Assembly (NCBI RefSeq): GCF_003264115.1
Contig: NZ_CP021912.1
Span: 1-64,000 of the forward strand
Direction of reading: 5' to 3'
DNA from: Erythrobacter sp. KY5
GTDB lineage: Bacteria > Pseudomonadota > Alphaproteobacteria > Sphingomonadales > Sphingomonadaceae
DNA: 64,000 nt
The notes beneath the pieces were generated by a model that was not told the DNA's origin, ran no database searches, and was given only the letters and a program-made list of their open reading frames with translations. Of this stretch, positions 1-64,000 are shown piece after piece; the stretch's first letter is position 1; each line of letters starts with the position of its first letter. The position numbers were made by a program, and so were the translations under genes.

Positions 1-9
1 TGTGGATAA
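1..9 (-). promoter_or_regulatory. Perfect DnaA box
   Basis: TGTGGATAA is the exact reverse complement of the DnaA consensus TTATCCACA. It is the first sequence of the window, so any neighbouring boxes to the left cannot be seen. A role in dnaA autoregulation is possible given its position about 390 bp upstream. Confidence 0.5.
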
Positions 10-22
10 GGGTCGTGCCGTT

Positions 23-40
23 GGGCTCGGCCCTTTTCTT
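23..40 (+). terminator. Probable rho-independent terminator of an upstream gene
   Basis: A short GGGC-TCG-GCCC hairpin is followed directly by the T-rich run TTTTCTTTT. It would end a rightward transcript entering from before the window. The stem is only 4 bp, so the call is tentative. Confidence 0.4.
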
Positions 41-391
41 TTGTGACCAATGTGACAGTGGGCGCCGTCCAGAATGTCAAGAAACTCAACGATTCGCGGC
101 CTGAATTACCCAAAATCCCTTTAAATCAGTGACTTGTACGCAAGCCTGCGGGGTTGCGCGGAGTCAACAGATATATTTCGGATTTATTGCAATTCCCCGC
201 TTGCCCTGAGCGCCCAAGAGCTCTTTATTCGCATCTCACCCGGAGCGGGACAGACCGGGTGCCACATAGTTTAGTTGACGGGGGATCCCGGGAGAAAAGT
301 GCTTCCCGGATTGGATCGTTAATGCCTGTCACATGTTTGAAGTCGCACTCCGGGATTCAGGTTCCGGGGACGGGAGAGTAGTGGGGTTTCA

Positions 392-1852
392 ATGGTGCAC
401 AAGATTGACAAGGCGCGGGCAACGCGTCGCAACGCGGATGATGATTTGATGGAAGATGCCGAAGCCGTAAACCTGGCTGCCGACTGGGCCGACATTAGCC
501 AGGGGCTTCGCAAGGACCTTGGCCACCAATTGCACAGCCAGTGGATCAAGCCGATCCAGGTTGGCTCGATCAACAAGGAAACAGGCACGCTCGACCTGTT
601 CCTCCCCACAGAATTCTCAGCAAACTGGGTGAAGGACCGTTTTCACGATCGCCTTCAGCTGGCCTGGAAAATCGTGCGCGGCGACGTGCGCAATGTGAAC
701 ATTCAGGTTCATCCGGGTCGCCGCCAGTTGCCTGAACTACGCATAGACGATGGGCGCCGTCCGGCCAATGACGGTGCGAGCGCGATTGCGGTCGCCGCCG
801 GAACGATTGGCGATGCAGGCTTCACGTCCAGCGTCGGCCTTGACCCTTCGCTCACCTTTCAGGCCTTCGTCACCGGCGAGGCCAACGTGCTTGCCTGCAA
901 CGCCGCGCAGCGCATGGCCGCGACCGAGCAGCCGCAATTCTCGCCGCTCTATCTCAAGGCCGCGACCGGACAGGGCAAGACGCACCTGCTCCACGCCATC
1001 GGCCACGCTTTCCTGCAGGCTCACCCGCGTGCACGTATCTTCTACTGCTCGGCAGAGCGGTTCATGGTCGAATTCGTTCAGGCGCTCAAAGCGGGCCAGA
1101 TGATCGAGTTCAAGGCACGACTGCGCAGCTTCGACCTGCTGCTGGTGGACGATATCCAGTTCATCATCGGCAAGGCGTCGGCTCAGGAAGAGCTGCTTTA
1201 CACGATCGATGCGCTGCTCGCCGAGGGCAAGCGACTGGTCTTTGCCGCCGATCGCGCGCCGCAGGCACTGGACGGTGTCGAGCCGCGCCTCCTCTCGCGC
1301 CTTTCGATGGGCCTAGTGGCCGACATCCAGGCCGCCGATATCGAGCTCCGAAAGAAAATCCTCGAATCCAAGCTCTCGCGCTTTGCGCCGCTTAGTGTTC
1401 CCGAGGACGTGATCGACTTCCTCGCCCGCACCATCACGCGCAATGTTCGCGAGCTGGTGGGCGGTCTCAACAAGCTGATCGCCTACGCTCAGCTGACCGG
1501 ACAGGAAGTGTCTCTGCAACTCGCGGAAGAGCAGCTCACCGATATCCTGTCGGCCAACCGCCGCCGCATCACCATCGACGAAATTCAGCGCACGGTCTGC
1601 CAGTTCTATCGGATCGATCGCAGCGAGATGAGTTCAAAGCGCCGCGCGCGCGCCGTGGTTCGTCCGCGTCAGGTGGCGATGTATCTGTCAAAGGTGCTGA
1701 CCCCGCGCTCCTACCCGGAGATCGGTCGCAAATTCGGTGGCCGTGACCACTCGACCGTCATCCACGCCGTGCGCCTGATCGAAGATCTGCGCCAACGCGA
1801 TGCCGACATGGATGGCGATGTCCGCAGCTTGTTGAGGCAGCTGGAAAGCTGA
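392..1852 (+). CDS. dnaA: Chromosomal replication initiator protein DnaA
   Basis: DnaA is the AAA+ initiator that binds DnaA boxes, melts oriC and recruits the helicase. The 486-aa product has all expected parts: an N-terminal domain I from about residue 27 (WADISQGLRKDL), the Walker A loop GQGKTH near residue 193, Walker B LLLVDDIQF near 249, and the C-terminal helix-turn-helix signature GGRDHSTVIHA near 448. The ATG at 392 gives the usual length; a later ATG at codon 29 is possible because the first 25 residues are basic and low in complexity. A long hairpin and DnaA-box-like sequences follow the gene. Confidence 0.97.
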   Translation: MVHKIDKARATRRNADDDLMEDAEAVNLAADWADISQGLRKDLGHQLHSQWIKPIQVGSINKETGTLDLFLPTEFSANWVKDRFHDRLQLAWKIVRGDVRNVNIQVHPGRRQLPELRIDDGRRPANDGASAIAVAAGTIGDAGFTSSVGLDPSLTFQAFVTGEANVLACNAAQRMAATEQPQFSPLYLKAATGQGKTHLLHAIGHAFLQAHPRARIFYCSAERFMVEFVQALKAGQMIEFKARLRSFDLLLVDDIQFIIGKASAQEELLYTIDALLAEGKRLVFAADRAPQALDGVEPRLLSRLSMGLVADIQAADIELRKKILESKLSRFAPLSVPEDVIDFLARTITRNVRELVGGLNKLIAYAQLTGQEVSLQLAEEQLTDILSANRRRITIDEIQRTVCQFYRIDRSEMSSKRRARAVVRPRQVAMYLSKVLTPRSYPEIGRKFGGRDHSTVIHAVRLIEDLRQRDADMDGDVRSLLRQLES

Positions 1853-1863
1853 TCTCAACTCCA

Positions 1864-1903
1864 CTGGCGGTGCACTCCCGGTCAACGGCATGTGCACCGC
1901 CAG
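1864..1903. repeat. 12-bp perfect inverted repeat after dnaA
   Basis: CTGGCGGTGCAC at 1864-1875 is exactly complementary to GTGCACCGCCAG at 1892-1903, with a 16-nt loop. It starts 11 nt after the dnaA stop. No T tract follows, so it is not a standard rho-independent terminator. It may protect the dnaA mRNA 3' end, or act as a DNA element with the DnaA-box-like cluster beside it. Confidence 0.6.
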
Positions 1904-1922
1904 ACCAGCCTCGGCCAACAGC

Positions 1923-2011
1923 TTGACCACAGCCTTATCCCATCGGCTGCCCACAGACTTGTGCGCAGCCTATTCACATGCGCTCCACAGCCTGCCAACA
2001 GGCTATCCATG
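1923..2011. promoter_or_regulatory. Cluster of degenerate DnaA-box-like 9-mers
   Basis: Five 9-mers on the + strand resemble TTATCCACA: TTGACCACA (1923), TTATCCCAT (1935), CTATTCACA (1970), CGCTCCACA (1981) and CTATCCATG (2003). Each matches 6 or 7 of 9 positions, so none is a strong box alone. The density, directly behind dnaA, is what is notable. The last one overlaps the start codon of the next gene. Confidence 0.3.
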
Positions 2012-2773
2012 AGCTTGTCACCTGCAAGGCTGGACCGTTTCGCGCGCCACATAGTGCTTCCCGAGATCGGCGGCGCGGGTCAGGTGGCGCTATCTCAAAA
2101 GCATGTTGCGGTGATCGGTCTGGGCGGGATCGGCTCGCCTGCGCTGCAATATCTGGCAGGCGCTGGCATCGGGCGCTTCACACTGGTTGACGATGACATT
2201 GTCGATGTCTCGAACCTCCAGCGACAGACCATTTTTACGCAGCGCGATGTCGGGCACGGAAAGGCCACCAGCGCGCGGCGATGGCTTGCAAATTTCGACG
2301 ATGCGCTGGACGTGAATTTGAGCGACAGCCGGGTGAGCGCGGATAACGCTGCTGCCCTGCTGGACGGGGTTGATCTTGTGCTCGACGGCACGGACAATTT
2401 CGCGACCCGACTCGCGGTATCGGATGCCTGTGTGAAGGCAGGCGTACCGCTTCTCTCAGCTGCGGTCGGGCGGTTTCAGGGGCAGGTCGGCGCGTTTGCC
2501 GGACACTTGCCTGACCAGCCCTGCTATCGTTGCTTTGTCGGGGATGCCTTCGATGCCGAGGACTGTGACACCTGCGCCGAAGACGGAATGCTGGGGGCAA
2601 TGGCAGGCTGGGCCGGCAGCTTTGCCGCAATGCAGGCGGTGCGGGTGCTGCTGGAAGGGGTAAGCCGTCTGGGCGACCCGATGTGGGGCAAGCTGCACAT
2701 TCTCGACGGGATGAAGCCGGGTCTGCGCACGCTCAACATCGCCAAAGACCCCGCCTGCAAGGCCTGCGGCTAG
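2009..2773 (+). CDS. HesA/MoeB/ThiF family adenylyltransferase (MoeB-like)
   Basis: This enzyme family adenylates the C terminus of small sulfur-carrier proteins (MoaD, ThiS) with ATP, for molybdopterin or thiamin synthesis. The 254-aa protein opens with the family N terminus (RFARHIVLPEIGG), has the nucleotide loop VIGLGGIGSPAL, the arginine segment VSNLQRQ, and the aspartate motif DGTDNFATR. Zinc ligands are visible as CYRC in the middle and CKACG at the very end. There is no rhodanese domain. I chose the ATG at 2009, since the open frame upstream adds 39 unconserved residues. MoeB is the likeliest specific role, but ThiF cannot be excluded. Confidence 0.88.
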   Translation: MSLSPARLDRFARHIVLPEIGGAGQVALSQKHVAVIGLGGIGSPALQYLAGAGIGRFTLVDDDIVDVSNLQRQTIFTQRDVGHGKATSARRWLANFDDALDVNLSDSRVSADNAAALLDGVDLVLDGTDNFATRLAVSDACVKAGVPLLSAAVGRFQGQVGAFAGHLPDQPCYRCFVGDAFDAEDCDTCAEDGMLGAMAGWAGSFAAMQAVRVLLEGVSRLGDPMWGKLHILDGMKPGLRTLNIAKDPACKACG

Positions 2774-2778
2774 CCGCG

Positions 2779-3249
2779 CTACCAGCCGCGTTGCTTGCGC
2801 TCGTTCAGTTGCTCGATAGTCGATGGCCGGTCGACATTGGGGTCAGGTCGGCAAATTTCGCCCGATCGCGTCTTCTCGCAAATCCTGCCTAACCGGTCGC
2901 GGCCCGGCTCCGGCGTGTCGAGCGCGAAATAGAGGAGCACGAGCACGCCCGGAATTCCGGCGGCCAGCATTTTGAAGCCAATCGATGCGCCCATCCCGCC
3001 GCTTGCCACCCTTGCGGCATTGCGGCCCGTCACCCCTTCGCTGACCTTGCGAGCGCCACCAAATGCGAGCGCGCCGCCAAAGATGATGAGAAGCACCGGC
3101 AGCGCGACGACAGCAATCATCGTTGCGAAAATCATGTCGCCATCGATCAGGCAGCGCGTGCTGAAGCAGTCCGTCCAATACCAGACGAGATAAGCATAAG
3201 GCGCGGTGAAGGCGCCCAGCAGGATGACAGTCCTCATCGACATGGGCAC
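2779..3249 (-). CDS. Hypothetical small membrane protein
   Basis: I do not recognise this family. The 156-aa product has hydrophobic segments at about residues 7-24, 42-65 and 92-108, separated by a short basic loop. A soluble Cys-containing tail (CEKTRSGEICRP) follows, so it is predicted to sit in the inner membrane. Its 3' end almost touches the 3' end of the moeB-like gene, so the two converge. Start codons at 3249, 3243 and 3237 are all in frame, and the choice among them is uncertain. Confidence 0.6.
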   Translation of the reverse strand: MPMSMRTVILLGAFTAPYAYLVWYWTDCFSTRCLIDGDMIFATMIAVVALPVLLIIFGGALAFGGARKVSEGVTGRNAARVASGGMGASIGFKMLAAGIPGVLVLLYFALDTPEPGRDRLGRICEKTRSGEICRPDPNVDRPSTIEQLNERKQRGW

Positions 3250-3310
3250 GCATTCTAGCGTGATTTGGTTAAGTCCCGGTTCCCGGCCCGCTTCGGCGGC
3301 TGTCCCGCCC

Positions 3311-4156
3311 CTAGTAATCGTGCCCCGGGTTCTGGCGCTTCAGCTTTCGCAACAGGCCGGGCCAGACGAGGTTATCGCCCATCCCCGGCGTAAAGGCGGG
3401 CCTGGCCTGCTCAAACACGCGTGCGGCCATGGCCTCGCTCTCCTCTACCAGACCAGCGTCGCTGCCGACGGCCTGCGCGAGGATTTGCGTCTTGCAGCTG
3501 TTTTCGAGCAGGTACATCCGCAGGAAAGCGAGCGCGCAATTGCGGCCAATCGTCAGCGTGCCGTGATTGCGCAGCATCAGCAGGTTCTTGTCGCCAATAT
3601 CGGCCACCAATCGCTCGCGCTCATCAAGGTCGAGCGCGATGCCCTCATAATCGTGATAGGCCAGATCGTCGTGCACCTGCATCGCGAACTGGGTGTAGCG
3701 GCGAAGACCATCCTTCTGGACCGACACTGCGACGCCGTAGGGCGTGTGGACGTGGATTACGCAGCCGGCATCCTCGCGCGCGGAGTGCACCGCGCTGTGG
3801 ATCGTGAAGCCCGCCGGATTGGTGAAATAAGGCGTCTCCTGCTGCGGCACACCGTTCATGTCGATCTTGACCAGCGAGGATGCCGTCATCTCTTCGAACA
3901 TCACGCCATAGGGGTTGATGAGAAATCGTTCCTCGCCGTTTTCGTCCGGCAGGCGTGCAGAAATGTGGGTGAAGACCAGGTCGGTCCAGCCGTACAGGGC
4001 ACACAGGCGATAGGTCGCCGCAAGCTCGCAGCGCAATTGCCATTCCGCGTCCGAGACCTTTCCTTCGAGGCGGTCGACCTTGGTGGGATCGGGAATGTCG
4101 AAATTCTGCGCGATCGCCATCGTGCCTTGCTGAGGCTGTTGGTGTGCGGTGGCCAT
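3311..4156 (-). CDS. Class II aldolase/adducin family protein
   Basis: Members of this family are zinc-dependent aldolases or epimerases of the fuculose-phosphate aldolase fold, and many long members act on unknown substrates. The 281-aa protein shows the metal-binding histidines in VIHVHTPYG near residue 130 and a second in RNHGTL near 205, with the early motif LVFTHISARLP. It is longer than classical 215-aa aldolases, matching the adducin-like subgroup often annotated only as class II aldolase. A good ribosome site (GGGAG, 8 nt upstream) supports the ATG at 4156. The substrate is unknown. Confidence 0.85.
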   Translation of the reverse strand: MATAHQQPQQGTMAIAQNFDIPDPTKVDRLEGKVSDAEWQLRCELAATYRLCALYGWTDLVFTHISARLPDENGEERFLINPYGVMFEEMTASSLVKIDMNGVPQQETPYFTNPAGFTIHSAVHSAREDAGCVIHVHTPYGVAVSVQKDGLRRYTQFAMQVHDDLAYHDYEGIALDLDERERLVADIGDKNLLMLRNHGTLTIGRNCALAFLRMYLLENSCKTQILAQAVGSDAGLVEESEAMAARVFEQARPAFTPGMGDNLVWPGLLRKLKRQNPGHDY

Positions 4157-4209
4157 TGTCTGTCTCCCTCAATCTCTCGATTCGCTTCACAAAGCGAAGA
4201 ATCACGCGT

Positions 4210-4923
4210 CTACCCTAGCACCTCGTCGACCCATTGCGGGACCAATTGTCCGGCCGGGCCGTGGCGCGAAGTGGCGAAGAAGTGGCTGCCTTCGCTCGGC
4301 TCAAGGTTCAGCTCCAGCGTCTCCGCTCCGAATGCGCGCGCTTCCTGCACGAAGCCAGCGGCAGGATAGACCGCTCCGCTTGTCCCGATGCTGACGAACA
4401 GGTCGCAGGTGGCAAGCGCGGCGTAAATGCGATCCATCTGGTAAGGCATCTCACCAAACCACACGACGTCCGGGCGCAAGGACGGAGCCTTGCAAACGGG
4501 GCACGCGGGGCGCTGTCCGTCTTTGGCTGACATCGGCGCGTCCCAGCGCGAGCGTGTCTCGCAGGACTGGCACAGCGCGCTCTTCAATTCGCCGTGCATG
4601 TGAAGCACGCGGGCGGACCCGCCACGTTCGTGCAGGTCGTCAACATTCTGAGTGATGAGCAGCAGTTCGCCCGAAAATTCTGTCTCCAGCCGTGCAAGCG
4701 CATGGTGCGCGGGGTTCGGATCGACAGCCGCCAGCGCCTCACGCCGCGCATCGTAAAAACCGAGCACGAGATCGGGGTTGCGCGCAAAGCCTTCGGGCGT
4801 CGCGACGTCTTCGATGCGGTGCTGCTCCCACAGACCGCCTTCGGAACGAAAGGTGTCGATGCCGCTTTCGGCAGAAATGCCCGCGCCGGTCAGGACCACG
4901 ATGGAAGTTGGAGTGTCAGCCAT
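4210..4923 (-). CDS. cobB: NAD-dependent protein deacylase, CobB-type sirtuin
   Basis: Sirtuins remove acyl groups from lysine side chains using NAD+. The 237-aa protein has the NAD-binding motif LTGAGISAESGI at the N terminus, TQNVDDLHE, the catalytic histidine in HMHGEL, and four zinc cysteines (CQSC and CPVC). The FYDARR segment carries the Tyr and Arg that characterise class III sirtuins able to remove succinyl as well as acetyl groups. The start at 4923 gives the normal N terminus; the open frame extends 11 residues further. It lies 53 bp upstream of the class II aldolase on the same strand and may share its transcript. Confidence 0.92.
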   Translation of the reverse strand: MADTPTSIVVLTGAGISAESGIDTFRSEGGLWEQHRIEDVATPEGFARNPDLVLGFYDARREALAAVDPNPAHHALARLETEFSGELLLITQNVDDLHERGGSARVLHMHGELKSALCQSCETRSRWDAPMSAKDGQRPACPVCKAPSLRPDVVWFGEMPYQMDRIYAALATCDLFVSIGTSGAVYPAAGFVQEARAFGAETLELNLEPSEGSHFFATSRHGPAGQLVPQWVDEVLG

Positions 4924-4967
4924 GTGGCCGGAATGTTTACCAAATCGGCTTACCACGCAAGGCCAGT

Positions 4968-6824
4968 ATGGCGATCCCGGTGCCTCCCCACTACCGCCCC
5001 GACATTGACGGGCTGCGAGCGCTCGCGGTTTTGCCTGTGCTCCTTTACCATGCTGGCCTCCCCGGTTTCAGCGGCGGTTATGTCGGGGTCGACATGTTTT
5101 TCGTCATCTCGGGCTTCCTGATAACAGGCATAATCGTTCGGGAAGTCGACACCGGGACTTTTTCCATCCTCGACTTCTATGAACGCCGCGCGAGGCGAAT
5201 TCTGCCAGCGCTTCTGGCCATGATCGCCTTAGTCCTGATCGCCGCGAGCTGGCTGTTCCTGCCAGGCGACCTTGAAAGCGTCGGGCCGTCGGCTCTTGCA
5301 GCTGTGTTGTTCGTGGCCAATGTCTGGCTGTTCACCGAAACAGGCTATTTTCAGGCCGATGGCGAGACGACCCCGCTGCTCCACACCTGGTCATTGGGGG
5401 TCGAAGAGCAGTTCTACATCGCCATGCCGGTCGCCATAATCGTGATTGCGCGCACCATGCCGGAAAGGCGTAACGCGTTGCTTATGCTGGCAGCGATGAT
5501 CAGCTTCGTCTGGGCGGTCGTGAAACAGGCGGACAGCGATGGTTTCGCCTTCTACATGCTGCCGACGCGCGCATGGGAATTGCTGGCCGGTTCGCTGCTG
5601 GCGCTAGGCATTGTGCCGCAGATCAAGCGCCGCTGGCTGGCTGAGGTCGTCTGCGCTGGCGCTCTTGCTCTCATCGCCCTTTCGGTTGTCATTTACGACA
5701 AGGCCACCGTCTTTCCGGGCGTCGCCGCACTCGCCCCGGTGATTGCCGCAGCCGCCCTCATCCACTGCGCGCCGGGCACGTGGACCGGCAGGCTCCTTTC
5801 GCTCAAGGGTCCTGTTGCAATCGGTCTCATCAGCTACTCGCTATATCTGTGGCATTGGCCGCTGATCGTGTTCTGGAGCTATGTGCAGAGCGATAAGCTA
5901 ACCATCGTCGATACGGTGGGTCTGATCGCCGTCTCTCTCGCAATCGCATGGGCAAGCTGGCGCTTTGTCGAACAGCCTTTCAGAAACAAGTCGCGCTTCC
6001 CCGCGCAGCGCATCTGGCGCTGGAGCCTTGGGGGCATGGGCCTCGCCGCCGCAGCATCGGTTGCCATGATCGCGCAGGGAGGTTGGGAAAGCCGGTTTGA
6101 GCCCGGCACCTTGCGCTATGCAAAGGCAAGCGAAGATCACAGTCCCCTTCGCGGCGAGTGCATTGCCGATCGGGTCCGCGACCATTCGCCTGCCTGCACT
6201 CTGGGCACGCCGACAGAGGCGCCGGACACCCTGCTATGGGGCGATAGCCATGGGGTAGAACTGGCTTATGTCCTCGGAGAGCAGGCTGCCCTTCGCGGTG
6301 AAGCGCTTGTCCAGCGAACGCGCGGCTCGTGCCCGCCGGCGCTTGGATATGACCCGGCGCGCGATCCCCGATGCGCGCCGTTCAATCAAAGCGTGCTCGA
6401 CGAAATCGCAGCAACGCCATCGCTGCGGACCGTCTTCCTCGTCGGCTATTGGGAGCAAGGCCCCTATCGCCGCGCAGGGGTGGACGCGCTTATCGACGAA
6501 ACGGTCGAAGCCATTCATGCCCTGGGGCGCGACGTAGTCCTAATCGGGCCCGTTCCGACACAGCCGGTGGCCGTACCACGACTGCTTGCCCTTCACGGGG
6601 AACAGGCAGGCACCGCGCCCGCTTCGGCCTTTCTTCGCCGGGTCAGCTACTTCACCGCGCGCTACCCCGAGTGGCGAGCGAGAGGGGTGACCATCGTCGA
6701 CACGAGAGATATTTTCATCGATGGCGAGCAGACGGTCATTCTTGCGAGCGGCAAGCCGCTCTATTACGACGACAATCATCTGAGCCTCGCCGGAGCGCGC
6801 CGCCTGCTGGAGCATATGCCCTAG
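4968..6824 (+). CDS. AT3-SGNH O-acyltransferase (OafA/YrhL family)
   Basis: These inner-membrane proteins transfer acetyl or other acyl groups to extracytoplasmic glycans such as O-antigen or exopolysaccharide. The 618-aa product starts with the family signature YRPDIDGLRALAV and VDMFFVISGF, followed by about ten membrane helices up to residue 370. A periplasmic SGNH domain completes it, with block I WGDSHGVEL and the catalytic pair DDNHLSLAG near the C terminus. The real start is the ATG at 4968, as the upstream open frame runs antisense over cobB. The acceptor glycan is not revealed by the neighbours. Confidence 0.9.
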   Translation: MAIPVPPHYRPDIDGLRALAVLPVLLYHAGLPGFSGGYVGVDMFFVISGFLITGIIVREVDTGTFSILDFYERRARRILPALLAMIALVLIAASWLFLPGDLESVGPSALAAVLFVANVWLFTETGYFQADGETTPLLHTWSLGVEEQFYIAMPVAIIVIARTMPERRNALLMLAAMISFVWAVVKQADSDGFAFYMLPTRAWELLAGSLLALGIVPQIKRRWLAEVVCAGALALIALSVVIYDKATVFPGVAALAPVIAAAALIHCAPGTWTGRLLSLKGPVAIGLISYSLYLWHWPLIVFWSYVQSDKLTIVDTVGLIAVSLAIAWASWRFVEQPFRNKSRFPAQRIWRWSLGGMGLAAAASVAMIAQGGWESRFEPGTLRYAKASEDHSPLRGECIADRVRDHSPACTLGTPTEAPDTLLWGDSHGVELAYVLGEQAALRGEALVQRTRGSCPPALGYDPARDPRCAPFNQSVLDEIAATPSLRTVFLVGYWEQGPYRRAGVDALIDETVEAIHALGRDVVLIGPVPTQPVAVPRLLALHGEQAGTAPASAFLRRVSYFTARYPEWRARGVTIVDTRDIFIDGEQTVILASGKPLYYDDNHLSLAGARRLLEHMP

Positions 6825-6882
6825 CAGTTGACGCCCTCACCCCCGTTACGAGGCCGCAGCTTACGCAGACGAGGACGGATCG

Positions 6883-7611
6883 ATGGCAGACTTCGCAGTG
6901 ATCGGACACAAAGGCCGCATGGGACAGGCGTTGGCCGACGCAATCGAGGAGCGCGGGCACAATATGTGTGTCGGTGTCGATTTCGGCGGCGAACCGGGCA
7001 AGTTGGTCGCGAAGTGCAACGTCATCGTCGATTTTTCGGCGCCCGATGCGCTTGAGGCCAACCTCACGGCAGCAAAGAACGCGGGCGTTCCGATCCTGAT
7101 CGGGACCACCGGGCTTGAGCCTGCACATTTCTCCGCCATCGACGAAGCAGCTGCAAAAATCCCCGTGCTTCAGACCGGCAACACTTCGCTTGGCGTGACC
7201 CTGCTCGCCGCGCTTGTGCGCGAGGCGGCAACGCGTCTGGGCGAAGACTGGGATATCGAAGTGCTTGAGATGCATCACCGCGCGAAGGTCGATGCCCCTT
7301 CCGGAACGGCAAAGCTTCTGGGCGAGGCAGCGGCCTCTGCGCGCGGGATCAACCTTTCAGACAATATGGAGAGCGGACGCCACGGCTATACCGGCGAACG
7401 CGGCGAAGGGCATATCGGCTTTGCAACCTTGCGCGGCGGCACGGTCGCGGGCGAGCACAGCGTCATCTTTGCCGGCAATGAAGAACGCCTGACCCTCTCT
7501 CACTCAGCCGAGAACCGCATGATCTTCGCGCGCGGCGCGGTGCGCGGGGCCGAATGGTTGATGGGCAAGGAGCCGGGGCGCTATTCGATGGAGGACGTGC
7601 TGGGGCTGTAA
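6883..7611 (+). CDS. dapB: 4-hydroxy-tetrahydrodipicolinate reductase
   Basis: DapB performs the NAD(P)H-dependent reduction in the diaminopimelate and lysine pathway. The 242-aa protein has the dinucleotide-binding loop GHKGRMGQAL at the N terminus and the catalytic block EMHHRAKVDAPSGTA near residue 130, which supplies the general acid histidine and the lysine. The length is normal for short DapB forms. dapE, from the same pathway, is 3.6 kb away on the other strand. Confidence 0.95.
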   Translation: MADFAVIGHKGRMGQALADAIEERGHNMCVGVDFGGEPGKLVAKCNVIVDFSAPDALEANLTAAKNAGVPILIGTTGLEPAHFSAIDEAAAKIPVLQTGNTSLGVTLLAALVREAATRLGEDWDIEVLEMHHRAKVDAPSGTAKLLGEAAASARGINLSDNMESGRHGYTGERGEGHIGFATLRGGTVAGEHSVIFAGNEERLTLSHSAENRMIFARGAVRGAEWLMGKEPGRYSMEDVLGL

Positions 7612-7643
7612 TCCGCGCCGGCACGATAGAGGGGAAGCAAATA

Positions 7644-8816
7644 ATGACATTCGATCCCGAGGCCGCCACGCGCGACCTTATGAGCACGCTTACGGCTGAA
7701 GAGCTGGAACTTGCCCGCGCTTACACAACCGGCAATCATTGGCTGATCCTCACCGGCCTTGTGGTGAGCGCGCTGGTTACATGGCTGATCGTGAAGAGCG
7801 GCGTCCTCGACTGGGTGTTCTCTAAGGTCAGTGAGAAATGGCAGAACCTGCGAGTCTTCGTTGTTGCGCTTGTTTTTGCAATTGTGAGCAGTCTCTCGTC
7901 CTTGCCCTACTCGGTCTACACCGATTGGTACCGCGAGAGCACCTATGACCGCACCAGCCAGCCGCTCGGCGATTTTCTGGCGCAGGGCACGCTCGGCATG
8001 GTCATTTCGAGCGTGCTGCTCTCGTTGCTTTTCGTTGGGGTCTATGCGCTGATCCGAAAGACGGGAAAGCTCTGGTGGCTGTGGTCGGGCGGGCTTGTCG
8101 CTGCCTTCACCGCGCTGGCGCTCGCCTTCCTGCCGCCGCTGATCGAGCCTCTGTTCAACGAGTTCGAGCCGATCCCCGAAGGCGAGGTACGCGATGCCGT
8201 CCTCGCGCTGGGGGCCGAGGCCGATATCCCGCCAGACCGCATCTTCATGTATGACGGCTCGCGCCAGTCGAACAACTTCACCGCCAATGTTTCGGGGATC
8301 GGCGGCTCGGCACGCATCGCGATATCCGACGTTGCCATGGGAGAGGCTTCGCTCGACGAGGTGAAGGCGGTGACCGGCCATGAGATCGGGCACTACGTGC
8401 TTGGCCATGTCTGGCGCTCGATCTTCGTCCTGAGCGTGATGGCGGTGCTGATCTTTCTCCTCACCGCGAAGACTTATGGCTGGTTTGCGCGCAGGTTCGG
8501 CAGCTCGGCGGAGCTTTCCGACGTGCGCGGGATCCCGGTGTTGCTCTTCGTCATGGGGCTGTTCTTCACGCTCGGCCAGCCGGTGACCAACACCATGACC
8601 CGCATCGGCGAGCGCGAGGCGGACGCCTATTCGCTGCGGACGGTGAACTTGCCTGATGCCCTTTCGATGGCGCTCATCAAGACCGCCGAATACCGCTATC
8701 CGCTGGCGGGCGATCTTGAGGAGGCGATCTTCTACACGCACCCCACGGTCCAGAACCGCGTGCGAGCGGCGATGGAATGGAAGGCTGAGAATTTGGACAC
8801 GAGCGAGGCCGAGTGA
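7644..8816 (+). CDS. M48 family metallopeptidase (Ste24/CAAX protease-like)
   Basis: This is an integral-membrane zinc protease of the Ste24 type. The 390-aa product has an N-terminal multi-helix membrane region, the zinc motif TGHEIGHYVLGH near residue 250, two further membrane helices, and the third ligand in GEREADAYSL near 325. The ATG at 7644 is preferred because the upstream open frame overlaps dapB. It sits 32 bp after dapB and 10 bp before nth, so the three may be cotranscribed. Bacterial members are usually linked to membrane protein quality control; the substrate here is unknown. Confidence 0.9.
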   Translation: MTFDPEAATRDLMSTLTAEELELARAYTTGNHWLILTGLVVSALVTWLIVKSGVLDWVFSKVSEKWQNLRVFVVALVFAIVSSLSSLPYSVYTDWYRESTYDRTSQPLGDFLAQGTLGMVISSVLLSLLFVGVYALIRKTGKLWWLWSGGLVAAFTALALAFLPPLIEPLFNEFEPIPEGEVRDAVLALGAEADIPPDRIFMYDGSRQSNNFTANVSGIGGSARIAISDVAMGEASLDEVKAVTGHEIGHYVLGHVWRSIFVLSVMAVLIFLLTAKTYGWFARRFGSSAELSDVRGIPVLLFVMGLFFTLGQPVTNTMTRIGEREADAYSLRTVNLPDALSMALIKTAEYRYPLAGDLEEAIFYTHPTVQNRVRAAMEWKAENLDTSEAE

Positions 8817-8826
8817 CCTCAAGGGT

Positions 8827-9477
8827 ATGACAAAAGACCAGATCTTTGAATTCTTCCGGCGACTGGCCGAAGACAATCCCGAACCCGAGACCGAGCTGGA
8901 ATACGGCAACGCCTATCAGTTGTTGGTCGCGGTTGCCCTGTCCGCGCAAGCGACCGACGTTGGCGTCAACAAGGCGACGCGGGCTCTGTTTGCGCGGGTT
9001 GAGACGCCGCAGCAGATGCTCGATCTGGGGCTGGATGGCCTGATTGGCCACATCAAGACGATCGGCCTGTTCAACTCCAAGGCGAAGAACGTGATCGCCC
9101 TGTCGCAATTGTTGATCGATGATTATGGCGGCGATGTTCCCGACACGCGAGACGACCTCGTGCGGCTACCCGGAGTGGGCCGCAAGACGGCTAACGTGGT
9201 GCTCAATTGCTGGTTCAAGCAGGAGACCTTCGCCGTCGACACCCATATCCTGCGGGTTGGCAACCGCACAGGCCTCGCCAAGGGCAAGACGCCGGAGGCA
9301 GTCGAGGCGAAGCTCGAAAAACGAGTGCCCCAGCCCTTCCGCCTGCACGCGCATCACTGGCTGATCCTGCACGGGCGCTATGTCTGCAAAGCGCGGACGC
9401 CGGAATGCTGGCGGTGTCAGGTGGTCGATTTGTGCAGCTTCAGGAAGAAAGTGCTGGTGAAGCCGAAGAAGCGTTGA
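8827..9477 (+). CDS. nth: Endonuclease III, DNA glycosylase/AP lyase
   Basis: Nth removes oxidised pyrimidines and cleaves at abasic sites in base-excision repair. The 216-aa protein has the helix-hairpin-helix LPGVGRKTANVVL containing the catalytic lysine, the catalytic aspartate in VDTHILRV, and the C-terminal [4Fe-4S] cysteines with C-x6-C-x2-C-x5-C spacing. The start at 8827 gives the standard N terminus and follows the M48 gene by 10 bp. Confidence 0.96.
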   Translation: MTKDQIFEFFRRLAEDNPEPETELEYGNAYQLLVAVALSAQATDVGVNKATRALFARVETPQQMLDLGLDGLIGHIKTIGLFNSKAKNVIALSQLLIDDYGGDVPDTRDDLVRLPGVGRKTANVVLNCWFKQETFAVDTHILRVGNRTGLAKGKTPEAVEAKLEKRVPQPFRLHAHHWLILHGRYVCKARTPECWRCQVVDLCSFRKKVLVKPKKR

Positions 9478-9522
9478 TAGCCTCTAGATCGGGGCGGTAG
9501 GCAAATCTGAAAGGATACCTGA

Positions 9523-9954
9523 ATGGCCCTCTTTTCTCGTCCATTGGTTACCACCACTCTTGGCATTTCGACCGCCGCTTTACTTGTGGTTGTCGCTGGC
9601 GCAAGCATATCAGGATCATATCGACCGATCACGACGCAGCTGAAGACGTTGGAGGGTCCGTTGGCATTCAAAGTGGCAGGAGAGCCGCGAGAGTGCCTCG
9701 CGAACAACGAGCTTACCTTGCTTCCGGTTAATGAAGAACTGATTCTTTTTCATGGAGAAGACCAGGTTTTCGCGAATTCTGTACGATTGGGCTGCAACAA
9801 AGTGGCACTGAGTGGCGAGCAGCCCGTCCCACGAATTGAGGCGCGTGTTTGCGCGGGCAGCACCGTACAGTTAGCGGAACGAGGCGGAGGAGATAGCCTG
9901 ACTGTCTGCCACCTCGGAACATTTACACCGGTGGAACTGGTGTCAGGCGATTAG
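9523..9954 (+). CDS. Hypothetical exported or membrane-anchored protein
   Basis: I do not recognise this 143-aa protein. It has one hydrophobic segment (residues 11-30, a signal anchor or uncleaved signal) followed by a soluble domain with four cysteines (ECL, GCN, VCAG, VCHL) that could form two disulfides in the periplasm. It follows nth by 45 bp on the same strand and ends 9 bp from the convergent symporter gene. AT-richer codons than its neighbours suggest a lineage-specific gene. Confidence 0.65.
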   Translation: MALFSRPLVTTTLGISTAALLVVVAGASISGSYRPITTQLKTLEGPLAFKVAGEPRECLANNELTLLPVNEELILFHGEDQVFANSVRLGCNKVALSGEQPVPRIEARVCAGSTVQLAERGGGDSLTVCHLGTFTPVELVSGD

Positions 9955-9963
9955 GCCAACAAA

Positions 9964-11220
9964 CTAGACATCATCCGCCGAAATCAACTCGGCCCGATCA
10001 AGCTCACCAGTCATCGCCGCCACAGTCGTCGCCACCGCTGCGTCGCCTGATACGTTCGTGGTGGTGCGCATCATGTCCATGATCCGGTCGATGCCTGCCA
10101 CCAGCGCGATAGTCTCAAGCGGCACACCGACCGCGCCGAAGACCAGCACCATCATGATCAGCCCCGCCCCGGGAATACCCGCTGCGCCGATGGCTCCCAG
10201 AGTGCCGAGGATCGAGATCAGGACATAGTCCGCCATGTCGAGCTGAACGCCGAACACCTGCGCGCCAAACAAAGTCGCAAGGCCCAGATACATCGCCGTG
10301 CCGTTCATGTTGATCGTCGCGCCGAGGCTGATGACGAAGCTCGCGACTGAATTGGAAACACCAAGGTTGCGCTGGGCGCAGCGCAGGGTGACAGGCAGTG
10401 TCGCGTTTGAACTTGCGGTCGAATAGCTCACCGCAATCGCGTCAACGATGCCGCGGAAGAAGTCGATCACGGGCAGCTTTGCGATGAACTTGATCATGCC
10501 GCCATAGATCAGCCCGATGATGAGCAGACAGCCGACATAGTTCAGCACCACGACAATGCCGAGCGCTTGCAGCGCCTCAAATCCGAGCGTTCCCGCCACC
10601 CACGCCATCAACGCAAAGACGCCGAACGGGGTAAGCTCCATCACCACCATCGTGACCTTCTGCATGACGACAGAGCCGCTCTCGAAAATCTTGAGCACCG
10701 GCTCGCCATCTTCCTTGGCCATCAGGATGCCGATCCCGATCAGTAGCGAGAAGATGATCAGCGGAAGGACATTGACGTCGGCCATCACCTGTACTGGGCT
10801 CGATGGCACCATCTCCAGGATCATCTGCTGGACCGTCACGCCGTCTTCCTGACGCGATTGCGCGCGTTCAAGCGCCGCTGCATCAAGGTTCATGCCCGAG
10901 GCATCGAGACCGGCTCCGGGTTGGACAATCGTACCGATGGCGAGGCCGAGCCACACGGCCATCTGCCCGGTCACGACGAACAGCAGTAGCGCGCGCCAAC
11001 CGACGCTTCCCAGTTTGCGCAGGTCTCCAATGCTGGCGACACCCGCAACGAGGCTGAAGAAGATCAGCGGGACCACCAGCATCTTGATGAAGGCGATGAA
11101 GATGTCGCCGATGATCTTGATGCTCGCGGCGCCCGGCCCCCAGATGTAACCGACGATGATGCCCAGAACGAGCGCACCGATAACCCGCTGCCACAGCGGA
11201 ATTGCAAACCAGGCTCTCAT
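9964..11220 (-). CDS. Dicarboxylate/amino acid:cation symporter (DAACS family)
   Basis: This family (GltP, DctA, GltS) imports glutamate, aspartate or C4-dicarboxylates with protons or sodium. The 418-aa protein starts with a membrane segment near IPLWQRVIGALVLG, carries the serine-rich reentrant loop VSYSTASSNATLPVT and the substrate/cation motif GATINMNGTAMY. It lies 6 bp downstream of dapE on the same strand, indicating cotranscription. The NMNGT variant of NMDGT makes glutamate/aspartate or a neutral substrate possible; I cannot fix the substrate. Confidence 0.92.
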   Translation of the reverse strand: MRAWFAIPLWQRVIGALVLGIIVGYIWGPGAASIKIIGDIFIAFIKMLVVPLIFFSLVAGVASIGDLRKLGSVGWRALLLFVVTGQMAVWLGLAIGTIVQPGAGLDASGMNLDAAALERAQSRQEDGVTVQQMILEMVPSSPVQVMADVNVLPLIIFSLLIGIGILMAKEDGEPVLKIFESGSVVMQKVTMVVMELTPFGVFALMAWVAGTLGFEALQALGIVVVLNYVGCLLIIGLIYGGMIKFIAKLPVIDFFRGIVDAIAVSYSTASSNATLPVTLRCAQRNLGVSNSVASFVISLGATINMNGTAMYLGLATLFGAQVFGVQLDMADYVLISILGTLGAIGAAGIPGAGLIMMVLVFGAVGVPLETIALVAGIDRIMDMMRTTTNVSGDAAVATTVAAMTGELDRAELISADDV

Positions 11221-11226
11221 GTGCGG

Positions 11227-12384
11227 CTACGCCCCTTCGTGTTCTGTTTTCAACGCCAACGCCCCCAGCGCCGCGCGTGTGTAGATGCGGGTTAGCGTAT
11301 CGAGGTCGGGTATGGCCACCGCCTCGTCACGCTTGTGCATGGTTGCGTTGCACAGGCCAAACTCGATCACCGGGCACATGGCGCGAAGGAACCGCGCATC
11401 GGACGTGCCGCCGGTCGTCGACTGCTCGGGCTTCAAGCCTGTCTCAGCCTCAATTGCCTCGGCCAGCATGTTCGAAAATGCGCCGGGCTCGGTAAGGAAT
11501 GGCTCGCCCGAAATGATCGGCAGGGCGCTGCCGCCGTGCTTTTCGGCGATCGCGGCCACTCGCTCGGACAGGCTCGCGCCAGAATGCAGGTCGTTGAAGC
11601 GGATCGAGATGCGCGCCTTGGCCTTGGCGGGGATGACGTTATGGGCTCGGTTGCCCACTTCGATATCGGTGATCTCGAGGTTCGATGGCTGGAACCAGTC
11701 GGTCCCGGTGTCGAGCGTGAGTGCGTCGAGCTCGGCCAGCATTGCGACCAGCTTGGGGTTGGGATTGTCGGCAAGGTGCGGATAGGCCACGTGACCCTGC
11801 GTGCCCTCCACTGTCAGCCAGATATTGACCGAACCGCGCCGCCCGATCTTCATCATGTCGCCGAGCCGGTCGACACTGGTGGGTTCACCGACCAGACACA
11901 GGTCAGGCTTGATACCTTCTTCGTTCATGTAGTCGATAAGAGCGCGCGTGCCGTGCAGCGCGGGGCCTTCTTCATCGCCGGTGATTATGAAGCTGATCGT
12001 GCCGGCATCGCGCGGCACATCGGCAACGGCTGCGACCATGCAGGCGATCGAGCTCTTCATGTCGACCGCGCCGCGACCATAGAGCAGCTCGCCGCGCTCT
12101 GTCGGTTCGAAAGGGTCAGAGGCCCAGCCATCGCCCGGCGGGACCACGTCGAGGTGCCCTGCAAAGGCGAAATGCTGGCTGCCTTCCGGCCCCTTGCGGA
12201 TCGCGAACAGGTTCTCGACCGGGGCCTCGTCGCTGAACTCTTCGCCCTCGCCGCGTTTGAAGCGGTGTACCGAAAAGCCCAGTGGTGTGAGCATCGCTTC
12301 CATCGCATCGAATACGGAACCGGTGGCGGGGGTAACGCTGGGCTCGGCAATGAGCCGCTTGGCGTAATCGAGGGCATCACTCAT
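11227..12384 (-). CDS. dapE: Succinyl-diaminopimelate desuccinylase
   Basis: DapE hydrolyses N-succinyl-LL-diaminopimelate in lysine and peptidoglycan precursor synthesis, using two zinc ions. The 385-aa product has the metal-binding blocks FAGHLDVVPPG and GRGAVDMKSS near residues 65-105, the catalytic glutamates in ITGDEEGPA, and the conserved C-terminal TGGTSDARF. The start at 12384 is chosen because the 44 upstream codons run over the divergent cupin gene. Only 29 bp separate the two start codons. Confidence 0.95.
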   Translation of the reverse strand: MSDALDYAKRLIAEPSVTPATGSVFDAMEAMLTPLGFSVHRFKRGEGEEFSDEAPVENLFAIRKGPEGSQHFAFAGHLDVVPPGDGWASDPFEPTERGELLYGRGAVDMKSSIACMVAAVADVPRDAGTISFIITGDEEGPALHGTRALIDYMNEEGIKPDLCLVGEPTSVDRLGDMMKIGRRGSVNIWLTVEGTQGHVAYPHLADNPNPKLVAMLAELDALTLDTGTDWFQPSNLEITDIEVGNRAHNVIPAKAKARISIRFNDLHSGASLSERVAAIAEKHGGSALPIISGEPFLTEPGAFSNMLAEAIEAETGLKPEQSTTGGTSDARFLRAMCPVIEFGLCNATMHKRDEAVAIPDLDTLTRIYTRAALGALALKTEHEGA

Positions 12385-12413
12385 AGTGCCATCGCTAGCA
12401 GGAGAAGCGCCCA

Positions 12414-12881
12414 ATGCCCAAGCTCGATCTTGAAGCGATCCCGCAAACCAACGCAACAGGCTATCCGCCGCCCTTCGATGCGGAGGTCGAAGGGCGCTGG
12501 TATCGCAGGCTCGCACCGGCGGCGGGGCTTACCCAGATGGGCGCGAGCCATGTCGAGCTCAAACCCGGCGCCTATTCCTCGCAGCGGCACTGGCACCGCG
12601 TCGAGGACGAGCTGGTGATCATGCTGTCGGGCGAAGCGGTACTGATCGAAGACGAGGGCGAAACCGTGGTCAGGGCGGGCGACGTGCTGTCCTTCGCGGC
12701 GGGTGTTGCCAACGGCCACCGGCTTCACAATCGCAGCGACACGTCGTGCTTCTTCGTAGCCATCTCGGCAGGCGATGCCGATGCGGATTCTGGCGAGTAT
12801 CCCGATATCGACATGGTGTTCGACGCCGAGGGTTACGCGCGCAAGGACGGCTTACGATACGATGCCCGGCGCACTGCGTGA
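12414..12881 (+). CDS. Cupin domain protein
   Basis: A single-domain cupin of 155 aa. It shows both cupin blocks, with metal-ligand histidines in QRHWHRVEDELV near residue 62 and HRLHNRS near residue 103. Proteins of this size and motif are usually labelled only as cupin-domain proteins; a sugar-nucleotide or small-molecule binding role is possible. It is transcribed divergently from dapE and followed by a LysE-type exporter after 25 bp. A ribosome site (AGGAGAAG) precedes the ATG. Confidence 0.8.
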   Translation: MPKLDLEAIPQTNATGYPPPFDAEVEGRWYRRLAPAAGLTQMGASHVELKPGAYSSQRHWHRVEDELVIMLSGEAVLIEDEGETVVRAGDVLSFAAGVANGHRLHNRSDTSCFFVAISAGDADADSGEYPDIDMVFDAEGYARKDGLRYDARRTA

Positions 12882-12906
12882 CCATACGTCCTGAACTGCC
12901 GCGCTG

Positions 12907-13515
12907 ATGGACCTGATCGGTTTTGCCCTTGCGGTGCTCCTCATTGAGCTGACGCCCGGACCCAACATGGGTTGGCTGGTGGCGCTGACGCTTTCGGAAG
13001 GGAAGCGATCGGGCCTGGCCGCGACGTCGGGCATCGCCTTGGGGCTTGCAAGCAACGCCGCGCTGAGCGTGCTGGCGGCGAGTTTTATCCTTCGCCAGAG
13101 CGACACTATCGCGAAGGCCATTTCGCTTGCCGGCGCGGCGATGATGGCGTGGCTTGCCTGGCAGGCATGGCGCGATGCGGGGGAGAGCTCACACGCGGTC
13201 ACGCCTCGCGGCGCGGTGCAGCGCAATGCGCTTGCCGGGTTCGGGATCAACCTGCTCAACCCCAAGGCCACGCTGTTCTTCATCACGGTTATGCCGCAAT
13301 TCATCGCCGGAGGCAGGCCGAGTTATTCGCAGGGTCTCGTCATGGCTGCCTTGAGCGTTTCGGTCGCGACCGCAGTTCATCTGGCGCTCGTATTCGGAGC
13401 GGAGCGCACTCGCCCGCTGCTCCAGTCGCATGCGGGCGCAAGACGTGTGAGCCGCCTTCTCGCGCTGCTGATGCTCGGGGTCGCGGGGTGGTTCGCCGTA
13501 AAGGCGTTTGCCTAA
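12907..13515 (+). CDS. LysE/RhtB family amino-acid exporter
   Basis: A 202-aa inner-membrane exporter. The N-terminal signature LIELTPGPNMGWL (the family's TPGP motif) is clear, as are six hydrophobic segments and GFGINLLNPKATLFF in the middle. Such proteins export lysine, threonine, homoserine lactone or related compounds; the substrate cannot be read here. Its 3' end overlaps the convergent S1/P1 nuclease gene by 4 bp. Confidence 0.9.
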   Translation: MDLIGFALAVLLIELTPGPNMGWLVALTLSEGKRSGLAATSGIALGLASNAALSVLAASFILRQSDTIAKAISLAGAAMMAWLAWQAWRDAGESSHAVTPRGAVQRNALAGFGINLLNPKATLFFITVMPQFIAGGRPSYSQGLVMAALSVSVATAVHLALVFGAERTRPLLQSHAGARRVSRLLALLMLGVAGWFAVKAFA

Positions 13516-14387
13516 CGGCGCTCGGGCTCCGGCAGAGGACCGGGTTCGAAAGCGCTTTCGATAAGCTGCGCGATGCGGATGCCGGCCTGTTGGACGCGGC
13601 GCTTCGCGATAGGCACACCGCGCACGATATCGTCCTGTGTGAGCGCGGTTTTCATCGGCAGATCGGTCCCGCAGACATCATCGGTATCGAAGGCGGTCGG
13701 ATAGACGAAGACGCGTGAGATTTCCCAGCTTTCACGCCCCCATTCATCAGGATTGCCGCCGCCCAGTTCGGCGCGCTCGGCCACGCTGTATCGGCGCACC
13801 ACGGGATCGGCGGGGTCGCTGATTGCGCGCTCGGCAAGTGGCCCGTCCCAGATCCAGTGCAGGTTGAGGCTCGGCACGATGCCATAGTCGGCCTCGCGGT
13901 CGTTGCCGCCGCGATCGCTCTTGTCGCCCGAATGAAGCGGCATGTGCACATCGCCTGCGAAGTGGACCATGAAGGCAAGCGCTTCGAGGCGCACATTGGC
14001 AGGCAGGCTCTCATCGGCAAGCACGCGGTGCGCGCGCTCGATCTGCCCGGTTACGCAGGCGCCGCCCGGACAGTTCGCTCGCGGGTTGAAGGCCTCGCAG
14101 ATCGGCGCGGTTCGGTAATGCCAGGCAGCCGTGTAGCCCCAGCGCCAGAAGTCGCGGCGGATACAGTCGGGCCAAACGCTCGCATCGCGCAGGTTCGACA
14201 GGCCGCAATCGGGCGTTCCGATCAGCTCTTCCGCCGCAAACAGCGCGCGCAGCTTCGCTTGCGACCGGGGCGAGAGGTTCGCCTCTGCAATCTCCGCCGT
14301 CTTGCGGTGCGCGTAGAAACCCCAGGCACTCGCCGGTGTAGGCAGCATCAGCGCAATCGCGCACAGGGCCAGGATTACGTGCCTCAT
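13512..14387 (-). CDS. Secreted S1/P1 nuclease
   Basis: S1/P1 nucleases are trinuclear-zinc enzymes that degrade single-stranded nucleic acid outside the cytoplasm. The 291-aa protein has a signal peptide (MRHVILALCAIALMLPTPASA), then mature AWGFYAHRKTAEIAE. The N-terminal Trp and following histidine are the expected zinc ligands, as are the histidine/aspartate residues in HFAGDVHMPLH and LNLHWIWD. The start codon overlaps the GST stop (ATGA), so translation is probably coupled to it. Confidence 0.85.
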   Translation of the reverse strand: MRHVILALCAIALMLPTPASAWGFYAHRKTAEIAEANLSPRSQAKLRALFAAEELIGTPDCGLSNLRDASVWPDCIRRDFWRWGYTAAWHYRTAPICEAFNPRANCPGGACVTGQIERAHRVLADESLPANVRLEALAFMVHFAGDVHMPLHSGDKSDRGGNDREADYGIVPSLNLHWIWDGPLAERAISDPADPVVRRYSVAERAELGGGNPDEWGRESWEISRVFVYPTAFDTDDVCGTDLPMKTALTQDDIVRGVPIAKRRVQQAGIRIAQLIESAFEPGPLPEPERR

Positions 14388-15043
14388 CCCACGGTCTCGT
14401 ACTGCTCGATAACCCATTGCTCGTCTTCCGAAGCGCCAACCCATGCCTGCATCCAGTCATGCTCCCAGATTGCCTGCATGTAACTTTGCGCAAAGCCGGG
14501 CACGCCGATGCCGTAGGTGAAGAAGCGCGAGACGACCGGAGCGTAGAAGATGTCGGCCGCGCCGAATGTGCCGAACAGGAACGGCCCGGCATTGCCATGG
14601 CGGGCGCGCGCTTCGGCCCAGAGCTGGAGGATGCGCACGACTTCGCTCTTGGTCTGGTCCGACACGTTTTCGAGCTTGATCCGGCGGCGCACATTCATCG
14701 GCATTTCGCCGCGCAGCGAGGCGTAGGAGGAGTGCATCTCAGCGACCATCGAACGCGCCATGCCCCGCGCTGCCTCATCCTTGGGCCAGAAGCGGTCGCG
14801 CCCGACCTTGTCGGACATGTACTCCATGATCGCCAGGCTGTCCCAGATGACATTGTCGCCGTCCCACAGGATCGGGACCTTGCCGCTGGAGGGCTGGAAG
14901 TCGTCCGACTGCTTCTTTTCCTGCCAGTGCTCGCCCAGGATCGGGACGGTGATCTCTTCAAAGCTCAAACCCGATTGCTTGGCCGCGAGCCAGCCGCGCA
15001 GCGACCAGCTTGAGTAGTTCTTGTTTCCGATGATGAGTTTCAT
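14384..15043 (-). CDS. Glutathione S-transferase family protein
   Basis: A 219-aa protein with the thioredoxin-fold N terminus MKLIIGNKNYSSWSLRGW, where the serine pair suits the serine-type catalytic centre of many bacterial GSTs. The cis-proline segment GKVPIL and DSLAIMEYM, the glutathione-binding turn, follow, then a helical C-terminal domain. The open frame extends 191 codons upstream without a stop, but GST homology begins exactly at the ATG at 15043. The gene overlaps the S1/P1 nuclease start by 4 bp. Confidence 0.88.
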   Translation of the reverse strand: MKLIIGNKNYSSWSLRGWLAAKQSGLSFEEITVPILGEHWQEKKQSDDFQPSSGKVPILWDGDNVIWDSLAIMEYMSDKVGRDRFWPKDEAARGMARSMVAEMHSSYASLRGEMPMNVRRRIKLENVSDQTKSEVVRILQLWAEARARHGNAGPFLFGTFGAADIFYAPVVSRFFTYGIGVPGFAQSYMQAIWEHDWMQAWVGASEDEQWVIEQYETVG

Positions 15044-15312
15044 GGCTTTTCCGGCTCCACCAAGCGTTCCCCGGCGCTTTAGGCGTTCATCCTCACGGCG
15101 TCTACGCTGAATGGTGGACCGCATGTTACACGGTTCAGGGCCAAAAAAGACTTCCGGCCAATGCTCGCGCAAAAACGCCTCTGCTGCGACGCGTTCGGGC
15201 GAAGGCGGACGGGCTGGACGATGCGGTTTGGACATAACCTTCCAGCCTGTGACAGATCGCGCCGATGTAGGAAAATCTGGCCAAGACCGCGGCGTTGCGT
15301 CAATATTGCGCC

Positions 15313-15732
15313 ATGACATTGCCCCCGTTTCACCTCGCCTTTCCGGTCGATGACCTTGCCGCCGCACGCGCCTTTTATGGCGAGATGCTTGGCTGCCGCG
15401 AAGGGCGGTCCTCGGATGAGTGGATCGACTTCGATTTTCACGGGCACCAGATCGTTGCGCACCTTGCGCCGGGCAGTTCAGGCGACCGGGCCAGCAATCA
15501 CGTCGATGGACATGGCGTGCCCGTTCCGCATTTCGGGCTGGTGCTTGCGATGGACCAGTGGGAGGCGCTCGCGGAGCGGCTGCGCGCGGCGGGCACGCGG
15601 TTCGTGATCGAGCCAACGATCCGGTTTCGCGGAAAACCGGGTGAGCAGGCCACGATGTTCCTGCGCGACCCCGCCGGTAACGCGCTCGAATTCAAGGCGT
15701 TTGCCGATGCGGGGCAGTTATTCGCGAAATGA
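15313..15732 (+). CDS. VOC superfamily (glyoxalase-fold) protein
   Basis: A 139-aa protein of the vicinal-oxygen-chelate fold. It begins [20 protein letters not shown], the classic first strand and helix with the first metal-ligand histidine, contains [12 protein letters not shown] and VPHFGLVL in the second half, and ends [12 protein letters not shown] with the glutamate ligand. Dioxygenase, glyoxalase and resistance functions share this fold; the substrate is unknown. The ATG at 15313 fits the fold start. The 269-bp gap to the divergent GST gene holds nothing else I can name. Confidence 0.85.
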
Positions 15733-15744
15733 GGGGCGCTGCGT

Positions 15745-16881
15745 CTAGCCTGCAAAAATCGACGCAATATCATCAAGCGGTTGGTTCAGAATCGACGTGT
15801 TAATCTGGACCGGCAAGGCGCCGTTGCTCCATTCGTGAAAGTAAATTTCACGGGCGGCGGCCCGCGTCAGGATCGCCTTTGCCTGATCCTCACTCATCAG
15901 GATGTGGTGCACGTTGGTCCCCATGCCGCCAACCGGCGCTCGAAGCGAATAGCCTGATGCCGAGATTGCGCTGAGCAGTTCCTCACCCCTCGTCCATGCC
16001 GCTTCGTAGTCCTGACGAAAGCTCTTCAATCCATCGAGGGCAGGCAGCGCTGCGACCCAGCCATTGAACAGGGTCGATCCATAAATCGCAGCTTGCCTGC
16101 GAATGGTTTCGATGTGCCCGGCACTGCCCGCAAGCACGGCACCGAACGGCGCTCCCAGATATTTGTAGAGCGAAACATAGACCGTATCGAAAGGAGCGAC
16201 ATAGCCTGCGAAATCAAAGCCTGGCGGAGCAAGCAAGAGCCGCGCCCCGTCGAGATGCAGCCGCGTGCCGTATTCGCGCGCTTTCGCTGCGATACGTTCA
16301 ATGTCGGCGAACGGGATCATCTGCCCATCAATCCGCCGGATCGGACTTTCGAGCGAGATCGCGCCTATGGAAACCGGGCGAGGGCCGCGTGTCGCGATGT
16401 CAAACGCTTCGTCCAAATCTGCTGTGGTGGGTGCGATGCGGCCCTTGGGAAAAGGTACGAGCGCTATCTCTCCAAGTGTTGGCAGGGAATCGTTTTCATC
16501 GCGAAATACATGACTGTCATGGAGGCAGAGCGCGCGGGGATTGGGCCCGCACAGTGTCTTGACGGCGAGGTGGTTGGCCAGCGTCCCTGTCGGCAGAAAC
16601 ACGCAGGCCTCTTTGCCAAGCAATGAGGCAAAGGCCTGTTCGAGCTCGCCAACCGCGCCGCCCTCCATGTAGATATCGAGCGCACCATTATACCGCGAAG
16701 TGAGCGCTGAAAGCTCGCGCGCGAATTCCTCCGGCTCCTTGAAGGCGGTGTCGTTGGCGAGAAATACTGCGCGGCTCGCCGATTGAGCTGACGCCTGCGA
16801 TGGAGCGAGCATCGCGCCGGCAAGTGGAGCAGCGGCAAAGGCGGCGGGGCCGGTAAGAACCGTACGTCTGTCGGTTCGCAT
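15745..16881 (-). CDS. Exported threonine-aldolase/beta-eliminating-lyase family protein
   Basis: The protein has the PLP-dependent aspartate-aminotransferase fold of low-specificity L-threonine aldolases. Visible motifs are PTGTLANHLAVK, HDSHVF, LHLDGARLL, and the likely PLP lysine in VSLYKYLGAPFGAVLAG. Unusually for this family, the 378-aa product starts with a Tat-like leader (MRTDRRTVLTG, hydrophobic stretch, ASAQSA), so it is predicted to be exported. Cofactor-loaded enzymes are typical Tat cargo, which fits. The start at 16881 restores the twin-arginine leader; the open frame runs 18 codons further. Confidence 0.8.
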   Translation of the reverse strand: MRTDRRTVLTGPAAFAAAPLAGAMLAPSQASAQSASRAVFLANDTAFKEPEEFARELSALTSRYNGALDIYMEGGAVGELEQAFASLLGKEACVFLPTGTLANHLAVKTLCGPNPRALCLHDSHVFRDENDSLPTLGEIALVPFPKGRIAPTTADLDEAFDIATRGPRPVSIGAISLESPIRRIDGQMIPFADIERIAAKAREYGTRLHLDGARLLLAPPGFDFAGYVAPFDTVYVSLYKYLGAPFGAVLAGSAGHIETIRRQAAIYGSTLFNGWVAALPALDGLKSFRQDYEAAWTRGEELLSAISASGYSLRAPVGGMGTNVHHILMSEDQAKAILTRAAAREIYFHEWSNGALPVQINTSILNQPLDDIASIFAG

Positions 16882-16959
16882 AGTCCCTCCCCGTCCAAGT
16901 GTTCCTAGCGTGTCGGAAAAGAAACGGCGGAGCACAGGGCCCCGCCGCTCATCTTTACC

Positions 16960-18477
16960 CTATCCTGCGCGCCCCACCATGTCCTCCTGAAGCGTGCGAC
17001 CGGCTAGCAGGTAATGCAGCGCTGCCCAGCCATAGAGGCATACGAAGATCACGATCGACCATTGCAGCCCCTCCGCCTCGCTTGTGGTGCAAGCCTCCAA
17101 CGCCTGAAGTTCGCCGCCGCTCAAAGCAGCGCGCGCCTCGGGCGCGAGCGCAATCAGCGGCTTGCACGCCTCGAGCGTTAGCGCCAGACCATATCCATCG
17201 AGGAACATCGTCTTGAGCACGGTCGACAGAATGCCGATCAGCAAGGGGCCAAGCCCGTATCCGATCAGGTTCACGACAAACAGCGTGATCGCCACCGCGG
17301 TTGCCCGCATGCGGCTGTCGACGACGCCGCCCGACACCGCATACATCGGCCCAAGATAGGCGTAGTGGAGCGTTGCCGCCGCCATCAGCGCGGGCATGGC
17401 GAGCCACAGATTGTCCATGAGATAACCGAAGGCATAGAGCGGCACGGAAAGGCCCATGCCCACTGCCGGCAACCATGACAGCGCAGTAGGATAGCGCGAG
17501 GCCAGTTTGTCCGACAGCCAGCCTGAACCAAAGACGCCAATGGCCGCCATCAGGCCAAGGATGATACCGAATAGCAGCGATGCGTCCTGGATCGTCAGTC
17601 CATGCGTACGAATGAGGAAGCTGGTGGTGAACTGCGCGACACCATAGCCGACGAAGGATGCAATCGTCGCGCCGACGACGACGTGGACATAGGCGGGCTT
17701 CTTCATCAGCACTTTGAGCGCTTCGCCAAAGCTCGCTTTTTCAAGGCCCTGTAACGCTGCGGGATCGGTGTATCCGCGTGGAGGTTCGGTAATGCTTCGC
17801 CACACGACGAATGCCAGCAGAATGCCGGGCAAGCCGACGACGACGAAGGCGATGCGCCATCCCTCGACCGTGCTCCAGTCAAGGTCGCCGAACAATCCGC
17901 CCAGCCCGATCGAATTGATCCACGCTCCGAACTCGGCTCCGTCAAGACCGGCCAACTGGCCACCAAACAGCGAGGCGAGCATCCCGCCAAGCGGCACGCC
18001 GAGCGCATAGATCGAAACCGCAGTGGCTCGGCTGGATGGCTTGAAATAGTCCGCGATCAGCGATTGCGCCGGCGGTGTGCAACCCGCCTCGCCGATGCTG
18101 ACGCCCACGCGGAACAGGAACAGCATGAGAAACGACGCCGCAAAGCCGCAAAGCGCCGTGAACAGGCTCCAGATGGCCACCGCTGCGGCGATGATTACAA
18201 CGCGGTTGTAGCGCTCTGCCGCGCGCGCAATCGGGATGCCCAGAAAGGTGTAGAGAAACGCGAAGGCCGGACCGCCGAGAAGGCCCATTTGCCAGTCCTC
18301 AAGCCCGAAGGTGAGCTTGATCGGCTCGGTCAGGATGTTGACGATCGTGCGATCGATGAAATTGAATATGTAGACGATCAAAAGTGCGGTCAGCACATAA
18401 GCCCGGTAGCCCGGCGTCCCGAAACCATCAGATCCCGCGTGAGCCGTCGGCTGCGCCGCCACAGTCGCTTGCGCCAT
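16960..18477 (-). CDS. MFS transporter (spinster-like)
   Basis: A 505-aa major facilitator with about twelve membrane helices. The start VLTALLIVYIFNFIDRTIV and the motif-A-like stretch GIPIARAAERYNR place it near the spinster/hexuronate-type subgroup common in sphingomonads. A hydrophilic insertion with several cysteines lies close to the C terminus (residues 450-480). It is upstream of and on the same strand as the exported aldolase-like gene, 78 bp apart. The substrate is unknown. The ATG at 18477 avoids a 20-residue non-conserved extension. Confidence 0.88.
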   Translation of the reverse strand: MAQATVAAQPTAHAGSDGFGTPGYRAYVLTALLIVYIFNFIDRTIVNILTEPIKLTFGLEDWQMGLLGGPAFAFLYTFLGIPIARAAERYNRVVIIAAAVAIWSLFTALCGFAASFLMLFLFRVGVSIGEAGCTPPAQSLIADYFKPSSRATAVSIYALGVPLGGMLASLFGGQLAGLDGAEFGAWINSIGLGGLFGDLDWSTVEGWRIAFVVVGLPGILLAFVVWRSITEPPRGYTDPAALQGLEKASFGEALKVLMKKPAYVHVVVGATIASFVGYGVAQFTTSFLIRTHGLTIQDASLLFGIILGLMAAIGVFGSGWLSDKLASRYPTALSWLPAVGMGLSVPLYAFGYLMDNLWLAMPALMAAATLHYAYLGPMYAVSGGVVDSRMRATAVAITLFVVNLIGYGLGPLLIGILSTVLKTMFLDGYGLALTLEACKPLIALAPEARAALSGGELQALEACTTSEAEGLQWSIVIFVCLYGWAALHYLLAGRTLQEDMVGRAG

Positions 18478-18635
18478 GTATATTCCTCTCCATCGCGACC
18501 TGCCTGCACGCGTGCACCGGTTCGGTCCGGTCAGCAATGCGGAGGGGCGCTTTATCTAGCGCGCCACTGTGTTAGCTTTTGGAGGAAAGGTAAAGCGCTG
18601 GAATTGGCGCTTTCGCACAGTTCGTCGAGCGCGGT

Positions 18636-19325
18636 TCAACCAGCATCGAACCAGCTCTCGCCCAGCGCATCTGCGACAAGCGCGGCCCTGAGCGCTTCGA
18701 TGCCCATGCCTTTTTCACTGCTGGTGAGGTGGAGTTCGGGAAAAGCGGCGACGTGCTTTCGCGCTTCGTCGGCGACTGCGTTCGCCACGCGCTCAAGCTC
18801 GCTTGCCTTGATCTTGTCGGTCTTGGTCAGGACGACGCGATAGCCGACGGCTGCCTCGTCGAGCATTTTCATCATGTCGCGGTCAACGTCCTTGAGGCCA
18901 TGACGGCTGTCGATGAGCACGAGATTGCGCGCCAGCACCGCACGTCCGCGCAGGTAGCTTTTGACGAGGTTCTTCCAGCGGTCGACCACTTTGACCGGGG
19001 CCTTGGCAAATCCGTAGCCGGGCATGTCGACGAGGCGGAACAAGGGCTGGCCACCCGGCTCACCGCCGACATCGAAGAAATTCAGCTCCTGCGTGCGCCC
19101 CGGCGTCACCGATGCGCGCGCGATCGACTTACGACCCGTCAAGGCATTGAGAAGCGAGCTCTTGCCGACATTCGAACGCCCGCAAAAGGCGATCTCCGGG
19201 CAGATCGGGTCGGGCAGGAATTTGAGCTGCGGCGCGGACAGCAGGAAGTCGACCCGGCCTGAGAACAGGCGCGATGCGGCGCGTTCGCGGCGCTGGATTT
19301 CGCGCTGCTGTTCTTCGAACGTCAT
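18636..19325 (-). CDS. engB: Ribosome biogenesis GTP-binding protein YsxC/EngB
   Basis: EngB is a small TRAFAC-class GTPase needed for late 50S assembly. The 229-aa protein shows G1 GRSNVGKSS, the G3 region DMPGYGFAK and G4 TKTDK, in that order and spacing. It follows yidC by 8 bp on the same strand, the common alphaproteobacterial arrangement rnpA-yidD-yidC-engB. The start at 19325 gives the usual N terminus. Confidence 0.94.
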   Translation of the reverse strand: MTFEEQQREIQRRERAASRLFSGRVDFLLSAPQLKFLPDPICPEIAFCGRSNVGKSSLLNALTGRKSIARASVTPGRTQELNFFDVGGEPGGQPLFRLVDMPGYGFAKAPVKVVDRWKNLVKSYLRGRAVLARNLVLIDSRHGLKDVDRDMMKMLDEAAVGYRVVLTKTDKIKASELERVANAVADEARKHVAAFPELHLTSSEKGMGIEALRAALVADALGESWFDAG

Positions 19326-19333
19326 AGGCTGGC

Positions 19334-21121
19334 TCAAGCCTCGCTCTTCTCGGCCTGCTCGCGGGCCTTCTTTTTCGCCATCTCGGCCTTCTCCTTCTCG
19401 GCCGCCGCCTTCAATTGCGGGTGACGTGAGTAGAGATAGCTTTGCTGAGCCAACGTCAGGAGGTTCGAGGTAACCCAGTAGATCAGCAGGCCCGCAGCAA
19501 ACGGTGCCATGACGAACATCAGGAACCACGGCATCAGGTTGAAGATCTGCTGCTGCACGGGGTCCATCGCGCTCGGGTTGAGTTTGAAGGTAAGCCACAT
19601 CGTCACACCCAGAAGCACGGCAAGAATACCGATGCCAAGGAAACCGGGCACGTCGTAAGGCAGAAGGCCGAACAGGTTGAGGATCTTCGCCGGGTCAGGT
19701 GCGGAAAGGTCGCTCATGTAGAGGAACGGCTCGTGCCGCATCTCGATGGCGAGGTAGAGCACCTTGTAGAGCGCGAAGAAGATCGGGATCTGGATGAGGA
19801 GCGGCAGACAGCCGGCGAGCGGATTGACCTTCTCCTCCTTGTACAGTTCCATGATCTTTTGCTGCTGGGTCTGCTTGTCGTCCTTGTAGCGCTCCTGGAT
19901 GGCTTTCATCTTGGGCTGGACGGCCTTCATCTGCGCCATCGACGCAAACTGCTTCTGCGCAATCGGGAACAGCAGACCGCGGATGATGACGGTCAAGAGA
20001 ATGATCGCGACGCCGAAATTGCCGACGAGGCCGTTGAGCGTGCGCAGCAGCCACAAAAGCGGCTTTTCGAACCATTCGAACCAGCCCCAGCTGATCGCCT
20101 TGCCGAAATAGGTGATGCCGGTATCTTCATAAGCGTCGAGGACCGCGCTTTCCTTGGCGCCTGCAAAAAGCTGCGTGCTCTTGGTGAGCGATCCGCCAGC
20201 CGGAACCGTCTGGGCATCATAGATCATGTCGGCCCGGAACAGCTGGTCGCCCAGTGAGCGCCAGCCTGCGGCGTCGGCCTGCCCCTCACCCGGGATCAGG
20301 GCGCTCGCCCAATAATTGTCGGTAAAGCCGAGCCACGAAACCGCGCCCGCCGGATTGTCGCGGCCAAGCTCGGCGAGCTCATCGTAGGAATTGGGGTCGT
20401 ACAGGGAGCCATCGAACACGCCGGTGGGGCCGGCATGGGCAATGAACTGGTCAGGAGAAGCGGTCTCGCTGGTGCGCTTGATGAGCGCGAAAGGCTGAAC
20501 GATGGCAGCATTTTCCGAACCGTTTTCGACCGTCTGCTGCGCCGTGATCATGTAATTGTCGTCGATCGAGAAGGTGACGCGGTAGGTGATGCCGTTCTCA
20601 TCGGTGCGCGACAGAGTGACCGGCGTTTCAGGGGTCAGGCTTTCGCCATCGGCTTCCCAGATCGCGCGGCTCGACATGCGCTGACCGCCCACGACAAAGC
20701 CGAATTCGGCGAAATGCTGTTCGTCCGTGCGGTCGGGCGCGAAGATGCGCACTGGATCGCTGCCGTCTTCGGTTGTCTCGTCGTAATCCTTGAGCACAAG
20801 ATCATCGACGCGCGCGCCGACGAGGTTGATCGAACCGGCAACGCGTGGCGCATCGATGGTGACGCGCGTTTCGCTCGCCAGCTCGATGTCGAGATCAGCG
20901 GGTCCGGTAGCCTGATCGCCCTCGCCCAGATCGCCCGGCGTGCCCGCACTCGCAGGAGCCGCCGGATCAGCGGAGGCAGGGTCGCTGGCCGCGCCCGACA
21001 TGATTTCGCTTGGGGCGGGCACGTCGGATTGCGGGTAGAAGTACCGCATGCCGATGTCCCATCCGAGAATGAGTAGGCCCGAAAGCACCACGGCGAGCAG
21101 GATGTTGCGCTGGTTGTCCAA
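19334..21121 (-). CDS. yidC: Membrane protein insertase YidC
   Basis: YidC inserts and folds inner-membrane proteins, alone or with SecYEG. The 595-aa protein has a first membrane helix at residues 7-27, a large periplasmic beta-domain up to about residue 350, the conserved insertase core with the positively charged groove, and the segment LPLLIQIPIFFALYK. A lysine-rich C-terminal tail (EMAKKKAREQAEK) is likely to contact the ribosome. Position between yidD and engB is canonical. Confidence 0.96.
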   Translation of the reverse strand: MDNQRNILLAVVLSGLLILGWDIGMRYFYPQSDVPAPSEIMSGAASDPASADPAAPASAGTPGDLGEGDQATGPADLDIELASETRVTIDAPRVAGSINLVGARVDDLVLKDYDETTEDGSDPVRIFAPDRTDEQHFAEFGFVVGGQRMSSRAIWEADGESLTPETPVTLSRTDENGITYRVTFSIDDNYMITAQQTVENGSENAAIVQPFALIKRTSETASPDQFIAHAGPTGVFDGSLYDPNSYDELAELGRDNPAGAVSWLGFTDNYWASALIPGEGQADAAGWRSLGDQLFRADMIYDAQTVPAGGSLTKSTQLFAGAKESAVLDAYEDTGITYFGKAISWGWFEWFEKPLLWLLRTLNGLVGNFGVAIILLTVIIRGLLFPIAQKQFASMAQMKAVQPKMKAIQERYKDDKQTQQQKIMELYKEEKVNPLAGCLPLLIQIPIFFALYKVLYLAIEMRHEPFLYMSDLSAPDPAKILNLFGLLPYDVPGFLGIGILAVLLGVTMWLTFKLNPSAMDPVQQQIFNLMPWFLMFVMAPFAAGLLIYWVTSNLLTLAQQSYLYSRHPQLKAAAEKEKAEMAKKKAREQAEKSEA

Positions 21122-21209
21122 GATTATGCCCTAGCGAGAAACCATTTGAAGTGTGTTATGTGGGTATGACAGTCCGTATTTCCAGCCCTTCGAGGGACCG
21201 CTTAGCCCC

Positions 21210-21419
21210 TCATGGAACCGGATCATGACCGTGACCTCCCCATGGATGGCAGCGCCCTAGCCGCTTTGCGGCGAGCCATCCACCCTTGAGAGCGCCATAT
21301 TTACCTAAAGCCTCAATCGCATATTGGCTGCAAGAGGGGGAATAGCGGCAAGTGGGCGGCAATATCCGCGACGGGCCAAGCTGCCAGAAACGTGCAATGA
21401 AGATAAGCACATGCTTCAT
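21210..21419 (-). CDS. yidD: Membrane protein insertion efficiency factor YidD
   Basis: YidD is a small amphipathic factor found beside rnpA and yidC. The 69-aa product has the family cysteine motif [15 protein letters not shown] and ends in the segment [14 protein letters not shown]. Its ATG overlaps the rnpA stop (ATGA), which indicates translational coupling. Confidence 0.93.
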
Positions 21420-21793
21420 CTGCGCTTATTCCCGCGTCGGGGTCGGCGGCCACGCGGCGTATCGCCTTTGCCCTCCTGTGCCCGGTTCAGCGCTGCGTGA
21501 AGCTCCTCGACCATTGTTGAATAGTCGCGCTCAACCCCGCCAGAACGCCCGATCAGAACATGGTCGTGATTCGCAAGCCCGCCTTCAGGAAGTGCGGCAC
21601 GAAGAAGCTCGCGAAAGCGCCGCTTCATCCGGTTGCGAACCACCGCATTGCCGATCTTCTTCGTGACCGTGATGCCGTAGCGCATGCCCTCGCCATCGTT
21701 CGGACGCGTCAAAAGCACGAATCCCGGCTTGGCGTTTCGCAAACCTTTATTGGCCGCGACAAAGTCAGCGCGTCTGGTGATTACGGTGGGCAT
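21416..21793 (-). CDS. rnpA: Ribonuclease P protein component
   Basis: RnpA binds RNase P RNA and aids tRNA 5' maturation. The 125-aa protein has the RNA-binding signature [14 protein letters not shown] near residue 57 and the N-terminal [14 protein letters not shown] basic tail ([12 protein letters not shown]) follows. The ATG at 21793 gives the usual start; the frame extends 19 residues further upstream. rpmH lies upstream across a hairpin-rich spacer. Confidence 0.94.
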
Positions 21794-21851
21794 TGACGAT
21801 GGCCTATACCATGCTGATCGGACGGGCCGAACAGTTTGGCAGGAATGCAAA

Positions 21852-21952
21852 CGGGCTCCCGAAGGGAGCCCGCAAGCGCGACTGCGCGCCGCCGCTCATG
21901 CGGCGAAAGCCAAGCGGGCCGGATGGCCCGCGCCCGGCGCCTGAGGGCGCCG
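21852..21952 (-). other. Four tandem perfect hairpins between rpmH and rnpA
   Basis: Four separate perfect stems fill the rpmH-rnpA spacer: 21852-21872 (9-bp stem, 3-nt loop), 21890-21905 (6 bp, 4 nt), 21915-21930 (6 bp, 4 nt) and 21935-21952 (7 bp, 4 nt). In the rpmH-to-rnpA direction the last stem (21852-21872) has a weak T run (GTTTG) after it. The set could be an attenuator or processing region that keeps rpmH expression far above that of rnpA. The stems are directly visible; the function is inference. Confidence 0.6.
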
Positions 21953-21958
21953 AAAGAA

Positions 21959-22093
21959 TTAAGCGCTGAGCTTCTTGCGACCGCGCCGGCGGCGTGCACG
22001 GATGACCTTGCGGCCGCCCGGGGTTGCCTTGCGCGCAAAGAAACCGTGCCGACGGGCACGCACGAGATTGCTGGGCTGGAAAGTCCGCTTCAT
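21959..22093 (-). CDS. rpmH: 50S ribosomal protein L34
   Basis: The 44-aa protein starts [18 protein letters not shown] and ends [11 protein letters not shown], the almost invariant L34 sequence. It is upstream of rnpA in the canonical order, separated by the hairpin array. Confidence 0.96.
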
Positions 22094-22205
22094 ATCGTCC
22101 TCGAATAACTGGCTGGAAGCTGCTTGCGGGAGGGTGTCCCATCCACGGATCGCGGCGTCCAAAATGCGGCCGGTTGGTGAACCAGCCAAATCTGAAGGCG
22201 CGCGC

Positions 22206-23171
22206 CTATGGGAAAGCGCGAGGAGAGTCAAGGCGCGTGTCGATTCGCGCGAGCGCAAAATGCGCACTTGCGATCAGCGGCAAATCGATTGCGGTCACAT
22301 CGAGATAGGCGATCTGCGGCTGTGGTGCCTGCTCGGGGCGCAACCAGAAGCGCATGTCGTCAGCGACGAGCCAGAGCGCGGTGCGGTGCGGGACGGAATT
22401 TGTCATGGCGTAGAATTCATGCGCGCGGCGTTCGCTCATGCCCATTTCGACGTAGTAATCGAGATAGAGCCTGTGCGCAGGATCACTGGCTGCAAAATCG
22501 TCGGCCTCGCGCCCATGATTGTCGAGCCACGAATGGACTGCGAACTGCGCACCGTCATCGACCTGCCGGGTGACACCTGCAAGAAACAGCTCGACCGCGC
22601 CTGAACGGACCGAGCCGCCACGCGGCACGTGGGTCGACAGGCCCGCTGCGCGAATGCGGCGGCCAACCGCGAGATTGGCGATGTCGTTGGTGGTCCCCGG
22701 CGCCTCGACCATCTCAAGCGTTTCGAGCTGCGGGAAGTCGTGCATCATCGCGTCGAAATGGCGCGGCGTAGAACTGTCGGTCGAACCGACCATCTTAACC
22801 CGGGTCTCGCTGGTGACGACAAATGGACCGTACTGCGCAAGCATCCGCGGCGAAGTGCGCGGCGTCGCTGGAAGAGCATAACGTGCAGCGGAACGCGCTT
22901 CAGCGACCTTCTGGCCATTTACAATGGTACCATTCACGATCGTGGTAGTGATGGTGGGCATCGACGCCTTGTCGAATTGCCCGGCGTCCGCTTCGACCCG
23001 CACCCATCTGCGCGCAACCGGGTCCCATTCCTCGATCCAGCTCTCGGTCGCCACCGTGCGGGCGCTGCCGAACTGGGGTGAGACGGAATGCTGCGCCGAT
23101 GCGGGCGTTGCAAAGACCAGACCGGCCATGGCCAGCTGAAGAGCGGCGAGCAGAAAGGCAATCCGTTTCAT
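22206..23171 (-). CDS. Periplasmic ClpP/crotonase-fold protein (predicted)
   Basis: A 321-aa exported protein with a signal peptide ([20 protein letters not shown], cleavage near ASA). The central region contains [18 protein letters not shown], then [14 protein letters not shown], then FAVHSW, an arrangement like the alpha-beta core, nucleophile helix and histidine of ClpP-class serine proteases. Such ClpP-like periplasmic proteins are known but poorly characterised. The residues that would form the catalytic triad are my assignment. The start at 23171 gives the signal peptide; the frame extends 24 codons further. Confidence 0.6.
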
Positions 23172-23409
23172 GCTCCATGGAGTAACCTTGCCGGGGTTCA
23201 GGAAGTGCCAAGGTTTATGCTTGCGAAGTCCTTTCGCATTCAAACCTATGTAACGAACAAGCTTCTGTTTATAATTGACAATCCCATTTGCGGCGTTCGC
23301 TGCGTAAGCGTGCGAGACTTACGGGTGTTAACCGGCCCATGCCTCTCGACAAAGGCGCTCAAGCCATCCAAAAGGCCCCCAGGTGCACCGTGTAAACTGG
23401 GGGTCGTTC

Positions 23410-24251
23410 GTGGTCGCGCTTGTCCAAACCGTTGCTTATCTCGGGCTTGAAGCCCGCAAGGTCGAAGTCCAGTGCCAGGTGGCCCCGGGACTGCCGCGCT
23501 TTTCTATCGTGGGCCTGCCCGACAAGGCGGTGAGCGAGAGCCGTGAACGCGTACAGGCAGCGCTTTCGGCGATGGGGCTGGCGATGCCGCCCAAGCGGAT
23601 CACGATTAACCTTTCACCCGCTGACCTGCCCAAAGACGGCTCGCATTTCGACCTCCCCATTGCGCTTGCATTGCTGGCGGCGATGGGTGTGACCGATGCC
23701 GAACAGCTCGGCGACTGGATCGCGGTTGGAGAACTCTCGCTCGACGGACGCGTGGTCGCATCGCCCGGCGTTCTGATCGCCGCGCTCCATGCAAGCAGTC
23801 AGGAATGCGGGCTTATCTGCCCCGCGAGCCAGGGCGCCGAGGCCAAATGGGCGAGCGGCGTGCCAGTGCTCGCCCCGCGCGATCTTGCATCCTTGCTCGG
23901 TCACCTGAAAGGCACGCAGGTTCTCGCAGAGCCGACACGCGGCGAAGTGGAAGAGGCGCCAGCCGTCACCGATCTCAAGCAGGTGAAGGGCCAGGAAACC
24001 GCCAAACGCGCGCTCGAAATCGCGGCGGCGGGAGGGCACAACCTGCTGATGATCGGGCCGCCGGGATCGGGCAAAAGCCTGCTCGCCTCCTGCCTTCCCG
24101 GCATTCTTCCCGAACTCTCGCCATCCGAGGCGCTCGAAGTGTCGATGGTGCAGTCGGTCGCCGGGCTGCTCGAGGCAGGACGCATAAGCCGGGCGCGCCC
24201 ATTTCGCGCCCCGCACCATTCGGCGAGCATGGCAGCGCTGACAGGAGGGGG
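23410..24251 (+). pseudogene. comM: comM (YifB) 5' part, interrupted by the Tn7-like element
   Basis: ComM is a hexameric AAA+ Mg-chelatase-like helicase that promotes branch migration during natural transformation. This part encodes the N-terminal Lon-like domain (VQTVAYLGLEARKVEVQ) and the AAA+ Walker A GPPGSGKSL near residue 215, and stops at HHSASMAALTGGG, where the transposon begins. The open frame continues for 31 codons into the element and ends at 24345. The start is GTG at 23410, giving MVALVQT, the family N terminus. Walker B and the sensor region are in the 3' part at 62706, so this fragment cannot be a working ATPase. Confidence 0.95.
24247..24251. repeat. Left copy of 5-bp target-site duplication
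   Basis: GGGGG precedes the element's TGATAA terminus; the same five bases follow the right end at 62706-62710. One copy belongs to comM (codons GGA GGG GGC). A 5-bp duplication is the standard for Tn7-family insertion. Confidence 0.85.
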
Positions 24252-24497
24252 TGATAAAAGTCACGGCAAACGAGATTCCGTGTCAGGAACGGTGAGATTC
24301 TCACCCGTCATGGCAAAGCAACCTACGAAAAGCTATTCAATATAAGTAGCTTATTCGATCAGGCGGATTTCCGCAGATTTTCTTACCGAACAGCGGATTT
24401 AGCAATCTCGTCGAGCAATTTATCGCAACGCTGATGCTAATTCGGTCAAGGCAAAGCGTCGGCGGAAGCCTGGTCTTTCCATGAATTTTCGACCAGT
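24252..24497. repeat. Transposon left end with candidate TnsB-binding repeats
   Basis: Behind the TGATAA terminus are repeats beginning GTCA: 24260 (GTCACGGCAAACGA), 24282 (GTCAGGAACGGTGA), 24307 (GTCATGGCAAAGCA) and 24445 (GTCAAGGCAAAGCG). Three share GTCAnGGCAAAnC. Spacing of the first three is 22 and 25 bp, typical of TnsB sites in Tn7 ends. Positions 24291-24305 are also a palindrome (GGTGAG-ATT-CTCACC). I could not recognise clear matching repeats in the right end beyond the terminal six bases. Confidence 0.6.
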
Positions 24498-24866
24498 CTA
24501 GCACCATGGCTCTCGACGACCCGACCAAGTCCGAGCCACACCAGCACTTACCATCTGGTCGCCAATCGATCCGCGGGAGTTCGTAACTATGGCAAGCGTC
24601 CGACCATACCTATCGGTGCCTTGGCGGACGATGTTGTGGCGCTCCGAATTCAATAAGTTCACCAGCGTGTCACGGGCGCGGATCGCCAGGCGCCGTTCGC
24701 TCTCACAGGCCCCGTCGAGTTCTGGCGTATCGATGTCGGCGATGCGTATCCGCTCGCGCTCAACGATAAAGCTGTCACCATCGTGTACGCACGTGATCCT
24801 GACCCCCGAGGATGGGCAAACCCCAATAGGCGAGCTGGCTGCGAGGATGGCAAAAATGAAGCTCAT
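24498..24866 (-). CDS. Thermonuclease (SNase) family exported nuclease
   Basis: A 122-aa staphylococcal-nuclease-like protein. A short signal sequence (MSFIFAILAASSPIG) precedes the OB-fold: CVHDGDSFIVERERIRIADI, then DTPEL (metal-ligand aspartates), and DRYGRTLAIV with the catalytic arginine. The start at 24866 overlaps the upstream stop (ATGA), so it is translationally coupled to the YHYH/excalibur gene. A GTP-free, calcium-dependent DNA/RNA-cleaving activity in the periplasm or outside the cell is expected from the family. Confidence 0.85.
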   Translation of the reverse strand: MSFIFAILAASSPIGVCPSSGVRITCVHDGDSFIVERERIRIADIDTPELDGACESERRLAIRARDTLVNLLNSERHNIVRQGTDRYGRTLAIVTNSRGSIGDQMVSAGVARTWSGRREPWC

Positions 24867-25219
24867 CTCTCGCATCCCACCCCGTCATTATCCCGATCGA
24901 GATGCCGACCATATCCGGGCTGTCCCCGTCGCACGGGCGCTGCGCCCGCGGCACGGGCCGCGGCGCAGTTGGGATAGTACACGCCGCCGCTCGAGTTCCT
25001 TGCTGGTTGGCTTTCGGCGGGACCACCATGGCAATGTCGGCCACCGTTTTTGCGATCATTATGGCAGCCATCAGCTGCGGTTCGGCCGGGATGCGCGGAT
25101 ACAGCGGAGGAGGCGACAAACACCAAAGCACTGATGAGCATCGCCACCTGGAGGATAAGCAAAATTGTGAATTCTGCTTTAGCTATCCACGCTGCCCTGG
25201 CTTCGCGTCGATCCTCCAT
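24863..25219 (-). CDS. YHYH/excalibur-domain membrane-anchored protein
   Basis: A 118-aa protein with one membrane helix (about residues 15-38), then HPGRTAADGCHNDRKNGG and HCHG, a Cys/His segment of the kind called YHYH and often fused to nucleases. A C-terminal excalibur calcium-binding motif DRDNDGVGCE follows. The two domains would face the periplasm. The ATG at 25219 has a good ribosome site (AGGGGAG, 6 nt upstream); a GTG at 25276 overlapping the upstream stop is the alternative. It probably acts with the coupled SNase-type nuclease. Confidence 0.8.
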   Translation of the reverse strand: MEDRREARAAWIAKAEFTILLILQVAMLISALVFVASSAVSAHPGRTAADGCHNDRKNGGRHCHGGPAESQPARNSSGGVYYPNCAAARAAGAAPVRRGQPGYGRHLDRDNDGVGCER

Positions 25220-25272
25220 ACTTGCTCCCCTTCTGCCAGCTATTGGCAATTCGCAATAAGCTAAGCCTGCGT

Positions 25273-25374
25273 TCACTCGTTCTTCGCATCTCGTCTGATC
25301 GCCCAGACCAGCGTAGCTATCGCCGAGATGAGAGCTGCAATGGCAGTAATTAAAGTCGCGTCAATTTCCAGCAT
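25273..25374 (-). CDS. 33-aa single-helix membrane peptide
   Basis: A very short gene, MLEIDATLITAIAALISAI followed by ATLVWAIRRDAKNE. It has one hydrophobic helix and a basic C-terminal end. An unusually strong Shine-Dalgarno sequence (AAGGAGG, 6 nt before the ATG) supports that it is translated. Its stop lies at the head of the YHYH/excalibur and SNase genes, so it appears to lead a three-gene operon. Function unknown; a toxin-like or partner membrane peptide is possible. Confidence 0.5.
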   Translation of the reverse strand: MLEIDATLITAIAALISAIATLVWAIRRDAKNE

Positions 25375-25549
25375 TTCTGCCTCCTTCAACAGCGACATAA
25401 CCAAATAGGTTACCTGTAGGAAAGCTGCTTTTAATGGGTAAGTGGAAGCATTCGTGTTCGCACAGCCGCGCAAATCCCCGCATTCAGCGCTAGCGCCCTC
25501 TCCACCGATCTTGACGGCGCGATGGGTCGAAATTCGTGGGAGAATGTGG

Positions 25550-27358
25550 ATGGATATCGAAACTATCGCACCGCTGAAACGGTGCGCAATCTACACCCGT
25601 AAGAGCACCAATCAGCGCCTTGAGCACGACGTCAATTCGTTGGTGACGCAGCGCGAAATCAGCAGCGCCTACATTACGAGCCAACAGTACAAGGGCTGGG
25701 TCGAGCTACCGAACCGATACGACGATGGCGGTCATTCGGGGAGCGGAATGGATCGCCCTGCCCTCTCGCAGCTCATGCAGGATATCGAAGCAGGAGAGAT
25801 CGACGTTGTCGTCGTCTACAAGATCGACCGGCTGACGCGCAGCCTTGCTGACTTCGTGCGGATGATCGAGATCTTTGATCGCCGCAATATCGCGCTCGTC
25901 TCTATCTCACAGGCGTTTGACACGTCCGACAGCATGGGCCGCATGATCCTCAACGTGCTGCTGACCTTCTCGCAGTTTGAGCGCGAGCTTATCGCGGAAA
26001 GGGTTCGAGACAGCATTCGTACCCGCAAGCGGCATGGCAAAATGCACGGCGGTCTGCCGCCATTCGGCTACATTGCCACGCCTGACGGTCTCAAGATCGA
26101 CGAGCCGGAGGCAGAAATTGTCCGTTTCATCTTCGAAGAATTCTTGCGGACAAGGCGTTACACAAAGGTCATGACCGCAGTGCGCGAACGGGGCCTTTGC
26201 AGCTCTGTCAAATACTCTCCTCGCGGCAAGCCGCGCGGAGGCAATCCGATCAATCCCAGCACGGTCTACGCGATCGTCCAAAACCCGATGTATGTCGGAG
26301 AGATCCGGGGCCACGATACGACCTACCCGGGAGAACACGAGCCGCTCATCACGCGCGAAACTTGGGACGAAGCGCAGGTAATCTGCCAGCAGCGCAAGAA
26401 GCGAAGGCCGAACAATCGCGACACCGACCACTTCCTTGCAGGGCTGCTTTGGGACGACCTCGGACGCCATATGCGGCTCGACCTGAAGTGGCATTGGGGC
26501 AAGTTCTATAAAACTTACGTTTCGAGCAACGCCATCTGGTCGCAGAAGCTTTTTCTCAGGCAGTATCGTGCGAGCGCCGACCAGCTTGATGAGGTCGTTT
26601 TGGCGGCAGTCGCAGCCTTTCTTTGCGATCGCATCAAGCTGCGAAAGGCGCTCAAAGGACTGGGTCTGTTCGGCGAAAACCTGGAAACCTTGGCAGCGAA
26701 GGGGCCAGCGGCATCCGACCGACTGATGGCGACCCCGAAGCCGCATTTGCATGAGCTGTTCAAGGCGATCGCGCATCGTGTGGAACTTGGCGAGGACCAG
26801 GTCTCAATCGAGTTTCGTATGCTTGAGGTCCGTCGGTATCTCGACTGGAAGAGCGAGATGAGTTTCCGCGGGCGTCCATCAAACTGGTCGTGCAGCGATG
26901 CCCGGTACGAGCATATCGTTGCCGTCAGGGCCGTGACTGCAGAGCGCTGGCCATCGCTGCATATCAATCCGCGAAAGGCATCCTGCAAAGGGAAGCCAGA
27001 CAAGAAACTTGTCGATCTCGTTCGAAGCGCACGTAAGGCGCAGCGGCTCGTGGAAGAGAACCGCGCGCTCGATCTCGATGCGCTGGCCAGGATGCATGGT
27101 TGCCGCACGGCGCAGTTCGCGCGTTTGATCCGGCTAAATTATCTGGCTCCTGACATCGTGACCGCGGTTTTCGACGGGACGCAGCCGCCCGGCCTCAATC
27201 GAAAGGTATTGCTCAATTCCAACGTCCCGACGGACTGGGCCGTGCAGCGCAAGCTGTATGGCTTTCCAGCACCCAAGCGCGCCATTGATCCTCGCAATCT
27301 TTACGGTCGCGGAATGTGGCCGAGCTCATCTGAAGATGAGACCGAAAATACTGTCTAG
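25550..27358 (+). CDS. Large serine recombinase
   Basis: A 602-aa site-specific recombinase. The N-terminal resolvase domain shows CAIYTRKST with the catalytic serine, YDDGGHSGSGMDRPAL, VVVYKIDRLTRSL and FSQFERELIAERVRD, all expected for this family. The Recombinase domain follows (residues about 190-300). The usual CxxC zinc ribbon is absent in the next region. The ATG at 25550 has a ribosome site (GGGAGA, 6 nt upstream); the GTG-started extension to 25442 is unlikely. It may be a cointegrate resolvase of the element, or the remnant integrase of a nested element. Confidence 0.9.
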   Translation: MDIETIAPLKRCAIYTRKSTNQRLEHDVNSLVTQREISSAYITSQQYKGWVELPNRYDDGGHSGSGMDRPALSQLMQDIEAGEIDVVVVYKIDRLTRSLADFVRMIEIFDRRNIALVSISQAFDTSDSMGRMILNVLLTFSQFERELIAERVRDSIRTRKRHGKMHGGLPPFGYIATPDGLKIDEPEAEIVRFIFEEFLRTRRYTKVMTAVRERGLCSSVKYSPRGKPRGGNPINPSTVYAIVQNPMYVGEIRGHDTTYPGEHEPLITRETWDEAQVICQQRKKRRPNNRDTDHFLAGLLWDDLGRHMRLDLKWHWGKFYKTYVSSNAIWSQKLFLRQYRASADQLDEVVLAAVAAFLCDRIKLRKALKGLGLFGENLETLAAKGPAASDRLMATPKPHLHELFKAIAHRVELGEDQVSIEFRMLEVRRYLDWKSEMSFRGRPSNWSCSDARYEHIVAVRAVTAERWPSLHINPRKASCKGKPDKKLVDLVRSARKAQRLVEENRALDLDALARMHGCRTAQFARLIRLNYLAPDIVTAVFDGTQPPGLNRKVLLNSNVPTDWAVQRKLYGFPAPKRAIDPRNLYGRGMWPSSSEDETENTV

Positions 27359-27380
27359 GTAACCACTCGGCGCGGCGAAT

Positions 27381-27773
27381 TCACTTCGAAAGGAAAGCCC
27401 TGATCCATCTCCAGAGGCGCTTCCACCAAGGCGCATTGCGATCTGCAAAATAGGCTTCACGCCGACGCTCTTCGCTACGCCTGCCGGCCAGAATTTCCTC
27501 TTCTGACCACGCTGGTGCCCAGACGACACCACCGTCGGTTATGAGGTAGTGCGATCTACACGGTTTCTGCCAATTCCCTATGGACGGGCGCAGGGTCGGC
27601 TCAGCGTCTGTACCTGTTAATTGCCATTCCGTTGGGAGCAAAGGGGTGCGAACTTTTTCGCCGCATCCGCAGGCGCAAAGATGCGCCGCAGTCTCGAACT
27701 CATCGGACACATACAAAATGCCTTCAAGCAGCTCGCTTGGCATGTAATGGACGCGTTCAACCCTAAAGCTCAT
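27381..27773 (-). CDS. DUF6527-like protein of the ubiquitin-like module
   Basis: A 130-aa protein with a probable metal site built from CACGCGEKV near residue 33 and a later CRSHYLITDGGVVWAP. It ends in a Trp- and Arg-rich amphipathic tail (WWKRLWRWIRAFL). I recognise the pattern as DUF6527, a family regularly found with ThiF-type E1 and multiubiquitin genes. Its start overlaps the E1 stop by 11 bp, which supports joint expression. A zinc-binding ligase-like or adaptor role is only a guess. Confidence 0.7.
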   Translation of the reverse strand: MSFRVERVHYMPSELLEGILYVSDEFETAAHLCACGCGEKVRTPLLPTEWQLTGTDAEPTLRPSIGNWQKPCRSHYLITDGGVVWAPAWSEEEILAGRRSEERRREAYFADRNAPWWKRLWRWIRAFLSK

Positions 27774-28956
27774 CGATATCGCTTTCGCTAACGACGCTCA
27801 GATCGGCGATTTCGAACAAGGCGTGCAAAACGGGCTCGTCAGAACGGTAGAAGCCGCGTAGCTGCTTATAGCGAATGACGGCAACGCATGCGTTGAGCGC
27901 ATTCAGTTCGCCAATCTGGATATTGTCACGATATAGGTTATCCGGCGCATCCTCGAGTTCCGCCAACCCTTTGCCTCTCAGCACTGCGGCCCGGTCGCTC
28001 GGAAAGAAAGTCGTGCGCATCATGCCGTTGATCGGCCCCTCATCCTTGCGCTTGAGTCCCATACCCACATCGATGAACGGAATCTCGAGTCCGATCAGCA
28101 GGTCGAAGATCTCTGCGCGAGCGCTGCCTTTATCAACGCAAACGAAAGCGAAAGTGACGCCAGCCAAGTCGTCAGCTGACGTGCTATCGATATAAAGCTT
28201 TTTGAGTGCGAGACCATTGCGGAAAGGCTCGTACCTCCGTTGGTAAACTTCAGCTTTAGGCAAGCCGAGCTCGTCCTTGCTCAATGGCCCAGGTGATCGA
28301 TAGGCATTGTGCACGTGAAACTCGTCGCCGTCGAAACCCACGATTTCCGGAATTCGGGCCTTCACCACGTAATCGAGCACATAGGAGCCAGTCCCACCAA
28401 GACCGATAATGGCAACTTTCTCGCCTTCAAAACCTTCATTAAGCTCGGCGATCCCCGCCCGGCTAGTTAGGGTGTCGTTGAGTTTGAAAATCAGGTCTTC
28501 GACCATTGTTTCATCTACGTTGAAGGTAAGGGCGGTGACATCATGCAATTCTGTCGCCGGCGCACTTATGATACGGACATAGCTCTCGATCTTTTCGAAG
28601 TTGTCCTTGAATGCTCCACTCCGCGGCTTGTTCGAAAAACGGCGTTCGACGACAACATCACCGTGCTGAGCTGAGAGAGCCACTGATGCGCGGCGGTCAT
28701 TGAGGTTGGGAATCGGCTTGCCATCGAGTCCATGCGGGGCCGATCCGGCAAAATACACCTGGTGATTATCTATCCGCATCCGCTCACCGTCGACCGCGAT
28801 CAGCTGCGCGACGATCGCTCCACTGCGGAGCTTCATGCCGGAACCCAGATATGGGATATCGCGGACGATCAAATAGCTTCGATCAAAAGAAACGGCGTAA
28901 CCTCGCTCGACGAGCCGAGCGAGGTCCGGATTACGACTGACCAGTTTCTGAAACAC
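27763..28956 (-). CDS. ThiF/E1-like adenylyltransferase with N-terminal DUF6791-type domain
   Basis: A 397-aa protein. Residues 1-150 form a domain that precedes ThiF in multiubiquitin loci (MFQKLVSRNPDLARL, VYFAGSAPHGLDGKPIP, FSNKPRSGAF). The E1-like adenylation domain follows, with the loop VAIIGLGGTGSYVLDYV at about residue 182, FDGDEFHVHNAYRSPG, and CVDKGSAR in place of the MoeB aspartate segment. It should activate the C terminus of the Ubl encoded just upstream. The best start is GTG at 28956, overlapping the Ubl stop by 26 bp; the ATG at 29031 would overlap it by 101 bp. The N-terminal domain has no cysteine, so it cannot be a thioester-forming E2. Confidence 0.8.
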   Translation of the reverse strand: MFQKLVSRNPDLARLVERGYAVSFDRSYLIVRDIPYLGSGMKLRSGAIVAQLIAVDGERMRIDNHQVYFAGSAPHGLDGKPIPNLNDRRASVALSAQHGDVVVERRFSNKPRSGAFKDNFEKIESYVRIISAPATELHDVTALTFNVDETMVEDLIFKLNDTLTSRAGIAELNEGFEGEKVAIIGLGGTGSYVLDYVVKARIPEIVGFDGDEFHVHNAYRSPGPLSKDELGLPKAEVYQRRYEPFRNGLALKKLYIDSTSADDLAGVTFAFVCVDKGSARAEIFDLLIGLEIPFIDVGMGLKRKDEGPINGMMRTTFFPSDRAAVLRGKGLAELEDAPDNLYRDNIQIGELNALNACVAVIRYKQLRGFYRSDEPVLHALFEIADLSVVSESDIDEL

Positions 28957-29191
28957 TGAAGCGCATCCCTTCTTTGACTTTGACAGACGCTCCAGGCGCC
29001 AGGGTGCCCTCAGGCTTATTGCCTTGACCACGCTTATAGGTGACTGAGTAGGTGATGGTGGAATTGGCCGTGTAGTTCGGCTCTTCCAACGTCACGACTT
29101 CGGCGTAGGAGATTTCCTTCTTCGGCCATTCGTGCGGTGTCCCTTCGACCACAATGGTGACCGATTTCGATTTTTCTTTGTCGTCTTTCAC
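28931..29191 (-). CDS. Single-domain multiubiquitin-type ubiquitin-like protein
   Basis: An 86-aa beta-grasp protein. The sequence VTIVVEGTPHEWPKKEISYA, VTLEEP, TYSVTYKRG, PEGTLAPG and VKVKEGMRFSV matches the layout of the prokaryotic multiubiquitin domain, here in one copy instead of tandem copies. It ends ETGQS, without a diglycine, so a modifier-style conjugation would need trimming or another chemistry. It is the first gene of the operon Ubl-E1-DUF6527. The promoter has a perfect TATAAT and a palindrome shared with the nuclease-helicase promoter. Confidence 0.75.
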   Translation of the reverse strand: MKDDKEKSKSVTIVVEGTPHEWPKKEISYAEVVTLEEPNYTANSTITYSVTYKRGQGNKPEGTLAPGASVKVKEGMRFSVSETGQS

Positions 29192-29273
29192 TTCGCTTTA
29201 CCTTCTCTGATGTCTTCCGCTTTTGCCGAGCGAAATTTGTCGTTTGCGACGGGTTTCTGACCGTCATTCGGAC

Positions 29274-29306
29274 ATTATAGAAGGCGGCCATGACAAAAGC
29301 TGTCAT
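29274..29306 (-). promoter_or_regulatory. Ubl operon promoter with palindromic operator
   Basis: Reading leftward, TATAAT occupies 29279-29274, and the perfect palindrome ATGACA-n5-TGTCAT lies at 29290-29306, 10 bp upstream and across the expected -35 position. The same palindrome, with 15 of 17 bases identical, lies at 32716-32732 in front of the nuclease-helicase and WYL regulator genes. This is the expected layout of a repressor site, and the WYL protein is the obvious candidate. Confidence 0.7.
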
Positions 29307-29341
29307 GCACCATTGCGAGTAGCGGATTATTTGGTGCGCGC

Positions 29342-32300
29342 CTAAAGCGGGCGTGTCTCAAAACGCTCTGCCAATAGACACAGCGTGTTGACCAACTTCA
29401 TTTCGTCGACAGAGCCCACTTTGATGTCGAGTAATGCAGGGTTTGCAATGACCTCAGCGCGAGCTTGCGCCCGGGAGATAGCTACGTTCAATCTGTTGAT
29501 TGAAAACAAGAAGTCTATCCCGCGAGGAATTTCCGCGCCACTCGATGTCGTCATCGAGACAAGACAAATCGGTCCCTCCTGCCCCTGGAAAAGATCGACA
29601 GTGCCCACTCGGACCTGCGGATCAAGTTGCTCCCGCAGCTGGTTTACCTGGGCGTTATACGGCGCGACGACGAGGATATCTTCATGGGCGATCACTCGGC
29701 TTTTTCCTTCGCGATTGACATAAGTCGCGCCGACCAGCGACCCAACCTTTTCTTGGATCCTCGCGATCTCTTCATGGCTTACTTGAGTGCAGCCCCTATG
29801 CTCCACGCTAGTGAGGATAGCGCCTGAAAGGTCATTTCCATCGGTCGAGAGCAAGCTCTGTGCTGCCGCGCCAGCATCGTTTGTCAGCTTCCCCTCATAA
29901 ACTGCGGTGGAGATGAAATCGCAGATCTCGGATCCCATTCGCCTGCTTACCGGGAGAAATATCCCACGTTCCTGTGGCACAACCCGGTATTGGCCAATCA
30001 AATACTCTAGGCTGGACAAACTGCTTTCACCGGGATGTGCACCTTGAAGCGGTTGCGGTAGCTGCATCGGATCGCCAACCAAGCATATGTTCTTCGCGCA
30101 TCTCGCCATGGCGAGTACATTTGCCAATGAGACCTGACCCGCTTCATCGATCATCAAATGATCGAACGGCATGTCGTCGTAGCGCGCGAAATGCCAAGCG
30201 GTCGACCCTACGATGTGCGCATTGCCAATTTCACCCGCCTTGTTGTCGGTGACCACCGTTATCATGGGATCATCTGGACCATCCGGGGGCGAGGAGACCT
30301 TCTGCACGATGTTGAAGTTTTTGCCTTTTTCTCGCGCTCGTTGTGCGACTGCAACGAGAAGATTGCCGATAGCGCGGTGGCTGTTCGAGGAAACTGCAAC
30401 ACGTTGGCCGGAGGCGCAGAGATCGACGATGGCGTTCGCACTAACATAGGTTTTGCCTGTACCAGGAGGCCCTTGGATCGCGATGGTCGTGTCGTTCATT
30501 GCCTGGATTGCCTGACTTGAACTTTCGACCACCTCGTTGTCTGGCGCTATGATCTGCGAGCCTTCGGCGCGGCCTGTCAGTTCGGGAAGCGATTTGGTCA
30601 GCAGAGTACGCACTGCGGAAAGAGCGGGATCATTCGCGATCAACCGGTCGATCACGTCCATGATTGCATTGCGGAGGATCTTATTTTGGAAGGGACGCGG
30701 CGGAATAAGGTCCAGCGTATCGGGCAGCGGTGGTTTGGATGATGAGCGCCGGATCGTGACCGTGCGCTGCTTCATATCCAAGGCCGTTATCCCGACATCC
30801 TCCGGCATGCTTTCCGGCTTGATACAGGGACGCTTGCCTTCACGAAGCTTCGTCTCTTGTTCTGGAAAGCGATAGGTTCGCTCAACCGAACGCGCGGTCA
30901 CTTTCTCAGCGGCGCCGATAGCCTCGAGCCCCTGCAAGCAATCGAGGTCATCGCGCAGTTCCTCGCTCTCCTGCGACAGTCGGTCGAAAATGGCCCAGTA
31001 TGCCGGCTTATCCTCTCTTTCATGAAAGCGGCTCAAATCGAAAAGTAGGGTCGCCACCGGTTCGCCCAGATTTTGCGCGAGTGGCTCGAGGCGTCTCTTC
31101 AAATCTTCATCTTCCTGTTGGTGCTCCGCCACTTTCTGGTCGGCGGCGTCGCTTGGCGCATCGCCCAGTTTGGGCCATGGCCTGTCGGGTCGCACCGCGC
31201 TCACAAGCCAGTCCAAGAGCAGCTGTGTCGAGATGCAATCAGTTCTGTTGTAGTCTTCGATCTTCTCGAGCAATGTGTCGTCTTGGTCGTTTCGCCATTG
31301 CTCGTAAAAGACCACGCTGGCACCGGCGGTGGAGACTTCGGCGTCGCGCTTCTCCATGTAAAAAGCTTCTAGATCCTTGATGGAATAACCATCTTCGGAC
31401 ACCACCATCGCACCCGATACGATGCGGTACAGATCGACGAAGCGTCGCTCTCGCTGCAACTGATCAAGCGGCGCTTCGCGCGTCCTGTGCACGGAGGTCA
31501 GCTTACGCAGAGCGGCAATCTCGTAGTTAGCGTAGTGGTAGATGTGTGCGTTCGGATATCGCGCCATGCGCTCCGACAGGAAATCGACCAACTGCCGAGC
31601 TGCGTCGCCTTCCTCCTCGCGATTATGCGCCCAAAACGCGCGAAAATGCCACTGGTCGTTGTCGCGAAACCAAAGCCCATGAAGGTATTCAAGTCCCCCG
31701 CCGGGATAGAACGGGTCGCCTTCAATATCGTAGAAAACATCGCCTTCGTCAGGTTCTGGAAGCAAATCAAAACCTCGACCAACCACTGGGTCTCGAAGCT
31801 CGAAAGTCGGTTCGCCTCCATCGCGGCGTTGCTGCTGGAGCTTCGCCTGGACCTGCAGTCTTGCTTGGGTCTCCTTTGCGAGTCTTGGGATTCGCCTGTC
31901 GTGAACCGCAAGCTCCTTCATTGTTTTCACGCCATCTGCGCGCGCCTTGTCTCGTTGCGAGCGCGTCATACCCGCAACAAGCGCAAGAGAATTCTCTTCT
32001 TCCCAGACGCTGCGACAATGAGACGCCCATCTACAGAGCGAGCAAGCGGGCACCGGTTCAGGATGTGTTTCCGGTCCCTCGTTGATGAAGCTTTCTAAGC
32101 GGCTGCGCGCACGCCTTGCATAAGCGCTGACTTCGGACAGACAAACTGAAAATCGCGAGCCGTCGCCCAGTTCTAGATGCGCAAGCTCCGGATGCACTCC
32201 CTGCATATCGGCAAGTAAGTCGCTGTAGAGGCAAAGCTGAAGCACATGCTTGGGATCGGGCTGACGCTTCAGCTTTGTATCGACCACCTCGTATGACCAG

Positions 32301-32680
32301 TCGCCGAGTTGTGAGGGACGATCGACACGCTCGAGGAAATCGGAATAGCCGCCCCACTGTTCACCAAGTATGGCACCTTGGAAAACAACATCTGCTCCGG
32401 ATCGCATTGCCGTGATTGTTGCATCGACGCATTCCGCGATGGGGCGATCATTGGTTTCAATCTCTACGACATTTGTCCCTTCACGTTTGAGGCGCTCAAG
32501 AAAGTCGAGTTCGTGCCGATCGCCCTGCTCTTGAAGGAGTTGCGCTTCCGGGTCGTCAGCTTTCGGCGATGGTCCCTCCCCGTTCAGATACGCCAAGTCC
32601 ATCGTCGTTGCATGTCGGCAACCTTGGAAGCGCATTAGGTCACTAGCGGAGAGGCGGATTTCGCCATCAATTCGTTGCAT
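29342..32680 (-). CDS. RecB-like nuclease/helicase fusion (TM0106-type)
   Basis: A 1112-aa protein combining nuclease and superfamily-1 helicase. The N-terminal RecB-type part runs from RLSASDLMRFQGCRHA through VVDTKLKRQPDPKHVLQL, then a cysteine cluster (ACSLCRWASHC). A DnaQ/RNase H-like region starts at FYDIEGDPFYPGGG. The helicase has GPPGTGKTYVSANAI near residue 740, LMIDEAGQVSLANVL, and late motifs VGTVDLFQGQE and NRLNVAISRA. The ATG at 32680 follows a strong AAAGGGG site. It is divergent from the WYL regulator and shares its operator with the Ubl operon downstream, so one defence regulon is likely. Confidence 0.85.
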   Translation of the reverse strand: MQRIDGEIRLSASDLMRFQGCRHATTMDLAYLNGEGPSPKADDPEAQLLQEQGDRHELDFLERLKREGTNVVEIETNDRPIAECVDATITAMRSGADVVFQGAILGEQWGGYSDFLERVDRPSQLGDWSYEVVDTKLKRQPDPKHVLQLCLYSDLLADMQGVHPELAHLELGDGSRFSVCLSEVSAYARRARSRLESFINEGPETHPEPVPACSLCRWASHCRSVWEEENSLALVAGMTRSQRDKARADGVKTMKELAVHDRRIPRLAKETQARLQVQAKLQQQRRDGGEPTFELRDPVVGRGFDLLPEPDEGDVFYDIEGDPFYPGGGLEYLHGLWFRDNDQWHFRAFWAHNREEEGDAARQLVDFLSERMARYPNAHIYHYANYEIAALRKLTSVHRTREAPLDQLQRERRFVDLYRIVSGAMVVSEDGYSIKDLEAFYMEKRDAEVSTAGASVVFYEQWRNDQDDTLLEKIEDYNRTDCISTQLLLDWLVSAVRPDRPWPKLGDAPSDAADQKVAEHQQEDEDLKRRLEPLAQNLGEPVATLLFDLSRFHEREDKPAYWAIFDRLSQESEELRDDLDCLQGLEAIGAAEKVTARSVERTYRFPEQETKLREGKRPCIKPESMPEDVGITALDMKQRTVTIRRSSSKPPLPDTLDLIPPRPFQNKILRNAIMDVIDRLIANDPALSAVRTLLTKSLPELTGRAEGSQIIAPDNEVVESSSQAIQAMNDTTIAIQGPPGTGKTYVSANAIVDLCASGQRVAVSSNSHRAIGNLLVAVAQRAREKGKNFNIVQKVSSPPDGPDDPMITVVTDNKAGEIGNAHIVGSTAWHFARYDDMPFDHLMIDEAGQVSLANVLAMARCAKNICLVGDPMQLPQPLQGAHPGESSLSSLEYLIGQYRVVPQERGIFLPVSRRMGSEICDFISTAVYEGKLTNDAGAAAQSLLSTDGNDLSGAILTSVEHRGCTQVSHEEIARIQEKVGSLVGATYVNREGKSRVIAHEDILVVAPYNAQVNQLREQLDPQVRVGTVDLFQGQEGPICLVSMTTSSGAEIPRGIDFLFSINRLNVAISRAQARAEVIANPALLDIKVGSVDEMKLVNTLCLLAERFETRPL

Positions 32681-32715
32681 TGGAATTCCCCTTTCCTGCC
32701 GTGTAGATGAAATGC

Positions 32716-32732
32716 ACGACAAAATCTGTCAT
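32716..32732. promoter_or_regulatory. Shared operator between nuclease-helicase and WYL regulator
   Basis: ACGACA-n5-TGTCAT, matching the Ubl operon operator in 15 of 17 positions, including two further bases (GC) to the right. It sits in the 61-bp gap between the divergent start codons 32680 and 32742, so bound protein would affect both directions. Confidence 0.65.
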
Positions 32733-32741
32733 GCTTGCTCC

Positions 32742-33734
32742 ATGTCATTTTCAAAAGCCGTTGATCTGCTTCGTCTTGCCATGCTGGCCACTCGCCGAAC
32801 AGGCATCTCCCTTGAAGAGATAGTCGAGGAATTCGAGTGCCATTACAGGACGGCACAGCGCTGGACCGATGCGCTCATGGAAACATTTCCGCAGGCTTAC
32901 TTCGAGGATTTGGACGACCGAAAGCGGCGTTGGTTTATGCCGCCAAGCGTTTTGGCACCATTGCTCACTCCCAGTCCTGAAGAATTAGCAGCGCTAAATC
33001 TTGCAATTTTGAATTTCGATCAGGATGGGCAATCCGAGCAGAAACGCACCCTTACCAACTTGCAGCAGAAAATTCAGGCCCTCACCCCGCCCGACAGCCG
33101 CGCCAGACTCGCTGTAGATCAAGAAATTCTGCTCGAAGCGGTCGGATACGCTGCAAGACCGGGACCGCGCCCTGTTGCCGATGCCAAGATCGATGAAGCG
33201 ATATCGGAAGCGCTCAAGGGACCATTCCGTCTCCGAGCAATCTATCGAAGAAGACAAGCAGAATCCCCGCGCGAACGCGTTCTCGAGCCCTACGGAGTCC
33301 TGTTGGGAACCCGGCGCTATCTTGTGGCAAGGGATGTCAAAAAAGGCCGGAATGCCCCTTTCCAGCACTATCGTATCGAAGCGTTTCTGGAGGCCGAGGC
33401 CCTTCCCGAAACGTTCATCGCTGATCCGAATTTCGAACTGACCGCACATGCGCAAAAGGGATTTGGGTCCTATGAAAGTGCGGACGAATTTGGAGATGTC
33501 GTCTGGCGCTTCTCACCTGCGGCCGCCGACCATGCGGCACGTTTTGTCTTTCATCCGACCCAAGAAACGGAACGAGAGAGCGATGGCTCTTTGCTCGTCC
33601 GATTTCGTGCCTCTGGCCATCTCGAAATGTGCTGGTTTCTCTATGCTTGGGGGCAAGAAGTGCAGGTACTGCAACCGCCTGCTCTTAGGGAACTCGTGCA
33701 TGACTTTCGTCGTGATTTTCCCGCGCTCCCTTAG
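32742..33734 (+). CDS. WYL-domain transcriptional regulator
   Basis: A 330-aa regulator. The N-terminal winged helix-turn-helix (SKAVDLLRLAMLATRRTGIS to HYRTAQRWTDAL) is followed by the WYL domain from about residue 135, with RAIYRRRQAESPRERVLEPY, YLVARD and FQHYRIEAF, and the C-terminal WCX extension. WYL repressors of this type (BrxR, CapW) control phage-defence operons in other bacteria. The ATG at 32742 is chosen over 32712, since the latter would start inside the operator. Confidence 0.88.
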   Translation: MSFSKAVDLLRLAMLATRRTGISLEEIVEEFECHYRTAQRWTDALMETFPQAYFEDLDDRKRRWFMPPSVLAPLLTPSPEELAALNLAILNFDQDGQSEQKRTLTNLQQKIQALTPPDSRARLAVDQEILLEAVGYAARPGPRPVADAKIDEAISEALKGPFRLRAIYRRRQAESPRERVLEPYGVLLGTRRYLVARDVKKGRNAPFQHYRIEAFLEAEALPETFIADPNFELTAHAQKGFGSYESADEFGDVVWRFSPAAADHAARFVFHPTQETERESDGSLLVRFRASGHLEMCWFLYAWGQEVQVLQPPALRELVHDFRRDFPALP

Positions 33735-33918
33735 GTCTGGCCCGAACAGTAGAATACAAACGGAGCGCTCCCTCAGCGCTGCATTACGCCGCCCGTTGAT
33801 TAGCTCGGGCAGTCGAGAACCCCGGCCGACCCTGTTTTGTCCTCACGCGCAATCAACAAATGACAGTGCGAGCTAAGGCTCTAGTGCGTTTTTTTCGTAA
33901 GATAACGATCCCAAATAC

Positions 33919-36546
33919 CTATCGCTGATCTAGCATTATTCGGTTTCCGACCACATGCCGAAAAGCCTTCGCACGGCAAGTGAGCAAGATGACTTGCATT
34001 CGTTCCGAAGCTTCAAGCAGAATGTCGGTCATAACTTCCAAGCGTTCGTCGTCAGAATAGACGAACGGATCGTCGAGGATTAGCGAAACCGGGGCGCCTG
34101 TCTCGAGCAACAGGTCCGCAAAGGCCAAGCGCGTGAGAACCGCCAGCTGCTCCTGAGTTCCGCGGCTCAGATCGACGCAGGGTTCCTCCACTCCATTTCG
34201 GTGAATCGCGGTCAATCCCATCGTTTCGTCAAACGTGAGATCGCACTCGGGCAGTATGCGGTTCACATAGCGCGCCGCCCGCCGTGTCACCGGCCCCAAA
34301 AAAGTGCGCGAGGTATCCTCCGCCGCTTCACGCAGAGCGTCCCTCAACAGGGCCAGTACATCCGCCTCGCGCGTCCATCGTGCCACTTCCGCTTCCGCCA
34401 CGGCCTCGGCTTCGACCGCTTCCGCAAGAATGCCGGGCGGGCCTTTCGGACCTTCCCGCGCGACCAGGGACTCCAAGGAAGCGATGCGGGCCACGAGCTG
34501 AACCCGCTCTTCGCTCGCTTGGCGCTGGGCCACGTCGATGTTCGAGATCGCTCGCCGGATCCGATCGATATCGAGGTTGGCAACAGTAGCCTGCGCCTCC
34601 GAAAGCTGCGCCGCGCGCCGACCGAGTTCTTCGCGCGCCGTTTGAAACCGTTGGTCGATCGCGCTGCGTTCCTGGTCCGCTTGCTCATCGACGAGAGTTC
34701 GGGCTGTCGCCGCATTGTGTGTTGCTGCGACGTGGTTCGCCTCGAGCTTGGTGTGTGCAATCTCGGCGGCTCGAAGCGCCTTCTGGGCTTCGTCGAGGAC
34801 GGCCGCAGCGATCTCCTCGGCTTCGCGCATGCCATCGAACGCTGTCTCCAACTCTGACAGGTCGGCCGGCACCGCGCCAGCGTCGGCAGCGGCCGGCAGG
34901 CTTGCTATCAAGGCCTTAAGCGGCCCGACACCCGCCTTGAGTTCGAGCACCGGGTCGCCCGGACAACTCATCTCGATTTGGCGCTCGAGAGCAGCAATGT
35001 CCTGCTTGGCGGTCCGCGCAGTTTGATCGCGCGTCACGGCAGCTGCATAGCTGGCGACGCCAAGTTCGCCGAGTTCAGTCGAAAACGCCTCCTCGGCTGA
35101 GCGAAGCTGCGCTTCCGCCGATCTCGCTCCCGCCGGCGGGGAGATGCCGATCCGCGCGATGTCGGGAACGAGAACCTCGATCGGTTTGGCTACTTCGCGC
35201 CGGCCCGAGACGACATCCACGCCGTCGATCTGCACAGAGGCGGAGCCGACGAGATCGATATCGAGGGTTATCGCGCCCGCGGCCTGGACCGCGCGCGCTT
35301 CGGCGACGGCTCTGTCGAGTGCAGCCAGCTTCTGTAGTCGCTCATCTGCAATCAGGCCTTCTGCGAGCGGTCGCTTTTCGGCGAGCGCAGCTTCAAGCTT
35401 GAGAATCTCGGCAAGGTGCTCGCGCGCGCGCGCGATGGCGACTTGGCGGTTGTGTTCCACCATTGCCCGACGCGCCTGCTGGAGCTCCTGCTCCGCCTTC
35501 GCCCGCGCAGTGCGCGCTTGGGCGGCGGCCTCGCGCCTTTCCTGCTCGTCCGCCGCGACGGTTTCGAATTCGGTCTGATGATCCTCTACGGCCGCGCGTG
35601 CGTCCGCGAGCGCCTGCTCTGCGGCCTGCAGCCGCTGTGTCGCGTCATCGAGCCGGTTGAGTTCGGCTTGGGTCGCTTGCACCGTCGCTTCGGCTTCCGC
35701 GTGCCGGGCTTCCGCGGTTGAAAGGCGCAATTGCGCGTTCTCGGCCAGTTTGAGCTCGTCGGACAATTTCGCACGCCGTTCAGCCTGTTCGGGATCCGCG
35801 AGGTCGCGTTCAATCAAGCGCTTTCTCGTTTGCGCGCTCTCCAACTCCGCCAGCGAGTCCTGGTATTCAGACACCCTTTCCTGCGCTTCGGCCACGTCGA
35901 TCCGCGCCGCGGCCAGCTTGGCTTCGGCTTCCGCCATTTTGCCGGTGGGCTTTCCGGCGCGCAGTGTGCGCAATGCGCCATAGGATTCCTCGATCCGCTC
36001 GCAAATACGGTCGAATTTCTTGCCCCCGAGGATCGCCCCAACCTCGCCTTCGAGCGCCGCGCGGATCTCGTCGCGTGCGACCCGGCCCGGCGATTCGGCC
36101 GACAGGGCCGTGGCCTGTTCGACCCACAAGAGGCCGAGCACGCCGCGCGTGTCCAGGTCGCTGCCACGGTTATTGCCCCGTTCGAATCCGAGCAGTGCTT
36201 GCAGGCGCTCTTCGGCCGCGTCGCTCTCGATCCGGCTCCCGTTGCCGGTCAGCCGGATGTGCGGCGATTTGAGAAATTGCTTTTCGAGCTGCCAGTGCTG
36301 ATCGCCGATATCGAACGCCACGCCCACTCTGGGAGCCACGTCGTCGCCGAATGGGCAATAGGATCGAACCAGTTCGCTTTTCGCGGAGTGACGGATGAAG
36401 AAGGCGGCCCGCAGAGCCTCGAGCAGGGTCGATTTGCCCATCTCGTTCGGTTCGATGATGATGTTGAGCCCGTCGGCGAAGCCGTCCAGCCGGATCGGCT
36501 TTCGAAATTTGCGAAAGTTCTCCAACTCGAGCGAACGGAGTTTCAT
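33919..36546 (-). CDS. SbcC/YhaN-like SMC-type ATPase
   Basis: An 875-aa protein of the Rad50/SbcC superfamily. It begins MKLRSLELENFRKFRKPIRL with the P-loop EPNEMGKSTLLEAL near residue 33. Long coiled-coil segments rich in Ala, Glu, Arg and Gln follow, with a central break near residue 440. The C terminus has the ABC signature LSRGTQEQLAVL and Walker B VSLILDDPFVYSDDE. The start overlaps the metallophosphoesterase stop (ATGA), giving a Mre11-Rad50-like pair. It is the last gene of the SIR2-HerA operon. A 184-bp gap to the convergent WYL gene holds nothing recognisable. Confidence 0.88.
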   Translation of the reverse strand: MKLRSLELENFRKFRKPIRLDGFADGLNIIIEPNEMGKSTLLEALRAAFFIRHSAKSELVRSYCPFGDDVAPRVGVAFDIGDQHWQLEKQFLKSPHIRLTGNGSRIESDAAEERLQALLGFERGNNRGSDLDTRGVLGLLWVEQATALSAESPGRVARDEIRAALEGEVGAILGGKKFDRICERIEESYGALRTLRAGKPTGKMAEAEAKLAAARIDVAEAQERVSEYQDSLAELESAQTRKRLIERDLADPEQAERRAKLSDELKLAENAQLRLSTAEARHAEAEATVQATQAELNRLDDATQRLQAAEQALADARAAVEDHQTEFETVAADEQERREAAAQARTARAKAEQELQQARRAMVEHNRQVAIARAREHLAEILKLEAALAEKRPLAEGLIADERLQKLAALDRAVAEARAVQAAGAITLDIDLVGSASVQIDGVDVVSGRREVAKPIEVLVPDIARIGISPPAGARSAEAQLRSAEEAFSTELGELGVASYAAAVTRDQTARTAKQDIAALERQIEMSCPGDPVLELKAGVGPLKALIASLPAAADAGAVPADLSELETAFDGMREAEEIAAAVLDEAQKALRAAEIAHTKLEANHVAATHNAATARTLVDEQADQERSAIDQRFQTAREELGRRAAQLSEAQATVANLDIDRIRRAISNIDVAQRQASEERVQLVARIASLESLVAREGPKGPPGILAEAVEAEAVAEAEVARWTREADVLALLRDALREAAEDTSRTFLGPVTRRAARYVNRILPECDLTFDETMGLTAIHRNGVEEPCVDLSRGTQEQLAVLTRLAFADLLLETGAPVSLILDDPFVYSDDERLEVMTDILLEASERMQVILLTCRAKAFRHVVGNRIMLDQR

Positions 36547-37667
36547 GCCGGTTGCTCGTCCGCCAGCCGGAGCGCTTCTACGTAGAGTCGCTCGAGAGCG
36601 TTGCTCGCAAGTGCCGCGCCCTCCCCGCCGGCGTCCACCTGTGCTTGCAGGCTCGCGGCGGCCTTTGCCAGCGTTCCCTGCACGTCGATATTGGCAAGGT
36701 CATCCTGTGTCGGCCGAACCAGGAGCTGCTCGCTGTCGGCGTCCAGCCACCGCAGAGCGTGGGCGAGATCGTCGGTCAGCGTGGCTTGCATCTGGACCCG
36801 ATCGGACAGCGAGACGGCGCCGGTCAGGGTAAGCCGAAGCAAGGTTTTGGAGAGATCAGCTTCCTGTTTGAAGGCAATCACACGACGCACGAACTCCGCG
36901 TGATTTTCGAGCGGCCAGGTTTGGCTCAGCCAGCGGAACCGGCCGGTCGATACACGCTCGAGACGCGGTGCCACGCCCTGGGATATCTCGGCCACGATAA
37001 CGCTGCCCGGCTCGTCGTCGCCGCGGAAGCGATCGGTTTCTGGCGTACCGCTGTAAGCGGTCCTATCGTTGACCTGCAGATGACTGTGCCAATCGCCGAG
37101 CGCCAGATAGTCGAGTTGGGCGGTCTGCGCGCGGTCCGGCGGGATAATGTTGGTCGCTTCGCTGCTGCCGCCGAACTCGGTGATCGAGCCGTGCGCCAAC
37201 CCGATCCGGACCGCCCCGGCAGGCGTCGCCATATCGGCCAAATAGCTCGTCGGATCATCGCGTGTGCGGCGATGATCGAGCGGGGCAGGCAGCAGCCAGG
37301 CACCGTCCTCCAGTTCGACCGGCTCGAACGTATCGAGCACGTGGACATTGGCCGAAGCTTTCGCACGCACACGCCCCCACAATCCACCTGAACGAACATG
37401 GTCGTGATTGCCCGGCATGAGCCACCAGTGCACCTTCGCCCGCTCCATGCGGGAAAGGGCCTGCACCAGCACGCGATCGCCTGGGTCGATATTGTCGAAG
37501 ACATCGCCTGCGACGAGCACGTGGCGCGCTTCATGGTCATCGGCAACTGAGGCGATCCTATCGATGACGTCGAGCCGCGCCTCCATCAAGGCAACGCGAA
37601 CGTCATCGGGAAAACGACCGAAGGGCTTTCCCAATTGCCAGTCGGCGCTGTGCACAACCCGGATCAT
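36543..37667 (-). CDS. SbcD/Mre11-like metallophosphoesterase (YhaO-like)
   Basis: A 374-aa calcineurin-like phosphoesterase. Metal-binding motifs appear in the right order: VVHSADWQLGKPF, VAGDVFDN, PGNHDHV, and GDWHSHL. The first 240 residues form the catalytic domain and the rest matches the YhaO/SbcD capping region. It should act with the SbcC-like ATPase as a DNA-end nuclease. It lies 12 bp after the KTSC gene and overlaps the next by 4 bp. Confidence 0.88.
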   Translation of the reverse strand: MIRVVHSADWQLGKPFGRFPDDVRVALMEARLDVIDRIASVADDHEARHVLVAGDVFDNIDPGDRVLVQALSRMERAKVHWWLMPGNHDHVRSGGLWGRVRAKASANVHVLDTFEPVELEDGAWLLPAPLDHRRTRDDPTSYLADMATPAGAVRIGLAHGSITEFGGSSEATNIIPPDRAQTAQLDYLALGDWHSHLQVNDRTAYSGTPETDRFRGDDEPGSVIVAEISQGVAPRLERVSTGRFRWLSQTWPLENHAEFVRRVIAFKQEADLSKTLLRLTLTGAVSLSDRVQMQATLTDDLAHALRWLDADSEQLLVRPTQDDLANIDVQGTLAKAAASLQAQVDAGGEGAALASNALERLYVEALRLADEQPA

Positions 37668-37679
37668 CGGAAGAATCCG

Positions 37680-37892
37680 TCAGAGCCGCTCGTAGGCGTA
37701 GTGGTTCTTGACATTGGCATTCAGATAGACGCCGTGGGACGGCGCCGCCATGAGTTCGTCGTGTATATTCGGCGGCACGTTGAAGTATTGGTAGACGCTG
37801 TTGTTGAGGAACTCGACCTCCAGGGTTTGCGTCGCTTCATCGTAGCCGATGGACGCTAAGTTGCTCGAACTGACCGGTTGGCGTTGCATCAT
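37680..37892 (-). CDS. KTSC-domain protein
   Basis: A 70-aa protein consisting only of a KTSC domain: SSNLASIGYDEATQTLEVEF, VYQYFNVP and AAPSHGVYLNANVK. The domain name refers to conserved Lys, Thr, Ser and Cys residues; here the serine positions remain but Cys is absent. It is often found near RNA- or DNA-processing genes, with unknown role. Its start overlaps the HerA stop (ATGA), and AGGAG lies 5 nt upstream. Confidence 0.8.
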   Translation of the reverse strand: MMQRQPVSSSNLASIGYDEATQTLEVEFLNNSVYQYFNVPPNIHDELMAAPSHGVYLNANVKNHYAYERL

Positions 37893-39685
37893 CCGTTCTC
37901 CTGCGTGCTGTTGTCCTGACCCCACTTGGGATCCTGTGACCTCCAGGCGGCGGCGAGCCGCTCATAATCTTCTTTCGCTTTGGCCTTCGCCCAAGCCGCG
38001 CTTACCACGGGATCCGCACTCGACGGTCGCTCACCTTCCGGTGGCAAGTTGATCCGGCAGCGGATCGGCAGTCGCGCGGCCTCACCCATGATGATCGCCT
38101 CCCCGGTCCTCAGCACCGGAAGGGTATCGACGAGTCCGCTGAGGCTGTCCGGGAGAGCCGCCTTCACCTTGCCCTGGTCGGCGTTGTTCGACAGGCGCAG
38201 GGCGAACTGCGTACCGCACTGCGACAGGATCGTTTCGTCGATCTCTGAAGGGCGCTGGCTGACGATCATCGCCCCTACACCGAACTTGCGCCCCTCTTTG
38301 ACGATTCGTTGGACCATGTCGCGCGCGGGATTATCCGCGTCCCGGCCAAGATAGCGATGTGCCTCTTCCATGACGACCAGTTCCGGCCGGTTGCGACCAC
38401 CCTCGGGCAGGTTCCGGCCCCAGAACATCGCTTCGTAGGTGATGTTCAGGATTCCACCGATCAGCCGAACCAGAACCTGGCTCGGCACCCCCGACAGATC
38501 GAGCACGGTGATCGGCTTGTCGTGACCGAACCATGCCTCGAGCAGCTCCGGCAAATCCATCGGAGACTTGCCCGCAAGATCGGGCTCCCACTCGCCCGGG
38601 TGCAGCATGAAGTCATATTGCCGGTCGAGCAGGCGCGAACGCATCTGGGTAAGGTGCCGCTTGATACCCAGCACATTGGTCTGGTTGATATCGGGCAAGG
38701 CACTACCTGGACCCGGCGGCGAATATTTTGGCAGCTTCAGAGTTTGCGCATCGCCTGCCTCCTCAAGCGCCGGGTTGGTCCGCTCCTTGTCTGCCCAAGT
38801 CTTGTATTCGGGATCGACCAGGTCTGCCCAGAGCTGCCTCAGGCTGAAGGGTAGCGGTGTGTTGATGGTCAGGGCATTGACATCGACTCCGGCAACGCCG
38901 TCGGCCACCGCAAGCTTGGCCGCCTGAATTTTGTCGAGCACGCCGGTCAGAGCCGTCTCGCTCATTGGCCCCATCAGGAAATCGAGCAGCGTCAGCGTGT
39001 CGAGCGCCCAATACGGTACGTGAAGCGCCTGCTCGTCATCGGATGGGTTGACCCGGAACACCTGCGCCACCGATTTGAGCGCATCGCCATATTCGCCATG
39101 AATGTCGAGAAGAAGGATACGCGCGCTCGAGCAACGCTTTCCTCCGCCGGAATGGCAAATCGAACGCAGCAAGCTGGCAATCGTTGTCGATTTGCCAGAC
39201 CCGGTCGAGCCGAGAACTGCGCTGTGCCGGGTCACCAACCGGTCGAGATCGATGCGGACGGGAATGCTCTCCGCCCCGGCGAGCCGCCCGATCGTGATCT
39301 GGCCCTCGTCGCCCACACCATAGATCCGGCCGAGATCGTCTTCGGTTACCAGGTGGACCTCATCGTTAATCCCGGGGTATTGGCTGATCCCCCGCTCGAA
39401 ACTGGTTTCGACGATTTCACCGACGAGTTGAACGGTCATCCAGCTCTCGCCGCGTTGACGGGCGTCGACCAGTGTTTCGGGAGTGGCTTGGGCGCCAACC
39501 TCAGAAATTACGCCATACAAATCGTGGTAACCTTGGGGTATCCGGACGAAGCTCCCCACTTGCGCGACCCGATAGCTGCGTCCTTCGATGATGGCGATAC
39601 CCGATGCGACGGACTCGGCTTGCCGCACGCTCACCGTCGAGCCGGCGACGCTGCCTACCCTGCCAAGGAAGGTGGGGCTAGTCAT
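37889..39685 (-). CDS. herA: HerA-like FtsK-superfamily ATPase/DNA translocase
   Basis: A 598-aa protein with an N-terminal HAS-barrel (residues 1-110; LGRVGSVAGSTVSVRQ) and a RecA-like motor: Walker A GSTGSGKSTTIASLL near residue 185, ILLLDIHGEYGDAL, Walker B ELVVMEEAHRYLG near 440, and the sensor SQRPSEIDETILSQCGTQ. HerA forms hexamers that translocate DNA. In SIR2-HerA defence, the HerA hexamer binds SIR2 to make an NAD+-depleting complex. ATGA overlap with the upstream sir2 supports this pairing. Confidence 0.9.
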   Translation of the reverse strand: MTSPTFLGRVGSVAGSTVSVRQAESVASGIAIIEGRSYRVAQVGSFVRIPQGYHDLYGVISEVGAQATPETLVDARQRGESWMTVQLVGEIVETSFERGISQYPGINDEVHLVTEDDLGRIYGVGDEGQITIGRLAGAESIPVRIDLDRLVTRHSAVLGSTGSGKSTTIASLLRSICHSGGGKRCSSARILLLDIHGEYGDALKSVAQVFRVNPSDDEQALHVPYWALDTLTLLDFLMGPMSETALTGVLDKIQAAKLAVADGVAGVDVNALTINTPLPFSLRQLWADLVDPEYKTWADKERTNPALEEAGDAQTLKLPKYSPPGPGSALPDINQTNVLGIKRHLTQMRSRLLDRQYDFMLHPGEWEPDLAGKSPMDLPELLEAWFGHDKPITVLDLSGVPSQVLVRLIGGILNITYEAMFWGRNLPEGGRNRPELVVMEEAHRYLGRDADNPARDMVQRIVKEGRKFGVGAMIVSQRPSEIDETILSQCGTQFALRLSNNADQGKVKAALPDSLSGLVDTLPVLRTGEAIIMGEAARLPIRCRINLPPEGERPSSADPVVSAAWAKAKAKEDYERLAAAWRSQDPKWGQDNSTQENG

Positions 39686-40902
39686 TCGGCGGCCGCAGGC
39701 GCAGGCGGCGTTGCCGGAGCCTGGGCAGCCTCGAAGGCCTGCGGCGTCTGGGAATTGGCAAAGAACCGTGCAAAATCTTCAATTGCCCCAAGCTTAAATT
39801 CCGGATTGGCTCCATTGTCGGGTGCTGCCCAATAGCTATTCCGGATCGGCCCCCAATCCTTGGTGGGCAGCTCGCCTGGAGTCTGCCAAGGGGCCGCAAC
39901 GCCGTTGATGATCGCCTTGTCGCGCGCGTAGACGCTAACATTTGGGCGCCGGGACGCAAGCGCGACAGCACAGGGTTCTTGATCGAGTTTTTGGAATTGG
40001 AACGCGAACACGCTCGCTGCCGGATTGGCGGCGAGCGCCTCGTCAATACGGGCGGTGATATGCGCATCTGCATAAGAGAAGCCGATAGAGATCAGCAGGG
40101 TGTCCTCAGTCGCAAGGAAGCTGCGCAAGCGATCTAGCAACGCAGCATAGGGCGCCTTTTGCGTCTGATCGTATTTCATGTGCTCGGGAAAGATCAGGTG
40201 TGTCGCATCCGTCTGCCCCGTACGTACGACTTCGCCATCTGCGTTTGCTTTCCAGCCCAGCGAACCGTGGATCTTCCATAGGCGCGTCCAGCGCGCGGAC
40301 AACTGGTCTCCAGAAACCGACGCCGGATCGAAAAACGCTTCGCGTGCTCCGGCGAAGCCATCGAAATAGGGCGCCCGGACCCGCTCGAAAGCTTCCTCGA
40401 AAAGAAGGTCATAGTTGGTCGTGAAGATTTCGACCGCATGCGTTCTGGGCGCGCCCGTGATCCAGCTGACAAGTTCTCCGTACGCCGTCGTCCCGGCCGG
40501 AAGGCGCGCCTGGACTATTTTCCCTATTTCGACGCAGATGGCATCAGCCATTGCGCGATATCCACCGGCATCGAGGTCATGAACCTTCGTGGTTCCGATA
40601 ACGCTGCCGAGCGAACGAATGCGTGAAAGCAAAGTTTCGATATCGTGCTTTTCGAGATCGCCCCGGAGTCCCTTGATCTGGGTTCCGTAGGTTTGTTCGA
40701 TCGCTTTCAACACCAAATCGGTCAGGCCCGCGACGGCCGGGATCAACGGTCGAGTCCCATCGGGCCGCGCCATTCCCGCCGGCGCGCCAGCTCCCACCAG
40801 TAGACCGACACGCTTCCGGCCCTGCGCGATAATCGTACGCAGCGATGCCATATACTGGTCCGGATTGTGAAAACTGACGCTCAATTCCCTCACCTCAAGC
40901 AT
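39682..40902 (-). CDS. SIR2-domain protein, candidate antiphage NADase
   Basis: A 406-aa SIR2-fold protein. It has VGLLVGAGAPAG (NAD-binding loop) near residue 33, EIFTTNYDLLFEEAF near 158 with the conserved Asn-Tyr-Asp, LWKIHGSLGW with the catalytic histidine, and SIGFSYADAHI. The zinc ribbon of deacylases is missing, as in defence SIR2 NADases (ThsA, SIR2-HerA, DSR2). It heads the operon sir2-herA-KTSC-SbcD-SbcC; four of the five genes overlap or nearly touch. The C terminus is a low-complexity Ala/Pro tail. Confidence 0.88.
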   Translation of the reverse strand: MLEVRELSVSFHNPDQYMASLRTIIAQGRKRVGLLVGAGAPAGMARPDGTRPLIPAVAGLTDLVLKAIEQTYGTQIKGLRGDLEKHDIETLLSRIRSLGSVIGTTKVHDLDAGGYRAMADAICVEIGKIVQARLPAGTTAYGELVSWITGAPRTHAVEIFTTNYDLLFEEAFERVRAPYFDGFAGAREAFFDPASVSGDQLSARWTRLWKIHGSLGWKANADGEVVRTGQTDATHLIFPEHMKYDQTQKAPYAALLDRLRSFLATEDTLLISIGFSYADAHITARIDEALAANPAASVFAFQFQKLDQEPCAVALASRRPNVSVYARDKAIINGVAAPWQTPGELPTKDWGPIRNSYWAAPDNGANPEFKLGAIEDFARFFANSQTPQAFEAAQAPATPPAPAAAE

Positions 40903-41085
40903 GACAACTCAATCCTGCTTGTGTCGCTTGCTATCAATATGGGTCAAGAGGGATGACTTCAAAGATAAGATCTGCTGAACTTTACGCACATCCTTCCACC
41001 TTTTAGCCGAACGTCGTTTTGTGAGAGCGCACCATTAGGTGTTTAGGGACCGCAACTAGCGCGCAAGCAGCCATGCCCGACATGT
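40903..41085. other. Spacer holding the sir2 operon promoter region
   Basis: No gene is visible. The sir2 operon promoter must lie here. I could not identify a convincing -35/-10 pair, nor a copy of the WYL-associated palindrome, so this operon appears to be controlled separately. Confidence 0.4.
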
Positions 41086-41119
41086 GGCGGCCCACCCGGC
41101 TAAAACCGGACGGGCCGCC
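41086..41119. terminator. Two-tier hairpin between antitoxin-like gene and sir2 operon
   Basis: An 8-bp outer stem (GGCGGCCC/GGGCCGCC) encloses a 4-bp inner stem (CCGG/CCGG) with AC internal loops and a 6-nt loop. It begins 8 nt after the antitoxin-like stop on the minus strand. The pyrimidine-rich CTCTTTATT run is on the + side, so it resembles a terminator more in that direction. It probably insulates the antitoxin-like gene from sir2. Confidence 0.55.
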
Positions 41120-41126
41120 CTCTTTA

Positions 41127-41414
41127 TTAATCGATCTCGTCGGGCCAAACGTCTCCGTTTTTTTCAATCCATCGCTTGAGGTCCGCCGATTCCGCTTGAA
41201 GTGCCCCACGCTCCTCGTCGGACATCAGATGGGCCGGTACGTTTGTCTGAAGCTGACGATGCCATTCGAGCACCGCTTCGATCCGAACGAGCATGACCTC
41301 AACCTTACCCTGATCATAGATCTCGAATGTCCGCGTTTTCGCCAGTTCAATGTAATTGCCGACATCCTGCGCGAGCTCGTCGACCGAGATGCGGAAACAT
41401 GCATGTGGTTTCAT
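41127..41414 (-). CDS. Phd/YefM-like orphan antitoxin (predicted)
   Basis: A 95-aa protein. Residues 8-55 (FRISVDELAQDVGNYIELAK, YDQGKVEVMLV) resemble the Phd/YefM fold: a helix pair, then a beta strand with a Gly-Lys turn. An acidic C-terminal tail ending WPDEID would be the toxin-binding part. No toxin gene is adjacent on either side, and the nearest neighbours are the sir2 operon and a DUF1612-like gene. An orphan antitoxin or a regulator of the operon downstream is possible. Confidence 0.5.
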   Translation of the reverse strand: MKPHACFRISVDELAQDVGNYIELAKTRTFEIYDQGKVEVMLVRIEAVLEWHRQLQTNVPAHLMSDEERGALQAESADLKRWIEKNGDVWPDEID

Positions 41415-41568
41415 GGAATTAGAACCTTTCGATTGCTTACAAAAATCCTGCCGACCACGGAGCCGAGTGGGCGATGCAGTCGGGCAGGCAAAAGGTTCGT
41501 GGCGGAAGTGATAGCCGATCGGCTGCGAAAAGAAAGCCTAACTCACGACGTTCGAATGTGGCGGGCTG

Positions 41569-42471
41569 CTAACGCTCCAGCTGACGCATCAGATATCCTG
41601 CACCCGCTGGCGTGGCATTCACCGCAATAGCGAGCTTGTTGCGGGTGATCGACGGAAGTGCGATCCGGAGCTCCGCTGCATCCGTCAGACGGCTCCGCGA
41701 GGTTCGGCGATATCGGTCCTTCAGCTGTGCCATTTCACGCTCAAAACCTTCGAGAGCCAAAGCAGCTGCCGGAGCCTGCCTGGATAGGCACTCGGTCAGC
41801 AAATCACACCATTCCGCGATCGACGAACACAGGAACTTGTGCCGTGGGACGAGCGAGGGGAGCAAATTTGCGCTCAATCCCGAACGTTGCAGGAGGACTG
41901 GCACCATCGCCATTACCAACCAAGCGCGGGGATAGTCGCGACCGAACCTGATGGCGCGGCCATCGGGGAGCGTAGCGAACAGCTCGGAATGATCTGCAGC
42001 GCGCGTGATCAACCGTGCCATTTGCGCCAACCTCTCAGCGATCGAACCAACCGACGGCTCAAGTCCCCGCTCCTCCGCGATTGCACGCAGACCGCGCCAG
42101 AGCGGGCCGTAATGGACGAGATCTGCACCCGACCAGGTCGATGCCTCGGCTTCGCTGTCGAACAGACCTCGCAGTAGGCGGCGAACCTGGCGGTCTCGAT
42201 TTCCGGTCCCGGGCTCGAGGCTTGCGAAGAAGTAATGGATGATCGCCGCAACGCCGAGCGGATCGTTAAGCCCTTCGCTTGCGCGCGGCGGCGAACCCGA
42301 CCCCGCGATCCATGCCTCAATTGCATTCGCGTCGGTCGGCGCCCCGGCATTGCACGCCGCGATGGCCGCCCCTTCGAAGCGCGCACGGATGCTCCAGGCG
42401 GTGCGGGCCGGACTGTGAGTCAGGCGCCCATCGAGCCGTCCGAGGGCGAGGAGAGGGTCTTGGCGTTCCAT
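41569..42471 (-). CDS. DUF1612-like helix-turn-helix protein
   Basis: A 300-aa protein with the early motif LGRLDGRLTHSPARTAW, a long helical body, and a C-terminal helix-turn-helix (RNKLAIAVNATPAGAGYLMR). The arrangement recalls DUF1612, often found on rhizobial and sphingomonad plasmids, but the last part of that family (usually beyond the HTH) is missing. It is divergent from the tyrosine recombinase, as in several plasmid integrase loci, and may regulate it. Confidence 0.45.
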   Translation of the reverse strand: MERQDPLLALGRLDGRLTHSPARTAWSIRARFEGAAIAACNAGAPTDANAIEAWIAGSGSPPRASEGLNDPLGVAAIIHYFFASLEPGTGNRDRQVRRLLRGLFDSEAEASTWSGADLVHYGPLWRGLRAIAEERGLEPSVGSIAERLAQMARLITRAADHSELFATLPDGRAIRFGRDYPRAWLVMAMVPVLLQRSGLSANLLPSLVPRHKFLCSSIAEWCDLLTECLSRQAPAAALALEGFEREMAQLKDRYRRTSRSRLTDAAELRIALPSITRNKLAIAVNATPAGAGYLMRQLER

Positions 42472-42637
42472 ATCGCTGTCGTCGAATGTTCAACGATTCT
42501 AGGCGCATATGGATTCCGCAGGAAAGCAAAAAGTGGGTTTGCTTTTGCTTGCATACACTGTCGGCAAACGCACATGCGATAAAGACTACTTATCACATGT
42601 TGCAGAAGCGCCTTGTTCGGCTAGTCTGACGCCCGAA

Positions 42638-43840
42638 ATGGCCGTTATCCCCTCGCCTACCACACCGACCGATTCCGCTCACACGGAAGTTGTGGCCGAT
42701 CTCTCGCTTGCACTGCGCCATCCCGGCGTGCCTGTCGATCGCGAGATGCTCGAAGCCTATGTAAATGCGGCTGCGCCGAATTCGATTCGAGCGCTCCGGC
42801 AGGATATAGAGGCATTCGATCTGTGGTGTCGGCGCGTGGGGCTTGCGACCTTCCCTGCAACGCCGAAGCAGGTGGCGGATTGGCTGAAGCACCGTGCTGG
42901 CGAAGGCGCCGCACCCGCCTCGCTGGTGCGGTACAAAGCGTCGCTCGCCAAAGCACACCGTCTGCTTAAGCTCGACGATCCGACCAAGCACGAGCTGTGC
43001 CGTCTCGCCATCGCCGCACATCGCCGTGCGGTCGGTTCGAGGCAAAAGCAGGCGCGACCGCTGCGATTCCGCGGCGCGGTCAAGGATCCGGTCCAGGACA
43101 CGCCGCGCGGCATCCATGTCCGCGCTATCCTTGATGCGTGCGATGACACACCGACAGGACTGCGGAATCGGGCGTTGCTCTCGACCGCCTATGATACTGG
43201 GCTGCGCGCAAGCGAATTGATCGCGGTCGACGTAGCAGACCTGCTCGAGGCGCTCGATCCCGACGCGCGGCTCCTCGCAATCGATCGCCACAAGGGCGAC
43301 CAGGAGGGAGCAGGCGCGACTGCCTATCTTTCCCCGCGCAGCGTGAAGGCGATCAATGCCTGGCTCAAGGCAGCGGAGATCAAGGACGGGCCGATTTTCA
43401 GGCGCGTGATCGTGCGGCGTTACGCCGCGCGCCCCGCGCGCAAAGCGATGAAACCCTCACAACTCTCGGGTCGCGCGCTATGGGATCCGCGAAAGTTCGT
43501 CGGACAAGACGCGGTCGCGGCGCGGGTTGAGCATCATGTCGGCGAGAAAGCGCTGCATCCGGGTTCAATCACTCCGATGTTCCGGAAGATGATCGCAGCG
43601 GCAATTGACGCGGGCGCGTTCGGTGACCTCGATAAAGAGCAGGCGCAAGAGCTCGTGAACGGGTTCAGCGCGCATTCGACGCGGGTTGGGTTGAATCAAG
43701 ATCTGTTCGCAGTGGGGGAGACACTTGCAGGGATCATGGATGCTCTGCGATGGAAATCGCCGAAAATGCCGCTCGCGTATAATCGCAATCTGGCGGCCGA
43801 AGCGGGCGCTGCTGGACGGCTCCTATCGAAGCTGGATTAA
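42638..43840 (+). CDS. Tyrosine recombinase/site-specific integrase
   Basis: A 400-aa integrase. The N-terminal SAM-like domain ends near residue 130, and the catalytic domain has the first arginine in YDTGLRASELIAVDV, HSTRVG (His-x-x-Arg), the aromatic position in ALRWKSPKM and the nucleophile tyrosine in PLAYNR. The catalytic set is complete. The ATG at 42638 is preferred; an ATG at 42509 would add 43 atypical residues. Together with the serine recombinase, it suggests earlier nested insertions into the transposon. Confidence 0.88.
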   Translation: MAVIPSPTTPTDSAHTEVVADLSLALRHPGVPVDREMLEAYVNAAAPNSIRALRQDIEAFDLWCRRVGLATFPATPKQVADWLKHRAGEGAAPASLVRYKASLAKAHRLLKLDDPTKHELCRLAIAAHRRAVGSRQKQARPLRFRGAVKDPVQDTPRGIHVRAILDACDDTPTGLRNRALLSTAYDTGLRASELIAVDVADLLEALDPDARLLAIDRHKGDQEGAGATAYLSPRSVKAINAWLKAAEIKDGPIFRRVIVRRYAARPARKAMKPSQLSGRALWDPRKFVGQDAVAARVEHHVGEKALHPGSITPMFRKMIAAAIDAGAFGDLDKEQAQELVNGFSAHSTRVGLNQDLFAVGETLAGIMDALRWKSPKMPLAYNRNLAAEAGAAGRLLSKLD

Positions 43841-44290
43841 TCCGGTTCTCGCAAATAGAGTCACCGGGCTGGCGAGGTTGTTTCCGCCAGTTGAGGGATT
43901 AACTGAACGCCATGCGGATAAATTCTGACGAATCGCTCAAGGTAGCCCGTCGCGTGTTTGAACGCTTCGATCGGAGCTGGACTGAAGTCCGCAAGCATGC
44001 AGTCCGGAGAGATGGCGTCCTCGTCGTAAACAGCTCTAAGGCTCCATCAAAAAAGTAGCGCCATCATCTGCCTTGGGGTGGAAAGCTCAAGGTCTGATAT
44101 TGGTCGCCGGGAATAAAGAGGCGGACATGGCCGCGATGGCAAAAGCTGGGCCGATAGCGGACCGTCAGGTTCCGCCTAACCGAGGGTGAAAGCAGACATT
44201 CCGCTCACGACCCATTCGGGGACATTGGCTGGGAGCGATACTGGATGGCAGAAATCTCGCACATTCAGGTGCGAGAACCGCTCTCTTAAC
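43841..44290. other. Gene-free region between integrase and metal-resistance island
   Basis: About 450 bp without a supported gene. It contains GTGGAAAGC and GTGAAAGCAGACATT-type stretches often seen as decayed spacer in sphingomonads, but no reading frame with known similarity. It could hold the attachment site of the tyrosine recombinase, which I cannot locate from one copy. I see no CRISPR repeats or tRNA. Confidence 0.4.
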
Positions 44291-44731
44291 TCACAGCGGT
44301 TTAAGGCGCTCGTGCTTATCAGTCTCGCATTCAGAGTGGTCATTGATCGCCGCCATAACCTGGCATCCGCCGACTTTACCGCCCCTGCAATTCTCGATCA
44401 TGCGTTTCAGCTCGCGTTCCAGAGCCTCTAGCTGTGCCAGCCGCTTTTGAACTTCGGCAAGTTGCTTCTGAGCGATTGTGTCAACTGCCGAGCAGTCTTG
44501 GTCTGGTTCAGTCTGCAATCCAATCAAGTCTTTGATTGCGTCCATCGAAAAGCCGAGTTCGCGGGCATGCCTCACAAATGAGAGGCGTTCCACATCGACG
44601 CTGCCATAGAGCCTTTGCCCACTTGCGCTACGGTCTGGCGTGCCCATCAAGCCGATACTTTCGTAATATCGAATGGTGGTCACCTTGACCTTTGCCGCAC
44701 TTGAAAGACGGCCAATTGTCATTGGTTTCAT
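44291..44731 (-). CDS. MerR-family heavy-metal-responsive regulator
   Basis: A 146-aa regulator. The N-terminal winged helix IGRLSSAAKVKVTTIRYYES is standard MerR. A dimerisation helix follows, with cysteines at residues 80, 115, 123 and 135. The spacing of C80, C115 (ENCRGG) and C123 (GGCQVMAA) is close to that of the three metal-binding cysteines of mercury-type MerR. It is divergent from the metal resistance operon and likely activates it by twisting the 19-bp spacer of the neighbouring promoter. The exact metal (Hg, Zn, Cd, Co) is uncertain. Confidence 0.88.
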   Translation of the reverse strand: MKPMTIGRLSSAAKVKVTTIRYYESIGLMGTPDRSASGQRLYGSVDVERLSFVRHARELGFSMDAIKDLIGLQTEPDQDCSAVDTIAQKQLAEVQKRLAQLEALERELKRMIENCRGGKVGGCQVMAAINDHSECETDKHERLKPL

Positions 44732-44751
44732 ATGAGTGTGCTTTTCCCACT

Positions 44752-44782
44752 TGCCCCTACAGTCGCTGTAGACTGTATCACT
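44752..44782 (+). promoter_or_regulatory. MerR-type promoter with central dyad
   Basis: TTGCCC (44752-44757) and TATCAC (44777-44782) are 19 bp apart, the over-long spacing typical of MerR-regulated promoters. The spacer contains the perfect dyad CTACAG-TCG-CTGTAG at 44758-44772. It reads toward the ICMT and Czc operon, 32 bp before the first start codon. Confidence 0.75.
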
Positions 44783-44813
44783 TGACTCGAATCACAATCA
44801 AGCGAGTTGAAAA

Positions 44814-45305
44814 ATGCCTCGAACCCAGATTTCAGAGCGATCCAAGAAACAGAAAAAGCTGTATTTCCCGCCCCTGATGCAGTTCGCGTTCTATGGCCTT
44901 GCTGGCTATATTCTGGCGACAAACCTGCCCGCGCTTGCTTACGGATCAGTGCCTCTCTTTTGGCTATCGGTTCCCGTCATTGCAGTTGGAGCGCTGGTGC
45001 TTTTCTTGGCGGTTCGATCGTTTGGGAAAGCGAACACAACGGTAAATCCGATTACGCCTGAGCAAGCCGAGCAACTCGTTACAACAGGCCTCTATCGCTT
45101 TACCCGAAACCCGATGTATCTGGGTATGCTGCTCGTGCTTGTGGGTGGAGCCTTGGCCCTCCAAAACCTCGCAGCATTCAGCGGGCCAATTCTCTACGCC
45201 CTCTCTATCACGCTCATCCAGATAATCCCTGAAGAGCGAGTTCTGGAGCAGAATTTCGGAAGCGCATTTACAGCCTACCGCAACCAGACGCGGCGCTGGT
45301 TGTAG
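44814..45305 (+). CDS. ICMT-like integral-membrane methyltransferase (first copy)
   Basis: A 163-aa membrane protein of the isoprenylcysteine carboxyl methyltransferase family. It shows four or so hydrophobic segments, and the SAM-binding signature GLYRFTRNPMYLGMLL near residue 95, ending in EERVLEQNFGSAFTAYRNQTRRW. Such proteins often accompany metal-resistance and thioredoxin genes in bacteria; the methyl acceptor is unknown. It is first in the MerR-controlled operon. Confidence 0.85.
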   Translation: MPRTQISERSKKQKKLYFPPLMQFAFYGLAGYILATNLPALAYGSVPLFWLSVPVIAVGALVLFLAVRSFGKANTTVNPITPEQAEQLVTTGLYRFTRNPMYLGMLLVLVGGALALQNLAAFSGPILYALSITLIQIIPEERVLEQNFGSAFTAYRNQTRRWL

Positions 45306-45316
45306 GAGTGCTGCAC

Positions 45317-45889
45317 ATGATTGACCTGCCTTCATGGGTCGCTTGGGGTTTGTTCGGATTAGCGGCCAGCTCGATTTGCGCGATAATCGGGCTCTCCATT
45401 TTTGCGGTCTTGAGCGGAAAGTTTCAGTTCTTCCCTCCCCCTTCAGGGGACAGTTGGCAGCACCGCACCTTCATGGCGCTGTTTCGCCTGTTCCTTTACC
45501 CATTGCTGGCCCTTTCCCTTCTCGACTTTGAGTCTGTGGCTCCCGCTGATGCCTTGCTCCAATATACTGTGGGCCTCGCACTGTTGGTTGTAGGCTTTGC
45601 TCTGGCATTCTGGATTACGTTCCAGATGGGCTGGCGCAATGCATTTGGCGAAAAGCACGGTCTGAAAACCACTGGTTGGTTCAGCATAAGCAGGAACCCT
45701 GTCTACGTTGCGACATGGGTTGGCATGATTGGTTGGGGCCTGCTCGCCAACACCTTGCTTGTCTGGATATTATTGACGCTCTGGGCGGCCATGTATTTGC
45801 TCGCTCCTATCTTCGAAGAGCCATGGCTGGAGCAGCAATACGGTCAGGACTATTTGGACTATAAACGCCAGACAAGGCGGTTCCTGTGA
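45317..45889 (+). CDS. ICMT-like integral-membrane methyltransferase (second copy)
   Basis: A 190-aa paralogue-like protein with about five hydrophobic segments. It carries GWFSISRNPVYVATWVGM and the end EEPWLEQQYGQDYLDYKRQTRRF, the same two family blocks as its upstream neighbour. The ATG at 45317 has a TAGGAG site 8 nt upstream. The two ICMT-like genes are only distantly similar, so tandem duplication, if any, is old. Confidence 0.82.
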   Translation: MIDLPSWVAWGLFGLAASSICAIIGLSIFAVLSGKFQFFPPPSGDSWQHRTFMALFRLFLYPLLALSLLDFESVAPADALLQYTVGLALLVVGFALAFWITFQMGWRNAFGEKHGLKTTGWFSISRNPVYVATWVGMIGWGLLANTLLVWILLTLWAAMYLLAPIFEEPWLEQQYGQDYLDYKRQTRRFL

Positions 45890-46296
45890 TCAGCAATCTT
45901 CGTCGGATCTTGGGCAGCGTTTACCCTTCTTTTGCAGGATGCATTTTTCTCGCGCTCGGAATAGCAACTCTCATTCAGCCGGAAATCATGAGCTACTATG
46001 CGATTGGGCTCGACCAGCCATCTGCCCGGGTGGCTATGCGCGCCATGATCGGAGGCGGCGAGATAGGTATCGGCGTTGTGCTGATCCTTGGGGGGCGCAT
46101 CAACCTCTCTTTGCGTCAGCTTAGTCTGATTGCTGCCGCAATTTTTATCTGCGTGGGATTAAGCAGAGTTGCGGCTGTTTTCATGGAGGGCGCTGATCTG
46201 CTTGCCGTCCAACCGCTGCGTGAAGCTCTTATCGAGATATTGCTTGGCGGCATAGGGCTATGGGCGGCGCGTGGATTGGAGCACGATCAACTATGA
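45886..46296 (+). CDS. Small membrane protein, DUF4345-like
   Basis: A 136-aa protein with four hydrophobic segments, PEIMSYYAIGL, a glycine-rich loop (MIGGGEIGIGVVLI), and LREALIEILLGGIGLW. It looks like DUF4345-type proteins. The GTG start overlaps the previous stop by GTGA, so it is coupled to the second ICMT-like gene. No catalytic motif is visible. Confidence 0.6.
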   Translation: MISNLRRILGSVYPSFAGCIFLALGIATLIQPEIMSYYAIGLDQPSARVAMRAMIGGGEIGIGVVLILGGRINLSLRQLSLIAAAIFICVGLSRVAAVFMEGADLLAVQPLREALIEILLGGIGLWAARGLEHDQL

Positions 46297-46718
46297 GCAT
46301 TTTCAGCCATCCAAGTTCCATGATTGATATAAACTTGTACAAATCTTCACGTGTTTCTAAGATGTTCGCTGAAGTGACACGCAAGATTTTGCCTTTTCTC
46401 GCCGTATTTGCGATCCTTTTCGGCAGCGTGCTGTCCCTCCCGGACGTGCATGCCGGGGAAGGTGAAAGCTTCGCTCATGCAGCCGATCATATCTATGCGC
46501 ATGGCGCGGACCATTTTGATACGAACGATGCAACACCAGACCATGATGGACAGGACCATTCGGCCACGCACCACCACAATTGCAGTTTTAGTCTCGCTGA
46601 CACCAGCATGCTCCTGCGATCACCTTTCTGGAGTTCGGATAACCTGAGGGGCCCGCTTGCCACGTCATCGCTCGCCTCCCGTGCTCCCCCAGTCCTGATA
46701 CAGCCTCCCAGAGCCTGA
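46293..46718 (+). CDS. Exported histidine-rich metal-binding protein (predicted)
   Basis: A 141-aa protein. A signal-like helix (LPFLAVFAILFGSVLSL) is followed by a His/Asp-rich stretch (HAADHIYAHGADHFD, DHDGQDHSATHHHNC). Such proteins often serve as periplasmic metal buffers beside czc genes. The ATG at 46293 overlaps the previous stop (ATGA); a second ATG at 46362 gives a cleaner signal peptide. I do not know a named family for it. Confidence 0.6.
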   Translation: MSIFSHPSSMIDINLYKSSRVSKMFAEVTRKILPFLAVFAILFGSVLSLPDVHAGEGESFAHAADHIYAHGADHFDTNDATPDHDGQDHSATHHHNCSFSLADTSMLLRSPFWSSDNLRGPLATSSLASRAPPVLIQPPRA

Positions 46719-46781
46719 CCGACAATCATTTGCGAGCTCGCTTTCGAGCGCGCTTGATTGGTTTCAGTCAGGAGATAAGAA

Positions 46782-48020
46782 ATGCGGTGCATTGCACTGG
46801 CCGCGGCCTTGATTGCCGTGTGTACGGGTTTGCCGATATCGGCACAGGAAACAATCACTCTCGATGAAGCGCTCGCCAGAGCGGGCGTTGACGGTCAAGA
46901 GGGTACAAGTTCGAACAGCAATCCGCGCGTCTACGGCCCGCAAGCGGAAGCAGAAGCCGCGCGTGCGGCTATCGACCAGGCGCGGCTTCGGCCTAACCCT
47001 TCGCTGTCGTTCGAGGTGGAAGACATTGCAGGTTCCGGTGCATTTTCCGGCCTGCGCTCTTCCGAATATACTCTGGCGATCGGCCAGGAGCTTGAACTCG
47101 GCGGCAAACGAAGGGCGCGCATCGCGAGCGCACAGGCATCGGCCGACTTCACCGGCTTGCAGAGCGACCTCGCCCTGTCGCAACTCGCGCTGGGCGTTCG
47201 TGAGCGATATGTCGAAGCTGTCGCCGCAGGCCAGCGCCTCGTCCTGGCGCTCGAAATCGTCGAACGGAACCGTGAGCTGGCCCGGATCGCCAATGTGCTT
47301 GTCGAGGTCGGGCGGGAGCCGCCGCTGCGTGCCATGCGCGCCCGTGCAGCGCTTGCAGAAGCGGAAGCTGAGCTGCAGGCTGCACAAGCTGCCGATCTAG
47401 CGGCACGTCAGGCGCTCGCGGCTCTTTGGGTGTCCGGCCGGCCCAACCCGGTTGTATCAAACGTCTTTCCTGATTTAGCGCCGCCGCTCGCTCCGCTGGG
47501 TTCCGAAGATCCCTTGCAGCTGCGCATTGCGGATGCGCGAACCAGCTTTGCTGAGGCCGAAATTGCGCGTGAACGCTCGCTCGGCGTTCCCGACCCCACG
47601 CTGTCGGCAGGCGTGCGCCGATTTCAGGAAAGCAACGATCAAGCCTTCATTGTCGGGATTTCCATTCCGCTGCCCTTCCGCAACCGTAACCAAGGCAACA
47701 TCGCGGCCGCTGAAGCGCAATACCGCGCGGCAAGCGCGAGCGAGGCGATAGCCGAGGCGGACTACCGCGTGGAGTTCGAGCGGACGCGAACGCTGTATCT
47801 GGCCGCCGAAACGCGGGTGGAGACCCTTTCCAGCGCATCCCTGCCGCAGGCCGAGGAAGCACTCCGACTTGTCGAGATCGGATACCGCAATGGCCGGTTT
47901 CCGCTGATCGAAGTCCTAGCAGCTGCCGAAGCGCGCGACGCCATTCGTGAAAATCTGATTCAGGCAGAAGAGTCCCGCGGCCTGCTCGCGGCGCGGCTCA
48001 TCTGGCTCACCGCACAGTGA
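46782..48020 (+). CDS. czcC: CzcC-type outer-membrane efflux protein
   Basis: A 412-aa TolC-family outer-membrane channel. It has a signal peptide (MRCIALAAALIAVCTGLPIS), then TLDEALARAG, and two coiled-coil repeats typical of the family with LRPNPSLSFEVED early in each. The ribosome site AGGAG lies 8 nt upstream. It overlaps czcB by the GTGA/TGA junction region, and the order CBA is the standard one for HME-RND operons. Confidence 0.9.
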   Translation: MRCIALAAALIAVCTGLPISAQETITLDEALARAGVDGQEGTSSNSNPRVYGPQAEAEAARAAIDQARLRPNPSLSFEVEDIAGSGAFSGLRSSEYTLAIGQELELGGKRRARIASAQASADFTGLQSDLALSQLALGVRERYVEAVAAGQRLVLALEIVERNRELARIANVLVEVGREPPLRAMRARAALAEAEAELQAAQAADLAARQALAALWVSGRPNPVVSNVFPDLAPPLAPLGSEDPLQLRIADARTSFAEAEIARERSLGVPDPTLSAGVRRFQESNDQAFIVGISIPLPFRNRNQGNIAAAEAQYRAASASEAIAEADYRVEFERTRTLYLAAETRVETLSSASLPQAEEALRLVEIGYRNGRFPLIEVLAAAEARDAIRENLIQAEESRGLLAARLIWLTAQ

Positions 48021-48031
48021 GATCCCTTCCC

Positions 48032-49195
48032 ATGAAACGTAACTATCTTATCGCAATAGTCGGCATCCTTGTTCTGGCGGCCGTATCTGCTTGGGCCTTC
48101 TGGCCGTCAGGGTCTGCCGACCACTCCGAAGAAGGACAGAGCGAAGAGGAAGGCGGAGCAAAAACCGACGGTTCCGAAGGCGCTTTGCAAATTAGCGAAG
48201 AGCAAATCGCGGCTTCCTCCATCGAAATCGAAGCTGTTCAGTTTGGTGCTGTTACAGAGATCGTATTCTCCGCAACTGTCGCAGCCGCGCCCAACGCGAG
48301 CGCGCGAATCGATGCACGTGCCTCGGGGGTCGTGCAGAGCGTGAACAAGATGCTTGGCGATTATGTCAGGCAGGGGGAGGTGATCGCGCTGATCGAGAGC
48401 GCTGATGCTGCCGGACTGGCTGCGCAGGTCGCTACCGCGCGTGCGCGGGTCAATGAACTGTCTGCGCTCTACGACCGCGAAAAGCGGCTGTTCGAGGCCA
48501 ATGTGACGGCCCGGCAGGATCTCGAAGCGGCGCGGGCCAATCTGCAAGTGGCAAGATCGGAGCTGTCACGCGCACAAGCCGCATCCGCAGCTGCTGGTGT
48601 CAGCGGGGATGGACGTTCGCTGGCCGTGACGAGTCCGATTTCAGGGCAGATCACCAGCGCGCCGATCGTGCTCGGCTCCTACGTATCCGCTGGTGACGAA
48701 ATGTTCCAGATCGTGAACGCGAGCGGCTTGCAGGTGCAGGTCGCCTTGCCTGCCAGCGATGCTGCGAGAATTCGGCCGGGCGATGAAGCTACGTTGGAGC
48801 TCGGGCAGGACAGGGAGATCGGCGGACGTGTGCGCTCGATAACCCCCGCGCTCGATCCGGAAAGCCGAAGCGCCACCGCAGTTATTTCGCTCGCTGGAGC
48901 GGTCCCCGGATTGCAGCCAGGCGCATTCTTGCAGGCGCGCATCCGACCCTCAGGTGAAACCGATGCGACCTCGATCTCGGTGCCTGAATCCGCAGTTCAG
49001 ATGGTCGAAGGCCGTGAAGTCGTGTTCGTTCGCACGCGTACCGGCTTTCGGGCGACGCCTGTCGTGACGGGATCGCGCTCTGGAGGGCGCATCGTGATCG
49101 AGTCCGGATTGCAGAATGGCCAGCGGATCGCGACCGAAAACGCTTTCCTGCTCAAAGCCGAACTCGGAAAAGAGGAAGCCGAACATGGACATTGA
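48032..49195 (+). CDS. czcB: CzcB-type periplasmic adaptor
   Basis: A 387-aa membrane-fusion protein. It has an N-terminal anchor (YLIAIVGILVLAAVSAWAF), an acidic linker, the lipoyl/hairpin region starting ARASGVVQSVNKMLGDYVRQ, and beta-barrel domains around SPISGQITSAPIVLGSYVSA. I prefer the ATG at 48032; a GTG at 48017 overlapping the czcC stop is the alternative. czcA starts inside the end of this gene. Confidence 0.9.
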   Translation: MKRNYLIAIVGILVLAAVSAWAFWPSGSADHSEEGQSEEEGGAKTDGSEGALQISEEQIAASSIEIEAVQFGAVTEIVFSATVAAAPNASARIDARASGVVQSVNKMLGDYVRQGEVIALIESADAAGLAAQVATARARVNELSALYDREKRLFEANVTARQDLEAARANLQVARSELSRAQAASAAAGVSGDGRSLAVTSPISGQITSAPIVLGSYVSAGDEMFQIVNASGLQVQVALPASDAARIRPGDEATLELGQDREIGGRVRSITPALDPESRSATAVISLAGAVPGLQPGAFLQARIRPSGETDATSISVPESAVQMVEGREVVFVRTRTGFRATPVVTGSRSGGRIVIESGLQNGQRIATENAFLLKAELGKEEAEHGH

Positions 49196-52100
49196 TCGTT
49201 CTGAAAGCGGCTTCGAAAAAGAGGCCGACAGCAATGGCGGCCTGATTGGCGGCGTCCTTGACTGGTCGGTGCGCAACCGCTGGGCGGTCGTGCTTCTGGC
49301 ACTCGGCGTGGCGATCTGGGGTGCGTTCAATCTTGCGAAACTGCCGATTGATGCGGTGCCGGATATCACCAATGTTCAAGTACAGATCAACACCGAAGCA
49401 CCGGCGCTCTCGCCCCCACAGATCGAAACGCAGGTAACCTTCCCTGTCGAGACGGGCCTCGCCGGGATCGAGGGACTGGAAATGACCCGCTCGATCTCGC
49501 GCAATGGCTTTAGCCAGGTCACTGCGATCTTCGAGGAAGGCACGGATATCTATTTTGCGCGCTCGCAGGTGGAGGAACGGCTTGCCACGCTCGCCTCTTC
49601 GCTTCCTGCAGGTGCGGAGCCGTCGATGGGTCCGATTGCGACCGGTCTCGGCGAGGTGTTGATGTATACCATCGAATTCGAGCATCCGGGTGGAACGGAT
49701 GCTCCGAACGGCGGCGCCATTGGCTGGCAGAATGACGGCAGCTTTGTCACCGACCGGGGCGAGCGATTGGACACGGAGGTGGCGAGAGCCGCCTACCTGC
49801 GCACGGTGCAGGACTGGGTGGTCGCGCCGCTGATGCGCTCGGCCGACGGCGTCGCGGGCGTGGATTCGATCGGCGGCTTTGAAAAGCAATATCTGGTGCA
49901 GCCCGACCCGGATCGCCTGGGCGGCTACGGTGTTTCACTCGACCAGTTGATTACAGCGCTCGAAGCGGCGAACCAGGCGGAAGGCGCGAACTTCGTCGAA
50001 CGTGCCGGCGAAGCGCTCCTGGCCCGTGTCGATTCCCGGCTGAATTCGGTAGAAGACATCGAGCAGGCGGTGGTGACGACCCGCGAAGGCGTGCCGATCC
50101 GCGTAGGCGATGTTGCCACAGTCGAGGTTGGCGGTGACCTTCGCACAGGGGCCGCCTCGCTCAACGGCGATGAAGCGGTCGTCGGAACTGTCCTGATGCG
50201 AGCGGGCGAGAACAGCCGAACCGTTGCCGCTGGCGCAGCTGACAGGCTTGAGGAAGTTCGTGCATCGCTGCCTGCCGGAGTGGTGGCTGAGATTGTCTAC
50301 AATCGGTCCACGTTGGTCGATGCGACCATCGCTACGGTTCGCAACAATCTGGTCGAGGGCGCCTTGCTTGTCATCGTCGTCCTGTTCCTGCTGCTCGGAA
50401 ACATCCGCGCTGCCATCATTGCCGCACTGGTCATTCCTCTTTCGATGCTGATGGCAGCAATCGGGATGAACCGGCTTGGCGTATCGGGCAACCTGATGAG
50501 CCTTGGCGCGCTCGATTTCGGCCTGATCGTCGATGGCGCCGTCATCATTGTCGAGAACAGTATCGCCCGCCTCGCCCATAGGCAGGAGCTTGAAGGACGC
50601 TTGCTGACGCTGCGTGAACGCCTCGCGGAGACCCGCGCAGCAGCGCATGAGATGATCAAGCCGACCGTTTACGGTCAGGCGATCATCTTTCTGGTCTTTG
50701 CGCCTCTTCTCACCTTCACCGGTGTGGAAGGCAAAACCTTCACGCCCATGGCCATCACCGTCATGCTTGCCTTGGCTTCGGCTTTCATCCTGTCACTGAC
50801 ATTTGTCCCGGCGATGATCGCTCTCTTGCTGAACAAGAAAATCAACGAGAAAGAAGTGAAGACAATTCGCGTGGCAAAAGATCGCTATGGTCCATTGCTG
50901 CGCAAGGCCCTGGCCCGTCCTTGGCCGGTCATCGGCACCGGCGTCGGCGTATTTGCACTTGCAGCGCTGGTCTTCAGCTTCATCGGCAGCGAATTTACGC
51001 CGCAACTCGATGAGCGTGATCTGGCAGTGCAGTCATTGCGTATACCTTCCACCCCATTGGAGCAGTCGCTCGCCATGCAGCGCCAGGTCGAGGCGCGCCT
51101 CACACAATTCCCTCAGGTTGAGCTGGTGTTTTCTCGCACCGGCACGGCCGAGGTCGCAACCGATCCCATGCCGCCGAACATCTCGGATGCCTATTTGATC
51201 CTCAAGCCACGCGAGGAATGGCCCGATCCCTCGCTGTCCAAGGATGAACTCGTAAGCGAGATGGAAGAGGCTCTCGGTGGTCTTATCGGCAATCTCTACG
51301 AGTTCAGCCAGCCCATCGAGTTGCGCTTCAACGAGCTCATCGCAGGCGTTCGCGGCGATGTGGCGGTCAAGCTGTACGGAGATGATCTGACCGCCATGAC
51401 TTCGGCTGCAAACGAGGTCGCCGCCGTGCTGCGCGGCGTCGAAGGCGCAGCCGACGTGAAGGTCCAGCAGGTCTCTGGCTTCCCGACACTCGATATCGCC
51501 TTCGACCGGCCTACTATCGCGCGCTACGGGCTAAGCGTCGAGGACGTGGCGCAGTCCGTTGCCATCGCGCTTGGCGGTCGCAACGCCGGCCTCGTGTTCG
51601 AAGGCGACCGCCGGTTCGATGTCGTCGTCAGATTGTCAGATGCCAATCGCAACGATTTCGACCAGCTCGGCACCTTACCGATTGTCCTCCCGAATGGTGG
51701 GAGCATTCCGCTTAGAGCCGTGGCCCAATTCGAGGTCATCGATGGGCTGGCCGAGGTCCGGCGCGAACAGGGGCGAAGACTGGTCATCGTATCCGCCAAT
51801 GTGCGGGAGCGTGATCTTGGCTCATTTGTCGAGCAGGCCCAGTCCGAAGTGGCCGCAAACGTCGATCTGCCATCCGCGTCGTTTATCGAATGGGGCGGGC
51901 AGTATCAGAACCTGCAGCAAGCGCAGCAACGTCTACTGATCGTGGTTCCGCTCGCCTTCGCGGTCATCCTGCTGCTGCTCTACATGGCGGTTGGCGGATG
52001 GGTCTCGGCGTTAGCGGTGTTCAGCGCGATTCCGATGGCACTGGCTGGCGGTGTCTTCTTCCTGGCCCTGAGAGGCATGCCATTCTCGATCTCGGCAGCG

Positions 52101-52448
52101 GTAGGCTTCATTGCCTTGTCAGGCGTTGCGACCTTGAACGGTCTCGTCATGATAACCGCAATCAAGCAGCGGCTCGAAAAGGGTTTGGAGCTTGGTGAAG
52201 CGATTGTCGAAGGCGCAATTGCACGCCTCCGCCCGGTTCTGATGACGGCGCTCGTCGCCTCGCTCGGCTTCGTTCCGATGGCGCTTGCGACAGGAACCGG
52301 GGCCGAGGTGCAGCGCCCGCTCGCCACGGTTGTGATCGGCGGGTTGATAACGGCAACAGCGCTCACACTGTTCGTGCTGCCTGCCATTGTGAGCCTGATT
52401 TTCGCGGAGAAATCCGAGCAGGCAAAGGGTCACGGAGAAATGCCATGA
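49185..52448 (+). CDS. czcA: CzcA-type heavy-metal RND transporter
   Basis: A 1087-aa inner-membrane pump. Key segments are the first helix after VRNRWAVVLLAL, LPIDAVPDITNVQVQINT, and the proton-relay block DFGLIVDGAVIIVENS in helix 4, which resembles the HME1 (Co/Zn/Cd) class consensus. Two periplasmic porter domains and the second membrane half (from LIVVPLAFAVILLLLYMAVG) are present. The start at 49185 sits inside the end of czcB. The metal class is inferred from that one motif. Confidence 0.92.
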   Translation: MDIDRSESGFEKEADSNGGLIGGVLDWSVRNRWAVVLLALGVAIWGAFNLAKLPIDAVPDITNVQVQINTEAPALSPPQIETQVTFPVETGLAGIEGLEMTRSISRNGFSQVTAIFEEGTDIYFARSQVEERLATLASSLPAGAEPSMGPIATGLGEVLMYTIEFEHPGGTDAPNGGAIGWQNDGSFVTDRGERLDTEVARAAYLRTVQDWVVAPLMRSADGVAGVDSIGGFEKQYLVQPDPDRLGGYGVSLDQLITALEAANQAEGANFVERAGEALLARVDSRLNSVEDIEQAVVTTREGVPIRVGDVATVEVGGDLRTGAASLNGDEAVVGTVLMRAGENSRTVAAGAADRLEEVRASLPAGVVAEIVYNRSTLVDATIATVRNNLVEGALLVIVVLFLLLGNIRAAIIAALVIPLSMLMAAIGMNRLGVSGNLMSLGALDFGLIVDGAVIIVENSIARLAHRQELEGRLLTLRERLAETRAAAHEMIKPTVYGQAIIFLVFAPLLTFTGVEGKTFTPMAITVMLALASAFILSLTFVPAMIALLLNKKINEKEVKTIRVAKDRYGPLLRKALARPWPVIGTGVGVFALAALVFSFIGSEFTPQLDERDLAVQSLRIPSTPLEQSLAMQRQVEARLTQFPQVELVFSRTGTAEVATDPMPPNISDAYLILKPREEWPDPSLSKDELVSEMEEALGGLIGNLYEFSQPIELRFNELIAGVRGDVAVKLYGDDLTAMTSAANEVAAVLRGVEGAADVKVQQVSGFPTLDIAFDRPTIARYGLSVEDVAQSVAIALGGRNAGLVFEGDRRFDVVVRLSDANRNDFDQLGTLPIVLPNGGSIPLRAVAQFEVIDGLAEVRREQGRRLVIVSANVRERDLGSFVEQAQSEVAANVDLPSASFIEWGGQYQNLQQAQQRLLIVVPLAFAVILLLLYMAVGGWVSALAVFSAIPMALAGGVFFLALRGMPFSISAAVGFIALSGVATLNGLVMITAIKQRLEKGLELGEAIVEGAIARLRPVLMTALVASLGFVPMALATGTGAEVQRPLATVVIGGLITATALTLFVLPAIVSLIFAEKSEQAKGHGEMP

Positions 52449-53062
52449 GCGGCGATCACAAATTCGAGCTTGATAGTGCTGAAAAGCGGCGAACTCTGTG
52501 GATTGTCCTGTGGCTCAACGTCGCGTTGGCTGTCGGTTTCTTGTTCGTCGGATATTTTGCCGATTCTAACGCGCTTCTCGCGAATGGTCTCGACAATGCA
52601 TCTGATGCTCTTGTCTATATCCTGAGCCTTTTCGCACTTAGCCGTTCTCGAGTGTGGAAGCGCAACGCGGCTCGCCTTTCAGGTGGCTTGCTCCTGTTGT
52701 TTGCCGCTGGCGTTATTGCCGATGCAATACGTCGCTTTCTGGAGGGGTCCGACCCTGGTGGCATCGAAATGATGGCTATGGCTGCGATCGCAGCCGTAGT
52801 GAACCTCATCTGCCTCCGCCTGCTTCAAAACCTCCAGCAGAAGGACGTCAGTCTGCGTGCCGCAACGACTTTTAGCTTCAACGATTTTGTAGCAAATGGC
52901 GGGATTATTGTCGCAGGGCTGGTCGTCACGCTTACTGGCGCGAATTGGCCAGATCTATTGGTCGGCATCGCTGTTGCCGGGATCGCGATCTATGGCGGGA
53001 TCGATATCCTGCGCGATACGCACAAGGATAGGCATGAGGAAGCCGGCACGACCCACAGTTAG
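52445..53062 (+). CDS. CDF-like cation transporter
   Basis: A 205-aa membrane protein with about six helices. The metal-site aspartates are in NGLDNASDALVYILSL and SFNDFVANGG, the pattern of cation diffusion facilitators; the cytoplasmic C-terminal domain is short or missing. It is ATGA-coupled to czcA and ends the operon. A role in zinc or cadmium efflux alongside CzcCBA is likely. Confidence 0.8.
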   Translation: MSGDHKFELDSAEKRRTLWIVLWLNVALAVGFLFVGYFADSNALLANGLDNASDALVYILSLFALSRSRVWKRNAARLSGGLLLLFAAGVIADAIRRFLEGSDPGGIEMMAMAAIAAVVNLICLRLLQNLQQKDVSLRAATTFSFNDFVANGGIIVAGLVVTLTGANWPDLLVGIAVAGIAIYGGIDILRDTHKDRHEEAGTTHS

Positions 53063-53508
53063 GGCAAGAGCAAATAGGAAGTGTGCCCTTGCTTCGGGGA
53101 TTGATGCTGGCTCTCGCCTCGAGGTTTCTGGCGAACTGCAGCTTTACCAGCATCCATATTGCCTTACTGAACATGAATAGGTTCTCGGTCAGCGATACAA
53201 CAAGCAATGATCTTTTTCATTTGCGCTTGAAGTTGGCATGAATGCCCGTAGCCTTCAAGACTATATCCAGCGAAAGGAAGGCCCGCTTTCACCCCCAATC
53301 CCAGCCATTTGGCAAAGGCCCTGAGTGGGTCGATTTCGGACTGTCTGGTCTTGGGCGCCGGATCTGGCGAAGCTGCCATTCGACGACTTCAGTGTTCTTG
53401 TCCGTTACCGACCAACTCAGGACATTCAACGCTGTTGATGTGAGCGTCAGCTTCTACGGGAACCCGCCGTTCAGGTCGGCAAACCGGCCGGCCGGCTAAG
53501 CGCCCCAG
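53063..53508. other. Gene-free region after the metal-resistance operon
   Basis: About 446 bp where I find no supported gene or clean terminator. Weak inverted pairs just after the CDF-like stop (GGGCA...TGCCC, loop 19) are too loose to call. The 3' end of the convergent metalloprotease gene bounds it on the right. It may be a junction between two cargo acquisitions. Confidence 0.4.
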
Positions 53509-54639
53509 TCACCGCAGCCCTTGCGACCACCAATATTTCTCGAGATGGCCGCGATCTAGCCGGGCGCTGAGCGTAGGCCACGCATCGGCATGCTCCCTAA
53601 GATTGCGCTCGAGATCGGCGTCGAGCAACGCGACCTCCTCGGCCGTCATCATACCGCCGCCCAGTTCCATCACCGCGATTTCCACGGCACGGATCGAGCG
53701 GCGCGCCAGTTCCCAAGCTTCATCCTTCGTATAGCCGCCGAAATTGTCGAGCAGCAGTGACACCATCGTCGACATGACACCGACGCGCACCAAAGCCGGG
53801 GGATGGGTGCGCTCGATGGCGAACGGATCCTCCGGTCCGAACAGGTCCATCACCGAAAAGAAGATATAGGCCGTGGTCAGGAAGTACCGCATCCCGGCCT
53901 GGCGCTCCTTGAGGACATCGGCCCAACCTGCCACAAAGTCCGGACTGCCGAGCAGATATGAGGTGGCCCCTGCCGCCAGTGCGTCCGCGTCGCGCTCGAG
54001 GGCGCGGCTCTCGGCCAAGCTGGGCCGGCCGGAGCCGTCCGCTTCGGCGGTGAAGTTGCCCGTGTAAAGCGGCAGATGCCCGCCCGCGAGGTGCCCGATC
54101 TCATGCGCCATCAGGTAGTGGCTGGCGATGTAGGTGAGAAGGAACGACCTCACCATATTATCGTCGGTCATTCGGCTGTCGGCTTCGGCGCTAATATGCA
54201 TCCAAGCTTCGCGGCGCGACCGTTTGGGAGGCTTCATCTCGTCGACTGGATCGGTGCCCTCGCTGAGAAACCAGAATAGCGGCTCGCTCGCCATGATTGC
54301 CGCGCAGAAATTGAGGATCGTGTCGAGCGCGCCCTCGGCGATGACGACGCAATACATGTCGGGTGAGCGGTAGCCCGCGATCATCGCGTTCACGACGCGA
54401 GCTCGCGTGATGCACCAAAAGATTGGGCGGTCGAGCACGAGCTGATGCGTGAGATTGCCGATCGCGTCCGACAACCCGAGCAGGCTCGGCGATACTGCCA
54501 CCTGCCGCAGTTGATCAGCCGGGACGATCGGTGCAGCGAGCGCCTTGTTCTGGCGGAGAATCTTGCTTTCGACAGCGGCCCAATGCTGCTGCGGCAGATA
54601 CAGCCGCGAGATCAACTCAAGTGTATTATCCTGAACCAT
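53509..54639 (-). CDS. Zinc metalloprotease with HEIGH motif, Lit/M48-like
   Basis: A 376-aa protein without signal or clear membrane helices. The gluzincin site is HEIGHLAGGHLPL near residue 178 and the third ligand lies in SRALERDADALAAGA near 215. The layout (HExxH then ExDAD about 35 residues later) resembles M48 and, more loosely, the Lit-type peptidase U49 that cleaves EF-Tu during phage exclusion. Lit-like function would fit a defence cargo, but I see no sequence-level proof. It is a single gene between the metal island and the TnsE-like gene. Confidence 0.65.
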   Translation of the reverse strand: MVQDNTLELISRLYLPQQHWAAVESKILRQNKALAAPIVPADQLRQVAVSPSLLGLSDAIGNLTHQLVLDRPIFWCITRARVVNAMIAGYRSPDMYCVVIAEGALDTILNFCAAIMASEPLFWFLSEGTDPVDEMKPPKRSRREAWMHISAEADSRMTDDNMVRSFLLTYIASHYLMAHEIGHLAGGHLPLYTGNFTAEADGSGRPSLAESRALERDADALAAGATSYLLGSPDFVAGWADVLKERQAGMRYFLTTAYIFFSVMDLFGPEDPFAIERTHPPALVRVGVMSTMVSLLLDNFGGYTKDEAWELARRSIRAVEIAVMELGGGMMTAEEVALLDADLERNLREHADAWPTLSARLDRGHLEKYWWSQGLR

Positions 54640-55027
54640 GCGGGTAATTTAGGTCGCTTGGTCCTGAAGGAAAGGGAGGGCGTCGTGTGCCGCTAGTGTG
54701 AGCATCCGCTCTCGTCGAAAGCCGTCGTTCACCGTTCTTAGCGGATTGGCGGCTTCGTCCCAAAGTCGGCCGCCCGGGCAGATCAAATGGAATATCCGGC
54801 TTCAGGCAATCGGAAGAGATGCACGAATGTCCGAAATTAGGGCGCAAAGCGGACCTGACAGCAGTTTAAGCGAAGGTCAGGTTTTGGGCGTCACGGACTC
54901 AGTGCTCGATTTCCTAAATTGGGGTCGGAACCAGACGAACAACCTTGCCCGGAATTGACCTCAAGAGATAACGCGCGGCAACTGTTGTTGCCTAGCAAGT
55001 GTCGCATCTCATGCTAGTCTCGGCGGC
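54640..55027. other. Upstream region of the TnsE-like gene
   Basis: About 388 bp without a supported gene; an 86-codon open frame at 54698-54958 has no recognisable content. At 54992-55017 is an inverted repeat (CTAGCA/TGCTAG, 14-bp spacer) that overlaps a possible promoter (TTGCCT at 54988, TGCTAG at 55012), 10 bp before the start codon at 55028. This could be an operator for the downstream gene. Confidence 0.4.
54992..55017. promoter_or_regulatory. Inverted repeat in the TnsE-like gene promoter
   Basis: CTAGCA at 54992-54997 and TGCTAG at 55012-55017 are exact inverted repeats with centres 20 bp apart, roughly two DNA turns. The right half would coincide with the -10 element. Bound protein would block transcription of the gene starting at 55028. 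Confidence 0.4.
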
Positions 55028-56824
55028 ATGAGTTTCATACAACTGCAGCGCGAGCCCGGCATCCATTATCTCGTGGGGCACCAGAACTTTCGCACATCGC
55101 CTGCTTTCGAACATCTACTTGAAGCGAAATGCGCCGTTCGCACAATCACGCCGGTAGGGGACATGGAAACATCACTGCACGTCCCGCTTTCAGACTTCGC
55201 GATGTTCCCGGCAGGTTCGCTTTTCGGACAGGGCAAAGCAGTGGCAGTGCGCAATCGCGACCGTCGCCGATCGCGTAGGACAATCCTGTTGGGCGATCAA
55301 TTCGAGACGTGGGACGTCGACCGTCTGACACGTATCAAGGCGAAGAAGCTACTTCATCCCTATGATCTGACCATTCAGCATACCGAGAAGGTTTTCATCG
55401 ACCAGATGGGGGCACCACGTCCGCTAGGTTTGATGCATAGCGAGCAGTTCCGGTTCATCTGTTCAGGCGTCAGCTTCCTGCTCGACACGTTATCGTTGCG
55501 ATCGGTCACCTCACAGAAAAGCCTTGCAAGCATGTTTGTCGACGAGGCGGAAACCGGGATCGACGCGAGCGGTACTTATGTCATTACACCTCTGCGCCCA
55601 TTTCAGAACGCCACCGCGACACTGCAAATCGCGCTTCTGCTGACCAATCCCGATATTGCGGACTATATTCGGTTCTTCTTCAGGCGTGTCGGATCCGCTT
55701 TGCGCGGCGAACCTATAGATTCCATGAGAGCCTGGACATTCCAGGACCCACTGGACTGCACTATCGAGAGCGAGCCGCTGTCCATCCAGCATGGCGGAAA
55801 GGAGAGGATCGTCGACTATTGCGACAGGATCGTCGCCGATCATCGCAAGCCGGCCTTCAAAGACATCGTGGTCCGAATTCGGAATACACGTGCCGATGAG
55901 CAGATCGAAATGATTGAAGAACTGCGCACGCGGGAAGAGAAGGAACAGTTGCGTGTTGCCTCCAGCACCAAGGTTAGGCGCTATCCGGCAGACAAGCGCA
56001 CGGTCCGACTGGGGCGCATGGACGGGGAATTCGGGCGGCTGTTCCCTGAGTTCGCTAAGCTCAATCTGCGCTTCGACCGCGAGAGAGCCGAGACCGGCGA
56101 TAGCCTCAGCCGAACCTCGGTGACCAAAAACGGAAGCACAAGGCCCGACTTTGTGAGCCCGCTTGCGTCTTCCACCCCGCCGGAGCTCGGTGGTACCGTT
56201 CCGCAGTTAAAAAGCGGCCCTGTCGAAACGGTCGTCTTCGAACGCCCCAACGTGGCTACGCGATTTCTTGCAACCAGCGATGCCCCAGGCCTCGAGCCTC
56301 TGATCATCAAGCTCGACGAGATGCCGCTTCTTATGCGCGAGTTCTATCTTGCAGGCTACTACATGGAAAAACATCGCTCGACTTCGAGCCTACCTGACTA
56401 TGCGATGGAACGCGGCGAGGAGTTGCTCTTTAGGCTGCCGACCACTTGGGGTGGTTTCGCAGCTCCGGATAAGAAAGGCTTCGATCGCTACGTTGCCGCT
56501 TTCCCACTAGCCTTCGATCACGGCACCGTCTGGGCCATCGAAATCCTTAGAAACGATCCCAGAGAAATCTTCGCGATGGGCCTCGTTGCCCAGCTCGACC
56601 GGGAAGATGGCCTTAGCTTTCTCGGTCGTGCGCTTCGGAGCGTCTGCGACCGGGTCGGCCGACGGCGCGGCGGCGATCTGTCGGGCACCTTTCCGCGAGC
56701 CGACTTCGTTGACACACGGATCGACACCGTGGCGCACAAGCAGACAGTGTGGGACGCCAGGACGCTGTCTCAAATCATTCCCTCCCGTGCCGAGCTACTT
56801 CTCTCGCCCGAACGCAACTTCTAG
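55028..56824 (+). CDS. 598-aa protein in the tns module, remote TnsE-like candidate
   Basis: I do not recognise a named family at sequence level. By eye the layout parallels Tn7 TnsE: an N-terminal half with a hydrophobic helix (FRFICSGVSFLLDTLSLRS), then the strand TYVITPLRPF and helices ALLLTNPDIADYIRFFFRRV, then FQDPLDCTIESEPLSI. A linker with Ser/Arg/Pro follows, and a C-terminal domain with GTVWAIEILRNDPREIFAMG and a basic helix GRALRSVCDRVGRRRGG. Length is near TnsE (538 aa). It converges on tniQ with a 4-bp overlap. If it is a TnsE-type protein, it would direct insertion to replicating DNA; a different partner of TniQ is equally possible. Confidence 0.45.
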   Translation: MSFIQLQREPGIHYLVGHQNFRTSPAFEHLLEAKCAVRTITPVGDMETSLHVPLSDFAMFPAGSLFGQGKAVAVRNRDRRRSRRTILLGDQFETWDVDRLTRIKAKKLLHPYDLTIQHTEKVFIDQMGAPRPLGLMHSEQFRFICSGVSFLLDTLSLRSVTSQKSLASMFVDEAETGIDASGTYVITPLRPFQNATATLQIALLLTNPDIADYIRFFFRRVGSALRGEPIDSMRAWTFQDPLDCTIESEPLSIQHGGKERIVDYCDRIVADHRKPAFKDIVVRIRNTRADEQIEMIEELRTREEKEQLRVASSTKVRRYPADKRTVRLGRMDGEFGRLFPEFAKLNLRFDRERAETGDSLSRTSVTKNGSTRPDFVSPLASSTPPELGGTVPQLKSGPVETVVFERPNVATRFLATSDAPGLEPLIIKLDEMPLLMREFYLAGYYMEKHRSTSSLPDYAMERGEELLFRLPTTWGGFAAPDKKGFDRYVAAFPLAFDHGTVWAIEILRNDPREIFAMGLVAQLDREDGLSFLGRALRSVCDRVGRRRGGDLSGTFPRADFVDTRIDTVAHKQTVWDARTLSQIIPSRAELLLSPERNF

Positions 56825-57798
56825 CGCGCGTTTGAGGATCCGGGCCGTAGATAGGTGTCGAGAGCGTCACGAAGAGCGAATGGCGTTTGCACACCGGTTT
56901 CCTCGGGCACAATCCAGCTCGCCCACGCACGCGCTTCACCGCACAGGCCGACAAGCCCGAACGGCCAGCCCCTAAGTAGCCGCTCCACGCCGCGCATCGC
57001 ATTATGTGCGGAGATGGTGGTCATCGCGCGGATACTGGGGGTTTTCGCCCTGTATTCAAATTCGAGCGTGCCGATCGATGGTTGCAAAGCATCGCGGACC
57101 CGGCTGCCCCAACCTCGCGATACAATCGCGCGGAAGAGCGCCAGCTCCATGGCGAAAAAAGCGATCGGATGCGTGCCGTTCAGATACGGCCACGCCACGG
57201 CACATCCGTCGAGGACCAATTCATTATGCGCCTGCAGTGTGAGAACGTTCGGATCGGCGGTCCGCGCTTCGAGCGTCGTCAGATCAAGAGCGCAGCGGTC
57301 GCAAAGTCGCATACCGCCTCTATGGGGCTGGTAGGGCGCACCGCAGTCGAGGCAAGCATCCATCAGTATTGTGCCGTGCCGTGTACATGTCGGAAACAGC
57401 CGCAAGCGCCAGGTCAGAGGAAGATAGGCCGTCTCTTCGGCCAGACACTGAGGACAAAAAGCCTGACCGTGCGCCTTCCGAATTCGGTGGCGCACACCGA
57501 GCGGTACGACCATGAAGGATTGGTTCGCGCCCGAGATGCACTCGGCGAGCACACCCTCATAAGCGCTTAGGGCAGTGCACCGTGCGCGTTCGAGCGGCAC
57601 ACCCGTCTTCACCGCCAGAGCTTCGATAAGCTCTGGCGGTGCGACGAGGTCACTATCCCTAGTCCAGAATTCGAGCCCAGGCACGAGTTCCTTCATCAGC
57701 GAATGGTGCTTGGTGCCCTTTGCCTCTGCGATACGGATCAGCCATGAGGTGATCGATTCCCGGGGCAAAGGGCGGGGACGGATATGCCAGCGGCTCAC
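56821..57798 (-). CDS. tniQ: TniQ/TnsD-type target-selection protein (short form)
   Basis: A 325-aa TniQ-family protein. It starts RWHIRPRPLPRESITSW, the family N terminus, with zinc fingers FCPQCLAE and CTRHGTILMDACLDCG near residues 110-160 and CDRC just after. It is short for an attachment-site-binding TnsD (Tn7 TnsD is about 508 aa), closer to TniQ of Tn5053 or CRISPR-associated transposons. The GTG at 57798 overlaps the tnsC stop (GTGA) and has GGGAGG upstream; an ATG at 57810 is the alternative. It is expected to link comM recognition to TnsC. Confidence 0.88.
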   Translation of the reverse strand: MSRWHIRPRPLPRESITSWLIRIAEAKGTKHHSLMKELVPGLEFWTRDSDLVAPPELIEALAVKTGVPLERARCTALSAYEGVLAECISGANQSFMVVPLGVRHRIRKAHGQAFCPQCLAEETAYLPLTWRLRLFPTCTRHGTILMDACLDCGAPYQPHRGGMRLCDRCALDLTTLEARTADPNVLTLQAHNELVLDGCAVAWPYLNGTHPIAFFAMELALFRAIVSRGWGSRVRDALQPSIGTLEFEYRAKTPSIRAMTTISAHNAMRGVERLLRGWPFGLVGLCGEARAWASWIVPEETGVQTPFALRDALDTYLRPGSSNAR

Positions 57799-58721
57799 GC
57801 GGCCTCCCATTCTTTGTCCGTCTTCAGTTCAAGACGTTTTATCACGTCTTCGCTACGCTCGGACAGCGGCACCCACGCCATGCCCTCGATCGTTTTTGCA
57901 TCGATCACTTCGCGGCCAGTCTGAATAGCCGTGCGCGCTGCAAGCAGCATGACGCGCCGGATATGGCCGATGACATGGTCGCCCATCTCAAGTATCGTTT
58001 CCACCAGCTTGGGATCAGCCACGATGTGCGAGACCTTGCGCAACGGCAACCGAACCTCGAGATTGTGAATGAGCACATTCGCCTCATCGCCGCGTTTCCA
58101 GGGCGGCAGGACGAGCTGCTCGAACCGCCGCTGCAATTGCGGTTCTTTGTTGAGAATATCGACGCCTGCCGGCGTACCGAACAACGCGACGCCGCACCCG
58201 GTATCCTCACCGATCGACTTGATCATGTTCTTGAGCGCCTCGCGATTGCGCGAAGTCCCGTTAGAAAGATCCTGGAACTCATCGATAATGAGAAGCTTTG
58301 TCTGCATCGCCCTCAGAACCGCATAGGCCATCGAGGTTAGATGCGACGTCGACCACGTCAGGTTGAAGGGCTCTCCAACATAGCGCAGGATCCGGATCGC
58401 GAACTCGCGCACCGAAGCCTCACCCGGCATCGAGATGCGAACCACGTCCGCACGATCAGCATCACCCAGTACGTTTGTCCGGATCGGATGCAGCGAAGCG
58501 AAATGTTTGGAGATCGTGCTCTTGCCATTGAAGCTTCGCCCAAAAATGGCGATGCTGTGTTCATGCGGCTCGGGCATCTTGAGGATCGCCGCAAGGCGAT
58601 CCTCAATCTCCATCATGCGCGGATGGTGGATGGTCAGAGGCTGGCTGAGAAAGGCGAGGCGGGTCGCGGCATCCGCAAGACGCAGTTCTTCGATCGGTGT
58701 GGTGATGGTGGTCTGGGTCAT
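57795..58721 (-). CDS. tnsC: TnsC/TniB AAA+ transposition regulator
   Basis: A 308-aa AAA+ ATPase. It has Walker A FGRSFNGKSTISKHF near residue 60, Walker B LLIIDEFQDLSNG near 145, and sensor region GVALFGTPAGVDIL. TnsC filaments bridge target selectors and the TnsAB transposase. It overlaps tnsB by 4 bp (ATGA) and tniQ by 4 bp. Confidence 0.92.
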   Translation of the reverse strand: MTQTTITTPIEELRLADAATRLAFLSQPLTIHHPRMMEIEDRLAAILKMPEPHEHSIAIFGRSFNGKSTISKHFASLHPIRTNVLGDADRADVVRISMPGEASVREFAIRILRYVGEPFNLTWSTSHLTSMAYAVLRAMQTKLLIIDEFQDLSNGTSRNREALKNMIKSIGEDTGCGVALFGTPAGVDILNKEPQLQRRFEQLVLPPWKRGDEANVLIHNLEVRLPLRKVSHIVADPKLVETILEMGDHVIGHIRRVMLLAARTAIQTGREVIDAKTIEGMAWVPLSERSEDVIKRLELKTDKEWEAA

Positions 58722-60481
58722 TGTACGGCTCCGGAGCTGGGAAGAATGGTGATGGTGGCTGGGTCGATTTTCACGACCGGCGGCGGGGGAAGCGGCGATG
58801 TTTCAGGAGCGGGCAACCGGTACTGGCCACGCTCGCGCTTCTCGGCCTTCTGCGCGATCTTGCGCTGCTTGGCCCGCTCGAGTTTGGACGTCGGGTTGAC
58901 GACCTTGCTGCGGCGCCTGGCCTCGGCACGCTCCTTCTCGATCAGACCGAGAATGCCACTCGCCGTCACCTGGTCACGCTTCTTGAGTTTCGCCTTGAGT
59001 GCGGCGCGCGCCTTTTCCCACTCGGCAACGGTAATCTCCTTGCCCTCGGTCAAAGCATCGCGCAGCTCGATGTAGCGCCCGTTACGCGGGTCCTCGACGA
59101 AGGCCCGGCTCACATCTGAAGGATCGCGCTTGACGTTGAAGGCTGTGCCCTTGGCGACGTTCAAGAGAGGCTGAAGCTCGCGCGCCGTGTAGCTGCAATA
59201 GCTCACGCGCAGACCGTACTTCTCCAGCTTGCGCCGCTCGGTCTTCAGAAAATCGAGGTAGAAGCCCTGCGGATCGTCGATTCGCCGAGGATCGCCATAC
59301 TGGGCAACGCCGAGATTCCACTTCTCCGCCGGCGTCATCCCCAAAGCAGGATGGACGCGGTGGGGATACTCGCACACGAAGAACCGGACCATCGCTTCCA
59401 GATATTGCTTGAGCGTCAGCTCCGCCGTCTTGGTCGGATCGATCCGGTCCTTCTCCCGCCGCGTCTTGCTGAACAGCGTGTTCCCCGGCAGCTTGCGGGT
59501 CTCCTTCATCGCCGTCCCAATGAGCCGCTCGATAACGCCGCCATGATGTGGCTGAGAACGATGTGACAGGTCGATGCGCCACTTCTCGCACCCGCGATGA
59601 AACGATTTCGAGGTGAAATCACAGCCGCGATCGACGAAAACGGACGATGGGATACCGTACCACGGCCAGTCCAAGCCAAGGATTCCCATGGCCTGAAGCC
59701 AACCATCCTTCGGGAGGCAGGCGATCGCCATCGCCTCGGCGAGCTCCTCGACGCTCGGGTAGCCGAAGGTCACATGAATGCCTAGCGGAACCCTCGAAAA
59801 CTCATCGACGACCATCGTGAAGGTTGGCCTGCCCAGCGAGATCCAGAGTTCCTCCGAAATGACGTGCAGATCGGCATAGGTATGGTCGATCTGCACCCTC
59901 TCGAGAGGGTACGTGCAGGGCGGGGTCGAACCCTTGTTGCGATCGTACTTGTCGGCCGCGGCCTGCGCGCCGTGCTTGTGAGCATAGCGCACCCGCTCGT
60001 CGAGCGCCTCCCACCGCCGCCGGATCGTCCGCTCGGAGGGAGCCTCGAGCCCAGCCTTGGCGCACGCCTTCTGGACGTTCTCGATGTAGACCGTAACCGG
60101 CTGACCCTTATAGCGTTTCTGCCTCAGGAACTTCTTCAGCTCGGTCTCGCCAACCTCTTCGACAGCCGGATCGAGTTTGGAATGCCAGATCCGCTTGGCC
60201 GGAGGCTTGAACAGCGCCATAGCATGCCCCGCCTCCTCGTAGTCAGTGAGCTTGCGGTAGAATTTGGCCGGTGACCAACCAAGCATGCGGGCAGCCTTCT
60301 CTGCGTTGTCGCGGGTGCGGTCGCCATTGCGGAAGCCATCGATAACGCAGGCCTCGAAGCGGATCTGCTTCCAGTCGGCCTCGCTGATATCGTCGAGCGA
60401 GAGCTTCTGGCCGGCACCTTGGCGCGCAACCGTGCTGATACTAGCCGCCGTCGGAACGACGTTCTTCTTCGTGTTAGACAT
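58718..60481 (-). CDS. tnsB: TnsB/TniA DDE transposase
   Basis: A 587-aa RNase H-fold transposase. An N-terminal HTH region precedes the catalytic core with the DDE residues in VQIDHTYADL (Asp199), SVFVDRGCDF (Asp284) and HHGGVIERLIGT (Glu318). A basic C-terminal tail with KKRDQVTASG and a proline-rich end probably meets TnsC. GGAG lies 9 nt before the ATG at 60481; an earlier ATG at 60496 is also in frame. TnsB joins the 3' ends to the target. Confidence 0.93.
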   Translation of the reverse strand: MSNTKKNVVPTAASISTVARQGAGQKLSLDDISEADWKQIRFEACVIDGFRNGDRTRDNAEKAARMLGWSPAKFYRKLTDYEEAGHAMALFKPPAKRIWHSKLDPAVEEVGETELKKFLRQKRYKGQPVTVYIENVQKACAKAGLEAPSERTIRRRWEALDERVRYAHKHGAQAAADKYDRNKGSTPPCTYPLERVQIDHTYADLHVISEELWISLGRPTFTMVVDEFSRVPLGIHVTFGYPSVEELAEAMAIACLPKDGWLQAMGILGLDWPWYGIPSSVFVDRGCDFTSKSFHRGCEKWRIDLSHRSQPHHGGVIERLIGTAMKETRKLPGNTLFSKTRREKDRIDPTKTAELTLKQYLEAMVRFFVCEYPHRVHPALGMTPAEKWNLGVAQYGDPRRIDDPQGFYLDFLKTERRKLEKYGLRVSYCSYTARELQPLLNVAKGTAFNVKRDPSDVSRAFVEDPRNGRYIELRDALTEGKEITVAEWEKARAALKAKLKKRDQVTASGILGLIEKERAEARRRSKVVNPTSKLERAKQRKIAQKAEKRERGQYRLPAPETSPLPPPPVVKIDPATITILPSSGAVQ

Positions 60482-60559
60482 TTTAACGTACTCCATCTTT
60501 GAGAAAGTGGAGCACGAACCGGAAAGATGCGCGCGATCCTCGCCAGACGCGAGCGTTCG

Positions 60560-60571
60560 CGCTTGACTTGG
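60560..60571. repeat. 12-bp repeat in tnsB upstream region (copy 1)
   Basis: CGCTTGACTTGG at 60560-60571 is repeated exactly at 61036-61047 in the upstream region of the unknown 256-aa gene. Two copies of a 12-mer within 500 bp in the regulatory gaps of the transposition module suggest a shared control site. Confidence 0.4.
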
Positions 60572-60618
60572 GGCGGCTTTTCGGAGACAACGAGAGTGTT
60601 GAGGGATCTCGTATCCCG

Positions 60619-60650
60619 AAAAGGCCTGGTTCTTCGGAGCCAGGCTTTTT
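60619..60650. terminator. Bidirectional terminator upstream of tnsB
   Basis: AAAAGGCCTGG (60619-60629) and CCAGGCTTTTT (60640-60650) form a stem with one bulged G and a 10-nt loop. T runs follow on both strands, so it can end transcripts from both sides. It ends the 81-aa gene on the minus strand and isolates tnsB-tnsC-tniQ, which must have their own promoter below 60618. Confidence 0.75.
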
Positions 60651-60693
60651 CCGTTTCGTGCTTATCGAGTTTTGATTGCAGGCATTCTTTTTC

Positions 60694-60939
60694 TTACATT
60701 GGCATCTCCTCATCGATCGCGTGCAGCCAGTCGGCTACATCTTTGGTGAAAGCAAAGGTGCCGTTCCGACCAGGCAGCTTGAAGACCCGCACTCCTACAC
60801 TTCCGCGCGCCTTGGCCTTGCGAAAAGCGGCGGAGCTCGGAAAGCCCAAGGATTTCCAAAGCGCTGAGCCCGTTAGAAACGGACCCGAACCAGCGAGCAA
60901 TTGCTCTGCCAGTTCAGTGCCAGACGTCTTCGAAGCCAT
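60694..60939 (-). CDS. Small HTH-like protein in the tns module
   Basis: An 81-aa protein. SALWKSLGFPSSAAFRKAKA and FAFTKDVADWLHA resemble the winged-helix fold of excisionase/AlpA-type DNA-binding proteins. It lies between tnsB and the unknown 256-aa gene, divergent from the latter. Transcriptional control of the transposition genes is the likeliest role. The ATG at 60939 is taken as start. Confidence 0.6.
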   Translation of the reverse strand: MASKTSGTELAEQLLAGSGPFLTGSALWKSLGFPSSAAFRKAKARGSVGVRVFKLPGRNGTFAFTKDVADWLHAIDEEMPM

Positions 60940-61035
60940 TGTATCGCAATTCCTTTGTGAAACGACTTTCGCCGATTGGCGTGCATGTCACGGACGCCAC
61001 GCTTGTCCAAGCGACGATTATCAGGCCAAAATCGT

Positions 61036-61047
61036 CGCTTGACTTGG
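61036..61047. repeat. 12-bp repeat upstream of the unknown tns-module gene (copy 2)
   Basis: Second exact copy of CGCTTGACTTGG, 17 bp before the ATG at 61065. TTGACT inside it could act as a -35 element, but no -10 follows at the right distance, so an operator is more likely. Confidence 0.4.
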
Positions 61048-61064
61048 CCGCGAATCGAAAAGCG

Positions 61065-61835
61065 ATGGGGAACACGAAGAAGCCACGAACCGAATGGATC
61101 CTGACCAGATGGATCATGGCCTGTGTCGACTTCCGCGCGACTCCGGAGGATGCCGAGTGGATCAGGACCGACCTCAACTGCAGCAAGGATTCTTTGAGGC
61201 AGTATCGCATAGGCGAACGCCGCATCCGGTCAGATGTCGAAAACTCTGTTCTTGATCGCCTGGAGACACGCTTTTCAGGAACGGCTGCGATGCTTCGCGG
61301 ACCAATGGCGCAGATCCTTATGCGGCGAGACCTTCCGAATGGAGCGCTCCGACACACGATCAGGCAGCTGCCGGACCCGTATCGCACCTTGCTTCTAGCG
61401 CTCGGCTACGGAGCAGATCGAAGCGAAATTGACCCAGGTGTACAGCTAGGTGCGGTGCTGGATTACTTGCTTCAGGCGACGTCTTTCGAAACTCTCCAGA
61501 CGGTCGTGTTCATGCTCGCTTGGTGCGATGACATCGGCGACACAGTCTCCTGGACCACCATCTGCGAAAGGCATCGCGCAGCGCTTCCCAACATGATCTT
61601 CGAAGGGATACCCGTGCATCACTTTGCGCTGCTCGACGCGATCGACGAATACGCGCGAACCATCGAATTCAAACACGGACGGCGCATCCGTACGAAGCGC
61701 AGTTGGCGGACGGCAGTCGCGAAAGCAAAGAAGATCCGCAAGGAGGGCGGTGTTGCGGTGCAGGAGCATTGGGAGGATGTGCCGAAGGTGTTCGCGATCC
61801 GGACAAAGTCGCGCGCGGACGAAAACCCAGACTGA
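61065..61835 (+). CDS. Unknown 256-aa protein between tnsA and tnsB
   Basis: I do not recognise this protein. From the ATG at 61065 it has WILTRWIMACVDFRATPED, then a segment CSKDSLRQYRIGERRIRSD that could be a helix-turn-helix, and a helical body with LRHTIRQLPDPYRTLLLALG. A basic tail (RIRTKRSWRTAVAKAKK) follows. The open frame reaches back to 60939, but that start overlaps the divergent gene. Being inside the tns gene block and transcribed against it suggests a regulator or a further target-selection partner. Confidence 0.6.
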   Translation: MGNTKKPRTEWILTRWIMACVDFRATPEDAEWIRTDLNCSKDSLRQYRIGERRIRSDVENSVLDRLETRFSGTAAMLRGPMAQILMRRDLPNGALRHTIRQLPDPYRTLLLALGYGADRSEIDPGVQLGAVLDYLLQATSFETLQTVVFMLAWCDDIGDTVSWTTICERHRAALPNMIFEGIPVHHFALLDAIDEYARTIEFKHGRRIRTKRSWRTAVAKAKKIRKEGGVAVQEHWEDVPKVFAIRTKSRADENPD

Positions 61836-61866
61836 GCGGTCGCATGAGCCAGAAGCTGCTTCTACT

Positions 61867-62592
61867 TTAGCGCATGAAGACTCTTTTACGCGGTCCCCGG
61901 TCCAAGACGGTGTCGTCGCTCCACTCGTTGGTGATGTCGAACCAGAGCTCATCCCGAGCACAAAGATGCAACACCGTCGATATGACCTCACCTCTCGCGA
62001 AACCGAACCTTTCACCGTGGAAGATCGTGGATCCCAGTGTCGCAGGAAATTCGCCGAGCCTGCCCGATAGGATCAGATCGATCAGATCGCCATCGGGCTT
62101 ATAGAAGGCACGGTCGGTGATCGCCTTTGCGTTCGCCAAGCCTTTGGCGGCGATCGTCTCGTCGGTCGCCACAAGAAACGAGCAATCGGTCTGTTCGCGG
62201 CACCACTGCATCATGGCGATATGAGCTCGTCCGGGAACTGAGGCGCCTCCAGCCTCCACGATGCGGTCAGCCTCTCGACGTTCTTTGACCTCGACTATGT
62301 AGCGATAGCGCCGCCCTTCCCGATCATTGATCTCGACGAGGTAATCGGGCGTGTACGTCCGCGTTTGTTCGTCTACGAGATCTATGAACTCTATCGAGAA
62401 GGGCTCCCATGCGATGTGTTGCACCTCATTTGCGAAATCGCAAAGTTGGACGAATCCATGCTCGATCGACGACTGGAAGGCGACGGTTTTCCCGGTTTTT
62501 CGCAGGCGATAGAGGCCAGTTTCCGCACTCACCCGGGCGGGAATTTCGCTTTTGCGCGAGGGAGTTAAGCGGACGTGGTCAACTAGTCTCAT
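61867..62592 (-). CDS. tnsA: TnsA-like endonuclease
   Basis: A 241-aa restriction-endonuclease-fold protein. Catalytic residues are seen as Glu44 in SSIEHGFVQ, Asp in RTYTPDYLVEI, and the E-x-K in YIVEVKERRE. TnsA cuts the 5' ends of the element so that transposition is cut-and-paste. A winged C-terminal part follows from residue about 150. The start is 113 bp from the right terminus, so TnsB binding at the end should also repress this promoter. Confidence 0.9.
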   Translation of the reverse strand: MRLVDHVRLTPSRKSEIPARVSAETGLYRLRKTGKTVAFQSSIEHGFVQLCDFANEVQHIAWEPFSIEFIDLVDEQTRTYTPDYLVEINDREGRRYRYIVEVKERREADRIVEAGGASVPGRAHIAMMQWCREQTDCSFLVATDETIAAKGLANAKAITDRAFYKPDGDLIDLILSGRLGEFPATLGSTIFHGERFGFARGEVISTVLHLCARDELWFDITNEWSDDTVLDRGPRKRVFMR

Positions 62593-62705
62593 CGACTATG
62601 TCCACGCCAATTCGGGCGAGCAAGAATTGCCACCCAGTCTCAAAACTGAGCCGATCTCTGGGCGAAAAACACCCGATTGAGTCGCACATGTTGAGGAAAT
62701 TATCA
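62593..62705. repeat. Transposon right end
   Basis: The element ends TTATCA, the inverse of the left TGATAA terminus. The 113 bp to the tnsA start must contain the tnsA promoter and TnsB sites. Segments CTCAAC, CTCAATCG and CTCAGTTT recur on the minus strand at about 22-25 bp spacing, but they do not match the left-end repeats well enough to call. Confidence 0.6.
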
Positions 62706-62710
62706 GGGGG
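62706..62710. repeat. Right copy of 5-bp target-site duplication
   Basis: GGGGG directly after the TTATCA terminus, equal to 24247-24251, and in frame with the rest of comM (GGG GGC CTG). Confidence 0.85.
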
Positions 62711-63362
62711 CCTGAAGGTGCGCCCCGGCGAAGTGAGCCTTGCGCATCTGGGCGTGCTCTTCCTTGACGAGCTTCCCGAATTCCAGCGCCCCGTGCTCGA
62801 TTCGCTGCGCCAGCCGCTTGAGACGGGTCAAGTCGATGTGGCGCGCGCCAACGCGCATGTCACTTTCCCCGCGCAGGTGCAGCTTATTGCCGCAATGAAC
62901 CCTTGCCGCTGCGGTTATGCGGGCGATCCGGTCCAGGGCTGCAATCGCTATCCGCGATGCGCAGGCGACTATCAGGGTCGGCTATCGGGACCCTTGCTCG
63001 ACCGGATCGACCTGCATGTCGAGGTGGCGGCTGTCAGCGCGATGGACATGGCACTTCCGCCTCCTGCCGAAGGCAGCGAGGAAGTTGCAAGAAGAGTGGC
63101 AGCAGCGCGCGCGCTCGCCACCAAGCGCGGCGTTCGCTCCAACGCAGAGCTTGAGGGCGATGCGCTGGAAACGCATGCCTCACCCGATGACAAAGGGCGC
63201 GCGCTGCTGATGCGGGCGGCAGAAAAGCTCAGGCTCTCAGCGCGAAGCTATACCCGCATGCTTCGGGTCGCGCGCACTGTCGCCGACCTTGCGGGATCGG
63301 GGCAGGTCGGACGGGTCCATATCGCGGAGGCGCTTTCCTATCGTCAAACGATAGGCCGCTGA
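62706..63362 (+). pseudogene. comM: comM (YifB) 3' part
   Basis: This fragment encodes the rest of ComM: LKVRPGEVSLAHLGVLFLDE (Walker B), the Cys-rich AAA+ insertion (NPCRCGYAGD), the arginine/sensor region SGPLLDRIDLHVEV, and the C-terminal helical bundle ending RVHIAEALSYRQTIGR. Joined to the 5' part after removing one duplication copy, it gives 497 aa, a normal ComM length. Alone it has no start. The frame is intact, so loss of function comes only from the insertion. Confidence 0.95.
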
Positions 63363-63411
63363 TCGTTCCTCGCACGTGACTTTTGCGCGGCATATAGCCA
63401 ATGGCGAAGGC

Positions 63412-64000
63412 ATGGACTTTTTCGACCCCCAGTGGCTGATTTATCTCGGCGCAGCGCTGCTGCTCCTCGCCTATGGCATCCGCGACGAGTTGCGATTGCG
63501 CATGCTGATCGTCGTCTCGACCTTCGTATACATCGCCTATTACTGGCTGTTGCCCACAGGCCCGCTGTGGGACCCGATCATCACGAGCTTCCTGTTCGTG
63601 GCGGTCAACTTCTGGGTGCTCGGACAGATTGCCCTTGAACGCACGACCTTTCGACTGAGCGACGATGAAAAGCTCCTGTTCGACGCCTTCGACACGCTGA
63701 CGCCCGGCCAGTTTCGCCGTGTGCTCGGGCTCGCGCAATGGCACCGTGCCGACGATCCGGAAGGCACATTGCTGACCCGCGAGGACGAACCTTCGAATGC
63801 GCTTTTCTACATCTTTGAAGGTATCATCTCGGTCGAGAAGCATGGCCGCCGCTTTCGCCTGCCCGAGGACAATTTCGTGGGCGAGGTCGGCTATGTGCTC
63901 AATCGCAAGACCACGACCACCGCAGTTGCCCCCGAGGGTGTGCGATATGTCGAGTGGGATGCGGATGCATTGCGCAGGCTCTCTCGCAAGTACCCAACTC
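63412..64000 (+). CDS. Popeye-domain membrane protein (partial, cut by window end)
   Basis: Residues 1-196 are in the window; the C terminus is not. Three membrane helices (WLIYLGAALLLLAYGI, LIVVSTFVYIAYYWLL, SFLFVAVNFWVLGQI) are followed by a cytoplasmic domain resembling cyclic-nucleotide-binding/Popeye proteins (FYIFEGIISVEKHG, NFVGEVGYVL). The ATG at 63412 is used. The family binds cAMP in animals; the role in bacteria is unknown. Confidence 0.8.
   Translation, partial: MDFFDPQWLIYLGAALLLLAYGIRDELRLRMLIVVSTFVYIAYYWLLPTGPLWDPIITSFLFVAVNFWVLGQIALERTTFRLSDDEKLLFDAFDTLTPGQFRRVLGLAQWHRADDPEGTLLTREDEPSNALFYIFEGIISVEKHGRRFRLPEDNFVGEVGYVLNRKTTTTAVAPEGVRYVEWDADALRRLSRKYPT

What the first reader, a model, noticed from the sequence alone, without database searches (positions are those of the whole stretch)
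27381..33734. Ubl-E1-DUF6527 module, nuclease-helicase and WYL regulator joined by a shared operator
Two promoters 3.4 kb apart carry nearly the same 17-bp palindrome (15 of 17 identical), the first overlapping a -35 region next to a perfect TATAAT. The WYL gene is divergent from one of them. This ties a ubiquitin-like pathway and a RecB-like helicase/nuclease into one controlled regulon, which suggests a single multi-gene defence system instead of two neighbours.
Basis: partly seen in the sequence, partly recalled or inferred. Interest (0 to 1): 0.85.

Follow-up and report, generated by a model that had tools for sequence, protein, structure and literature searches.

The report
ssDNA-triggered switch for swappable immune genes
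A regulator related to a known DNA-damage sensor appears to switch on, through two matching DNA sites, both a DNA-cutting helicase and a ubiquitin-like protein-tagging operon; related loci keep the switch and the helicase but carry other immune genes in the tagging operon's place.

Summary
In detail: the two palindromes (29289-29308, 32715-32734) are the only exact matches to their shared 17-mer in the 3.31 Mb genome. The constant unit is the divergent WYL/TM0106 helicase-nuclease pair; 12 of 12 close loci, window included, keep the pair and an operator between the genes. Ubl-E1-DUF6527 is separable: it follows the helicase in 4 of the 12, and lies without the helicase in 13 other loci examined. 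CBASS, a methyltransferase or RmuC follow the helicase in other loci. A site at the helicase 3' end, where such cargo begins, is conserved in 11 of 12, in 9 of them degenerate. The WYL protein matches Caulobacter DriD, an ssDNA-activated activator, over its length. The operator has DriD's GAC-N7-GTC core, its overlap with the -35 region and, by my reading, its 12-nt distance to the -10. Best reading: a DriD-like activator cassette driving a helicase-nuclease and an exchangeable immune operon. Activation, ssDNA sensing and defence are inferred, not shown.

The parts
32715..32734 (.). operator 2, core GACAAAATCTGTC (32718-32730), between helicase and WYL starts
   Evidence: counterpart in 12 of 12 close loci
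29289..29308 (.). operator 1, core GACAAAAGCTGTC (29292-29304), in the 150-bp gap between helicase and Ubl
   Evidence: site at the helicase 3' end in 11 of 12 close loci
29274..29279 (-). TATAAT -10 of the Ubl operon, 12 nt after operator 1
   Evidence: read from sequence
32742..33734 (+). DriD-like WYL regulator, 330 aa (ORF could start at 32712)
   Evidence: Pfam WYL, WCX; PDB match to DriD, E 7e-46; 34% identity in my alignment
29342..32680 (-). TM0106-type RecB-like nuclease + RNase_H_2 + SF1 helicase, 1112 aa
   Evidence: nuclease and helicase motifs conserved across 21 homologues
28931..29191 (-). ubiquitin-like protein (Multi_ubiq), 86 aa, GTG start
27763..28959 (-). E1-like protein, DUF6791 + ThiF; the open ORF reaches 29031, start near 28959 judged from annotated Rhizobium starts
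27381..27773 (-). DUF6527, small Cys-rich protein (CACGCG...PCRSH), possibly metal-binding

Best explanation
A DriD-like, ssDNA-responsive transcription activator (WYL) divergent from a helicase-nuclease binds two operators of the same type. One sits at the -35 region of the helicase promoter, the other at the -35 region of the promoter of the Ubl-E1-DUF6527 operon. Phage attack or DNA damage makes ssDNA; ssDNA in the WYL domain frees the DNA-binding domains; the dimer anchors RNA polymerase at promoters that lack a good -35; helicase-nuclease and Ubl system are made together. The helicase-nuclease (Dna2-like layout) would process damaged or invading DNA, and could add ssDNA signal; the E1 would activate the Ubl for conjugation. 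Shown here: gene order, operator conservation, spacing, homology to DriD, conserved enzyme motifs. Inferred: binding, activation, ssDNA as ligand, Ubl conjugation, defence.
For: Only full-length PDB matches of the WYL protein are DriD chains (9pfq/9pfv/9pga, 8tp8/8tpk, E about 1e-45); DriD fragments follow; the sixth match up to E 1 is a ribosomal protein at E 0.63. DriD consensus ATACGAC-N7-GTCGTAT; sites here are GAC-N7-GTC, 10 of 13 identical to the driD site core GACCGTTTCTGTC; two remoter TM0106 loci (L162, L163) have that core letter for letter 39 and 24 nt before the helicase. DriD sites overlap the -35 at a fixed distance from the -10; the promoter letters in that paper give 12 nt in my reading, and 10 of 12 close helicase promoters have TA exactly 12 nt after GTC, as has operator 1 (TATAAT). 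DriD activates an operon divergent from driD, the same layout. Operator identity 0.90 against 0.48-0.55 in flanks over 9 non-redundant loci. Site of 15 bits or more at the helicase 3' end in 11 of 12, against 2 elsewhere in 262,649 bases. No other WYL relative in the genome at E 1e-3.
Against: No experiment. The perfect TATAAT at operator 1 is stronger than the poor -10s of DriD promoters, and G-14 of DriD promoters is absent at both window promoters; both fit a repressor too. In 9 of the 11 loci the 3' site is degenerate (TGAC for TGTC) and overlaps the helicase stop codon, so part of its conservation may be coding. The 12 loci are related and four are near-identical Rhizobium. The next clade (helicase 49-51% identical: L112, L127, L156, L173, L174, L175) lacks the GAC-N7-GTC site, although five of the six have a divergent WYL gene and L175 a partial one. 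The 12-nt figure for DriD is my reading; the figure was not held. Of the arginines of DriD's segment PRSWRLDRM only one is kept in the window protein (QHYRIEAF); whether they bind ssDNA was not established here.
Confidence: 0.6

Rival explanations
1. The WYL protein is a CapW/BrxR-like repressor: it sits on both operators, blocks RNA polymerase, and is released by ssDNA during infection. The set of genes controlled is the same.
For: CapW and BrxR repress defence operons from palindromes (passages); 219 of 544 Bub operons are linked to CapW or CapH+CapP (passage); the strong TATAAT of operator 1 would need repression; the operator lies just before the WYL start, fit for autorepression.
Against: No CapW or BrxR chain among PDB matches up to E 1, whereas DriD matches at 1e-45; CapW sites overlap the -10, here the centre is near -31; no consensus -35 at either promoter.
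Confidence: 0.25
2. Two neighbours: the helicase-WYL pair and the Ubl operon came together by island assembly, and the second operator is a chance or neutral leftover of the helicase's 3' end.
For: The Ubl module stands without the pair in 13 of 13 other E1 loci examined; five-gene loci are not one clade in the helicase tree (3 changes, 85 of 500 shuffles as low) or the WYL tree (3 changes, 94 of 500); the site is degenerate in 9 loci.
Against: The E1s of the four five-gene loci group together (support 77/91, 78% of bootstrap trees, 0 of 500 shuffles as low); operator 1 is full-strength and 34 nt beyond the helicase stop, with -10 at the fixed spacing; L111 independently has a full operator before RmuC; Phenylobacterium pA has another Ubl operon (Ubl-E2-E1-DUF6527-ClpP-like) running into a TM0106 helicase.
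Confidence: 0.15

Closest known systems
DriD regulon, Caulobacter crescentus (WYL activator; PMC12340889, passages and section 6)
   Same: full-length homology, GAC-N7-GTC operator, operator over the -35, my 12-nt reading to the -10, divergent gene layout
   Different: 34% identity; here the targets are a helicase-nuclease and an immune-type operon inside a mobile island, not didA, bapE, recJ or a TonB-transporter operon
Bub operons with CapW or CapH+CapP (PMC13373217, passages)
   Same: Ubl-E1 operon under a damage-sensing regulator; WYL-type control of Bub operons is already reported
   Different: no E2 gene in the window operon; the WYL protein is DriD-like and lies beyond the helicase; whether this Ubl-E1-DUF6527 type was among the 544 operons I could not check (papers not held)
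BrxR of pEFER (PMC9122601, passages)
   Same: one WYL regulator, two operator boxes within one defence island
   Different: repressor, 11-bp repeats with a 5-bp gap; not matched by sequence here
TM0106 RecB-like nuclease family (TIGR03491) / Mokosh MkoA, MkoC helicases
   Same: TIGR03491 match 295 bits over cut-off 97; helicase part matches MkoA at 1e-41
   Different: no Mokosh partner proteins seen; only the helicase region matches

Membership tests
DriD-type homodimeric WYL activators | wHTH-3HB-WYL-WCX protein homologous to DriD over its length | tested here: met
DriD-type homodimeric WYL activators | pseudo-palindromic GAC-N7-GTC target site | tested here: met
   (sequence only, no binding)
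DriD-type homodimeric WYL activators | site over the -35 at fixed distance from a -10 | tested here: met
   10 of 12 helicase promoters TA after exactly 12 nt; L109 CA; L111 13 nt
DriD-type homodimeric WYL activators | ssDNA-dependent activation of transcription | not testable with these tools
   needs reporter and binding assays
CapW/BrxR repressors | sequence relationship to CapW or BrxR | tested here: not met
   none among PDB matches up to E 1; phmmer with one sequence, so remote kinship is not excluded
CapW/BrxR repressors | CapW sites overlap the -10 | tested here: not met
   centre near -31
Bub (bacterial ubiquitination-like) operons | Ubl and E1 genes in one operon | tested here: met
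   Multi_ubiq and ThiF overlap; ThiF part matches Citrobacter BubCD at E 7e-5
Bub (bacterial ubiquitination-like) operons | E2 and a specific protease (one review says 'in some cases complete') | tested here: not met
   no E2 or JAB/protease gene in the window operon by Pfam; DUF6791 and DUF6527 roles unknown
Bub (bacterial ubiquitination-like) operons | protein conjugation | not testable with these tools
   Ubl ends TGQS, no GG; no invariant Cys in the 16-row E1 alignment

The most novel reading that the evidence does not exclude
A portable induction cassette: a DriD-like ssDNA-sensing activator, a helicase-nuclease that may itself feed the ssDNA signal, and a second operator at the helicase's 3' end that works as a landing slot, putting whatever immune operon arrives (Ubl conjugation, two kinds of CBASS, a methyltransferase system, RmuC) under one DNA-damage trigger. 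Immune modules would thus be swapped without losing their wiring.
Probability: 0.4. Interest if true: 0.78.

Novelty: new variant of a known kind. Interest (0 to 1): 0.62.

Why it matters
WYL control of immune operons is known mainly as repression by CapW/BrxR. Here a DriD-type activator seems to do it, and it ties a TM0106 helicase-nuclease, for which the one search by that name found no relevant paper, to ubiquitin-like and CBASS modules. If the 3' site is a real promoter, it explains how immune genes can be exchanged within islands while staying under one ssDNA trigger, and it gives the TM0106 family a testable role in phage response.

Tried and rejected
Operator as part of an SbcDC or SIR2-HerA regulon in the window: no site of 15 bits or more other than the two, so the SIR2-HerA-KTSC-SbcD-SbcC operon is left out, although L154 has a full operator 54 nt before SbcD and L126 one before an annotated DNA repair exonuclease. 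Small ORF after the helicase in L109, L154, L155 as a Ubl: no Pfam match to Multi_ubiq, and hhalign against the Ubls gave probability 0.1; rejected. Viral contigs: no relatives of helicase or E1. Genome contigs: one relative of E1 only. Order of G060: 1 of 43 genomes, G060 itself. PafBC RecA-NDp motif recalled as a lead; the passages read give no letters for it, so it is not used. No structure prediction and no fold search were run. Terminator-like hit at operator 2 is the palindrome itself; 9 found against 8.1 expected in shuffles.

Rows dropped: the tree used 21 helicases, 21 WYLs and 16 E1s, picked by me from the fetched loci; L110's helicase (two overlapping ORFs) and 23 other remote helicases were left out of the helicase tree. 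Of 8 plasmid records at 60-80% helicase identity I examined 7; the eighth was not listed. Of 117 E1 plasmid records I examined 9, and of 198 helicase records 15.

Full report
Observation. The shared 17-mer is exact at only these two places in the whole genome. The operator 1 core is followed by 12 nt and TATAAT; operator 2 by 12 nt and TACACG. No -35 consensus is found at either.

Genes. DUF6527; E1-like DUF6791+ThiF; Multi_ubiq; TM0106 nuclease + RNase_H_2 + SF1 helicase; WYL+WCX. PD-(D/E)xK-like, DEDD-like and Walker motifs are largely invariant across 21 helicases (motif names recalled). The Ubl ends TGQS, and the conservation line over 16 E1s shows no invariant cysteine, so the conjugation chemistry, if any, is not the textbook thioester relay; no E2 is present in the window operon.

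Relatives. Of 385 genomes of the class, 7 have an E1 match below 1e-50 and 9 a helicase match below 1e-180, the window's genome included in both; of 296 of the order, 23 have a helicase match below 1e-100. Plasmids: 117 records match the E1, 198 the helicase. Twelve close helicase loci (58-65% identity, and the window) all have a divergent WYL gene and one GACA-N5-TGTC site 37-40 nt before the helicase; operator identity is 0.90 against 0.48-0.55 in the flanks over 9 non-redundant loci. Over all 43 helicase loci, GAC-N7-GTC lies within 110 nt upstream in 22: 12 of 12 close, 1 of 8 at 46-55%, 9 of 23 below 46%; random stretches of the same loci 3.3%. Sequences are related, so these are not independent trials. 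The middle clade with a divergent WYL but no such site speaks against a universal operator; L112 and L156 have a different palindrome (TGTCA-N5-TGACA).

What follows the helicase. Ubl-E1-DUF6527 in the window and in three Rhizobium plasmids, with a 49-50 bp gap there and rmuC behind. In L111 the helicase is followed directly by RmuC, behind a full operator. In Shinella Teo12 (L107): TRIP13, HORMA, CD-NTase and NucC, the parts of a type III CBASS. In G674 (L155): a 2TM effector and a CD-NTase. In R. leguminosarum 31B (L108): a cytosine methyltransferase and further genes. L109, L153, L154 have no assigned cargo; L110 has a different Ubl-E2-E1 operon on the other strand, beyond a gap of about 1.1 kb. 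A site scoring 15 bits or more, with a matrix built only from the promoter sites, lies at the helicase 3' end in 11 of 12 loci; elsewhere in these loci there are 2 such hits in 262,649 bases, one of them before SbcD of L154. In 9 of the 11 the site overlaps the stop codon and reads TGAC for TGTC; only the window and L111 have the full form.

The Ubl module elsewhere. In 13 other E1 loci there is no helicase or WYL of this kind in the fetched stretch and no GACA-N5-TGTC in the 400 bp upstream. Regulators beside it: HTH plus Peptidase_M78 in L038, L039, L040 by Pfam and in L123, L124 by annotation; the peptidase alone named in L042 and L121; one ORF with HTH_3 and a sub-threshold M78 match in L010; HigA in L120; a GntR gene in L125; L122 looks like L039 by eye; none named in L041, L043. 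This resembles CapH+CapP control of Bub operons (passages), so the module seems able to exchange regulators.

History. The E1s of the four five-gene loci form one group (77/91; 78% of bootstrap trees; 0 of 500 shuffles as low). In the helicase and WYL trees the five-gene label needs 3 changes, no better than many shuffles (85 and 94 of 500). R. leguminosarum 31B has a WYL-helicase pair next to that of NZLR1 but no Ubl module. One old gain with losses, or repeated gain from one E1 lineage, fit equally.

Mechanism. The WYL protein is a DriD relative. DriD is an ssDNA-activated activator that overlaps the -35 and activates an operon divergent from its own gene (one preprint, passages and section 6). 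By homology and promoter geometry I favour activation of both window promoters. The strong TATAAT at operator 1 and missing G-14 keep repression open.

Literature. DUF6527: 0 papers. TM0106: 2 papers, both on corrosion. WYL with RecB-like, helicase and divergent: 0 papers. Searches showed no paper on this locus among those listed. The two Bub papers are not held, so whether they mention this arrangement is unknown.

Noticed in passing
window 23383-24345 and 63069-63344: comM/yifB is split: ChlI and Mg_chelatase domains at one end, the genome's only Mg_chelatase_C match at the other; about 38.7 kb of island lies between.
   Followed up: partly
window 56824-62592: TniQ, TniB, a Mu-transpos_C transposase and a TnsA-like endonuclease: a Tn7-like module that may have brought the island into comM.
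   Followed up: partly
window 33919-40902, minus strand: SIR2-HerA-KTSC-SbcD-SbcC genes in a row; SIR2 and HerA match PADLOC models at 1e-194 and 1e-158, and a 71% SIR2 relative lies near the five genes in R. etli 8C-3.
   Followed up: partly
L128 (Phenylobacterium LH3H17 pA) 3618-10351: Ubl, E2, E1, DUF6527 and a ClpP-like gene run into a TM0106 helicase on one strand: a second, different link between Ubl operons and this helicase.
   Followed up: partly
L162 10446, L163 10377: Upstream of remoter TM0106 helicases the core of the Caulobacter driD site occurs letter for letter.
   Followed up: partly
L154 5348, L126 5838: Full palindromic operators before SbcD and before an annotated DNA repair exonuclease, so the regulon may reach SbcCD-like pairs in other strains.
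   Followed up: partly
L040 5337, L168 1177: Strong operator-like sites (22.7 and 25.8 bits) away from any helicase-WYL pair.
   Followed up: no
L109 11384-11653, L154 10383-10643, L155 10366-10653: A small conserved protein of unknown kind directly behind the helicase; no Pfam family.
   Followed up: partly
window 49116-52448: AcrB-type RND efflux pump among other efflux-like genes in the island.
   Followed up: no
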